A DNA stretch of 36,627 bases from a virus: the IMG/VR virus record IMGVR_UViG_3300046516_000865, positions 1 to 36,627 of that record; one strand, written 5' to 3'. A program made the position numbers and the translations under genes. Below, in pieces: positions 1 to 36,627 of this stretch. Each line of letters opens with the position of its first letter. Position 1 is the first letter of the stretch. Under the pieces are notes generated by a model. That model was given only the letters and a program-made list of their open reading frames with translations, was not told where the DNA came from and made no database searches.

Positions 1-327
1 ACGCCGACGATTCAGGTTCAAGCTTTTCATAGCGACGATACGGTGGTGTCTTTAGGCGGGTGCACGATTCTTATCTGTTTCAAGACCGATCAATCGTTAC
101 CGAATTCGGAAGCGTCCATTACGAAATCTACTGCTGCCGGTACGATAACGATCGTTGATTCTAATAACGGGATATTCAACACCACATTAACTATTGCTGA
201 TACTCAAGGATTCGTTGAAACCACGTTTCTTTATATGGATATCCTGATCACGGACGGCGCCGGTAAAGTGTTTACTATCGGCAACGTGACAACCGTAGAA
301 ATCAAAGCGAATTACAGCCGGAAATAA
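1..327 (+). CDS. BppU-like phage baseplate/fibre Ig-like domain (5' partial)
   Basis: The reading frame is open from base 1, so the gene begins upstream; an internal GTG at 43 is not its start. The visible 108 residues form a beta-rich domain with the order seen in the N-terminal domain of phage BppU-like baseplate and tail proteins: an alternating strand region, a segment around TIVDSNNGIFNTTLTI, then YMDILITDGAGKVFTI near the end. In that family the domain attaches receptor-binding proteins to the tail. The next gene follows after one base. The family call rests on pattern resemblance only. It fits the phage-type genes that follow. Confidence 0.5.
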   Translation, partial: TPTIQVQAFHSDDTVVSLGGCTILICFKTDQSLPNSEASITKSTAAGTITIVDSNNGIFNTTLTIADTQGFVETTFLYMDILITDGAGKVFTIGNVTTVEIKANYSRK

Positions 328-328
328 A

Positions 329-769
329 ATGGAAGGCATCTGCACAGTTTGGGTTGACAGTTTGTCCGGAGATATATCGGTGCCATTTACAGATTTTGCC
401 ATCGTCACCAAGGACGAAAACGGCAACTTGATAGTGCAAACCGTTTACGCTATGGACGGTAATTTCATTGGCATGTTACAGAAAGCGAATCCTGATATAA
501 CCGTTTTACCCGTTAATTATATCGAAAAACCGGTGTGCGACCCTGAGACAAAAGAAGTGATTCGCGCGGGTTGGACAATAACCGATGTGGACGTGCAACC
601 AATCTGGTTAATACAACCGTTAACCGGCGACCAAGTCACGTTGAGAACGAGCGATTTAGATAATTTCCTGGATAATTGGTTAACAATCACGCCCACTGAT
701 AAAGACACTGTTTTAGAACGATTAACGGAAATAACATCGTTGTTGTTGTCCAAGTATATTGCGCATTAA
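329..769 (+). CDS. Hypothetical protein in tail-fibre cluster
   Basis: A 146-residue protein of unrecognised family, starting two bases after the preceding stop. Its first residues (MEGICTVWVDSLSGDISV) resemble one unit of the 20-residue repeat that dominates the giant proteins downstream (G-x-C-T-V ... G-x-I-x-V), which may indicate a shared strand-turn-strand element. The middle contains a polar stretch around DPETKEVIRAGW, and the C-terminal 40 residues (from about LDNFLDNW to the end) look helical. No signal peptide or membrane segment is visible. Position between a BppU-like domain and fibre-like proteins suggests a structural or assembly role (inference). Confidence 0.6.
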   Translation: MEGICTVWVDSLSGDISVPFTDFAIVTKDENGNLIVQTVYAMDGNFIGMLQKANPDITVLPVNYIEKPVCDPETKEVIRAGWTITDVDVQPIWLIQPLTGDQVTLRTSDLDNFLDNWLTITPTDKDTVLERLTEITSLLLSKYIAH

Positions 770-780
770 AAAGAAAAATT

Positions 781-1467
781 ATGGCATTAGGAACTCTAGT
801 TTTTCCGGCCAGTATCGATAATGACGCTACCATGGGGCCGACGACCGGCATCATACCAGGGACAACGTCTTTAAGCGCGGTTGGCACCAATCAAGGGGAT
901 CAACTCGGGATAACGCGGAACCTGATTAATGCGTTGATCGCATTGGAAAACAAAGTCGGGATAAACGGCTCGACTGTTACCACTACTTTAGAATATCGGG
1001 TTCGGAAAATTCCGTTTAAAATCTGGGTAGCCGGCCTTGAATTCAGTCCACCGGCCACCTTGAACGCCACGTTTACAAGCCGGAATTCGCGCCCGGTACT
1101 GGCGTTTACCGATTCTGCTACCTGGTCCACGTTATTCTTTAATATCGTGCCGTTGGGCTCGATCCTGACCTCGGGCGTAATTATCCGGTTGTATTGGATG
1201 GGTGCAACTGCGGTTACCGGCAACGTTATCTGGAGTGTTGCCATTGAACGGATGAACACCGATCAAGACCTTGATTCGTTTGATACCGCCGGCACGGCAA
1301 CCACTACCACCAACGGTACCGCCGGTATTTTAACAACTACCTCGATTACATTAACAAACATCGATTCCATGGTGCCAGGCGACCCGTTCGCGTTACGGGT
1401 ACAACGCACTGGCGGCACCATGGTGGGAGACGCCCAACTTCAATTTGTCTCTATCGAAAGCGTTTAA
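781..1467 (+). CDS. Tail-fibre-like protein, duplicated as a domain in the giant protein at 25795-30315
   Basis: A 228-residue protein. The N-terminal stretch ITRNLINALIALENKVGI followed by a LEYRVR segment is the kind of short coiled coil seen in trimeric phage fibre proteins; the rest is a predicted beta-sandwich. Most notable is clear full-length similarity to residues about 859-1083 of the 1506-residue protein at 25795-30315: both share ITRNLI, RNSRPVL, VPLGxI, IERxxTDQDxDSFD and QLQFVxIES in the same order. The domain therefore occurs both alone and embedded in a larger protein. Function is unknown; a beta-rich fibre or carbohydrate-binding module is the best guess. Confidence 0.75.
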   Translation: MALGTLVFPASIDNDATMGPTTGIIPGTTSLSAVGTNQGDQLGITRNLINALIALENKVGINGSTVTTTLEYRVRKIPFKIWVAGLEFSPPATLNATFTSRNSRPVLAFTDSATWSTLFFNIVPLGSILTSGVIIRLYWMGATAVTGNVIWSVAIERMNTDQDLDSFDTAGTATTTTNGTAGILTTTSITLTNIDSMVPGDPFALRVQRTGGTMVGDAQLQFVSIESV

Positions 1468-1533
1468 AAACCACAATTTCAGGGCCATGACGGCCAATTA
1501 GTAAAAAACAAAAACACAAGGAAGTGAAATAAT

Positions 1534-1950
1534 ATGGCCAGTGGAATTAGTCAATTCTGCGGTAATCTGTTGTTAAACAGAATTCTCAGGGCAGTTGCCG
1601 GAACGTTCCCGGCAACGCTCTATATCGGTTTGTATACTGCTACCCCATCAGATACCGGCGGTGGTACGGAAGTTACAACCGGGCAAATCACCAATTACGC
1701 GCGTCAAGCGATAACAGCCGGTACGGGCGCGTTTGCGGCGCCGACTACTGCAAGTTCCGCTAACTCGGCAATAATCGATTTCGGTACCTCCAGCGGCGGT
1801 ACCGGGGCGACCGTAACCCAATGGGGGATGTTCGATGCGGTTACGGCGGGTAACCTGCTTTTCTGGGCGGATCTAACTACGCCGCAAACGGTGGCAAGCG
1901 GTAACCCGTACAGTTTCGCCATCGGCGCACTAGTTATAGCGATGATCTAA
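1534..1950 (+). CDS. Gp80-like phage tail fibre protein
   Basis: A 138-residue protein matching the pattern of a small phage tail fibre family (Gp80-like). It has a helical N-terminus, then LYIGLYTATPSDTGGGTEV, then a YARQAI segment, a run of Ala/Ser/Thr, WGMFDAVTAGNLLFWADL and a hydrophobic final strand. In phages these are small virion-surface or fibre components; the exact role is not established. The start is supported by a ribosome binding site (GGAAGTG) 8-10 bases before the ATG. No signal peptide. This is one of the clearest phage markers in the window. Confidence 0.72.
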   Translation: MASGISQFCGNLLLNRILRAVAGTFPATLYIGLYTATPSDTGGGTEVTTGQITNYARQAITAGTGAFAAPTTASSANSAIIDFGTSSGGTGATVTQWGMFDAVTAGNLLFWADLTTPQTVASGNPYSFAIGALVIAMI

Positions 1951-1989
1951 ACAGCGGATAAAGTCTTTCGGTTAACGCCATTGGCTAGC

Positions 1990-2020
1990 GATATTGGGTG
2001 CGCGACATGCGCCCAATATC
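1990..2020 (+). promoter_or_regulatory. Strong stem-loop just upstream of the giant fibre gene
   Basis: The arms GATATTGGG(T)GCGC and GCGCCCAATATC pair over 13 base pairs with one bulged T and a 5-base loop. No T-run follows, so it is not a classical intrinsic terminator. It ends 15 bases before the ATG at 2036 and may be a transcript-end stabiliser, attenuator or translation-control structure. It also argues that the giant gene starts at 2036 rather than at the in-frame TTG at 1994, which would place the hairpin inside the coding region. Confidence 0.6.
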
Positions 2021-2035
2021 GTCACCAACAGGGTT

Positions 2036-5000
2036 ATGCCTAACCCAACCTTTATCCAAAGTAACAGCTCGGATACCAACGCGTTCTCTAGCGCGCGCGC
2101 TGCGCTATTTACAGGGGCGCAAACGGTTGGGAACTGTAACGTTGTTCATGTCGCGATCAGCGGCAGTTCCGGTGTAGTTGTAACCATTGGCGATACCAGC
2201 GGGAACAATTATGTTCTAGCCAAAAACAGCACCTTATCGGGCCAATCGAATTTATACACCTACGTAGCGACCAATATCGCGGCGGCACCAGCCGGTATCA
2301 ATACGGTTACGGTAACGTTGCAAACAGGGGTCACCTCCTGGGCAATCGCTATCGTAGAATATGGCGATGTTGCCACCACCGGTTTAGTAGACGGTAGCGC
2401 CCTCGGGACCGGGGCTAGCGCAGGTCCGGCGGTAACTGCCGGGGTTACCACCACTTACGCCGCGGACCTTCTGGTCTCATGCGCTTTTTGTCATGCCGGC
2501 AACCCGACCGGGCCAGGGGTCGGGTTTACTCAACGGGTTTTAACGCCTAATAACGAGTTATTGGCGCAAGACCGGTTAGTCACATCGACCGGCACGTATA
2601 CAGCAAGTTGCCCGTTAAACGGCACCACAGATTGGAACATTATTCTGGTGGCCTTAAAAGGGACGCCAGTAGTTCAAAAACCGTTAACAGGCGGGTGCGT
2701 CGGTAAAGGGGTCAGTAGCGGTACACTTTCTTTAGGTAACGCGCTTCGGGGTGCGGTTACCGGTTCAATGGTCAGTACCGGCATCATGAATGCCACTAAA
2801 GTCCTGGGTGGCACCTGTACAGTTCGCAGCACCGGGTTAACCGACCTTTTTGTCATTAAAAATCTGTTCGGGATTTGTACCGGTAAACCGGCGCATACCG
2901 GCGATTTAACCGTTAAACGAATTCTGGCCGGCAATTGCGTAGCGACATCTGGCAATACAGGGGTTTTAACCCGGATCGCGGCGTTTATCGGTACTTCGTT
3001 AACGCGAGCCAATAATACCGGGCTTTTATATCTCGAAAACCAGGTATCGGGCGAATGCTTGGTTGAAGCGAATCATTCCGATAATTTCGTGGTGGGCGAA
3101 CGCGGCATTTGCACGGTCGCTATGGCTAGTTACGGCGAATTATTCGTTGTTAACGTGCTTGAAGCCTACGCGGTTGCCGCCGCTGATTCTCGGGGCGCGT
3201 TATTGATGGGGAACGCGCTCGCGGGCGTATGCGTGGCGCAAACTGATATGGTCGGGTTACTTGACCCGCCACAAAACTGGTTTGTTAAAGCGACCGGGGG
3301 CGCCGCAGATAACGGCACAAACGGCACCAGTTGGGCGACCGCCTGGTCAGTGGGCGGCATCGGTTGGAGCCGGGTACTGGCCAGTGACATCATCTGGTTC
3401 GGAGGCGGCACCTATAGCGCTGAATTATCGGTTCCGAAAAGCGGGGCGGCAAATAACCCGATTACCTTTAAACGGGTGGTTGCCAGTGACCCGGCCAATG
3501 TCACGACCGGGGTAAGCGGTTGGGTATCGACGTTAGACGCCCAAATCGTGATGCCTGGTATCTCGGTTAATAACTCTAATTCCTGGCTGACATTTGACGG
3601 GCGCACCCGCGGGACATTTAGCGGGTCGGTTAATACCGGTTGGCAAATCAATGTCGGGATCGGTGGCGGGCGCGGGGTATCGCTCGGGTTCGGGTCCGGT
3701 GGCGGTGGCCAAACCATGGCTAACCTGCAATTTTTCTTTATCTCAGTGATCGGCCCGCAACCGACACCAGCCAATGGCGCCGGTACTAATACCGGTTCGA
3801 TGCACGGTTGGGATATGGCGGGAAGCAATTCCACCTATACAAATATCCTGATCAACAATTGCGTTAGCCGCGGGACAAACGAGTTGTTCAGAGGGTTCGG
3901 GTGGAACCGGGTAACAATCGAATACAGTTATTTATCCGATTCATTATTTACGACCGGCGACCATGACGACACCATTTATTCGTACCCACCGAACAAAACC
4001 ACCTGGCGTTATAACACCATTTGCAACAGTTGGGCGGACGGATTCTTTGCGGAATACGGCGATTTCGGCGGCAACATGCAAGGTTGGTATTTCTTTGGAA
4101 ATACCGTTTATAATTTTGGCGGCGCGTGGGTTATCGTTAATAAAGGGCCGCAATCAGGTGTAACCGGCGTATGCGGCCCGGTTTACATCTATAACAATGC
4201 TTTTGTAAATTGTAATGGGTCTTTGAGTTGGAACGGGAGCACGCTTCAGGCGCAATGTTACCTTTACAACAACATCTTCTGGAATAGCGACAGTAACAGC
4301 ATGACGGCCAGTCAAGGCCCGTCTGGCGGTCTTCCGGCTTATACTGGAATTACGCCGATAAGCGATTATAACATGTACAATACCGGGGTGCCGACCGGTG
4401 AAGCGCATTCGATTAATGTTACTACAAACCCGTTTGTGCAAGTTCCGGCTACGGGCGGAATACCAGGCCGGGTTATTCAACCGTGGGGTACCGCCGGCGA
4501 TTTGCATTTAACGCCAGCCGGTCGCACGGCGTTAGCGCACGGAATATCTAATCCGCCCGATCCGTTAGGCCAGATTGTCAATAAAGACATCGACGGCAAT
4601 ACCCGCGGCAGTACCGGCACCTGGATAATAGGTCCGTACGATGCGGTCGGAACCACTTCGCGCCCATTAGTCGGTACTTGCACTGTCAGAAACGGCAACG
4701 TCAACGACCCGCTTTCGGTTGGCCGGCGGTTTACGGGTACCTGTACAGCGCGTGGAAACAGTTTAGCAACTTTACGCGCCACCAAAAAACCAGCCGGGAC
4801 ATGTACCGCGCGCGCCAGTAGTCGCGGCACAATTTCGACGCCGTCCATTAACCATCTGGCCGGCAGTTGCCAAGGGAAAATGGTCGGGTCCGGAGCGTTA
4901 AAAACGTCTTCCGGGGCGTCCTGGAACGATACAGACGCCACTTGGGATTCGCTTTCTGTTACCTGGAACGATGTCTTTGCGATGACGCCGTTAACCGGGA

Positions 5001-7924
5001 CGGCGACCGTGCGCACTAATAGTTCCGGTACCTTGACCAATACAGTTGTTACCAAACAACTGGCCGGGGTCGCCCAAGCGCGTGCCGCGCATACCGGTAC
5101 CTTGCGAATATCGCGATTAAAGGGTACCTGCACCGTTCGTTCAGGTAATACCAGCGATTCAATTACGGTTACGCGCCCATTAATCGGTACAGCCATCGTA
5201 CGTGGGATACATACCGGGGGCATTCGTTCATTCCGGGTATTAACCGGCGCATGCGAAGTGGACGCCGCGAATACCGGGATATTAAGAGCCAGTAAACGTC
5301 TGTCCGGTTCTTGTACCGCGCGTAACGGGAACGTTAACGATCCGTTGATTGTTACTAAAGCAGTTAACGGTTTGTGTACGGTACGCGGGCTTAATACCGG
5401 CACAATTAAAGCGACCAAAGCGTTTGCCGGCACATGCACGGTGCGCGGGATAAATACCGGTGATGTAGATATTCCTTCAAAAATCGTCGGAGTTTGCACC
5501 GTGCGCACCGCTAACAGCGGTTCGGTGCGCGTGGTCCGCCCGTTAACCGGAACTGATACAGTGCGAGCCAGTAATACCGGCGCGTTAAGATCGTTCCGGG
5601 TACTGGCGGGTTCATGTACGGTATCAGCTAATCATTCGGATGATTTCGCTGTTACCAAACGGTTAACCGGTGTTTCTACCGTTACCACTGCAAATATCGG
5701 GACAATCACGGTAACCAAGCGGGTATTCGGCATCTGCACGGTACGCGCCCAGAATACAGGGGTTTTAGCGGCTACTAAACGATTTGCCGGTACCTGCACG
5801 GTTACGGCGCAAAATGTCGGGCAACTGAAAGTATCCCGGTTTGTTGGTGCCTGCACCGTACGATCAGTTAATGACGGGGTAATAACGGTTACCAGGAAAT
5901 TGTCCGGTATCTCTACAGTGCGCGCCAACAACTTTGGCAACATGGGCGCATTCCGGATTTTAGCCGGTACCTGCACGGTCGTTGCTGCCAATACCGGCGC
6001 CATCACCGTTAACCGCCGGTTAACAGGCATTTGCACCGTTCGGAACGGCAACCTGAACGACCCGATCACAGTCAGTAAAACCGTTTTCGGTTCTTGCACG
6101 GTTCGGGGCGTTCATACCGGAACAATTAAAGCCAGCAAACTCGCAACTGGCATTTGCACCGTGCGCGCCGCCAATCTCGGCGGGTTAAGCGTTGGCCGGT
6201 TCCGGGGTACTTGTACCGTGCTCTCCCAAAATACCGGTACGGTCAAGGTTACAAGATTTTTGGCAGGGGTCTGTATCGGGCGCGCCGCGCATACGGGGTT
6301 ACTGAAATCCTTCAAGATATTGGCAGGTACCTGCACGGCGCGCGCCGGTAATCTCGGGTCGTTAACAATACCATTTACACCGGTTGCTTTGGTCGGGATC
6401 TGCACGGTGCGCGCGGTCAACACGGTGGCGTTACGGGTGACCAAGCCGTTGGTTGGCGAATCAACTTTGCCGATTGCCGGTGTACAATTTGTTTCCGGCA
6501 ATAACCTCGGGACACCAAAAACGTTTGTGGCTGCACTTTTCGGGGTTAATCCTACTTTCGGTAATTGTCTTATATCGCTGGTAGAATGGGCTACAGTCGG
6601 GTCGCCTACGGTAACGGTATCGGGCGGCGCCAATAACGCATGGCAACAAATAGGGCCAACTTTTGTCGGTGCCGGCGGATATTCTCAAGCAATATTCGCT
6701 TGTATAGCCAGAAGCAACGGATTGACCATGGTTGCCAATTTCTCGACCGGGGTAACCGATCCGGTGATGGACCTGGTTGAGTACGCTAATACCAGCGTGG
6801 TCCCAGACGGGGTAAGTAGCGGGTCATCGTTAACCGGCTCAATTGATACCGGAATTATTTCAACCACGTTCCCGAACGATTTACTTCTGGCGTTTGAAAA
6901 AGCCAATAGCGCCGTCACGGTCACAAGTCCAGGTTGGACAACGCGTGGGACCGGGGGCGTTAATTTCTTCGGGTTCGCCGAACGAATTCCCAGGGTGCTC
7001 GGTACATACAATTATACGGGGACAGTTACACCACCTTGGACTGCGTCAATTTACGCGTTTAAAGCTAACCCATACGGGATAGTAACCGCCAATAATACCG
7101 GTAACCTGATATCATCGCGCGCCTTTGTCGGTGCTTGTACTGTTCGCGCGCAAAATACCGGGACCATCCTTGTCTCGCGCAAACTTTCGGGTACCAGCAC
7201 CACGCGCGCGGCGCATACCGGCAATTTAATTGCGATAACCAATATCAACGCGCTTACTGGTATTTGCACCGTTCGGGCCAGTAACAGCGGGATCATTAAA
7301 TCATTCAGGATTTTAACCGGTACTTGTACCGCGATTGCCCAGAATACCGGGTTGTTACGGCAACAATTGTTCCGGGGAGTTTGCACCACCCGGATGGTTA
7401 ATACCGGTATCCTGAAAGCATCTAAACCGTTTGCTGGTACCAGCACTGTCCGCGGCCAAAATACCGGTACCATCCGGGTGGTTAAAGCGGCGGTTGGCAC
7501 TTGCACAGTGCGCACCAATAATCTCGGGTCATTATTTGTTGCCGGTGCCGCCACCTTTGTCAGCGGTACTTGTACGGTGCGCACCCAGAATTTCGGGTTA
7601 CTTTTCACCGGCAAACCGATTACCGGCATTTGTACGGTGCGAGCTAATCATACCGGGGTTATCAGTGTACCCAAGAAATTAACCGGGACATGTACCGCGC
7701 GCGGTAACAGTTTCGGTAACTTGTTCTCGAAAGCATCGTTACGCGGGACTTGCACCGTGCGCGGCCAGAACACCGGCCTTATCAGCACGTTTAAACGGTT
7801 ATCAGGCACTTGCATCGTGCGCACGGTAGCAAGCGGGTCGTTAGACGCTCGTCGCGGCCCGACGTACACCATGCATTTCTCTATCCGGGTTAATAACTAC
7901 AAATGGAAACTTCATCTTAAATGA
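2036..7924 (+). CDS. Giant repeat-array fibre/tailspike-like protein with beta-helix domain
   Basis: A 1962-residue protein. The ATG at 2036 is chosen because the sequence from MPNPTFIQ aligns with the starts of the proteins at 7934 and 25795. Architecture by residue: 1-212, beta-sandwich module shared with those two proteins; 213-410, about ten 20-residue repeats; 412-871, a right-handed beta-helix (pectate-lyase-like fold), opening with WFVKATGGAADNG and rich in Asn/Gly turns; 875-1480, about thirty repeats interrupted near 960-980 by a Trp-rich segment (SWNDTDATWDSLSVTWND); 1480-1680, a second copy of the N-terminal-type module; 1681-1941, about thirteen repeats; then a short cap containing TMHFSIRV. 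There is no signal peptide. The beta-helix resembles phage polysaccharide depolymerases. Tail-fibre or surface-adhesin function is inference. Confidence 0.8.
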   Translation: MPNPTFIQSNSSDTNAFSSARAALFTGAQTVGNCNVVHVAISGSSGVVVTIGDTSGNNYVLAKNSTLSGQSNLYTYVATNIAAAPAGINTVTVTLQTGVTSWAIAIVEYGDVATTGLVDGSALGTGASAGPAVTAGVTTTYAADLLVSCAFCHAGNPTGPGVGFTQRVLTPNNELLAQDRLVTSTGTYTASCPLNGTTDWNIILVALKGTPVVQKPLTGGCVGKGVSSGTLSLGNALRGAVTGSMVSTGIMNATKVLGGTCTVRSTGLTDLFVIKNLFGICTGKPAHTGDLTVKRILAGNCVATSGNTGVLTRIAAFIGTSLTRANNTGLLYLENQVSGECLVEANHSDNFVVGERGICTVAMASYGELFVVNVLEAYAVAAADSRGALLMGNALAGVCVAQTDMVGLLDPPQNWFVKATGGAADNGTNGTSWATAWSVGGIGWSRVLASDIIWFGGGTYSAELSVPKSGAANNPITFKRVVASDPANVTTGVSGWVSTLDAQIVMPGISVNNSNSWLTFDGRTRGTFSGSVNTGWQINVGIGGGRGVSLGFGSGGGGQTMANLQFFFISVIGPQPTPANGAGTNTGSMHGWDMAGSNSTYTNILINNCVSRGTNELFRGFGWNRVTIEYSYLSDSLFTTGDHDDTIYSYPPNKTTWRYNTICNSWADGFFAEYGDFGGNMQGWYFFGNTVYNFGGAWVIVNKGPQSGVTGVCGPVYIYNNAFVNCNGSLSWNGSTLQAQCYLYNNIFWNSDSNSMTASQGPSGGLPAYTGITPISDYNMYNTGVPTGEAHSINVTTNPFVQVPATGGIPGRVIQPWGTAGDLHLTPAGRTALAHGISNPPDPLGQIVNKDIDGNTRGSTGTWIIGPYDAVGTTSRPLVGTCTVRNGNVNDPLSVGRRFTGTCTARGNSLATLRATKKPAGTCTARASSRGTISTPSINHLAGSCQGKMVGSGALKTSSGASWNDTDATWDSLSVTWNDVFAMTPLTGTATVRTNSSGTLTNTVVTKQLAGVAQARAAHTGTLRISRLKGTCTVRSGNTSDSITVTRPLIGTAIVRGIHTGGIRSFRVLTGACEVDAANTGILRASKRLSGSCTARNGNVNDPLIVTKAVNGLCTVRGLNTGTIKATKAFAGTCTVRGINTGDVDIPSKIVGVCTVRTANSGSVRVVRPLTGTDTVRASNTGALRSFRVLAGSCTVSANHSDDFAVTKRLTGVSTVTTANIGTITVTKRVFGICTVRAQNTGVLAATKRFAGTCTVTAQNVGQLKVSRFVGACTVRSVNDGVITVTRKLSGISTVRANNFGNMGAFRILAGTCTVVAANTGAITVNRRLTGICTVRNGNLNDPITVSKTVFGSCTVRGVHTGTIKASKLATGICTVRAANLGGLSVGRFRGTCTVLSQNTGTVKVTRFLAGVCIGRAAHTGLLKSFKILAGTCTARAGNLGSLTIPFTPVALVGICTVRAVNTVALRVTKPLVGESTLPIAGVQFVSGNNLGTPKTFVAALFGVNPTFGNCLISLVEWATVGSPTVTVSGGANNAWQQIGPTFVGAGGYSQAIFACIARSNGLTMVANFSTGVTDPVMDLVEYANTSVVPDGVSSGSSLTGSIDTGIISTTFPNDLLLAFEKANSAVTVTSPGWTTRGTGGVNFFGFAERIPRVLGTYNYTGTVTPPWTASIYAFKANPYGIVTANNTGNLISSRAFVGACTVRAQNTGTILVSRKLSGTSTTRAAHTGNLIAITNINALTGICTVRASNSGIIKSFRILTGTCTAIAQNTGLLRQQLFRGVCTTRMVNTGILKASKPFAGTSTVRGQNTGTIRVVKAAVGTCTVRTNNLGSLFVAGAATFVSGTCTVRTQNFGLLFTGKPITGICTVRANHTGVISVPKKLTGTCTARGNSFGNLFSKASLRGTCTVRGQNTGLISTFKRLSGTCIVRTVASGSLDARRGPTYTMHFSIRVNNYKWKLHLK
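2675..3265 (+). repeat. 60-bp coding repeats, first block (about 10 units)
   Basis: Diverged in-frame 60-bp units encoding the 20-residue pattern G-x-C-T/V-x(5)-T/S-G-x-L-x(3)-K-x-L-x. Units are separated by conserved GGT/GGC-x-TGT/TGC codons and lie between the N-terminal module and the beta-helix. This is the most degenerate of the arrays. Confidence 0.65.
4660..6470 (+). repeat. 60-bp coding repeats, main block (about 30 units)
   Basis: Continuous in-phase 60-bp units; the ACCGG and GT(A/T/C)CG(C/T)GC motifs recur at the same offset line after line. The translated consensus is roughly L-x-G-T-C-T-V-R-x-x-N-T-G-x-L-x-x-x-K-x. Nearly every unit carries a Cys in G-T/I-C-T. A few units are two or three residues longer (for example those with NGNVNDPL), which shifts the phase locally. 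Confidence 0.85.
7080..7860 (+). repeat. 60-bp coding repeats, third block (about 13 units)
   Basis: The same 20-residue unit resumes after the internal sandwich module, for example GTCTVRGQNTGTIRVVKA. It ends in the short non-repeat cap at the C-terminus. Confidence 0.8.
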
Positions 7925-7933
7925 TGATTCCCA

Positions 7934-10141
7934 ATGGCAAATCCGGCATTTGTACAGTTAAAAGCTACTGACCCGAACACTAGCTCAACGTCGCGCACCG
8001 CTAATTTCACCAGTGCGCAAACGGCCGGGAACTGCATCGTTGTTCATATTTGCGGGTTTGGCGGTTCCATTGTCGTCAATACGCCTACCGATACCAAGGG
8101 GAATACATACGCTCTTTTAACCAGTGTCACGCTCGCGTCACCGGCAAACAGACTTTGGACGTATGTAGCAACCAATATTGCGGTTGCTACTGCAGGGGCT
8201 AACACAGTTACGGTAACATTGTCATCAGGCGCGGCGACTGCCTGGGCAATTGTTGCCTTGGAATATTCTAACGTTGTTACCGCCAGTGCATCAGATGGCG
8301 TAAATTCAGGCAGTAACGCCAGTAGCGCCGGTCCGGCAACTAGCGGAAACGTTACAACCACTAACGCGAACGACATGCTGGTGTCTTGTTGCGGTTGCGC
8401 CGGGCTTGCCCCATCCGCCGCCGGAACAAATTACACGTCCCGCGTTATAACCTCGGCTTTAGCATTACTAGCGCAAGACCGTCTAGTCACTACTACCGGC
8501 ACTTATAACGCTACGGCGCCACTTACCGGCACCACCGATTGGACGATTCTTCTCGGGGCCTTAAAAGGCACGTCAGGCGGCACCAGTAACCCGCTAGTCG
8601 GCACATGTACCGCCAGGGGAGCGAATACCGGTGTCCTTAAAGCTACCAAGGTACATGCTGGCACATGTACAGCCAGGGGAGCAAACACCGGGGTACTTAA
8701 AGCCACCAAGGTACATCTTGGTACTTGTACAGCCAGGGGAGCAAACACCGGCGTCCTGGCGTCAACCAAGCGGTTAACCGGTTCCTGTACCGGTTCCGGT
8801 TCTAATACCGGGCTCCTGAAAAACACCAACGCGTTAACCGGTACGGCTACGGTTCGGGGCGCGAATACCGGCGTATTTCAGGCGGTTAAACCGTTAGTCG
8901 GTACCGCGACGGCGCGCGGGGCTAATACGGGCGCATTAACGGTCATCCGGTTTATGTCGGGTACCTGCACGGCGCGTGCAGCCAATACCGGGGTATTTAC
9001 CGATATTAAACTGGTTACCGGCATTTGTACCGCAGTCGGGGTCAATATCGGGACGGTGCGCGCGACCAAGCTTCATGCCGGCACTTGTACCGTTCGCGCG
9101 GCCAATACTGGCGCACTCAAATCGACCAAGCCGTTCGCAGGGACAAATACGGTCTCAGCGGCGCATAGCGGGGCGCTCAAGAACACCAACGCTATTACTG
9201 GTACCGCCACTGTGCGGGCGGCAAACGCCGGTGCCTTGACGGCCACCAGGTTGTTATCCGGTGCGGCAACCGCACGCGCGGCGAATACCGGCGCCCTCAA
9301 GTCCGGCACGGTATTAATAGGTACCGCCACCGCCCGCGCGGCGCATACCGGGCTACTCAAAAACGCCAATGCCTTGACCGGGACGTGTACCGGGCGCGGG
9401 GCGAATACCGGCGCCTTGAAATCAACCAAGGCAATGGCCGGTATGGCAACCGGTAGGGCAGCTAATACCGGTAACCTGACCCAGAACAAGATTCTGGCCG
9501 GCCAATCCACGGTGCGCGTCACCAATAGCGGTATCATGGTGGTTTCAAACCGGGTCGCCGGCACCTGTACGGTGCGCGGCAACCATACCGGGACGATCCA
9601 ATCTAATCGGTCGATTCTAGGCGTTTGCACGGTTTCGAGCAGTTCAACCGGGCTAATCAAAGCTACTAAACCGGTTTCGGGCATCTGCACGGCTCGAGCC
9701 GGTAACACCGGTACCCTGACCAATATCAAGCGGGTGACGGGTATTTGTATGGTGCGCGGGGCGCATACCGGCTCGATCAAGCTCACTAACCCGCTAACCG
9801 GCACTTGTACCGTACGCGCGTCAAGCTCTGGTGCCATGCGCAGCTTGGTACCGCTGGTTGGTTCTTGCTTGGTTAACGTGGTCTGTACCGGGACGTTTCG
9901 GTCGTTGCGCCCGTTAACCGGCACGGCACAAACCAGAGCGGTTAACTCTGGTTTGGTTACGGTGCGGAAACTGGTTTTTGGTATCGCTACGGTGCGGGTG
10001 ACCTCGACCGGGACGATGCGTGCGCGGAAATCGGTTGCCGGTTTATGCCAATGCCAGGTTATTGCCGGCGGCAACCTGCTTAATATTTATCCGCACGGGT
10101 TACGCACCCATATGCACGCGCGAGTCAAGGTACTGGATTAA
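7934..10141 (+). CDS. Second repeat-array fibre-like protein
   Basis: A 735-residue protein beginning nine bases after the previous stop. Residues 1-215 are the shared beta-sandwich module (ANPAFVQ at the start, then QTAGNC, a YVATNI segment, NTVTVTL, LEYSNV, LLAQDRLVTTTGTYNATAPL). Residues about 217-715 are some 25 uninterrupted 20-residue repeats (consensus about GTCTARAANTGALKSTKxLA). A short cap (THMHARVKVLD) resembles the cap of the preceding protein. There is no signal peptide, transmembrane segment or enzymatic domain. It looks like a paralogue of the preceding gene without the beta-helix. A role as fibre shaft or adhesin is inferred from architecture. Its 3' end overlaps the convergent lipoprotein gene by four bases. 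Confidence 0.8.
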   Translation: MANPAFVQLKATDPNTSSTSRTANFTSAQTAGNCIVVHICGFGGSIVVNTPTDTKGNTYALLTSVTLASPANRLWTYVATNIAVATAGANTVTVTLSSGAATAWAIVALEYSNVVTASASDGVNSGSNASSAGPATSGNVTTTNANDMLVSCCGCAGLAPSAAGTNYTSRVITSALALLAQDRLVTTTGTYNATAPLTGTTDWTILLGALKGTSGGTSNPLVGTCTARGANTGVLKATKVHAGTCTARGANTGVLKATKVHLGTCTARGANTGVLASTKRLTGSCTGSGSNTGLLKNTNALTGTATVRGANTGVFQAVKPLVGTATARGANTGALTVIRFMSGTCTARAANTGVFTDIKLVTGICTAVGVNIGTVRATKLHAGTCTVRAANTGALKSTKPFAGTNTVSAAHSGALKNTNAITGTATVRAANAGALTATRLLSGAATARAANTGALKSGTVLIGTATARAAHTGLLKNANALTGTCTGRGANTGALKSTKAMAGMATGRAANTGNLTQNKILAGQSTVRVTNSGIMVVSNRVAGTCTVRGNHTGTIQSNRSILGVCTVSSSSTGLIKATKPVSGICTARAGNTGTLTNIKRVTGICMVRGAHTGSIKLTNPLTGTCTVRASSSGAMRSLVPLVGSCLVNVVCTGTFRSLRPLTGTAQTRAVNSGLVTVRKLVFGIATVRVTSTGTMRARKSVAGLCQCQVIAGGNLLNIYPHGLRTHMHARVKVLD
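8585..10080 (+). repeat. 60-bp coding repeats, about 25 units, first three nearly identical
   Basis: The units are exactly in phase at 60 bp. The first three (about 8590-8770) differ by only a few bases, including the shared string GCCAGGGGAGC, whereas later units are strongly diverged. This indicates recent tandem duplication at the 5' end of the array. Several antisense frames stay open across it because the period is a multiple of three. Confidence 0.85.
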
Positions 10142-10416
10142 TACCAGGGATGAAGAGATTCCCAGTGCGCTTGATCGATTTGCGCGGCGTTAATATCCAT
10201 CTGGAGTAATTGGCTTTGTGAAATCAGGTCGTCAATTTGATCTTGCCTAGATTCAACGTGGCCGCTGCGAATGGAGGCTAATCTAGCGTTGGTTGTACTG
10301 TCTATTGCCGCCATTCTTGATTTAAACTTATCCACCATGCCTTTCACGTATGGATCGTTCTGGGAAACATCCGCGCACCCAGTCAACAGGAGACAAAGAA
10401 ACATGTAAGGTTTCAT
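10138..10416 (-). CDS. Small lipoprotein
   Basis: A 92-residue protein with a lipoprotein signal: MKPYMFLCLLLTGC gives a lipobox L-T-G-C with Cys14 as the predicted lipidated residue. The mature part is polar and helical (MVDKFKSRMAAIDSTTNARLAS..., then a Gln/Asp-rich coil), ending ESLHPWY. Its ATG overlaps the stop of the upstream exported-protein gene (ATGA). No family was recognised. A phage o-spanin or another envelope-modifying lipoprotein is possible, but no partner i-spanin or lysin is visible here. Confidence 0.72.
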   Translation of the reverse strand: MKPYMFLCLLLTGCADVSQNDPYVKGMVDKFKSRMAAIDSTTNARLASIRSGHVESRQDQIDDLISQSQLLQMDINAAQIDQAHWESLHPWY

Positions 10417-11093
10417 TGCGGAAAAATCTGGTTATCGCCTGTAAATCCGCTGTTAGCGCCGCCAAGCAATACCGAATAATTACCGGCCAAATGGTCGTTT
10501 AACCCGCCCACAATCACGTTACGGTTACCGTTATCGCCGTTAAAATATCCGCCGACAATAACGCTTTCTCCGCCGCCTTCGCCGTTCTGGCTACCACCGA
10601 CGATTACGCTATGAACACCGTTCAGGTTGTTGTGATACCCGGAAATAACCGCGCTTTCAAAGCCGCGGACCACGTTCCATTGGCCACCAATGAAGCTGCT
10701 GAACGATGTGTCAAAGAACTTGTTCCAACGACCCATAACCAAGTTATGCGACCCGCCGCGTTCGCCCGGTTGGACGATATTGGGGTTGGGCAACTCATTG
10801 TACCCGATAATCAGGTTCCCTAACCCGTTAGCGGTCGCCGTAGCAAACGTCCCGTTGGTGATATGGACGTTGGCATCGTGAAAAACGATGTTCGGGCCGC
10901 GCACCCCGTTCTTTGGGTTAGGGTCAACAGTAAGGAACGGCACAAGCGCTTGTACCGGACTACGTTGTAACGCCAGTACTTGCGCTTGCAAATTCTGCAC
11001 CTGGCTTTGTAACGCCGCGAATTGCGCCGGTGTCTGGGCGCGTGCTGTCGCCATCAACGCGACAGTAAATAGTAAAGCAACAATCTTATTCAT
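10413..11093 (-). CDS. Exported protein with coiled coil and YadA-head-like repeats
   Basis: A 226-residue protein; the ATG at 11093 is preferred over a GTG at 11120 because it places the signal peptide MNKIVALLFTVALMATARAQ at the N-terminus with a likely A-R-A|Q cleavage. A short coiled coil follows (FAALQSQVQNLQAQVLALQ). From about residue 95 there are repeats such as SHNLVMGRWN, VISGYHNNLNG, VIVGGSQNGEGG and VIVGGLNDHLAG, the 14-16-residue left-handed beta-roll pattern seen in YadA-type adhesin heads. No C-terminal membrane anchor is present, so it is probably secreted or periplasmic. It is the only clearly Sec-exported repeat protein here, unlike the neighbouring fibre-like proteins. Confidence 0.75.
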   Translation of the reverse strand: MNKIVALLFTVALMATARAQTPAQFAALQSQVQNLQAQVLALQRSPVQALVPFLTVDPNPKNGVRGPNIVFHDANVHITNGTFATATANGLGNLIIGYNELPNPNIVQPGERGGSHNLVMGRWNKFFDTSFSSFIGGQWNVVRGFESAVISGYHNNLNGVHSVIVGGSQNGEGGGESVIVGGYFNGDNGNRNVIVGGLNDHLAGNYSVLLGGANSGFTGDNQIFPQ

Positions 11094-11126
11094 TTTTAAG
11101 TTAAATCGGCATTTTGGCACAAAACT

Positions 11127-11300
11127 TTATTTCTCAGAATGGATACGGATAACCAGTTTTCGATAGTCGTCGATAATCGCGTCTTTTCGCGCTATCAGGA
11201 ATAGCAACCTGTTGATGCGCGCTTCCTTTTGTTCTAGCTCGGCGGTCAGGCGCTCGATCTCAGTTTTGAGTTCTTTCACGTACCAATGCTCCTCACTCAT
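11127..11300 (-). CDS. Small coiled-coil protein
   Basis: A 57-residue protein starting at ATG 11300 with a good Shine-Dalgarno (GGGAGG, nine bases upstream). It is nearly all coiled coil: heptads run through LKTEIERLTAELEQKEARINRL, followed by a basic amphipathic C-terminus. Its start overlaps the stop of the next upstream gene (ATGAGTGA). It belongs to a run of small overlapping genes that mostly start MSE. Function unknown. Confidence 0.6.
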   Translation of the reverse strand: MSEEHWYVKELKTEIERLTAELEQKEARINRLLFLIARKDAIIDDYRKLVIRIHSEK

Positions 11301-11445
11301 GTTTCGTCGCCTCCCTTTCTTCCTGCATAAAACGCTTATGAGCGTCGTCTCTGATTGACAATAAAATATCAATTTGCCGCGTCATCTTTGCATTAATCGA
11401 CTTTAAAAGATCAATGATCTGTTTTGTTTCATTCGGCTCACTCAT
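11293..11445 (-). CDS. Small helical protein of the MSE...KHE series
   Basis: A 50-residue protein (MSEPNETKQIIDLLKSINAK...), ending REATKHE. It starts within the overlap with the upstream gene (ATGAGTGA). Its end also forms the ribosome binding site and start of the next gene: GGGAGGCGACGAAACATGAGTGA encodes the tail and carries the downstream Shine-Dalgarno. No family recognised. Confidence 0.55.
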   Translation of the reverse strand: MSEPNETKQIIDLLKSINAKMTRQIDILLSIRDDAHKRFMQEEREATKHE

Positions 11446-11644
11446 GTTTCGCCGCCTCCCGCGCTCGTTGAAGCAGTTCAGCCTCTTTTCCAGTCAGTGG
11501 TTTAAATGGCTCTAGCGCATCGGCCAGTTCGGTGATGAGCTTAAGGGCGTCCCTATGTTCGCCTTTTAGCTTTTCGAGCGCATCTTCAGTCCACGACCAA
11601 TTCATTTTCAACCGCTCGATCTCGGCGTCTTCGTGCTCACTCAT
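11438..11644 (-). CDS. Small coiled-coil protein, paralogue of the upstream gene
   Basis: A 68-residue helical protein. Residues 5-40 (EDAEIERLKMNWSWTEDALE, then a KLKGEHRDALKLIT segment) are almost identical to residues in the middle of the next upstream gene, and both end REAAKHE. The pair therefore arose by local duplication. The start lies in an ATGAGTGA overlap, with GGGAGG embedded in the upstream gene's last codons. Function unknown. Confidence 0.6.
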   Translation of the reverse strand: MSEHEDAEIERLKMNWSWTEDALEKLKGEHRDALKLITELADALEPFKPLTGKEAELLQRAREAAKHE

Positions 11645-11984
11645 GTTTCGCCGCCTCCCGCGCTAGCTGAAGAACCTTAAGCAATTCGAGGTTGGGTACA
11701 TTCCTTTGATCGCTGTAAATCTGAGCCCACCTTGCCAGTTTGGTGATGAGCTTAAGGGCGTCCCTATGTTCGCCTTTTAGATTTTCGAGCGCATCTTCAG
11801 TCCACGACCAATTCATTTTCAACTGCTCTATCTCGGCGTCTGCTTCCCGTCCAACTATTTCCCATCGGCGCACATCCTCCTTCAGTCGCTCGATCTCGGC
11901 GTCCCGATCATCAACAAGTTTGATAATCCAATTACCACCTTGTTCCCTGAAAATACTTCTTTGCGTTGGCGTTAATTCATCCAT
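11637..11984 (-). CDS. Coiled-coil protein of the small-gene cassette
   Basis: A 115-residue protein from ATG 11984, next to the upstream stop (TGAGGATG). An N-terminal globular part (MDELTPTQRSIFREQGGNW) is followed by two successive heptad segments beginning DAEIERLK and DAEIEQLK, then the block shared with the downstream paralogue and a C-terminal REAAKHE. The two internal segments suggest the smaller paralogue is a shortened copy. No enzymatic motif. Confidence 0.6.
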   Translation of the reverse strand: MDELTPTQRSIFREQGGNWIIKLVDDRDAEIERLKEDVRRWEIVGREADAEIEQLKMNWSWTEDALENLKGEHRDALKLITKLARWAQIYSDQRNVPNLELLKVLQLAREAAKHE

Positions 11985-11986
11985 CC

Positions 11987-12202
11987 TCAAAACCCTTCGT
12001 CCCGCATCCGGTCGTTTAACTCATCGGCGTACGCATCTTCAGCGTCGCGCCGTGCCTCGGCATTCCTGTAACTATTAACCTCGTCTTGAGTCAGCGGCTC
12101 GGGCCGTGCGTGATTGAATCCTTCCGGATTGTATATCGTATCGCCGTCGGATTCATCCTCGATTGGGTACGGGAAACCGTCTGTAAATGTTCCGTAGTCC
12201 AT
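11987..12202 (-). CDS. Small acidic hypothetical protein
   Basis: A 71-residue, strongly acidic protein (MDYGTFTDGFPYPIEDESDG...), with a charged helical second half (EARRDAEDAYADELNDRMRDEGF). The ATG at 12202 is preferred over upstream in-frame starts because GGAGG lies about ten bases upstream and the previous gene ends at 12205. Small acidic phage proteins sometimes mimic DNA, but nothing specific supports that here. Confidence 0.55.
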   Translation of the reverse strand: MDYGTFTDGFPYPIEDESDGDTIYNPEGFNHARPEPLTQDEVNSYRNAEARRDAEDAYADELNDRMRDEGF

Positions 12203-12204
12203 AT

Positions 12205-12387
12205 TCAGTTTGCCTCCACAACTACCGAGAACTTTTCTTTCAGTTTGTCTATCAACGCCGTCCCGCGGTTCCATGCCGTATGCCAATCCGGCCCGCCGCC
12301 AACGTGGGTATCGCCGTTCGGTTCGGTAACCGTGTAAACGTAATAATTACGCGCCGTAGTGCTTTGAGTTATTTTAAGGCTGAACAT
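12205..12387 (-). CDS. Small hypothetical protein
   Basis: A 60-residue protein (MFSLKITQSTTARNYYVYTV...), apparently one compact alpha/beta domain: two strands, a Gly-rich turn (GDTHVGGGPDW), then a helix (ALIDKLKEKF) and a final strand. The ATG at 12387 follows closely on the stop of a 27-codon frame. A GTG at 12417 would add ten residues. No family recognised. Confidence 0.5.
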   Translation of the reverse strand: MFSLKITQSTTARNYYVYTVTEPNGDTHVGGGPDWHTAWNRGTALIDKLKEKFSVVVEAN

Positions 12388-12389
12388 AA

Positions 12390-12473
12390 TCAGGCCGTTC
12401 TCCGTTGTTTGCGCCACATCTTGATTTGCATCAATCGCGCATGCGCTTGTTTTGAATCGGGTTTCTGTTTCAC
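12390..12473 (-). CDS. Possible 27-residue basic peptide
   Basis: A GTG-started frame (MKQKPDSKQAHARLMQIKMW...), ending KQRRTA two bases before the next gene. It has an AAGG about four bases upstream and is rich in Lys/Arg. The start-stop spacing fits the coupled small-gene pattern around it, but the length is too short for confidence; it may be a leader peptide for the downstream genes. Confidence 0.28.
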   Translation of the reverse strand: MKQKPDSKQAHARLMQIKMWRKQRRTA

Positions 12474-12485
12474 AACCTTAAATTA

Positions 12486-12510
12486 CACTTGCTACATTTT
12501 TGTGCAAGTG
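12486..12510 (-). promoter_or_regulatory. Inverted-repeat operator or RNA hairpin, copy 1
   Basis: On the minus strand this reads CACTTGC-ACAAAAATGTA-GCAAGTG, a perfect 7-bp stem around an A-rich centre that is itself nearly symmetrical (ACA...TGT). It sits in the gap after the zinc-ribbon gene and before the small-gene cassette. A TTGCAC-N16-TAATTT promoter-like arrangement overlaps it. Seventeen bases (TGCACAAAAATGTAGCA) recur at 30568-30584 in front of the T4SS genes. Confidence 0.5.
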
Positions 12511-12525
12511 GATTGTAATAAAACG

Positions 12526-12645
12526 TTAACGTTTCTTTCGTTCGCAATCTTTGCAAACTGCTCGGTGTTTGTCTGCAGCCGTGCGGTCTTTGTAAAAAGA
12601 TGATTGTGGAAGCAATTTGCCGCATGGACCTTTGCACTTTTTCAT
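12526..12645 (-). CDS. Tiny zinc-ribbon protein
   Basis: A 39-residue protein (MKKCKGPCGKLLPQSSFYKD...) with two Cys pairs, C-x3-C near the start and C-x2-C near the end (CKDCERKKR), and a phage-type SFYKDRTAADK linker. Such mini zinc ribbons are common in phage genomes, often near HNH nucleases, and probably bind nucleic acid. The ATG overlaps the stop of the QueF-like gene (ATGA), so the two are likely translated together. Confidence 0.62.
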   Translation of the reverse strand: MKKCKGPCGKLLPQSSFYKDRTAADKHRAVCKDCERKKR

Positions 12646-13001
12646 TTAGGGAATGCGTAACATTTTACGCGCATTGTTTGGTCGGGTTCTAGTAACAGGA
12701 AAGAATGGAGTTGAACGTCAACGTCGAGAGCGTCAGCACAAACTTGGGCAATTTCTTGGAGCATGCCTTCCATAGACCGAACATCGCCTTTACCGCCTCG
12801 GTACGAGTCTACCAGTTCTTTAAGTGAAGCGACTTCCAGAAAATAGTCTTTGGCTTTATAACAGATGGTTAAGCTCGATCCCAGTTTAGGGTTACCTGAA
12901 ACCGGGCAAGTATCATGAAAGCTTAACCCGTGCTCATGCTCGGTGAACGCGCACCGGTTCTCGTTCGACTGCAGTTTAAGATAATGCGCCGTAGATGACA
13001 T
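12642..13001 (-). CDS. queF: QueF/QueF-L-type 7-deazaguanine nitrile-processing protein
   Basis: A 119-residue T-fold protein. The key motif is FHDTCPVSGNP, in which Cys32 matches the QueF nucleophile that forms a thioimide with preQ0. It is followed by SLTICYKAKDYFLEVASLKE and VDSYRGG, corresponding to the QueF substrate/cofactor segment (E-S-K-S-x-K...S-F-R), and a downstream Glu in SMEGM. QueF reduces preQ0 to preQ1; the related QueF-L makes archaeosine-type formamidine. The segment LKELVDSYRGG is closer to QueF-L as I remember it, so the product cannot be fixed. The first ATG (13001) is used; a TTG at 13061 would extend it by 20 residues. A DpdA gene lies one small gene upstream. Confidence 0.75.
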   Translation of the reverse strand: MSSTAHYLKLQSNENRCAFTEHEHGLSFHDTCPVSGNPKLGSSLTICYKAKDYFLEVASLKELVDSYRGGKGDVRSMEGMLQEIAQVCADALDVDVQLHSFLLLEPDQTMRVKCYAFPK

Positions 13002-13134
13002 CAAACAATGCTTGGGATTGAGCACATTCGACTCCGCGCGGAGTGTCTTCGGGTTCGTCAATCAGGTTTTCAATATGCCACTCCAGAAGCTGGAGAACGA
13101 TTTTGGCTTGATCTTTTGTGATATCGATCTTCAT
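12976..13134 (-). CDS. Small hypothetical protein between dpdA and queF
   Basis: A 52-residue protein (MKIDITKDQAKIVLQLLEWH...), predicted helical and acidic in the middle (LIDEPEDTP). It overlaps the 5' end of the QueF-like gene in a different frame by 26 bases. The ATG is preceded by GGAACG. No family recognised; position suggests co-expression with the deazaguanine genes. Confidence 0.5.
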   Translation of the reverse strand: MKIDITKDQAKIVLQLLEWHIENLIDEPEDTPRGVECAQSQALFDVIYGALS

Positions 13135-13162
13135 TTTTCATCGTTCCATTTATAGTTTTCGC

Positions 13163-13915
13163 TTAACTCCACCATCGTAATAATTCAGGTTGAATGAACA
13201 TCGGGCTATTGATAACGCGCTCGATTTGGCAGGCGTATTTTAAGGCGCCACGCGGGTCGTGTGCATCGCCGTTTATATCGTTCCGGCCGGCGAAACTCCA
13301 GGCCATGGAATCGCTTGAATGCAACATGTCGCAAACGTTCCCGTTTTGTAATGCGGTTATTTTTATTCCGAATCCGTGCAATTTAAGGTCGGGCCGAACA
13401 GATTTGATTGCTAGAAGCACGTCTTCGATAGCGTCCGGGTCAGAGTTGCGTTTACAAACTGAGCCTACACCGGTCCATTGGTTGTAACCCAAAAGAGATC
13501 CGTACATGTGTACATGCCGGATATAATCGCGCGGCGCGAATCCTTGCAAAACCGGCATAACATACGCACCACAAGCGTTTACAATGCGTTGGTACCGTTC
13601 GATGGTTATAGTTTGGTGCGCTTCAACCGTTAACCCGGTTTTATTCATAATGAACGATTCGCACATCATGTCTTGGGTAACAGCCGCTAGAAGTGTCCCG
13701 TTTGATTGCCAACGGTTGATTTCTTCGGCGTACAATTCAGGTTCAGTTCGCCACCGACCGAAAGTCGAAATCTCGGTAAAGGCGCCGCTATCCATTATCC
13801 AGTTATTGACTTTAAACCCTGATTTACGTTTCCTGATTCGGTTTATCGATATCATCGAGTTGATAAACGGCCAGGAATCGTAAGGGTTATCTAACCCTAT
13901 AAAAAACGATGTCAC
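13163..13915 (-). CDS. dpdA: DpdA-type DNA 7-deazaguanine transglycosylase
   Basis: A 250-residue TIM-barrel protein of the tRNA-guanine transglycosylase superfamily in its phage DNA form. The motif WIMDSGAFTE (Asp42) matches the catalytic DSGxF of that superfamily. Further barrel motifs in order are AVTQDMM, MPVLQGF, WTGVGSVCKRN, LHGFGIK and DSMAWSFAGR. Known DpdA proteins swap guanine in DNA for a 7-deazaguanine base, which protects phage DNA from restriction. The start is GTG 13915, which overlaps the previous gene's stop (GTGA) and has AAGG upstream; an earlier in-frame start at 13969 would extend into that gene. With the QueF-like gene it implies preQ1- or archaeosine-type DNA. Biosynthesis of preQ0 would have to come from the host or from genes outside the window. 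Confidence 0.85.
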   Translation of the reverse strand: MTSFFIGLDNPYDSWPFINSMISINRIRKRKSGFKVNNWIMDSGAFTEISTFGRWRTEPELYAEEINRWQSNGTLLAAVTQDMMCESFIMNKTGLTVEAHQTITIERYQRIVNACGAYVMPVLQGFAPRDYIRHVHMYGSLLGYNQWTGVGSVCKRNSDPDAIEDVLLAIKSVRPDLKLHGFGIKITALQNGNVCDMLHSSDSMAWSFAGRNDINGDAHDPRGALKYACQIERVINSPMFIQPELLRWWS

Positions 13916-14133
13916 GCTACTACCTTGGTTTTGCTGCGGCGTTTTAGTTCGGCGCATAAGAGCGCGCATAGCGCCATCGGGAAACAGGCTGTTAATTCTT
14001 CCGGGCTTGTCAGGTAATGGGTTGATTTGTTGGTTAAATCTATTTTGTACGCGCCGGTATCCAAGTTTAGCGTAAAGACAAGGTCGCCCAGAGCGATGTC
14101 CGGCGGCGGTTGTAACGGTTTGTTGTTGATCAT
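13912..14133 (-). CDS. Small hypothetical protein
   Basis: A 73-residue protein (MINNKPLQPPPDIALGDLVF...), with a short beta-rich first half and a helix ending LCAELKRRSKTKVVA. Start and stop overlap both neighbours (ATGA upstream, GTGA downstream), placing it firmly in the coupled array. No family recognised. Confidence 0.6.
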   Translation of the reverse strand: MINNKPLQPPPDIALGDLVFTLNLDTGAYKIDLTNKSTHYLTSPEELTACFPMALCALLCAELKRRSKTKVVA

Positions 14134-14624
14134 ATTCGTTTGTGTTTATCCATTTCTTGGCGTGTTAACATGATTTGGCACGGTTCAAGCATTTGTAACC
14201 TGACCTTGTTTATCGGTATCCCAGGTACGCAATGGTTCCAGATATCTTCTGATGGTAACGGGTTGAACGGGACCACTAACGCGTGTTTCTCGATAACGGC
14301 CAGCTGGTCGTTATAGTAATCGAGTACTTTCCGGAAATTGAATCCGTATCGGGCCAGTGAACGCGTCACATCGTTGGGGTCGCGTTTAACCACCACAACC
14401 CGGCTATCAGGAAAAAGACGCATCCAATTATCGTAATAAAGGACCGCCCGCGATTCGGATACCCCGATATATGGGCAATCGACAGTAGCGAATAATTCCG
14501 GGAACGTGTTACTGGCGCATTGTAACCCTGGCTCATGAAAACAAAAGCTCGGGCCGTACGTTAATAGATTCGATAACCATGCCGTGCGCGACCGCGGGTA
14601 ACCGGTGATCAAGAAAGTGTTCAC
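14130..14624 (-). CDS. Sulfotransferase-like P-loop protein
   Basis: A 164-residue protein. LITGYPRSRTAWLSNLL near the N-terminus matches the 5'-phosphosulfate-binding loop of sulfotransferases (P-K/R-S-G/R-T-x-W-L), and VVVKRDPNDVTRSLARYGF matches the 3'-phosphate-binding motif (R-x-P-x-D-x-x-x-S). It is shorter than typical sulfotransferases (250-300 residues), but compact forms occur in phages. The substrate is unknown; a small nucleotide kinase-like role cannot be excluded. The GTG start overlaps the upstream stop (GTGA). Confidence 0.65.
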   Translation of the reverse strand: MNTFLITGYPRSRTAWLSNLLTYGPSFCFHEPGLQCASNTFPELFATVDCPYIGVSESRAVLYYDNWMRLFPDSRVVVVKRDPNDVTRSLARYGFNFRKVLDYYNDQLAVIEKHALVVPFNPLPSEDIWNHCVPGIPINKVRLQMLEPCQIMLTRQEMDKHKRI

Positions 14625-15025
14625 AAGTTAAAGAACGTTTTGGTTTCGCGTTGAGCCGCTTCCAAGGTGTGCAAGACAAGGGACGTGAATTTGTTTTCAG
14701 CTAAAGCGTTCAGTACGTCATTCTGCTCGAATGATGTGGTGTTTTTTCCAACCTTGAACTCGATTAGTAGCGTTTTATTGTCGCGCATCACCATGAAATC
14801 CGGGAAACCAACCGGGAGCGCTGAACGTTTATGCATCGGGGCATGTATGATAAGTTTAGGGTTAAACCCGTTTCGCATCAAGAAAGCCCAGTACTGGTCA
14901 TGAAGCTCTTTCTCTACCCGTGCACCGGCTCGTTCTTCTATCTCGTCGTAGGTAAGCGCCCGTTCGCCCAGTTCAGCTTTATCTTTTGGGTCCAACATGG
15001 ACTTCATTTTTTCAGTCAGTTCCAT
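14621..15025 (-). CDS. VRR-NUC-type PD-(D/E)xK nuclease
   Basis: A 134-residue protein. An N-terminal helix (ERAGARVEKELHDQYWAFL) precedes the nuclease core: HAPMHKRSALPVGFPDFMVM carries the G-x-P-D-F Asp, LLIEFKVGKN the E-x-K pair, and FEQNDVLNAL the later Gln of VRR-NUC domains. Such nucleases act on branched or flapped DNA, and phage versions are usually this short. The start overlaps the HNH gene's end by ten bases. Confidence 0.75.
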   Translation of the reverse strand: MELTEKMKSMLDPKDKAELGERALTYDEIEERAGARVEKELHDQYWAFLMRNGFNPKLIIHAPMHKRSALPVGFPDFMVMRDNKTLLIEFKVGKNTTSFEQNDVLNALAENKFTSLVLHTLEAAQRETKTFFNL

Positions 15026-15405
15026 TGAATGCGTTCATCCTGAATACGTTCCCGTATTTGTTTCCGAGCCGGGTCGTACAGATTGTTGTGGCACGGCCAA
15101 CAAATTGCCATCAGATATTTAGGGTCGCAGATGATACCGTATTTATATGTCAGATGATGTGCCGTCTCCGCTTTCCCACCGCACATATAGCATTTGCCGC
15201 CGGCCTTTTTAATTACCAGGTAAACTAACGCTTTCCAATCCCGGCTTTTATACAATTCCGGGTCGTACACCGGTCGGCGTGCGTCGAGTTGTTTCTTGAT
15301 TGGACGCGCCAAACGCACCAGGTAAACCACCAACTGGATAAAGGCGACGATGAAGAGGAAGATGATGATGCCGGCAGCAAAGAGTATTAAAAAGACCGGG
15401 CTCAT
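15016..15405 (-). CDS. Membrane-anchored HNH endonuclease-like protein
   Basis: A 129-residue protein with a long N-terminal transmembrane helix (VFLILFAAGIIIFLFIVAFI and onward to residue about 30), a basic linker, then an HNH-type zinc domain: KCYMCGGKAETAHHLTYKYG, then ICWPCHNNLYD. The two C-x2-C pairs and the HH dyad are those of zinc-stabilised HNH nucleases. Phage HNH proteins of this class are normally soluble, so the membrane helix is unusual. The ATG overlaps the upstream stop (ATGA). Confidence 0.72.
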   Translation of the reverse strand: MSPVFLILFAAGIIIFLFIVAFIQLVVYLVRLARPIKKQLDARRPVYDPELYKSRDWKALVYLVIKKAGGKCYMCGGKAETAHHLTYKYGIICDPKYLMAICWPCHNNLYDPARKQIRERIQDERIQWN

Positions 15406-16187
15406 GCTATTTCCTTTACCCGTTTCAAGGACGGTTTGTTATTGGAATACTCAATAAGGCCTTCCATGAGTTGTTTAAAAGCTTCTTTGATGTCTTCCAC
15501 CTTTTTACCGTAATGTTTGGCGTAAAACTTTTCGTACGCGGCTACGGTATGCGTTTTGATGCCATTCAAAGCTATTCCAAGCTCGTACAATTTAGCTTGC
15601 GCTAGTTCTAGCTTGTCTTTTTTCCAATCCCGTTTCTCGGCACCGAGCACCATCGCGTAATCGGTGATAGCCAAGGTGGGCGGGTCTGCGGTCATTCCGC
15701 GTTCACAGAAGGCTTCAAATTCTTCCATCTGTTTTTTAATGATCTTGAACTTGTCCAGGTTCCGGCACAAAGCGTCCGGGTCGGTATCTATAGGTTTAAT
15801 CCGTACCGATAACGTCTGAACGGCGCTACAGATCAGGATAGCCGGACAAAAACTGCACGCTTCCGGTGATGGGTTCAGGCGTGCGACCGGGTTCTCTAGC
15901 TCGAGCAATGTACCGGTAATCTCCTCGTACATCTGGGCAAGCTCAGTGAAGCTAAATTCTGCCTCCATCACGCCCCACGGTCCGGTAACCAACTGGACTA
16001 CAAAGCGTTTCGGAGTAATCCCAGCACGTTGCAGGTTAACGGCAACTATTAACGCTTCGGATTTCATCTGGCCGTTAACCGCTACCGGTTCAGGTTCTTT
16101 AAACCCGGTTTTATAATTCTGAATCGCGCATACCTCATCGTTGTACACGCACCGGTCAAACTGGCAACTCAAGTTTAGCCTAGTCAT
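15402..16187 (-). CDS. DUF2800/Cas4-like nuclease, C-terminal part of a split gene
   Basis: A 261-residue protein corresponding to the core and C-terminus of phage DUF2800 proteins (PD-(D/E)xK, RecB/Cas4-like). CQFDRCVYNDE carries the motif II Asp, and AIQNYKTGFKE sits where D-x-K is expected, but the acid is Asn here, so catalysis may be impaired. SPEACSFCPAILIC is the Cys cluster that usually holds an iron-sulfur centre. It is in the same frame as the N-terminal part at 16293-16607, separated by four in-frame TAG codons and the small zinc-ribbon gene. The role would be DNA end processing during replication or recombination. Confidence 0.68.
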   Translation of the reverse strand: MTRLNLSCQFDRCVYNDEVCAIQNYKTGFKEPEPVAVNGQMKSEALIVAVNLQRAGITPKRFVVQLVTGPWGVMEAEFSFTELAQMYEEITGTLLELENPVARLNPSPEACSFCPAILICSAVQTLSVRIKPIDTDPDALCRNLDKFKIIKKQMEEFEAFCERGMTADPPTLAITDYAMVLGAEKRDWKKDKLELAQAKLYELGIALNGIKTHTVAAYEKFYAKHYGKKVEDIKEAFKQLMEGLIEYSNNKPSLKRVKEIA

Positions 16188-16311
16188 TTCCGAACAACCT
16201 TTCTAAACAATCGTCACAAACCCCATCGGTAATCTCTATCCAAGACACGTATCTGCCGCAATGCTCGCATTGCGCGTCGTCCACTACCCGGACTAAATTT
16301 CTCTTAGCCAT
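16180..16311 (-). CDS. Tiny zinc-ribbon gene inside the split DUF2800 gene
   Basis: A 43-residue protein (MAKRNLVRVVDDAQCEHCGR...) with C-x2-C pairs in CEHC and CDDC, a classic small zinc-ribbon pattern. It overlaps the end of the N-terminal nuclease fragment by 19 bases and the start of the C-terminal fragment by eight. Its boundaries lie in an imperfect direct repeat (GGATATGGCTAAG and GGAAATGACTAGG), as expected if a short segment was inserted or duplicated. Confidence 0.55.
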   Translation of the reverse strand: MAKRNLVRVVDDAQCEHCGRYVSWIEITDGVCDDCLERLFGND

Positions 16312-16607
16312 ATCCGTTTCTCTCGTAGTTCGTTGTAAGGGTTGTCACCGAACAACCTTTGAATCTGTTCGTTCGCCCGATCCTTCAAGTTCTGTGCAGT
16401 AGTTAACTCTTCTTCGGTTAGCTCCACTTCCTGGCCTTCCAACCACGCGTGTATCTTTGTCCCACGTTCGCTATCTTTACTGGCGACATGGGCCAATTGA
16501 TTCAGGCGCCGTGCTTCCTGTTCAAGCCCGAAACTACCGGGACAAAGCTGGTAGCGGGCAAAGGAAGATGCGCTAGGTTGACCAAGGCGTTCATCTGGTT
16601 CGTTCAT
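16293..16607 (-). CDS. DUF2800/Cas4-like nuclease, N-terminal part of a split gene
   Basis: A 104-residue protein beginning MNEPDERLGQPSASSFARYQ. The SASSFARYQLCPGS motif and the HAWLEGQEVELTEEE helix are typical of the N-terminus of DUF2800/RecB-family nucleases (S-x-S-x-x-x-x-x-x-C-P). It stops after REKRIWLREI, exactly where full-length family members continue into the S-G-Q-x-D strand found in the downstream fragment. It could form a split enzyme with that fragment or be a relic. The start overlaps the methyltransferase stop (ATGA). Confidence 0.65.
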   Translation of the reverse strand: MNEPDERLGQPSASSFARYQLCPGSFGLEQEARRLNQLAHVASKDSERGTKIHAWLEGQEVELTEEELTTAQNLKDRANEQIQRLFGDNPYNELREKRIWLREI

Positions 16608-17575
16608 AACATGCCTATCGTTACGTTGGTTCTAATTTTAATCATCTCGATATATTTAGGGTTAAGCTCTATCAAAACCGATTTGCGCCCTAGACCGGTA
16701 CAGACTTTGCCAACGGTACCGCTGCCAGCAAAAGGATCTAGCACGGTGTCGCCAATGCGCGACCCGGCCATGATGCACGGTTTAATCAGGTCTTCGGGGA
16801 ACGTGGCGAAATGCGCCTCCGAGTAGGGTTGCGTGGCAACGGTCCAGACGGTGCGCTTGTTGCGAAATTCGGTCTCGTGCCGCGGTGCTGTACCGATTGA
16901 GAATCCTCGTGTAGCCCTGTCCCATCCACTAGTAAAAGATGAGCCATTGAATCCGTTGCCTTTTTCATTTATCGCATCCGCATCATAAAAATATCTTTCC
17001 TGTTTGGTTAATAAAAAGATGTACTCGTGCGCCTTGGTGGGCCTATCGGTCACGCTCTCGGGCATCGGGTTGGGCTTCGCCCATATGATATCGCTGCGCA
17101 GATACCAACCATCGGCTTGCAACGCGAATGCCATGCGCCAGGGGATGCCTTGTAATTGCTTATTAGAGAACGAATCACCACAATTAACCCAAAGCGTCCC
17201 GTCATCCTTGAGCACCCGCCAAACTTCGCGGAACACCCGCACCATGTTAGCAATGTATTCTTGCGGCGTCGGCTCTAACCCAAGCTGCGAATCGATGCGG
17301 CGAGCACCGCATTGGCAGCGATACCGAGCTTTTGCTGACTCTTTTTGGCGTGTGGTTGTGCCTACTAACGTTGACGCAGCAGAAAATTGCCGCTCTAGCG
17401 TGTCGTTGCTTTGCTTATGCTCGCACCCGGCTGCGCCACCGTCCCAAGTCGCCGTCCCGTAATCCCGCAATCCCCAGTACGGCGGCGAGGTCACGCAACA
17501 TTGAACACTGGCCGGTTTTAGTGTCGGCAAGATATCCAGGCAATTGCCTTCCAGAATATTAACTAACCCGGTCAT
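16604..17575 (-). CDS. DNA adenine/cytosine-N4 methyltransferase (beta class)
   Basis: A 323-residue protein. Motif IV is TSPPYWGLRDYG (residues 29-40), and the S-adenosylmethionine motif I is DPFAGSGTVGK near residue 280. The order IV then I marks a beta-class amino-methyltransferase. Between them is a Cys/His cluster (CEHK... then RYRCQCGARRID) and the LGLEPTPQEYI helix, a zinc-bearing insertion common in phage and plasmid forms. No cognate restriction enzyme is adjacent, so it is an orphan likely used for self-protection or regulation. ATG 17575 is chosen because it overlaps the preceding stop (ATGA). Confidence 0.88.
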   Translation of the reverse strand: MTGLVNILEGNCLDILPTLKPASVQCCVTSPPYWGLRDYGTATWDGGAAGCEHKQSNDTLERQFSAASTLVGTTTRQKESAKARYRCQCGARRIDSQLGLEPTPQEYIANMVRVFREVWRVLKDDGTLWVNCGDSFSNKQLQGIPWRMAFALQADGWYLRSDIIWAKPNPMPESVTDRPTKAHEYIFLLTKQERYFYDADAINEKGNGFNGSSFTSGWDRATRGFSIGTAPRHETEFRNKRTVWTVATQPYSEAHFATFPEDLIKPCIMAGSRIGDTVLDPFAGSGTVGKVCTGLGRKSVLIELNPKYIEMIKIRTNVTIGML

Positions 17576-17745
17576 ACCTTCTGTATCTTGCATTCCACGC
17601 CGGCACTGGTTGAAACCCCGTTAATCTCCAAGTGCATCCGTTTGTTAACCCACAAGTGGTCATGGTCGCGAAAAAAATGCTCATCAGCTGGTAACAGTCC
17701 AAACCGTTCCGGCATCAGGCAATAGAGACATTCGATGTCGTCCAT
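17572..17745 (-). CDS. Small hypothetical protein with Cys pair
   Basis: A 57-residue protein (MDDIECLYCLMPERFGLLPA...). The C-x2-C near the start and a His/Asp-rich middle (DEHFFRDHDHLW) could form a zinc site. It sits between the DUF669-like gene (four bases) and the methyltransferase (ATGA overlap). It is short but well embedded in the array. No family recognised. Confidence 0.5.
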   Translation of the reverse strand: MDDIECLYCLMPERFGLLPADEHFFRDHDHLWVNKRMHLEINGVSTSAGVECKIQKV

Positions 17746-17748
17746 GGG

Positions 17749-18261
17749 TTAGAACGGGATATCGTCCGGTTCAACATCCAAATCCGGATCGAAGGCATGT
17801 GGTTTAGCCTGGGTTTTAGCGACTGGCGGCGTGGTAGCCTCTTTGGTGTCGCGCGGTGCAATAAAGTAAGCAACTGTATTAACAGGTTTACCGGCTAGTT
17901 TGCCTACAGTAGATATCTCGGTCTTGATGTGTGCTTTGCCCCTGGCACCCGGCAACTTGTCCCATTGCGGTTCTGTACCCGCCGCCGGTAACCGGCCTAC
18001 GGCCCGCAGGAATTCCGCAATGTTATCGTGTTTGGTGCCGTTCTTATCCACGCCGCTCCACGGGTTAGCGAAGACATGCACTTGCTCAGGGCCAACCGAC
18101 AGTTTCAAGCGCAAGACCCAATGCCCCTTGGCGCTTTTAGTGGGTTTAGTGGAGTCCGCGAACGGGTTGGTGAGCACTATAAAATTGTAATCGCCGTCCG
18201 GTAACGGCTCGAAAGCCGGCCGGGTTGTACTAACGTTTTCGTCGGGTTGATATGTGTCCAT
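17749..18261 (-). CDS. DUF669-like phage protein, possible single-strand DNA-binding role
   Basis: A 170-residue protein. FEPLPDGDYNFIVLTNPFAD and TKSAKGHWVLRLKL, followed by FANPWSG and DNIAEFLRAVGRLP, match the layout of phage DUF669-like proteins: a beta-barrel core followed by a helix. It has a disordered acidic tail (DPDLDVEPDDIPF) like the tails of single-strand-binding proteins. Such genes usually stand next to Sak4-type ATPases, as here. The DNA-binding role is inference. Confidence 0.68.
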   Translation of the reverse strand: MDTYQPDENVSTTRPAFEPLPDGDYNFIVLTNPFADSTKPTKSAKGHWVLRLKLSVGPEQVHVFANPWSGVDKNGTKHDNIAEFLRAVGRLPAAGTEPQWDKLPGARGKAHIKTEISTVGKLAGKPVNTVAYFIAPRDTKEATTPPVAKTQAKPHAFDPDLDVEPDDIPF

Positions 18262-18272
18262 GTTTTATTTGG

Positions 18273-19145
18273 TTATTTTTGGTTGTAGAAATTTAAGACG
18301 CCTTCTTTTAAGGCCGACCATTCCAATGGCATCGGGTCAGGGAGATTAAACCGGTTTTTGCACAGGTACCCGGCACTGGTCGGTTGAGTGTGTAAAGCGC
18401 GTTCGCCGCCCTTCAGCGCTTTGCCTTTAGTATCTTGACGCTGCTGTTTAAAGACCTCGATGTCGATACAGGCAAACCCAATCAGGTCCACCGATTCCTT
18501 GATTGCTTCACTGGATTTATCGTGTAGCCGCGGGCGCCATTGATCGTATGGAACCAGTTGCGCCGGGTCGGCAAAAGGTCTGATGATGGCGTGACCGATC
18601 AGGACAATATTATAGCGTTCACTCATCCGGGTAAGCCTGGCTAACAATTCGCGCCAGATAGTCTTTGCTTTGGAATACCCGCCGCCATAAGGGATTTGCT
18701 CGATGCTAGCCACTTTGGGATTGCATTCGTCGCAAATCTTTTTCCAAATTAGAAACTCGAGTCCGTCCACCGTATCGACGGCAATGGTTTTAAACTCGTG
18801 CTTCTCGAATTCCAGAAAATCGAGTTGTTCAACGAATTCCGCGTAAGTCTCCGGTTGCGGAAATCTATCGGCACCAATCTGGTCAGCGCCGCGTTCGGTC
18901 TGTAAAAAGATAGGGGCTGGCGCTTTGTTAACAAAAGTGGTTTTACCGCCACCCTCCGGTCCATAGATATAACCGAATATCGGTCGCATCTTTTTACCGC
19001 TTATAATTCTCGAAGCCATTCCAACCTTAACAGGCTTAACCGCTTCTTTCGCTGCTTGGACCGCAAACGGGTTCTCTGGCGAAACGGAATTTGTTACGGG
19101 GGGCGGTGGACTAGCAACAACCGGTGGCTCAGTAGGGGTATTCAT
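18273..19145 (-). CDS. Sak4-like recombination ATPase (AAA_24)
   Basis: A 290-residue protein. A Pro-rich N-terminal 40 residues precede a RecA-fold ATPase: Walker A GPEGGGKTTF (residues 62-71), an early PIFLQTERGAD strand, and Walker B FKTIAVDTVDG. This matches AAA_24 (Sak4) phage single-strand annealing/recombination ATPases. They work with a single-strand binding protein, consistent with the DUF669-like neighbour. It is the first gene of the minus-strand array, just downstream of a predicted promoter. Confidence 0.82.
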   Translation of the reverse strand: MNTPTEPPVVASPPPPVTNSVSPENPFAVQAAKEAVKPVKVGMASRIISGKKMRPIFGYIYGPEGGGKTTFVNKAPAPIFLQTERGADQIGADRFPQPETYAEFVEQLDFLEFEKHEFKTIAVDTVDGLEFLIWKKICDECNPKVASIEQIPYGGGYSKAKTIWRELLARLTRMSERYNIVLIGHAIIRPFADPAQLVPYDQWRPRLHDKSSEAIKESVDLIGFACIDIEVFKQQRQDTKGKALKGGERALHTQPTSAGYLCKNRFNLPDPMPLEWSALKEGVLNFYNQK

Positions 19146-19161
19146 TTGGCTTGGCTAGTAA

Positions 19162-19189
19162 TTTATATAGACCAAACGATTCTTGGCAA
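19162..19189 (-). promoter_or_regulatory. Predicted promoter of the minus-strand array
   Basis: On the minus strand TTGCCA and TATAAA are separated by 16 bases, close to the housekeeping consensus. The expected start would be about ten bases before the Sak4-like ATG at 19145. It lies in the ~100-base divergent gap that also serves the plus-strand replication genes. Based on sequence only. Confidence 0.45.
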
Positions 19190-19245
19190 GATATTTTTTA
19201 ATAAATCTTTTGCTTTCATTCCCGAACTTGGTATTATTCACGTTT

Positions 19246-19461
19246 ATGGAGTCTACCAAAGAAGCTTTGCTAAACATCTACGAAGTGGCTAAAGCCGCTA
19301 AAATAACGCCTTGGAAAGCGCGTCAACTCATTGTCGCTAAAGTGTTTGAACCGTACACGTATATTAAGCGCGGTACGATGGAGCAACCGGTTTTCCGGGT
19401 TTCCGATATCGACAAGATCCTGGACGCCATCAAAAAACACACTAAAAAAATGGCGGCATAG
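19246..19461 (+). CDS. Small HTH DNA-binding protein
   Basis: A 71-residue protein (MESTKEALLNIYEVAKAAKI...). NIYEVAKAAKITPWKARQLI looks like the helix-turn-helix of excisionase/MerR-like proteins, followed by a two-stranded wing (FEPYTYIKRG, QPVFRVSDID) and a basic helix. The ATG at 19246 is used; an upstream in-frame ATG at 19183 would run into the promoter region. Position at the divergent junction suggests it may regulate both directions (inference). The next gene starts one base after its stop. Confidence 0.65.
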   Translation: MESTKEALLNIYEVAKAAKITPWKARQLIVAKVFEPYTYIKRGTMEQPVFRVSDIDKILDAIKKHTKKMAA

Positions 19462-19462
19462 G

Positions 19463-20050
19463 ATGGATGAAATACCGCAATCGTTCCATTGGAGTACCGA
19501 GATTGAGGAAGCCACTCTGTCAATTCTCTGGCATCAACCGCAACGCCTGAAATATTTCCTGCAGGAATGCGATCCGGCCGTCCATTTTCATGAACCGCAT
19601 AGCAAGATTATTTTTGACGCTATCGGGCAAGTCCATCAGGAAGTCGGCCCGGTCAGTTTCGAGGACATGGTTCTTTGTTTACGCGAGTATCGACAGCTTG
19701 ATAATGTAGGTGGTAAAGACAGTTTAAACCGGATTTACGCATTGTATCAGCCAACCGGGTTACCAGACGCTTTTTATAAAACGGATAGCGCCCGAATCGA
19801 TAAAATTTTAAGCCACCATGTTAGTTTGCTTAAAACATATGCTGTCGCTCGCGAGTTTGAACCGCCTAGAGAGGTTCATCAATATCTAGGCGGCAAAGGG
19901 TGCGCCTACAAAAACAAGGCTAAACGTAAAGGTTGGCAAGCTGATTATATCGGCCCAGCTTATGTCCGCGGCGTCAAATACCAGATGAGCCTGAATGTTG
20001 ATCCCCAGGCCGAATTCATCAATGTAAAGCTAGAACCTCCCACCCGATAG
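19463..20050 (+). CDS. Orphan DnaB N-terminal-domain protein
   Basis: A 195-residue protein from ATG 19463. Residues 12-95 (EIEEATLSILWHQPQRLKYF, then FHEPHSKIIFDAI, a PVSFEDMVLCLRE helix and LDNVGGKDSLNRIY) match the helical N-terminal domain of DnaB-type helicases. No RecA-like helicase domain follows; the C-terminus is instead a basic segment (GCAYKNKAKRKGW) and a beta-rich tail. It may dock primase or loader proteins for the separate helicase ATPase encoded next, a split of a normally single protein (inference). Confidence 0.68.
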   Translation: MDEIPQSFHWSTEIEEATLSILWHQPQRLKYFLQECDPAVHFHEPHSKIIFDAIGQVHQEVGPVSFEDMVLCLREYRQLDNVGGKDSLNRIYALYQPTGLPDAFYKTDSARIDKILSHHVSLLKTYAVAREFEPPREVHQYLGGKGCAYKNKAKRKGWQADYIGPAYVRGVKYQMSLNVDPQAEFINVKLEPPTR

Positions 20051-20077
20051 ATTTCGGGATTAGAAAGCAAGGTTTTC

Positions 20078-21139
20078 GTGCAGCCGAATGAACCGAACTC
20101 GGACAGTAATTTTCTCGCCCTTATCCCGAAAGAATTTCCAGAATGGTTAAAGCCCCAATTAGTTTCTGAGCTTACCACAACGCCGCCTGACCAGGTTATT
20201 CGCGGCGTTCTGTATGCCGGGTGCAAGCTCGCTTTGATGGGTGGTAGCAAATCGTTCAAGACATGGGCGCAAATGGATATTGCGTATTGCGTTGCAAACG
20301 GCCTTTTGTGGTGGGGGATGCATACCAAGAAAGTGCCGGTTGTTTACATGGATTTTGAGCTTCTTGATTATGATTTCCGGTGGCGCATGGAGCAAATAGC
20401 TCAGGCACACGGTCACGGGTCAATTGACTCGGTTAGACGCATCGGGCTCAAGAACAAGGTCGTGCAAGACAGTTATTGGGATAAAATCCATGAAATTATC
20501 CGGAATGAACAGGCTGGTCTGACCTTGTGCGACCCGACCTACAAACTCTTGGGTGGCCGGGACGAGAACAAGGCCGGCGATATTGCGGAGGTAACCGCTA
20601 TTTTTGACCGGTTAACCGATGCCACCGGCTCATCCCTTATTTTTGCTCAGCATTTCGGCAAAGGTAACCAGAGCCAGAAAGAGTCCATTGACCGCGGCGC
20701 CGGTAGCGGTGTGTGGGCCAGGGACGCCGACGCCATCGTTACCATGACCAAACATGAACAGGAAGATTGTCTCAGTGTCGAAGCTACTTTACGCAGTTTC
20801 CCGCGCATTGAGCCTTTTGTGGTCCGGTGGGTTAATCCGCTTTTTGTTCGCGAGAAAGATTTGCGCGCCGAAGATTTAAAGCAGCCTGGTACCGCCGGCA
20901 AGAACGGGGTAGCCGGTAATCCGCGTGATTTACTCAAATTCATACCGCCTGAAGGCGATTATCAATCAAGTGTGATTTCACGCGCAATACGCGAATTACA
21001 TAAATCAAACCGGACCATTATGGGTTGGATAAGTGAATTGGTTTCAAGCGGCGACCTGATCAAAACCCAGTTCGATATCGATAACCCGCACGGTGGCCGG
21101 CCACCGTTTAAACTCTTCCCAATCCGAAAGGGTCCATGA
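20078..21139 (+). CDS. RepA-like hexameric replicative helicase/ATPase (AAA_25)
   Basis: A 353-residue protein starting at GTG 20078 with AAGG upstream. Walker A is GGSKSFKT (residues 55-62), an acidic strand VYMDFELLDYDFRWR follows, Walker B is TLCDPTYK (Asp152), and sensor-like segments are IFAQHFGKGNQSQKESIDR and GAGSGVWARDADAI. This is the layout of plasmid RSF1010 RepA-type and phage AAA_25 ATPases. The C-terminus carries a winged-helix-like region (ISRAIRELHKSNRTIMGWIS). An iteron-like repeat cluster starts immediately after the stop, which would fit an origin region. Confidence 0.8.
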   Translation: MQPNEPNSDSNFLALIPKEFPEWLKPQLVSELTTTPPDQVIRGVLYAGCKLALMGGSKSFKTWAQMDIAYCVANGLLWWGMHTKKVPVVYMDFELLDYDFRWRMEQIAQAHGHGSIDSVRRIGLKNKVVQDSYWDKIHEIIRNEQAGLTLCDPTYKLLGGRDENKAGDIAEVTAIFDRLTDATGSSLIFAQHFGKGNQSQKESIDRGAGSGVWARDADAIVTMTKHEQEDCLSVEATLRSFPRIEPFVVRWVNPLFVREKDLRAEDLKQPGTAGKNGVAGNPRDLLKFIPPEGDYQSSVISRAIRELHKSNRTIMGWISELVSSGDLIKTQFDIDNPHGGRPPFKLFPIRKGP

Positions 21140-21187
21140 GGTTTATTTCCGGTTTATTTCCCATGGTTTATTTCCGGGAAATCAACC
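21140..21187 (+). repeat. Iteron-like cluster of GGTTTATTTCC
   Basis: Three perfect direct copies of the 11-mer GGTTTATTTCC (21140-21150, 21151-21161, 21165-21175) are followed by an inverted copy with one mismatch (21177-21187). Two more perfect copies form the arms of the adjacent hairpin. Clustered short repeats beside a RepA-type gene resemble plasmid/phage origins; a terminator or regulatory function is the alternative. Confidence 0.6.
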
Positions 21188-21206
21188 TATCGGAAATAGG
21201 GTCGGT

Positions 21207-21276
21207 GGGGGGTTTATTTCCTGCCACTACACACCCCCCGTGGGGGTGTAGTGGGAATAAAGGAAATAAACCCCCC
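21207..21276. repeat. Large two-tier inverted repeat (cruciform/hairpin)
   Basis: The outer arms are a perfect 15-bp pair (21207-21221 with 21262-21276) that includes the iteron sequence. The inner arms CCACTACAC-(A)-CCCC and GGGGGTGTAGTGG pair over 13 bp with one bulged A and a 4-base loop. It lies between two convergent genes, without a T-run. It could act as a bidirectional terminator, or as a single-strand initiation or origin structure. Confidence 0.65.
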
Positions 21277-21311
21277 CCCTGTTTCCTGCCAGAAATTTTG
21301 GTAGGGTATTT

Positions 21312-21329
21312 ATTTCCTGCTCAGGAAAT
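21312..21329. repeat. Short perfect inverted repeat
   Basis: ATTTCCTG-CT-CAGGAAAT, 8-bp arms, containing the half-iteron ATTTCC on both sides. It abuts the stop codon of the convergent gene at 21330 and may belong to the same repeat system. Confidence 0.5.
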
Positions 21330-21494
21330 TTAATCTTCCGGTTGCCATATTTTAATGGTTTCTTCCGGGTGCCTGGCTTCGTACTCGCTTATCTCAGCCA
21401 GGATTTGGCCGTTCACTTGATAATAATATTTGCCGTCGTCTTCAACGGTCTCAAGCTTGGCACCCAATACGGTCGTTTCTTTCAGGATGTTCAT
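21330..21494 (-). CDS. Small hypothetical protein
   Basis: A 54-residue protein (MNILKETTVLGAKLETVEDD...), apparently a small beta-rich domain (GKYYYQVNGQILAEIS) followed by a charged tail ending KIWQPED. Its ATG overlaps the stop of the upstream gene (ATGA). No family recognised. Confidence 0.55.
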   Translation of the reverse strand: MNILKETTVLGAKLETVEDDGKYYYQVNGQILAEISEYEARHPEETIKIWQPED

Positions 21495-21631
21495 TTTTTC
21501 CGGCGCCTTCCATGCACTTTCTTGATCCGTCCGGCATTAGCGCTCGCATAAAAAACGCTCGCACCTTTCTTTTTCCCGTACGTCTTGCGCATCGACCTCA
21601 GAATCTTCTTACCTTTGCTCGTCAGGGGCAT
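21491..21631 (-). CDS. Small basic phage protein (MPLTxKGKKI type)
   Basis: A 46-residue, very basic protein: MPLTSKGKKILRSMRKTYGK, then KKGASVFYASANAGRIKKVHG and a run of Arg/Lys. Closely similar short proteins are, as I recall, widespread in environmental phage genomes without known function. It has a strong Shine-Dalgarno (AAGGAG) seven bases before the ATG. Nucleic-acid binding is likely from composition alone. Confidence 0.65.
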   Translation of the reverse strand: MPLTSKGKKILRSMRKTYGKKKGASVFYASANAGRIKKVHGRRRKK

Positions 21632-21678
21632 TTTGTTCTCCTTGTCGCTACATTGTACCGGTTTGACCAGAAAAACGC

Positions 21679-21948
21679 CTACAGCGCGCCAATAGGGCCG
21701 TCCCAGGGCATTTCAGGGATTGGCACGGTCTCGTCTTCTTGATTTGACTGGTATGCTGTTATTACCTCGTTAAAGAATTTCTGCTTTAACCGGTGCGCCT
21801 CCAGCAGTTCGTTGACCAGTTTACCTTTGCTGCGTCCCAAAGTTTGCAGGTACACCCAGTTCTCGGGCGTAATACGGAACGAGGTGTTTATCAGCGCCGA
21901 ACCGGACGGTTTGCGTCCGGCTCCTTCGCGTTTGCCGCCGTGGGTCAT
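21679..21948 (-). CDS. Ribbon-helix-helix-like DNA-binding protein
   Basis: An 89-residue protein. The N-terminal THGGKREGAGRKPSGSA is the basic tail typical of small phage/plasmid DNA-binding proteins, followed by one strand and two helices (TSFRITPENWVYLQTLG, KGKLVNELLEAHRL) that fit the ribbon-helix-helix fold. The acidic tail is EDETVPIPEMPWDG. ATG 21948 is preferred over 22005, which would overlap the neighbouring gene. It is a candidate regulator or partition-type protein. Confidence 0.62.
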   Translation of the reverse strand: MTHGGKREGAGRKPSGSALINTSFRITPENWVYLQTLGRSKGKLVNELLEAHRLKQKFFNEVITAYQSNQEDETVPIPEMPWDGPIGAL

Positions 21949-21964
21949 GAGTTTTATGCGATGG

Positions 21965-22159
21965 TTATTGTAACAACCATGTTTGCTGAACTCCACAGTG
22001 TACACCTTTAGTTCCTTGCGCGTTTCTCTCGTCTCGTACCCTTATCGCAGTATCAAGGTTGGTGAATGCACCAATTGGACAGCAGCTATATGTCCCATTG
22101 GCAACCGATGAATACTCTAGGATTACAACGTAAATATTGGTTCGTTCTGGTTTTTGCAT
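21965..22159 (-). CDS. Small hypothetical protein
   Basis: A 64-residue protein (MQKPERTNIYVVILEYSSVA...), with a beta-strand pair, a Cys pair (SCCPIGAF), a helix (NLDTAIRVRDERNA) and a final strand. The alternating pattern looks like a real compact domain. The start is uncertain: a GTG at 22177 would add six residues. It is the first gene of the short minus-strand block and diverges from 22277. Confidence 0.5.
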   Translation of the reverse strand: MQKPERTNIYVVILEYSSVANGTYSCCPIGAFTNLDTAIRVRDERNAQGTKGVHCGVQQTWLLQ

Positions 22160-22229
22160 ACATACCCAATACTCCACTATTGAATCCTGTCAAACGATAT
22201 TCAAATAAGCATCAATTTTAAACTTCCTT

Positions 22230-22243
22230 GTTCCCCGTGGAAC
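22230..22243. promoter_or_regulatory. Possible operator (GTTCC-N4-GGAAC)
   Basis: A 5-bp inverted repeat in the ~115-base divergent gap before the terminase-like gene. It is short, so chance is possible; its location next to divergent starts is the only support. Confidence 0.25.
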
Positions 22244-22276
22244 AGTATGATACCAACCTTGGTGCAGGGATTGGCA

Positions 22277-22720
22277 ATGGATTGCCTTCCCACTCTTCAA
22301 ATCATGTCGCAGGAGGTGACGCCCGTTCGTCGGTTTGGTGAAAAGCATTTTCAAATGCTTGTTCAAGCCTATTCCGCTACCCATCATATGGGTAAAGCCA
22401 TGAAGATGACCGGGTTCAGTGCGCAAACATGTTACTCGTATCTGGCCAGGTTCCCTGAAAAATTGGAAGAGTTTAAAAGACTCGTCGAAGCGCCGATGTT
22501 CGCTCGTATCGGTGAGCTAGGACAGGAACAACATGATTGGAGAGCATTTGCATGGTGTTTGGAACGTACTCAACCTGAGAAGTATGCGTTAACTTCTGTC
22601 TCGCGTATCGAGCATTCCGGCTCTGTCGAGCATCAGGTTAAAATGGTTCCTGAAAGCGATCTGCACCGGATTGCCGCTATAACCCGCGAAATAGAATGCG
22701 AGGTTACCCGTGACGATTAA
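22277..22720 (+). CDS. Terminase-small-subunit-like HTH protein
   Basis: A 147-residue protein. ATG 22277 has AGGGA seven bases upstream; in-frame ATGs at 22247 and 22304 are alternatives. The helix-turn-helix is QMLVQAYSATHHMGKAMKMTGF, then SAQTCYSYLARFPE, followed by a helical segment with the motif AFAWCLERTQPEKYAL that is typical of phBC6A51-like phage terminase small subunits (x-W-x-L-E-R-x-x-P-E-x-Y). In phages these proteins bind DNA for packaging; no large terminase gene is in the window, so the role remains inferred. Confidence 0.58.
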   Translation: MDCLPTLQIMSQEVTPVRRFGEKHFQMLVQAYSATHHMGKAMKMTGFSAQTCYSYLARFPEKLEEFKRLVEAPMFARIGELGQEQHDWRAFAWCLERTQPEKYALTSVSRIEHSGSVEHQVKMVPESDLHRIAAITREIECEVTRDD

Positions 22721-22937
22721 GTATAAGTTCGGCCGGTTGCGCGTTATCAAGACCGAGATGCGCCGGGTTAACGAGCAGCATCGGACCTTTGCCTGGTGCC
22801 GGTGCGAGTGTGGTCGGTTATGCTGGTTTCGTCTTGATCATTTAAAGAGCGGGAACACGCAAAGTTGCGGGTGTTTGCGGAGCGATAATTTGCGGTGGGT
22901 GCGCCATCATGCGTGGAAAGGCGCTTCCAGCCATTAA
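22710..22937 (+). CDS. Small zinc-binding phage protein
   Basis: A 75-residue protein starting at GTG 22710 (GAGG upstream), overlapping the preceding stop. FGRLRVIKTEMRRVNEQ, then WCRCECGRLCWFRLDHLKSG and NTQSCGCLRSDN follow the common phage pattern G-R-L-x-V-I ... C-x-C-x-C-G ... L-x-S-G-x-T-x-S-C-G-C-L, a zinc-ribbon DNA-binding motif often found near or inside HNH/AP2 mobile genes. The next gene begins directly after the stop (TAAATG). Confidence 0.68.
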   Translation: MTIKYKFGRLRVIKTEMRRVNEQHRTFAWCRCECGRLCWFRLDHLKSGNTQSCGCLRSDNLRWVRHHAWKGASSH

Positions 22938-25790
22938 ATGGCTCTGACTTTTAATGGTGCGCAGTATTTAACGTTGCCCTCTGCTATTGTTGCTGCGCCC
23001 CCGTTCACTTTTTCATGTTGGTTTAATACCGCGGTCGTTAATTCCGGGAACGCCCTTCAAGGCATTTGTAATAACGGCACTGATAACAGCAGTTTTTTGC
23101 ATTTATTGGTTGCCGGGCCACCAATCCGGTTACGGGCGCAAGCACAACTGACCGGGGTAAGCGGCTCCTCGGCCTTAACCGTTAATGCGCCGGTCGGCAA
23201 TTGGGTTCATGGTGTAGCCGTTTTTACCAGCGCCGCTTCTCGTACCGTATACGTTAACGGTGTCCCGGCTGGTGCTGATGTTACCAGTAAAGTGCCGGTC
23301 GGGTTAAATATCAGCACGCTCGGTGTGCAATTTAACGGGACGGCGACCGCGGTAAACATGTTTAACGGGACAATTGCTTTTGCCGCTATTCATAATATCG
23401 CGTTGACCGGCGCGGATGTAGGTGCTCTTTACAATAACGGCGCGGGTGTTGACCCGGCCTTGGTTCAACCTGCCAATTGCGTTTCCATGTTGTATATGCA
23501 AAGCGCGGCGCCCTACCGGGACGCTATTACCGCCGGGACATGGACGCCAACCGGGTCGCCCACGATTGTTTCAGACCCGTTTGCTTTCGGGCCGGCATTG
23601 GTAACCCCGTTATCGGACCCGGCACAAGCTAACCTGAACGAGAACGGGTTTGATACGTACAGCTACTATCTCCAACCTTGGAAAGCGTACATGGATACCT
23701 GGCCTGGCGCCCGGTTCATGGATGGGCTCGGGGTAAATTTCCGGCCGGGTGGCGGTAACGAGATGGCGACTGCGCGGTTATTGGCGGAAGCTGGTATCAG
23801 CCATGGACGCATCGAGTTCGGATGGTCCGGATTAAGTTATGCCGATGATACCCAGATTGGCGGTGGATCAATCGGTGGATGGACCGCGCAACTAAACGCA
23901 CTTAAAAAGTTCGGCATTAAACCGTTGGTCCTGCTCAATTGCAACTTGGGCGGCATGTGTCCGTTTACCCCGTTAACCCTGACCACAACCGCGGCCTCGG
24001 CTATCGGGGCAACTACCATCACGGTCTCCAGCGTGACCGGTATCGTGCTCGGGAAAACCGGGTTGAGCGGCCAGAAAAGCGGTTATCAAACTTATCCGTT
24101 TGTTATCTCGATTGCCGGTAACGTTTGTACCTTGAGCGCGCCGCTCCTGGTAGCGATTGGGTCCGGGGCAACCGTTAATGCGGTTACTCTCAAATATCAT
24201 CCGCTTTGTACCGGCAGTACGCGCAACTCGTTTAGTGCCGAGACCATGACCGGGTGGGCAACGTACACGCGAACAATCTGCACGTTTACTAGCGGTATCA
24301 TGGGCTCGAATAATTACGATGTTGAAGTCATTAACGAAGACATGACGCCGCTGGATGATAATAATTTTTATTCGCCGGCTAATACCAGTACGGGCGCATT
24401 GACTTATACTTCGACCTTTTACCCGACCTACACACTGAACGGAAATACCGCAGGCGGCAATAAAGATGTCTTGGTGCCGATTACCGTGGATGTGGTAAAA
24501 ACCGAGTTTGTTGGTGTACGTATCATTAACGGGATGAGTAATTTACATCCGCAAGATAACGCGTTTAACACGCCACCGGGGATAACGGCGTTCTCGCGCC
24601 ATAATTATTCTAATCTGAACAGTATCTCGACTTTGAACGGGCTTTACGGGTTATCCAATCCGCCGACTGCGGTTTATAAACCGACTAAACCGCCCGTAAA
24701 CGCGTTAATGGGGTATGACGGTACACCTACTGTACCTCAGACTGCTCCGGCCGGTCCTAACCCTGCCACCGTTACCGCTGGCAGTTTTTTTGTTCCGAAC
24801 TTCGTTTTATCGTGTCCGGAATCGCCGGTTGGTCTCGGGCTTAAACATGAATGGATGTGTACGGACCTGTTGCCGTTCCCAGGCATGTTGGTTGACGGGC
24901 CAACCGGCCAACCGGCTTATCGCGGGTTGCATTGGCGCGGCGGGCTTAACCCGATTACTAATCAGACCGTTGCACTCTGGGAAACCGAGACAAATTGCGA
25001 CCGGAAATCGTGGGTTAACTCGATCATGGTTACCCCGGCGCGCGACAGCGACCCGGCATCGGTAGCGTGCTGGATGTTCATGGGGGCGAAATGTTTGCTC
25101 CGGATGTACGTCTTTTATATCCATAAAGGGATGGGATGCGTGTTCGCCTTTTCGGATCGTAACCCGAACGAGCCGTATGTTTTAAGCATGATACCGGAAT
25201 CGTTCTTTAACGCCCTAGCCGCGAATGGTGGCGTGTTGACAAACGCGATAGCGTCCCAGGTTGGTTCTCAGATAACGTCTCTTGGCCGGTTAACAGGGTT
25301 ATTAACGCCGTACATCGTGCCGGCCAGTTCGTTTGTGGTTACCAATGTCTCGATTCCGACGTTATCGAGTCCGAACCCGTTAGTAATCGAGTTTGTGGGC
25401 GATGGGACCGCCGCGCATCCGGACCTGACACATCTGGATTGTCTGGGCGTGTTCCCGTTCCAGCTTAACCCGACCACGTACGCGCTGATGTATTATGTGG
25501 TTACCAAAGATTGCGCCCATAACTGGAACCGGGTCCCTGGCAACGTGCTCGACCCGCTTAATTACCAGATGCCGGCGGAAACCTACGATATCACGGTCAA
25601 TGGCATCAATTTCTCCAGTAGCGCTCAAGTGATCGCTTACGACCCGTTAACCGACGTTTATCCGGTTGTCACTGTCCAGAGCCGGACAAGCACACAATTG
25701 GTGTTACGGGTTTTAGCAACTGATTACCCGCGTGTCTTGATTATCGGAACAAAGTTTTATGCGCGCCGGAATGTGCGCGAAAGTTTTTAG
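22938..25790 (+). CDS. Giant LamG plus clan GH-A glycoside-hydrolase-like protein
   Basis: A 950-residue protein without signal peptide. Residues 1-215: LamG/concanavalin-like lectin (LTFNGAQYLTLPSA, FTFSCWFNT, WVHGVAVFTS, RTVYVNGVPA, ALYNNGAG). Residues 224-840: a TIM-barrel with the two carboxylates expected in clan GH-A enzymes, acid/base Glu about 467 in VEVINEDM and nucleophile in LWETETN (Trp681-Glu684); HNYS near 552 is a typical active-site strand. A beta-rich insert of the phage-fibre kind (TTTAASAIGATTITVSSVTG) interrupts the barrel near 345-420. Residues about 870-950: an IPT/TIG-like sandwich. It probably binds and cleaves a polysaccharide on the target cell; the substrate is unknown. 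Confidence 0.75.
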   Translation: MALTFNGAQYLTLPSAIVAAPPFTFSCWFNTAVVNSGNALQGICNNGTDNSSFLHLLVAGPPIRLRAQAQLTGVSGSSALTVNAPVGNWVHGVAVFTSAASRTVYVNGVPAGADVTSKVPVGLNISTLGVQFNGTATAVNMFNGTIAFAAIHNIALTGADVGALYNNGAGVDPALVQPANCVSMLYMQSAAPYRDAITAGTWTPTGSPTIVSDPFAFGPALVTPLSDPAQANLNENGFDTYSYYLQPWKAYMDTWPGARFMDGLGVNFRPGGGNEMATARLLAEAGISHGRIEFGWSGLSYADDTQIGGGSIGGWTAQLNALKKFGIKPLVLLNCNLGGMCPFTPLTLTTTAASAIGATTITVSSVTGIVLGKTGLSGQKSGYQTYPFVISIAGNVCTLSAPLLVAIGSGATVNAVTLKYHPLCTGSTRNSFSAETMTGWATYTRTICTFTSGIMGSNNYDVEVINEDMTPLDDNNFYSPANTSTGALTYTSTFYPTYTLNGNTAGGNKDVLVPITVDVVKTEFVGVRIINGMSNLHPQDNAFNTPPGITAFSRHNYSNLNSISTLNGLYGLSNPPTAVYKPTKPPVNALMGYDGTPTVPQTAPAGPNPATVTAGSFFVPNFVLSCPESPVGLGLKHEWMCTDLLPFPGMLVDGPTGQPAYRGLHWRGGLNPITNQTVALWETETNCDRKSWVNSIMVTPARDSDPASVACWMFMGAKCLLRMYVFYIHKGMGCVFAFSDRNPNEPYVLSMIPESFFNALAANGGVLTNAIASQVGSQITSLGRLTGLLTPYIVPASSFVVTNVSIPTLSSPNPLVIEFVGDGTAAHPDLTHLDCLGVFPFQLNPTTYALMYYVVTKDCAHNWNRVPGNVLDPLNYQMPAETYDITVNGINFSSSAQVIAYDPLTDVYPVVTVQSRTSTQLVLRVLATDYPRVLIIGTKFYARRNVRESF

Positions 25791-25794
25791 GGAC

Positions 25795-28700
25795 ATGGCT
25801 AACCCGGTTTACGTTCAAGGCAATCAAGCGCGCACCAACAGCTCAACTACCGGGCCGTGCGCGTTTACATCACCTAATACCGCGCATAATTGTTTGGTGG
25901 TTTTTACTTTCAGCCAGAACGCCGCGATATCGTCTATTGCCGATTCGTTAGGAAACAAATATTACGACCCGCTTGTTAAATCCACTTTTCTAGGCGGATA
26001 TAATGTCACTACATTTGCTTATCGTGCATGGGTTTGTCGTGATTGTTTGCCAGGGTCTAATACTGTTACCGTAACGTTTGCGGGTACATCAACGGCAAAT
26101 GATGTAACGGTGCTGGAATATTCCGGTATACCAATAAGTAGCGACGCCGGGGTAATGTTTACCGGAACTACCGGTGGCGGCACTGCAATTTCAGGTACTC
26201 AGCTTACCACGCAAATACCGAACTTATTTGTGGTGGCCTATGTAAAATCAGCTAGTGCCACTACACCAACCGGGATCTGGACGCAACGCAAAGATTTTTT
26301 TCCGACAACCGGCATATCAGCGCAAGACGCCATGTTGCCGACCGCCAACAGTTATACGGTGGGCGCAACGTTTACGTCAACGACATGGGTTTGTTTAACC
26401 TTGGCGTTTATGTCAGCGTCGTCTTCGGGTACCTTGAATCTCGGGACTAAAGGTGAGGTGCTTTATGATGGGAACGTTGCTACTCCGAGTTATTTCGAGA
26501 CTGTAGCCGGCAACGCGAGTTTATTATCAGCTTGGGACAAAACCCATTGGACCGGTTGGTTTACCACGGTTTCCAATAATGCTTGGGTCGGGGTGGATTG
26601 CGGTGTGCCGGTGCAATTAACTCGGATTCGGTTGGATTCACGCGCTAATTACGAAGATTCATTGATTGGGTCATACATCCAATGCTCGAATACATCGACG
26701 TTCCCGAACGTTGATTTGACCAGTGTTTTGCAGGTGTTGACCCGACCTAATTCCGGTACTTTCAATAACGAGTTTACGGTTAATCTGGGGGGTGCGGCGT
26801 TCCGGTATTACAGGTTTTTAATGTTACCTAATCGTGGTGGGCGTTTGGGCGATTTAGCATTTATCGGGTCGTACGCAACGGGCGCCACAGCACAAGCGGT
26901 GACGCCGGTAGCTAACCCGCCTGGTGGCCATTTTGATTTTGCCACATTGATAACATTATCGTCGTTAACAACAGATGCCCAAATCCGGTACACGCTCGAT
27001 GGCAGCACGCCAACATCTGCGTCAACGCTTTATTCCAACCCGATTCTGTTATCTGCCTCTGGCATATTGAATGCCATAGCTATTTCGCCCAATGTCGTTG
27101 ATAGCGATGTCGTTACATACAATTTTTATGTACAAGGCGAATGGGATACAGACGATTTACTGTTTGATTCCAACCGCAATTATCAGCTTTGGGCGATTGT
27201 TCCGCATTTATTTTACGATCCACCTTCAGGTTACTGGTATTTAACTGGTCACAACTTCGATTCTGCTGATGGGCCAGTCTACTCTTTACCGTATAATTCT
27301 TATCGTTCAAAAGATTTCAAGAATTGGGAATGGCAAAGTGTAATTGCCGGCTTTGATCGGCCACCCGGCACGTTAGATGGGCGCAATACAAGAAATTATG
27401 TTCCGAAAATACTTTATAACGCGCTAAACAATAATTATGTGGCGTGGTCCGGCGATTTTTCGCCTGTAATTAATATAAGGTCTTATGTAAGCGCGTCACC
27501 AAACGGGCCGTTTATTGCAGCTAACACGTACACCAGTTGGAATGGGGCAGATTTCACTGTCCAGAGCGATAGCAATATTTTTTTAGATGATAACGGGGAC
27601 GCTTACCTGCTTAAGGGTGTTTCAAATAATTCGTTGATGGTGATTAAATTATCAGCGGATTACCAGAGTTTAACTAATACGTTCACCTGGTACACCACCG
27701 GGGCCATTGTGGGAGGTGAAGCGTGGACCATGGCTAATTTTAACGATAACTATTTCTTACAATATTCTGGTCAAGTTGCCTGGGGCTCAAGTTTATGCAA
27801 TTACGTAGTTGGTGTCGGTACTCCTATGCCGGTGTCTTGGGGTACTGCTAAAAACCCTTTCCAACCGTTTCCCGGCGGCGTCCCGTCGTCCAACAACAGT
27901 TTTGATACGCAATGCATACAAATTGTTAAAATACCAGGGCGCACCAACAGCTATCTTTATATTGGCGATAGATACAATCTGTCTGGAAACGATTTCAGCG
28001 GTCATAGAATAATTATTCTTCCGGTAACGTTTCCAACGTCAATCACGATGTCGATCAGTTGGTTGCCAACATGGAATCTGGACACCGTTTTTCCGACCAC
28101 CTCCGGCGCTCCGCAATTTCCTTCTAACCTGATAGTGACCGGCACCACTGCCACTTGGGTTAATCATGAACCTAAAGCTCACAACCTGTATCTGGATACC
28201 GCACCGACTAGCGCGTTTAGTTCCGGGGTTAAATCAGATGTGTTACCGCCGGGCGCATCAACGGCGCAAGTAAAGGCACCACAAGCCTTTTACCGTATTC
28301 GTGCCGTTAATTCGTCTGGGACAAGCAGTTCTAATATCGCAAGTGCCGGTATCTCGAAACCGCCGTTATTATATCCAACTGGATTGGATTCAGACGCTAA
28401 CTTGGGACCAACCAGCGGTATTATTCCGGCGGTAACATTTTTAGGCGGGCAAGGTGCCGGTCAAAGCACGCAACTAACTATTACGCGCAACCTGATCAGC
28501 CAGATTAGCGCGGTCCAAACCAAGGTCGGTATCGATCAATCAGCGATTCCGGCGGCATTGGATTACCGGGTCAATAAACGCCCGTTTAAAACCTGGATAG
28601 CCGGATTAGAAGGCTCGCCACAAAGCGATTTATTCGCCGGGACCGGTCGCAACTCGCGTCCGGTCCTGCTTTTCCCGACCGGCGTTGATACCAGCACCAT

Positions 28701-30315
28701 GTTTTTTGGTGTCGTGCCATTAGGAACAATTGTCGGGAACGGGTTAACGATCCGGTTAAAATGGATGGCCGAAACCGCAACTGGCGGCAACGCGTTATGG
28801 TCCGCGGCCATTGAACGGTTAGCCACCGATCAAGACAGCGATTCATTTGACCCGACCGGGGTAACGCTCGATACACCTGACCCGGTGGCCGGCAAACTGG
28901 TGGAATCAGTTATTACTTTGACCGCCATAGACGCGTTAACGCCTGGGAACCCGTACGCGATCCAGGTGCAACGGTTGGGGTCAGATCCATCTGATACCAT
29001 GGTTGGGACCGCTCAACTGCAATTTGTTACTATTGAAAGCGCTGACCCTATGAATGTCCCGACTTTAGCTCAAGCAACTTTATTAAACGATTCATTCGGG
29101 TTTTCGACACATTTCGATCAGGCAGCAGATTCGCAGTTGCAAGCCAACCAATTGATACCCGCTTTGGTACGTACCGGAGCCGGTTGGATACGGGACGATG
29201 TCAATTGGGGTACCGGCACACATACCGGTATCGAAACTGTGCCAGGCGTCTATAACTTTACCAATCTCCAACCGTTTTGGGCAATAGCCGCTAGCCAAGG
29301 GTTAAAATGTTGCGCGGTCATCGGGCCGAACCCGACAGCGTACCCGGCTGATAAATATAACCAGACGGCCATGGTCAATTTTTGTAAAGCGTTGATAACC
29401 CATATGCCGGCCGGGACCGTGCTGGAGATAACCAACGAACCGAATAACGATTATCAATCGTTCTACGGCGCTGCCACTTGGAAAGCGCAACTGGCGGCAT
29501 TAACCAACGCTGTTACCGTGGGCGTACATTCAGTATCGCCATCTACGCAAGTAATCGGGTTAGGGGCGCAAGGTAGCCAGATTACCACCATGATAACCAC
29601 CAATGGCGGTAACCCGGACGGAATCGTTTACCATCCATACGATTTGAACGACAACACCGCCGAACACACTTTTGAACCGCCAGACACAATTTACGAAACC
29701 TGGGTAGCCAATTTGCGGGCGGTAACCAACAAACCGTTATGGGAAACCGAACGGAACTTGGGCGGCGCCAGTGGCGAATATAACGCGGCGTGTTGGAACG
29801 CGCGCCGGATGGTTTTAAGTTACGCGCTCGGGATCGATCACACGTTTTTGTACGATTTTTACGATCAAACCGGTGTACAAACCACGTTAAACAACCCGCT
29901 GTTTGTACCGATGCAATCTTATTACGTGGTACAACGTGTTTTAACACAACTAGCCACGATGCCGCCGACAAACGTTCATTGTACGGTTACTAGCCCGAAT
30001 AGTGCGTTTAACAGCAGTTTATCGAACCTTAAAAGTTTCGTGTTTACCGGGGGAGGGCGCACAGTTGCCGTTATCTGGTTTGGCAACCTGGCACCGGTAA
30101 AAATCATTTTGGAAGATAACCCGATACTGGTCAGCGTAAACAACGTACCGGCGCGAACAGCAACCATATCGTTCCCGCACGGCGCCATGACCGAACCAAT
30201 TCAAGTGTTCGACGTTGTCAGCGGCGATTTGACATTCCGGCCACAAAGCGATTACGGACCAAACGGGTTACTGATGACGGTCACAGACCGGCCGCAATTC
30301 ATCACTATCCAGTAA
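25795..30315 (+). CDS. Giant multidomain glycan-active fibre-like protein
   Basis: A 1506-residue protein; ATG 25795 (five bases after the upstream stop) aligns with the N-termini at 2036 and 7934. Residues: 1-212 shared sandwich module; 216-362 F5/8-type C (discoidin) carbohydrate-binding domain; 369-440 chitobiase-C-like domain (IRYTLDGSTPTSASTLY); 446-750 five-bladed propeller of GH43 type (HLFYDPPSGYWYLTGHN, RSKDFKNWEW, DSNIFLDDNGDAYLLKG); 766-857 FN3-like; 859-1083 homologue of the 228-residue protein at 781-1467; 1092-1400 clan GH-A barrel with Glu1215 (EITNEPNND) and Glu1317/1319 (LWETERN); then a beta-sandwich end. It has no signal peptide. The two hydrolase folds and two binding domains suggest a depolymerase fibre. 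Confidence 0.78.
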   Translation: MANPVYVQGNQARTNSSTTGPCAFTSPNTAHNCLVVFTFSQNAAISSIADSLGNKYYDPLVKSTFLGGYNVTTFAYRAWVCRDCLPGSNTVTVTFAGTSTANDVTVLEYSGIPISSDAGVMFTGTTGGGTAISGTQLTTQIPNLFVVAYVKSASATTPTGIWTQRKDFFPTTGISAQDAMLPTANSYTVGATFTSTTWVCLTLAFMSASSSGTLNLGTKGEVLYDGNVATPSYFETVAGNASLLSAWDKTHWTGWFTTVSNNAWVGVDCGVPVQLTRIRLDSRANYEDSLIGSYIQCSNTSTFPNVDLTSVLQVLTRPNSGTFNNEFTVNLGGAAFRYYRFLMLPNRGGRLGDLAFIGSYATGATAQAVTPVANPPGGHFDFATLITLSSLTTDAQIRYTLDGSTPTSASTLYSNPILLSASGILNAIAISPNVVDSDVVTYNFYVQGEWDTDDLLFDSNRNYQLWAIVPHLFYDPPSGYWYLTGHNFDSADGPVYSLPYNSYRSKDFKNWEWQSVIAGFDRPPGTLDGRNTRNYVPKILYNALNNNYVAWSGDFSPVINIRSYVSASPNGPFIAANTYTSWNGADFTVQSDSNIFLDDNGDAYLLKGVSNNSLMVIKLSADYQSLTNTFTWYTTGAIVGGEAWTMANFNDNYFLQYSGQVAWGSSLCNYVVGVGTPMPVSWGTAKNPFQPFPGGVPSSNNSFDTQCIQIVKIPGRTNSYLYIGDRYNLSGNDFSGHRIIILPVTFPTSITMSISWLPTWNLDTVFPTTSGAPQFPSNLIVTGTTATWVNHEPKAHNLYLDTAPTSAFSSGVKSDVLPPGASTAQVKAPQAFYRIRAVNSSGTSSSNIASAGISKPPLLYPTGLDSDANLGPTSGIIPAVTFLGGQGAGQSTQLTITRNLISQISAVQTKVGIDQSAIPAALDYRVNKRPFKTWIAGLEGSPQSDLFAGTGRNSRPVLLFPTGVDTSTMFFGVVPLGTIVGNGLTIRLKWMAETATGGNALWSAAIERLATDQDSDSFDPTGVTLDTPDPVAGKLVESVITLTAIDALTPGNPYAIQVQRLGSDPSDTMVGTAQLQFVTIESADPMNVPTLAQATLLNDSFGFSTHFDQAADSQLQANQLIPALVRTGAGWIRDDVNWGTGTHTGIETVPGVYNFTNLQPFWAIAASQGLKCCAVIGPNPTAYPADKYNQTAMVNFCKALITHMPAGTVLEITNEPNNDYQSFYGAATWKAQLAALTNAVTVGVHSVSPSTQVIGLGAQGSQITTMITTNGGNPDGIVYHPYDLNDNTAEHTFEPPDTIYETWVANLRAVTNKPLWETERNLGGASGEYNAACWNARRMVLSYALGIDHTFLYDFYDQTGVQTTLNNPLFVPMQSYYVVQRVLTQLATMPPTNVHCTVTSPNSAFNSSLSNLKSFVFTGGGRTVAVIWFGNLAPVKIILEDNPILVSVNNVPARTATISFPHGAMTEPIQVFDVVSGDLTFRPQSDYGPNGLLMTVTDRPQFITIQ

Positions 30316-30328
30316 CTTCTTGATCGCG

Positions 30329-30526
30329 ATGCACAATTTTGGTACATACCACAAATTGAGCGCAGAAGAATTCAAATCATTACGCCACTCGCTAAAGATA
30401 AGTCAACGCGAGCTTGGCGAAATATTGGGCTTAAGCCGGAACACAATCTGGCGCGCCGAAACATTCGGACCAAGCCATAATACCGTGTTGCGCGTTGAAA
30501 AAGCGCAACTCGAAAAAAAGCTTTAA
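30329..30526 (+). CDS. Small XRE-type HTH regulator
   Basis: A 65-residue protein (MHNFGTYHKLSAEEFKSLRH...). ISQRELGEILGLSRNTIWRAE is a clear Cro/C1-type helix-turn-helix; nothing else fits in its length. ATG 30329 is used; a TTG at 30320 is in frame. It lies 14 bases after the fibre gene and about 40 bases before the inverted-repeat site at 30567, so it may repress the T4SS operon through that site (inference). Confidence 0.75.
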   Translation: MHNFGTYHKLSAEEFKSLRHSLKISQRELGEILGLSRNTIWRAETFGPSHNTVLRVEKAQLEKKL

Positions 30527-30566
30527 CTTATTTCATACAAATGATTAAAGATTGTGCTTGATTGAT

Positions 30567-30585
30567 ATGCACAAAAATGTAGCAT
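30567..30585 (+). promoter_or_regulatory. Inverted-repeat operator or RNA hairpin, copy 2
   Basis: ATGC-ACAAAAATGTA-GCAT, sharing 17 identical bases with the site at 12486-12510. Beyond the shared core, the outer stem pair changes from T-A to A-T while keeping pairing. It lies just upstream of the first small gene of the T4SS operon and overlaps a weak promoter-like TTGATT-N16-TAGCAT. Confidence 0.5.
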
Positions 30586-30595
30586 GGTGAACTTA

Positions 30596-30778
30596 ATGGA
30601 ACGAAACCGAATATTTGACGTGAAAGGTCCGGTTGCGCCTGATGTACAACAGATATTGAGTCAGGCAGCAAAGGATAACGTAGCAATCAATAAACTGTTT
30701 GAACGTTACGGGTACAGCCAGCGGGTTAAAACCGTTTTCATGCAACAACAGCAACCAGAACAAGAGATTACACGATGA
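30596..30778 (+). CDS. Small hypothetical protein, start of T4SS operon
   Basis: A 60-residue protein (MERNRIFDVKGPVAPDVQQI...), with two short helices and a Gln-rich tail (FMQQQQPEQEITR). ATG 30596 is preferred (GGTGA upstream) because the in-frame ATG at 30584 lies inside the inverted-repeat site. ATGA overlap with the next gene. No family recognised. Confidence 0.55.
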   Translation: MERNRIFDVKGPVAPDVQQILSQAAKDNVAINKLFERYGYSQRVKTVFMQQQQPEQEITR

Positions 30779-30942
30779 CGAACGAAGAAATAAAAGTTGC
30801 CTATGACGATTGGTTTTTTGAGACGTTCGGGGTACCGGTGACGCACGAATATCCGTTACGATATAGCGATACCGCTATCCAATCGGCGTTTGAAGCAGGA
30901 GTTAAACTAGGAGCAAGCGAGGTAAAACAAACAAATGAGTGA
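30775..30942 (+). CDS. Small hypothetical protein
   Basis: A 55-residue acidic protein (MTNEEIKVAYDDWFFETFGV...), followed by a helix (DTAIQSAFEAGVKLGASE) of a kind often seen in short phage and plasmid proteins. Both ends overlap neighbours (ATGA, ATGAGTGA), which supports it as a real coupled gene. Function unknown. Confidence 0.58.
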   Translation: MTNEEIKVAYDDWFFETFGVPVTHEYPLRYSDTAIQSAFEAGVKLGASEVKQTNE

Positions 30943-31291
30943 CGAAGCAGTAAATCAATTAGGCGAACAACCAGTTAAACAACGGCGACGGCGCAAGAGC
31001 AAGAGTAGCGCTCCGGCGTTTACCGCTATCGAGGCAGCATCTCCGGATGAGGTAACGGCGGCGTTACAGAAACAGACAAGTCGCAAAAGCGAGTTAACAC
31101 GCAAACTTGAAGAGTTGGCTGTTAATGGCGGGTACAAGATTGACGGCGATTTTGACCGGTTAAAACGGGATGTGCTCGCGCTCGGGCGCCAACTTAAACG
31201 CAAGTTTGTGGTCAGCGAAGCGAACGAACCCGGTAAAGTAATCGTGGTTCGGGTTCAGGAGGACGGGAATGCATCTGGTGCTGCTCAATAA
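30935..31291 (+). CDS. Basic hypothetical protein
   Basis: A 118-residue protein. The first 30 residues are very basic and disordered (KQRRRRKSKSSAP). A coiled-coil-like helix follows (AALQKQTSRKSELTRKLEEL), then a charged segment (DFDRLKRDVLALGRQLKRKF) and a final strand (GKVIVVRVQE). The basic tail suggests nucleic-acid binding; it could be an accessory transfer or nucleoid protein. Its end contains the strong Shine-Dalgarno of the next gene. Confidence 0.6.
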   Translation: MSDEAVNQLGEQPVKQRRRRKSKSSAPAFTAIEAASPDEVTAALQKQTSRKSELTRKLEELAVNGGYKIDGDFDRLKRDVLALGRQLKRKFVVSEANEPGKVIVVRVQEDGNASGAAQ

Positions 31292-31553
31292 ACTTTTGAT
31301 GAACCCGGTGCCGTTCCTGGCCTTAGCGCAACAGCTTGGCACTGCAGCCGGGATCATTAACGCAGTCGGGTTAGTGGCAATGTTTGGCGGGTTAGTCGGG
31401 GCGACCATAGCCGCGTTAAGCGAACGGCATGTGGGCGGCGTTAAAACGTCATTGATCATTACCGCGGTAGGCGGACTCGCGTTTGTGATTGCGCAAGCGA
31501 TGTTCGCGGCCGGCGGGCAACAGACCAATATCCAGTTGCAGCCCATAAATTAA
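31269..31553 (+). CDS. VirB2/TrbC-like pilin subunit
   Basis: A 94-residue protein with AGGAGG nine bases before the ATG. It has two hydrophobic helices (AGIINAVGLVAMFGGLVGAT and SLIITAVGGLAFVIAQAMFA) joined by a short polar loop (LSERHVGGVK), the hairpin architecture of VirB2/TrbC pilins; the N-terminal stretch to FLALAQQ may be a leader. It is directly followed by VirB3-like and VirB4-like genes, the usual T4SS order. It lacks a clear long signal sequence, so processing is uncertain. Confidence 0.65.
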   Translation: MHLVLLNKLLMNPVPFLALAQQLGTAAGIINAVGLVAMFGGLVGATIAALSERHVGGVKTSLIITAVGGLAFVIAQAMFAAGGQQTNIQLQPIN

Positions 31554-31558
31554 CCCTT

Positions 31559-31642
31559 ATGGCGTTTCTGATCATAGCGAGCGGTTGGTTGTTATTAACA
31601 CTCTGGATGTATGCCGGAACTGCATTCAAACGACACAAGTAG
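31559..31642 (+). CDS. Possible 27-residue single-span membrane peptide
   Basis: The frame MAFLIIASGWLLLTLWMYAG with a basic end (FKRHK) is almost entirely one transmembrane helix. It starts five bases after the VirB2-like stop and overlaps the next gene by 32 bases. Too short for confidence, but composition and position fit a small T4SS membrane peptide. Confidence 0.3.
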   Translation: MAFLIIASGWLLLTLWMYAGTAFKRHK

Positions 31643-31979
31643 AGAAGCGCGGCCTGGTATAACCATCGGGCCGTTTCTTTTCACCGGTATTGACATGGTG
31701 TTGCTGGTTGGCGGCGCCGCAGCCGGGATATCCATATTCCAGATATTGCGGGCAATAGATATCGATTGGTGGCTGAACATTATAATTAGCGCGCTCCCTC
31801 TGTGCGGTGTGTTTGGGATCGTTTTATTTTTGTTCGGTAAACCGCAGAGTTACGCCGGCGACCTGTTGTTACTATGGATCTGGCGCGCGAAAACAAATTT
31901 GTACATGGCCGGCGGACTCGAGCGCCCGCCGCTTTTATGGTTAGAAACCAAAGTTGATTACCCGAAAGAAACGAAATGA
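31611..31979 (+). CDS. VirB3/TrbD-like membrane protein
   Basis: A 122-residue protein with a short polar N-terminus, two adjacent transmembrane helices (VLLVGGAAAGISIFQIL and LNIIISALPLCGVFGIVLFL), then a cytoplasmic tail (GKPQSYAGDLLLLWIWRAKT). Length, two-helix topology and position between pilin and VirB4-like genes fit VirB3/TrbD, which anchors the VirB4 ATPase at the inner membrane. Sequence motifs of the family are weak, so the call is mainly by topology and gene order. Confidence 0.6.
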   Translation: MPELHSNDTSREARPGITIGPFLFTGIDMVLLVGGAAAGISIFQILRAIDIDWWLNIIISALPLCGVFGIVLFLFGKPQSYAGDLLLLWIWRAKTNLYMAGGLERPPLLWLETKVDYPKETK

Positions 31980-32182
31980 GAAAACCAAAAGTCAACACGG
32001 CATCCGTAGTTCAGAAATGGGCTGATGAACTAAGGGAGGCGGCGGCAGAGTTAGAAGATCAAGCCAAATCGTTGTATCGCGCTGCCGACGCTTTGCAATC
32101 TAAGCCGGTGCCGGTTAAAGGCGTGTTTGTCGGACCACCATCAACCAGGGATCGAGACGGCGATGCAGTTATCCATCCATAA
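31976..32182 (+). CDS. Small coiled-coil protein in T4SS operon
   Basis: A 68-residue protein with ATGA overlap to the VirB3-like gene. Residues 10-45 form an amphipathic helix (VVQKWADELREAAAELEDQA and on), followed by a disordered tail (VGPPSTRDRDGDAVIHP). No family recognised. The 49-base gap to the VirB4-like gene shows no clear regulatory element. Confidence 0.5.
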   Translation: MRKPKVNTASVVQKWADELREAAAELEDQAKSLYRAADALQSKPVPVKGVFVGPPSTRDRDGDAVIHP

Positions 32183-32231
32183 TCTCGGTATGGATCTATC
32201 TAAAACCTGAACTGCTAAGTTATAAATTGTA

Positions 32232-34760
32232 ATGAATTTGCAGGCCCCTAACGGTTACATCGTTGACGGTCACGCGATATTCGGTGACCCGAATTCGGGC
32301 GCGATCATGTCGAAATTCTTCGATGTGACGTTCCCGGATTTAAGTGGGAGCGATGACCAGGCACACATCGATTTAGAAAAGGATTTACGCCTTATCCTGG
32401 GCGCGCTCAAGGAAGACGAGCGGTTACAGGTACAATATTATACAGGAAGTGATTTTGAGCATTCTATCAAACGTTTTGAAGATCAAACGGCGTTATCTGC
32501 TGTTGCTGTTTCTAGCAATGTGCGCTCTGAGTTGGCTAGCCGTTATCGAGCTAGAATGGTTGCTGAAGAATTGATTCAAACCAATGTCCGGTTATGCATT
32601 TCATCCCGGTTACCGGCCCGCAGTTTCGATGAAGTGTTTAAAATTGTGGCGCGCAGTTACGCGCACCGGGAACAATTCTTTAACATGCTCTTAACCTCGT
32701 ATGGAGGCAGCGTTAATGGTCTTGATAACCTCGGGCATTACAATGAGTTGCTCCGATTCTGGTCGCCAGGACAAGCCCGTCAACCTGGCGTTACTGATGT
32801 GGACTGGCTTCGATCAATCGATGAATTGTGCCGCTTCAGTGGATTGGCTCCGCGTCCAGAGTCTACCCATGGGTTCTACATGGACGGTTACTATTTTGGA
32901 ATATTAACGGCTAAAACCATGCCAACCGGTACTTGGACCGGGACCATGGATTCACTTCTGGGGTTAACCATCCCGAATTTGCGCGTGGTCTTAAACATGC
33001 AACCGCTCGGGCTCGATACCGAGATGCAACATGAAGAAGAACGATTCGCTAAACTGGTCAGTAACATTGACCCGCAACATCCATCGTTACAATCTGAGGT
33101 GGGCCTTGATAAACATCGGGACCGGATGCGGCTATTAATGTCCAACAAAGTGTTGCCATTTAAAGCGCAACTGTTGGTAATCGCTTGTGAACGGTCGCCA
33201 GACAAGCTGGATGAAAGAATGGAGGCGTTGAGAGTAGCGCTTGGTAAAACGGGTTGTCAGCCTTTTCAACCAAGTTTACCTACCTCAACGCTTTCCTTCT
33301 TTAATTCGGCTACACCAGGGTACGGACCTTGGAACCGGTACCCGGATTTCTGGCATAAAATGAACGATGCCGTGAACGTCGCTAACATGTGGCCGGTAGC
33401 CAGCACACCAATTGCTGACCTTGATACCGCGGATTGGATTTGTGACGGTGACCTTAACAACCTGATCGGTGGCAAACATTTTGTCGGAGATCAACCGCGC
33501 CATATGCTGGTTGCGGCAACGACGGGCGCCGGTAAAACGGTTACGTTACAAACTTTGATGCTGCAAACCGCTTGGATGTACAAGTTTATTGCGGTCATCG
33601 ATAACGCGGCAAAAGGCGTTAACTGGGAAAAGACTTGTCAAGCCATTGACCCGACCTGCAAAACCATCGTGGTCCGGTCGAATGGCACCCAGACATTTAA
33701 CCCGTTCGATACACACGGCCAACCGTTAACAAACCAACACCTAGCAAGCGCTACGGCGCTATGCCATTTGTTAGTGGGTGTGCATTCCGACCAAGACAAA
33801 GACAAGTTGCGGGTCGCAATCCTGGCTGAGACGATACAAGAAATTTACGGGGTAGCATTCCGCAAATGGCGTAAGAACAACCCGGTGGCATACTTCGATT
33901 TAATCGAGAACAAATATAACGGGACATGGACAACCTTTAATGAAGCCGAATTCCAAAACCAATCATTCGCGACGTGGACCCATGACATGTTCCCAACGCT
34001 CACGGATTTGCAGGATGAACTCCATAGTGCGTCGTTACAAAAAGGGCCACATCAAGAATTGTGCGCTACCCTTGCCAGTTTGCTTAGGCCGTGGCTCAGA
34101 GACGGTATCTACGGGCCAATCGCCGACGGAATATCAAACGTGGATTTGGGTACACGGAGCGTTTCCGATACAACTGATACCAAAGTCGTTCACATTGAGC
34201 TTGGAGAATTGGGCGAATCGGAGTCCGAACTCCGCGCCGTTGCCGGGTTCCTGATAGCGAACGAAATCCGGAATATTATTCAAGGGTTACCGCGAGGGTG
34301 GCGTAAACAGGTTGTTATCGAGGAAATGGTATCGTTCTTGAAGGTGCCAAACGCCGAACAAATATGCGTCGATTACTGGCAAACAATGCGGAAATTTGGG
34401 TGTCAAATGGTGGCTATCTTCCAGAATTATTCCACGTTATTGGAAGCGAGTCCGAAAGTAGCTAAAGCGCTTGTAAGCAACAGTTCGTCGTTATTGTTGT
34501 TACGGAACCATAACGGTGAAGATTTAAAAGAATTAAGTAAATACGTCAAGTTACCCGATGTGGTTATGAACCAGATTCAACGGTTCCCGAAACCGGCTGA
34601 ACTGAAAGGTAAAGATGCCTATGCCGGGTTTGTCTACGCGCAACTGGACGGTGAACAACCCAAATTTACGGTAGGCCGAAACTATATCTCGCACGAGGTC
34701 GAGCGAATAACATCTAGTGGAAAGTTGAATTTAAATGAAATTTCCAATCGCAAAAACTAA
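32232..34760 (+). CDS. virB4: VirB4/TrbE-like T4SS ATPase
   Basis: An 842-residue protein, the normal size for VirB4. The N-terminal ~400 residues are the family-specific part; the C-terminal RecA-like motor has Walker A AATTGAGKTVTLQTL (Lys435) and a Walker B strand ending VVIEEM (Glu697-Glu698) followed by YWQTMRKFGCQMVAIFQN, which corresponds to the VirB4 region around the Arg/Gln sensor. The acidic pair E-E in place of the usual D-E is a variation. It powers pilus assembly and substrate transfer at the inner membrane. It is the anchor for calling 30596-36627 a T4SS operon. Confidence 0.88.
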   Translation: MNLQAPNGYIVDGHAIFGDPNSGAIMSKFFDVTFPDLSGSDDQAHIDLEKDLRLILGALKEDERLQVQYYTGSDFEHSIKRFEDQTALSAVAVSSNVRSELASRYRARMVAEELIQTNVRLCISSRLPARSFDEVFKIVARSYAHREQFFNMLLTSYGGSVNGLDNLGHYNELLRFWSPGQARQPGVTDVDWLRSIDELCRFSGLAPRPESTHGFYMDGYYFGILTAKTMPTGTWTGTMDSLLGLTIPNLRVVLNMQPLGLDTEMQHEEERFAKLVSNIDPQHPSLQSEVGLDKHRDRMRLLMSNKVLPFKAQLLVIACERSPDKLDERMEALRVALGKTGCQPFQPSLPTSTLSFFNSATPGYGPWNRYPDFWHKMNDAVNVANMWPVASTPIADLDTADWICDGDLNNLIGGKHFVGDQPRHMLVAATTGAGKTVTLQTLMLQTAWMYKFIAVIDNAAKGVNWEKTCQAIDPTCKTIVVRSNGTQTFNPFDTHGQPLTNQHLASATALCHLLVGVHSDQDKDKLRVAILAETIQEIYGVAFRKWRKNNPVAYFDLIENKYNGTWTTFNEAEFQNQSFATWTHDMFPTLTDLQDELHSASLQKGPHQELCATLASLLRPWLRDGIYGPIADGISNVDLGTRSVSDTTDTKVVHIELGELGESESELRAVAGFLIANEIRNIIQGLPRGWRKQVVIEEMVSFLKVPNAEQICVDYWQTMRKFGCQMVAIFQNYSTLLEASPKVAKALVSNSSSLLLLRNHNGEDLKELSKYVKLPDVVMNQIQRFPKPAELKGKDAYAGFVYAQLDGEQPKFTVGRNYISHEVERITSSGKLNLNEISNRKN

Positions 34761-35004
34761 AACTTGGATTTCATACATTGATTATAACGAGCGGCAAATT
34801 GGCGACCGAGAATCCGGCGAAGGAATTGTAGTAATGTCTAATAAAGGGATAATGCTGCCAAAAGTTAAGGAAACAAGGGAAGGTGTTTGTTCAATAAGTA
34901 TCTATGACGCACCGATAGCAGGTAACATGCTTTTTCAGTTCTGGCTTTATCCGAATACATTGCTTGAAAAAGGAATACAACTGACAACCCCACCCGCGTT
35001 ATGA
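34735..35004 (+). CDS. Hypothetical protein in T4SS operon
   Basis: An 89-residue, mostly beta protein (MKFPIAKTKTWISYIDYNER..., then GIVVMSNKGIMLPKV and LFQFWLYPNTLLEKG). It overlaps the VirB4-like gene by 26 bases and the lipoprotein gene by ATGA. No signal peptide. Base composition looks more A/T-rich than its neighbours. Function unknown. Confidence 0.55.
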   Translation: MKFPIAKTKTWISYIDYNERQIGDRESGEGIVVMSNKGIMLPKVKETREGVCSISIYDAPIAGNMLFQFWLYPNTLLEKGIQLTTPPAL

Positions 35005-35366
35005 AATGGCTTTTACCTTTATTACTCGTTGGGTGCGCCTCCCCCAAACTCCCTAATAACCAGACGGCTAGTGACCAGTTTTATCGTTTGGGGTACGGCG
35101 AGAAACGGATCGCCCAAAACTTTTATCAACTCGGTGAAGGCGATGCCGTGAAACGTTTGTACTGGGCACAACGCCGTGCCCAAGAAACCGGTGCCAGCCA
35201 TCAACAAGCTGGGGTATCATTGCAAAAGACGTACGTCAATATCCCGGTACCGGCGCACACCGATTCGGACGGGACCGAGATAGAAGCCAGTAACCATGTG
35301 GTGGAAGTGGTGCAACTCTGGAAATCGGTGCCGCATAACGGACGCACACTGAACATCGTTAAATGA
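35001..35366 (+). CDS. T4SS-associated lipoprotein
   Basis: A 121-residue protein with a short lipoprotein signal: MKWLLPLLLVGCAS has lipobox L-V-G-C (Cys12). The mature part is helical at first (SDQFYRLGYGEKRIAQNFYQ, then VKRLYWAQRRAQ) and ends in a beta-rich segment (KTYVNIPVPA, VVEVVQLWKS). Its position suggests an outer-membrane-complex lipoprotein comparable to VirB7 or TrbH, but no family match is claimed. ATGA overlap with the TrbJ-like gene. Confidence 0.68.
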   Translation: MKWLLPLLLVGCASPKLPNNQTASDQFYRLGYGEKRIAQNFYQLGEGDAVKRLYWAQRRAQETGASHQQAGVSLQKTYVNIPVPAHTDSDGTEIEASNHVVEVVQLWKSVPHNGRTLNIVK

Positions 35367-36154
35367 AACCCTGTTTATACGTTCTGTTTGTTCTGGCGTT
35401 AAAAGCGCATGCCGGGTTGCCGGTCATTGATTATAGCCATATTGCCGTCTCGGTCGGGAACGAGGTCGTTAACTTCGCGAAATGGGCTAAGACCGAAGTA
35501 TCGTCGGCACAAACCCAGTTAAACACGTTGCAAAGCTACGAGAACAGCGTGGTGCAACTAGCCCGCATGGGTAACCCGGCGGCGTTACGGTCGTTGCCAG
35601 GTATAAGCACGGTAGCGGAACTGTACGGGACCGGTAAACAGCTCCAATATGATTACGCGAGTTGGCAAGGCTATTTTAACCCGCAACGGTACCAATCGGA
35701 TTTCAACTCTATCCTGACCAGTTATCAACAACCCAATTGGCAAGGGTACACCTACGCGCCGGTTCAAGGCAGTTACCAGTTCGATACTGCCCGCTGGAAC
35801 ATTACAGATGCTGCGCAACAGCAGTTAAAACAACTCGAACAACGCCGGCAAACCCTTGAACAACAACGGGACGCTGCGTTGCAAGCCGTGCAAGCCGGTG
35901 GTGACCAATCAACGGTCCAAAAGAATCACGCCGCATTAGACGGGTTAAACGGTGCTCTGGCCGAACTGGCGTCACAAGAACAATCGGTTTTGCAACAGGT
36001 ACAATTAAAACAACAACAACTCCAATCCGGCCAGAACGTTTATCAAACTGCTATAACCGAACAACGCTTTCAACAATCGAGGGCATCGGTTGACGTGGGG
36101 TTAAACGCGTTACCAATGCAAGCGTACGACACACCGGCGCGATGGGGACGATAA
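35363..36154 (+). CDS. TrbJ/VirB5-like conjugal transfer protein
   Basis: A 263-residue protein with a signal peptide (MKPCLYVLFVLALKAHA|G). The mature N-terminus is helical (VVNFAKWAKTEVSSAQTQLN, then a LQSYENSVVQLARMGN helix) as in TrbJ/VirB5, followed by an aromatic middle (YASWQGYFNPQRYQ) and a very long Gln-rich coiled coil (LKQLEQRRQTLEQQRDAALQ; QSVLQQVQLKQQQLQ). VirB5/TrbJ proteins sit at the pilus tip and in the periplasm. The signal peptide plus coiled coil plus operon position make the call. Confidence 0.75.
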   Translation: MKPCLYVLFVLALKAHAGLPVIDYSHIAVSVGNEVVNFAKWAKTEVSSAQTQLNTLQSYENSVVQLARMGNPAALRSLPGISTVAELYGTGKQLQYDYASWQGYFNPQRYQSDFNSILTSYQQPNWQGYTYAPVQGSYQFDTARWNITDAAQQQLKQLEQRRQTLEQQRDAALQAVQAGGDQSTVQKNHAALDGLNGALAELASQEQSVLQQVQLKQQQLQSGQNVYQTAITEQRFQQSRASVDVGLNALPMQAYDTPARWGR

Positions 36155-36321
36155 TGAGATTATTAATCTGGATAGTGGCAGTTACGATAACGGTTTCAAT
36201 TGTTACTTATTCAATTATCCGGGTTGAACTAGCGCAACAACGCCAGGAAAACAAAGTGTTGATGTACGAAGATTTGAGCCGATTACCAAACGTTGATGCA
36301 CCAGCGAAATGGAATAAATAA
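36154..36321 (+). CDS. Small single-span membrane protein (TrbK-like position)
   Basis: A 55-residue protein: MRLLIWIVAVTITVSIVTYS is one transmembrane helix, then a charged helix (RVELAQQRQENKVLMYEDL). It overlaps the TrbJ-like stop by one base. In IncP-type operons a small TrbK protein (entry exclusion) lies between TrbJ and TrbL; the position matches, but no TrbK lipobox or motif is seen. Confidence 0.5.
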   Translation: MRLLIWIVAVTITVSIVTYSIIRVELAQQRQENKVLMYEDLSRLPNVDAPAKWNK

Positions 36322-36322
36322 T

Positions 36323-36490
36323 ATGACTGAACACGAAACCAAAATGATAGTTGGCGCGTTAATGATGGCTATCGAAGACGGGTTGCATATTAATTATAGG
36401 ATGATTGAAGAGAGAGACGAGCTTGTTATTAGGTTACAGAAACAACTAGTGATAGAGCTTAAGCGTTTCGGTGTCGAAATAACCAAATGA
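36323..36490 (+). CDS. Small hypothetical protein
   Basis: A 55-residue helical protein (MTEHETKMIVGALMMAIEDG...), with a charged coiled-coil second half (ERDELVIRLQKQLVIELKRF). It begins one base after the previous stop and overlaps the TrbL-like gene by ATGA. No signal or family recognised. Confidence 0.5.
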   Translation: MTEHETKMIVGALMMAIEDGLHINYRMIEERDELVIRLQKQLVIELKRFGVEITK

Positions 36491-36627
36491 ACTTTCTCGA
36501 TTTGATACCAGGATTCACCATCGGGGTTCACAACCTCCATTCGGAACTGGTATCAATCGCGTTTGTTCTATGTTTTGCCGGGTTACTGGTGCACGCTTGT
36601 ATAGCGCTGTTTCAAGGCAGCATTCGG
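36487..36627 (+). CDS. VirB6/TrbL-like membrane protein (3' partial)
   Basis: The frame runs off the window after 47 residues. It has a short N-terminus (MNFLDLIPGFTIGVHNLHSE), then a transmembrane helix (LVSIAFVLCFAGLLVHACIA). Start by ATGA overlap. TrbL/VirB6 polytopic proteins follow TrbJ(-K) in conjugation operons, so the call is mainly by position and hydrophobicity. Confidence 0.45.
   Translation, partial: MNFLDLIPGFTIGVHNLHSELVSIAFVLCFAGLLVHACIALFQGSIR

Follow-up and report, generated by a model that had tools for sequence, protein, structure and literature searches.

Virion and conjugation gene sets on one circular molecule in a relative of a probable temperate siphovirus

The DNA analyzed here (the window) is a linear IMG/VR record of 36.6 kb that ends inside a type IV secretion system (T4SS) operon. 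Comparison with related contigs makes it very likely that the window comes from a temperate siphovirus genome of ~65 kb, which would hold a complete conjugation module between its two terminase subunits. Both complete gene sets, virion and conjugation, lie on one circular molecule in the relative G2, and this arrangement is kept over deep divergence; in other relatives, a TerS-TerL arrangement free of the conjugation block exists.

Fibre, recombination, and T4SS genes in the window

The window opens with tail and fibre genes on the plus strand. The first, cut at its 5' end by the contig start, encodes a tail-associated protein (1..327, +; 60% identical to G1 17027-17428 and 51% to G2 43850-44239) whose counterparts both sit within the tail module. 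Next come a fibre-associated protein (781..1467, +; 54% to G1 16313-17023), a Gp80-type podophage fibre/head protein (1534..1950, +; Pfam PF23140, E 1e-34; phrog_240, E 3e-22; 60% to G1), a giant repetitive fibre protein of 1976 aa with a TTG start (1994..7924, +; repeats matching G1 12371-13888), and a 735-aa fibre protein (7934..10141, +), the last two having an N-terminal module and internal repeats in common. On the minus strand follow two neighboring genes (15402..16607, -), both matching a single exonuclease ORF of G2 (PD-(D/E)XK type; 56894-58087) and with a PDDEXK_1 match in 16293-16607 (Pfam, E 6e-6), a DNA methyltransferase (16604..17593, -; Pfam N6_N4_Mtase, E 2e-50), a conserved recombination-module gene (17749..18261, -; 47-50% to G1/G2), and a Sak4-like recombinase (18273..19145, -; Pfam AAA_24, E 2e-43; 46-50% to G1/G2). 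The plus strand then carries a protein with a DnaB N-terminal domain (19331..20050, +; Pfam DnaB, E 2e-6), a replicative helicase/primase-type AAA_25 ATPase (20078..21139, +; Pfam, E 8e-23; phrog_2597, E 2e-37), the terminase small subunit TerS (22247..22720, +; phrog_4102, E 4e-10; homologous to TerS of G1, G3, and G4), and a small HNH-endonuclease-related ORF (22710..22937, +; phrog_374, E 2e-12).

Two further fibre genes lead into the T4SS operon. The first encodes an N-terminal laminin-G/ConA-like lectin domain (22938..25790, +; Pfam Laminin_G_3, E 1e-14; phrog_8510, virion structural, E 4e-6), and the second a protein of 1518 aa, counted from the first ATG (25759..30315, +; CHB_HEX_C_1, E 6e-17; Fn3_assoc, E 5e-15; 36-39% to G1/G2 fibres). 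The N-terminal ~220 residues of the latter are those of the ORFs at 1994-7924 (E 1e-9) and 7934-10141 (E 3e-8), and its residues 870-1094 embed the 781..1467 module at 54%. Only 13 bases downstream begins a small HTH regulator (30329..30526, +; HTH_31, E 1e-4, under the Pfam cut-off) that heads the operon, followed by a VirB2/pilin-like gene (31269..31553, +; 57% to G1 64777-65040, E 5e-26; named by position and two hydrophobic stretches), a VirB3-like gene (31611..31979, +; 45-51% to G1/G2; weak PrgI match, E 0.14), the VirB4 ATPase (32232..34760, +; Pfam P-loop_TraG, E 4e-7; 56-62% to G1/G2), a T4SS-operon lipoprotein (35001..35366, +; 53-57% to G1/G2), a VirB5/TrbJ-like gene (35363..36154, +; 47-52% to G1/G2), and, truncated at the contig end after 47 codons, a TrbL/VirB6-like gene (36487..36627, +; translation and alignment with the G1/G2 TrbL-like genes). 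All lie on one strand, that of the 1518-aa fibre gene. The VirB2-, VirB3-, VirB5-, and TrbL-like genes are named from order, topology, and 45-62% identity to G1/G2 genes, and none has a significant Pfam match of its own.

These results bear out the original prediction of a fibre gene with a shared N-terminal module running into HTH and VirB2-, VirB3-, VirB4-, VirB5-, and TrbL-like genes on one strand, as well as its Gp80-like fibre, Sak4, and small terminase calls. Its DUF669 gene, at 17749..18261, gave no Pfam match, although a "669-like" gene is conserved beside Sak4 in the relatives; for the proposed BppU-like domain, Pfam likewise gave no match. Capsid, relaxase, and coupling-protein genes are missing from the window because it ends inside the operon; we infer them from relatives that are ~50-60% identical in shared genes.

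A siphovirus gene set in the relatives

G1 (66.5 kb) and G2 (IMGVR_UViG_3300012203_000001; circular, 64,961 bp) carry the same phage and conjugation gene sets. Each encodes a complete siphovirus set of TerS, TerL, portal, protease, major head protein, tail genes including the tail hub, fibres, and integrase. The head genes comprise the major head protein (E 6e-23), protease (E 4e-22), portal (E 3e-52), and a MuF-type head protein, and the tail genes of G1 the major tail protein (E 2e-9), tape measure (E 6e-9), and a tail assembly protein (E 2e-33). The G2 TerS ORF, which spans the contig ends, is intact, with a differing HTH-like N terminus and a conserved C-terminal motif. Terminase subunits, portal, an HK97-type major capsid set, tail tube, tape measure, and fibres together place the lineage in the Caudoviricetes.

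A tyrosine integrase is present in both genomes (E 1e-32), and no plasmid Rep/Par system was found among the genes scanned, which covered the small ORFs in part; G2 has only a ParB_N domain below the cut-off, in fusion with a methyltransferase. An integrative temperate phage therefore fits better than a phage-plasmid. Of the conjugative phage or phage-plasmid first proposed, the union of both gene sets on one 65-kb circle is strongly supported, and the plasmid part fits less well.

A conjugation gene set between the terminase subunits

The conjugation set of G1 and G2 looks complete, with VirB4, VirB10, a coupling protein, a relaxase, an SSB (E 1e-23), and VirB2, VirB3, VirB5, VirB6, VirB8, and VirB9, which are assigned from order and topology only and have no profile match. 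The G2 VirB4, 62% identical to that of the window, matches NCBIfam TraC (E 2e-22) and the PDB VirB4 structure 4ag5 (E 2e-5), and VirB10/TrbI was recognized in G1 (E 5e-12). The relaxase-helicase of both genomes belongs to the MOBF/TrwC type (TrwC, E 8e-37; MobF, E 6e-27; plus a RecD-type helicase), and its N-terminal tyrosines and H..HxH motif are kept in both copies. The coupling protein matches TraG-D_C (E 5e-9) and VirD4-like profiles (E 7e-13). A relaxase with catalytic motifs, a type IV coupling protein, and VirB4 with VirB10 are among the genes by which a conjugative element is recognized, and G1 and G2 have them. Upstream of the relaxase, a 107-bp non-coding block, 78% conserved and with weak DNA folding (z -2.7 and -1.1), is a candidate oriT. 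HH comparison of the VirB3-, VirB8-, and VirB9-like proteins with F-type TraL, TraE, and TraK gave no match, PDB sequence searches with the VirB9- and TrbL-like profiles returned nothing useful, and AlphaFold predictions for the VirB8- and VirB9-like proteins, each built on an alignment of two rows, reached a pLDDT of only 38 and 42. Among the genes that the original prediction proposed to seek in the full element, major capsid, portal, large terminase, relaxase, coupling protein, and VirB10 are present in the relatives; VirB11 was not recognized among the G1/G2 genes.

The conjugation block is located between TerS and TerL in both genomes. That position, on a late-gene strand holding 46.5 kb of the coding in G2 1-50 kb against 2.1 kb on the other, would suit a phage-borne T4SS that serves protein secretion, DNA uptake, or lytic release of phage DNA rather than conjugation. 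Effector and DNA-uptake systems, however, are usually without a relaxase, and here the T4SS is accompanied by a coupling protein, a conserved oriT-like block, and a MOBF relaxase-helicase that keeps its catalytic motifs. We therefore consider a non-conjugative role unlikely.

Relationship to phages and plasmids

The closest isolate phages infect Akkermansia. TerL is 34-39% identical to terminases of Akkermansia phages (next best, 29%), with the temperate phages Chambord, Chantilly, and DTMo-2021a (a 31.9-kb record without annotation) as best relatives and Chantilly also giving the best portal. Chambord and Chantilly share with this lineage the order Sak4-exonuclease-DnaB helicase-TerS-TerL and an integrase; they differ in size (30-37 kb), in that TerS abuts TerL, and in that no T4SS, relaxase, or coupling protein is annotated. 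The relatives G3 and G4, like two Akkermansia phages, have TerS next or almost next to TerL and showed no T4SS.

On the plasmid side, the only PLSDB entry with a VirB4 match is Opitutaceae bacterium TAV5 plasmid CP007054 (24% over 93%), a MOBF plasmid typed "mobilizable." Like G1 and G2, it has VirB4-, VirB8-, VirB10-, and TrbL-like genes, annotated as hypothetical, and, next to the T4SS, a ClpB-type AAA protein; it differs in its 99.8 kb and in having no virion gene in common. With Akkermansia phages as the nearest isolates and this plasmid coming from an Opitutaceae bacterium, the host is probably a member of the Verrucomicrobiota. The relaxase is ~27% identical over 94% of its length to those of MOBF (TrwC/TraI) plasmids (F and R388 types; Runella, Paludisphaera, and Planctomycetes), and related relaxase and coupling-protein genes occur together on the Runella plasmid, as they do in G1 and G2. 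Unlike in these plasmids, only VirB4 and VirB10 among the T4SS proteins here remain close enough for Pfam to recognize. We know of no virion genes on MOBF conjugative or mobilizable plasmids.

Two scans of 84,980 cellular genomes, one with VirB4 and one with TerL, revealed no relative carrying the element, and no isolate phage matched VirB4 or the coupling protein. Separately, searching phages with F-type TraC returned 17 unannotated faecal contigs and one Salmonella genomic island with a conjugation operon.

The complete T4SS and relaxase, and a related T4SS on a Verrucomicrobiota plasmid, might also be read as a conjugative plasmid or ICE with captured, domesticated phage genes and fibres that forms no infectious virions. 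Against this, the replication/recombination genes, integrase, terminases, head, tail, and fibres are all of phage type, the compared genes are under purifying selection, no plasmid Rep/Par was recognized in the genes scanned, the T4SS lies within the phage packaging module, and the same backbone occurs without it. Such an origin appears quite improbable. Nor is it necessary to invoke, as originally suggested, a conjugative element that breaches the recipient's coat with phage fibres, since these are ordinary phage fibres; host surface proteins in a chromosomal locus are excluded as well.

Linkage of the two gene sets

The circular G2 contig has a 123-bp end repeat, and its end-join is spanned by a 13,873-bp contig of sample 3300012927 (2 mismatches, 99.99% identity); regions of G2 were reassembled at 99.97-100% in samples 3300012927 and 3300028536. 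Since the same phage/T4SS linkage recurs in independent contigs from several samples, one of them circular, the window junction is not an assembly join. Among the genes compared, virion and conjugation modules alike show dN of 0.15-0.57, saturated dS, and open reading frames throughout; they have diverged together and thus represent neither a chimera nor a fresh co-integrate. Co-integrates of phages and conjugative plasmids are reported among phage-plasmids (PMC12977533), but here the linkage is common to three diverged genomes (the window, G1, and G2) with saturated synonymous sites, the total is only 65 kb, and the modules are interleaved rather than end to end, so that a recent event of this kind is scarcely credible. 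Equally negligible is a chimera at ~30.3 kb, for which nothing speaks beyond the caution first expressed about a junction near 30315; contigs G1, G2, G5, and L037 rule out both.

Discussion

We favor the reading that a phage lineage took up a conjugation module, giving the order TerS / T4SS, coupling protein, and MOBF relaxase / TerL. In a lysogen, the relaxase would nick oriT, for which the 107-bp block is the candidate, the strand would reach a touching cell by way of the coupling protein and a T4SS channel driven by VirB4, and the integrase would insert the transferred DNA in the recipient. Upon induction, TerS and TerL would package the same genome, which would exit in virions. The element would then spread horizontally by two routes, each independent of the other. 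The fibres beside the T4SS in the window are probably virion adhesins in an insertion hot spot around the terminase genes; G1 and G4 have the fibre cassette between TerL and portal, and in the window it stands between TerS and the T4SS.

In the classification of mobile DNA, viruses and conjugative elements are kept apart; the overlaps known to us are either co-integrates or phage-plasmids that depend on the T4SS of a helper. Phage-plasmids (P1-like and others) likewise unite phage with plasmid functions; unlike them, G1 and G2 encode their own T4SS beside a full virion set. The conjugation functions reported for phage-plasmids are a relaxase or oriT for mobilization by a helper, acquired mostly by plasmids now without virion genes (PMC10879196), or those of co-integrates (PMC12977533). 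Transfer of phi1207.3 of Streptococcus pyogenes, called a "conjugative prophage," is reported to fit the operational definition of conjugation, but in contrast to the present lineage its sequence paper mentions neither T4SS nor relaxase (PMC4260502); it appears as a temperate bacteriophage in the title of a later paper (PMC9927172). No published precedent for a phage with its own T4SS and virion set was found among the papers open to search.

It seems reasonably likely that this is a new kind of mobile element, a tailed-phage lineage in which selection maintains two complete, separately working transmission machines, one of virions and the other a self-sufficient MOBF/T4SS conjugation system. 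Such a stable lineage would break the division between virus and conjugative element, and it bears on the sorting of metagenomic sequences into viral and plasmid ones. Questions of when the element takes which route, and of whether its T4SS alters the cells that the phage genome enters, would become open to testing. If the reading is correct, a temperate phage could spread through biofilms or soil aggregates with the donor not killed, bring its genome into cells without the receptor for it, and, under host stress, disperse in virion form.

Gene order of the window and its relatives

The window is an entire IMG/VR record, linear, 36,627 bp long and without an end repeat, and on re-examination the gene order and coordinates of the original prediction proved correct. 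Tail and fibre genes (1-10141, +) are followed by a recombination and replication module (10138-19145, mostly −; 19331-21139, +), by TerS (22247-22720, +) and a small HNH-related ORF, by two large fibre genes (22938-30315, +) and an HTH gene, and finally by a T4SS operon (31269-36627, +) that is cut by the record end. VirB4 is the sole T4SS gene of the window with its own profile match (Pfam P-loop_TraG, E 4e-7), the others being identified via relatives. The window also encodes a DpdA-like protein (13163-13969, −; Pfam E 3e-39), a type linked to 7-deazaguanine DNA modification, which suggests that the phage DNA bears modified bases. The recombination module further holds a borderline sulfotransferase-family match (14130-14624, −; 27.3 bits, cut-off 27), and two adjacent small paralogous ORFs, 64% identical over 67 aa, lie at 11438-11990 (−).

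A VirB4 search of viral contigs recovered G1 (IMGVR_UViG_3300012926_000036, 66,519 bp), which has homologues of the window's Sak4, exonuclease, TerS, Gp80 and fibres at ~30-60% identity, and searching with the TerL of G1 yielded G2 (IMGVR_UViG_3300012203_000001, 65,084 bp) and G3 (IMGVR_UViG_3300049794_000035, 44.6 kb). Broader TerL and VirB4 searches added G4 (IMGVR_UViG_3300026319_000014, 33 kb) and G5 (IMGVR_UViG_3300012927_000244, 13.9 kb), respectively, and a coupling-protein search added L037, a 10.5-kb locus of IMGVR_UViG_3300028536_000118. G5, like most of L037, is G2 recovered again in other samples; the final 906 bases of L037 (9552-10457) diverge abruptly from G2 within the coupling-protein gene, as a variant or an assembly error.

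G2 is a single circular molecule of 64,961 bp: its ends carry a 123-bp direct repeat, and G5 crosses the end join over 13,873 bp with two mismatches, extending from Sak4 into VirB4 across helicase, integrase and TerS. With genes named from their own matches or by homology to G1, the circle reads TerS, VirB2/B3-like, VirB4, SSB, lipoprotein, VirB5-like, TrbL-like, VirB8-like, VirB9-like, VirB10, second lipoprotein, ClpB-type AAA protein, coupling protein, MOBF relaxase/helicase, TerL, GH46 enzyme, portal, MuF-type protein, protease, major head protein, major tail protein, tape measure, tail hub, fibre, replication module (opposite strand), helicase, integrase, methyltransferase and again TerS. 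G1 is collinear for these modules; it has an endonuclease VII gene inserted ahead of the relaxase, and its TerL and portal are separated by a fibre cassette. An autotransporter beta-barrel domain is encoded in G2 at 51177-52490 (L017:11177-12490, −; Pfam E 2e-22).

Virion and conjugation gene sets

Both gene sets look complete in G1 and G2. On the virion side, G1 has a major head protein (E 6e-23), head protease (E 4e-22), tape measure (E 6e-9), major tail protein (E 2e-9) and tail assembly protein (E 2e-33), and G2 a portal (E 3e-52) and MuF-type protein (E 3e-13). The G2 TerS, which spans the record's end and start (locus L018 from about 4600, then the start of L015), joins an unrelated HTH-like N-terminus to a conserved C-terminal motif (IEHSGSVEH...ESEL.R), the half that recognises DNA having undergone a domain swap. 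The window's fibres carry ConA-like and chitobiase-C-like domains, and a fibre-like protein of G1 (36365-39136; L005:16365-19136, −) has a GH30-type glycosidase domain (E 3e-6). The original prediction had allowed for a conjugative element using phage fibres on the recipient's coat; we read these proteins as ordinary virion adhesins or depolymerases.

The conjugation genes of G1 and G2 include a TrwC relaxase (E 8e-37) fused to an AAA_30/RecD helicase, both copies of which retain the N-terminal tyrosines and the H-(n)-HxH histidines, with further matches to MobF (E 6e-27), coupling protein (TraG-D, E 5e-9), VirB4 (as TraC, E 2e-22), SSB (E 1e-23) and, in G1, TrbI/VirB10 (E 5e-12); the remaining channel parts are assigned from gene order and topology only. 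No VirB11 was recognised in this T4SS, which is accompanied by the ClpB-type AAA protein, and that the latter stands in for it would be a guess. A 107-bp non-coding block, 78% conserved, immediately precedes the relaxase gene (in G1, the pair of endonuclease VII and relaxase genes) and is a candidate oriT.

Position and age of the conjugation block

The block lies within the packaging module, between TerS and TerL, in G2 and also in G1 if that linear record, which does not itself prove a circle, is read as one; in the window, fibres intervene between TerS and the T4SS. TerS abuts TerL in G4 and in the Akkermansia temperate phages Chambord and Chantilly, and in G3 a single 210-aa ORF (22268-22900; L020:2268-2900) separates them. 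Since this ORF has two paralogues elsewhere in G3, it may be a mobile homing-type gene that shares this interval with the T4SS block. TrwC had no match in G3 or G4 and VirB4 none in G3, and all-against-all blastp revealed none either; both contigs may be incomplete. The TerL of G3 is 80% identical to that of G2, and G1 is equally close to G2; thus gain or loss of the block took place among phages with closely related TerL.

Comparison of G1, G2 and the window shows saturation at synonymous sites in nearly all genes; dN is 0.15-0.57 for conjugation and virion/replication genes alike, and every compared reading frame is open. For most genes of both modules the window is the outlier to G1 and G2 (e.g. 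VirB5, 0.48/0.53 versus 0.67; the gene beside Sak4, 0.51/0.53 versus 0.74), VirB4 being almost equidistant. The shared outlier pattern, similar dN and saturation fit joint inheritance of both modules rather than recent and repeated fusion, and the association is probably old and selected.

Host, novelty and proposed life cycle

TerL is nearest to Akkermansia phages (39, 37 and 34% identity; next, 29%), and the portal to that of Chantilly. Among 72,556 plasmids, the only VirB4 relative is on the Opitutaceae bacterium TAV5 plasmid CP007054, which also shares VirB8-, VirB10-, TrbL-like and ClpB-type AAA proteins; this same diverged T4SS type, in two clusters annotated as hypothetical (loci L002, L008 and L009), is apparently an undescribed Verrucomicrobiota mating-pair type without recognisable VirB11. 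Searches of cellular genomes found none with the element, and Verrucomicrobiota are our best inference for the host.

Phage-plasmids with relaxase/oriT are described mostly after virion-gene loss (PMC10879196), and also as co-integrates (PMC12977533). The paper on the "conjugative prophage" phi1207.3 mentions neither T4SS nor relaxase (PMC4260502) and a 2025 T4SS review never mentions phage (PMC12857230). In a collection of 50,697 phage records, this lineage's VirB4 and coupling protein had no match, relaxase matches were confined to the helicase parts of two records, and F-type TraC matched only faecal contigs and one genomic island. The faecal contigs with TraC/VirB4-like genes (MT835823 plus 16 further MT83xxxx records), which are labelled "Bacteriophage sp." and lack annotation, are either contamination or more T4SS-bearing phages. 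Literature searches that covered neither subscription papers nor preprints found no phage encoding a full conjugation machine itself, so novelty is likely, though not certain.

Gene content, linkage, conservation and the circular form of G2 are direct observations; the life cycle that we propose would run as follows. During lysogeny, for which an integrase is present, the relaxase would nick an oriT, possibly within the conserved 107-bp block, and the nicked strand would reach a touching cell by way of the coupling protein and then the T4SS channel. Upon induction, the same genome would instead be packaged by TerS/TerL into virions.
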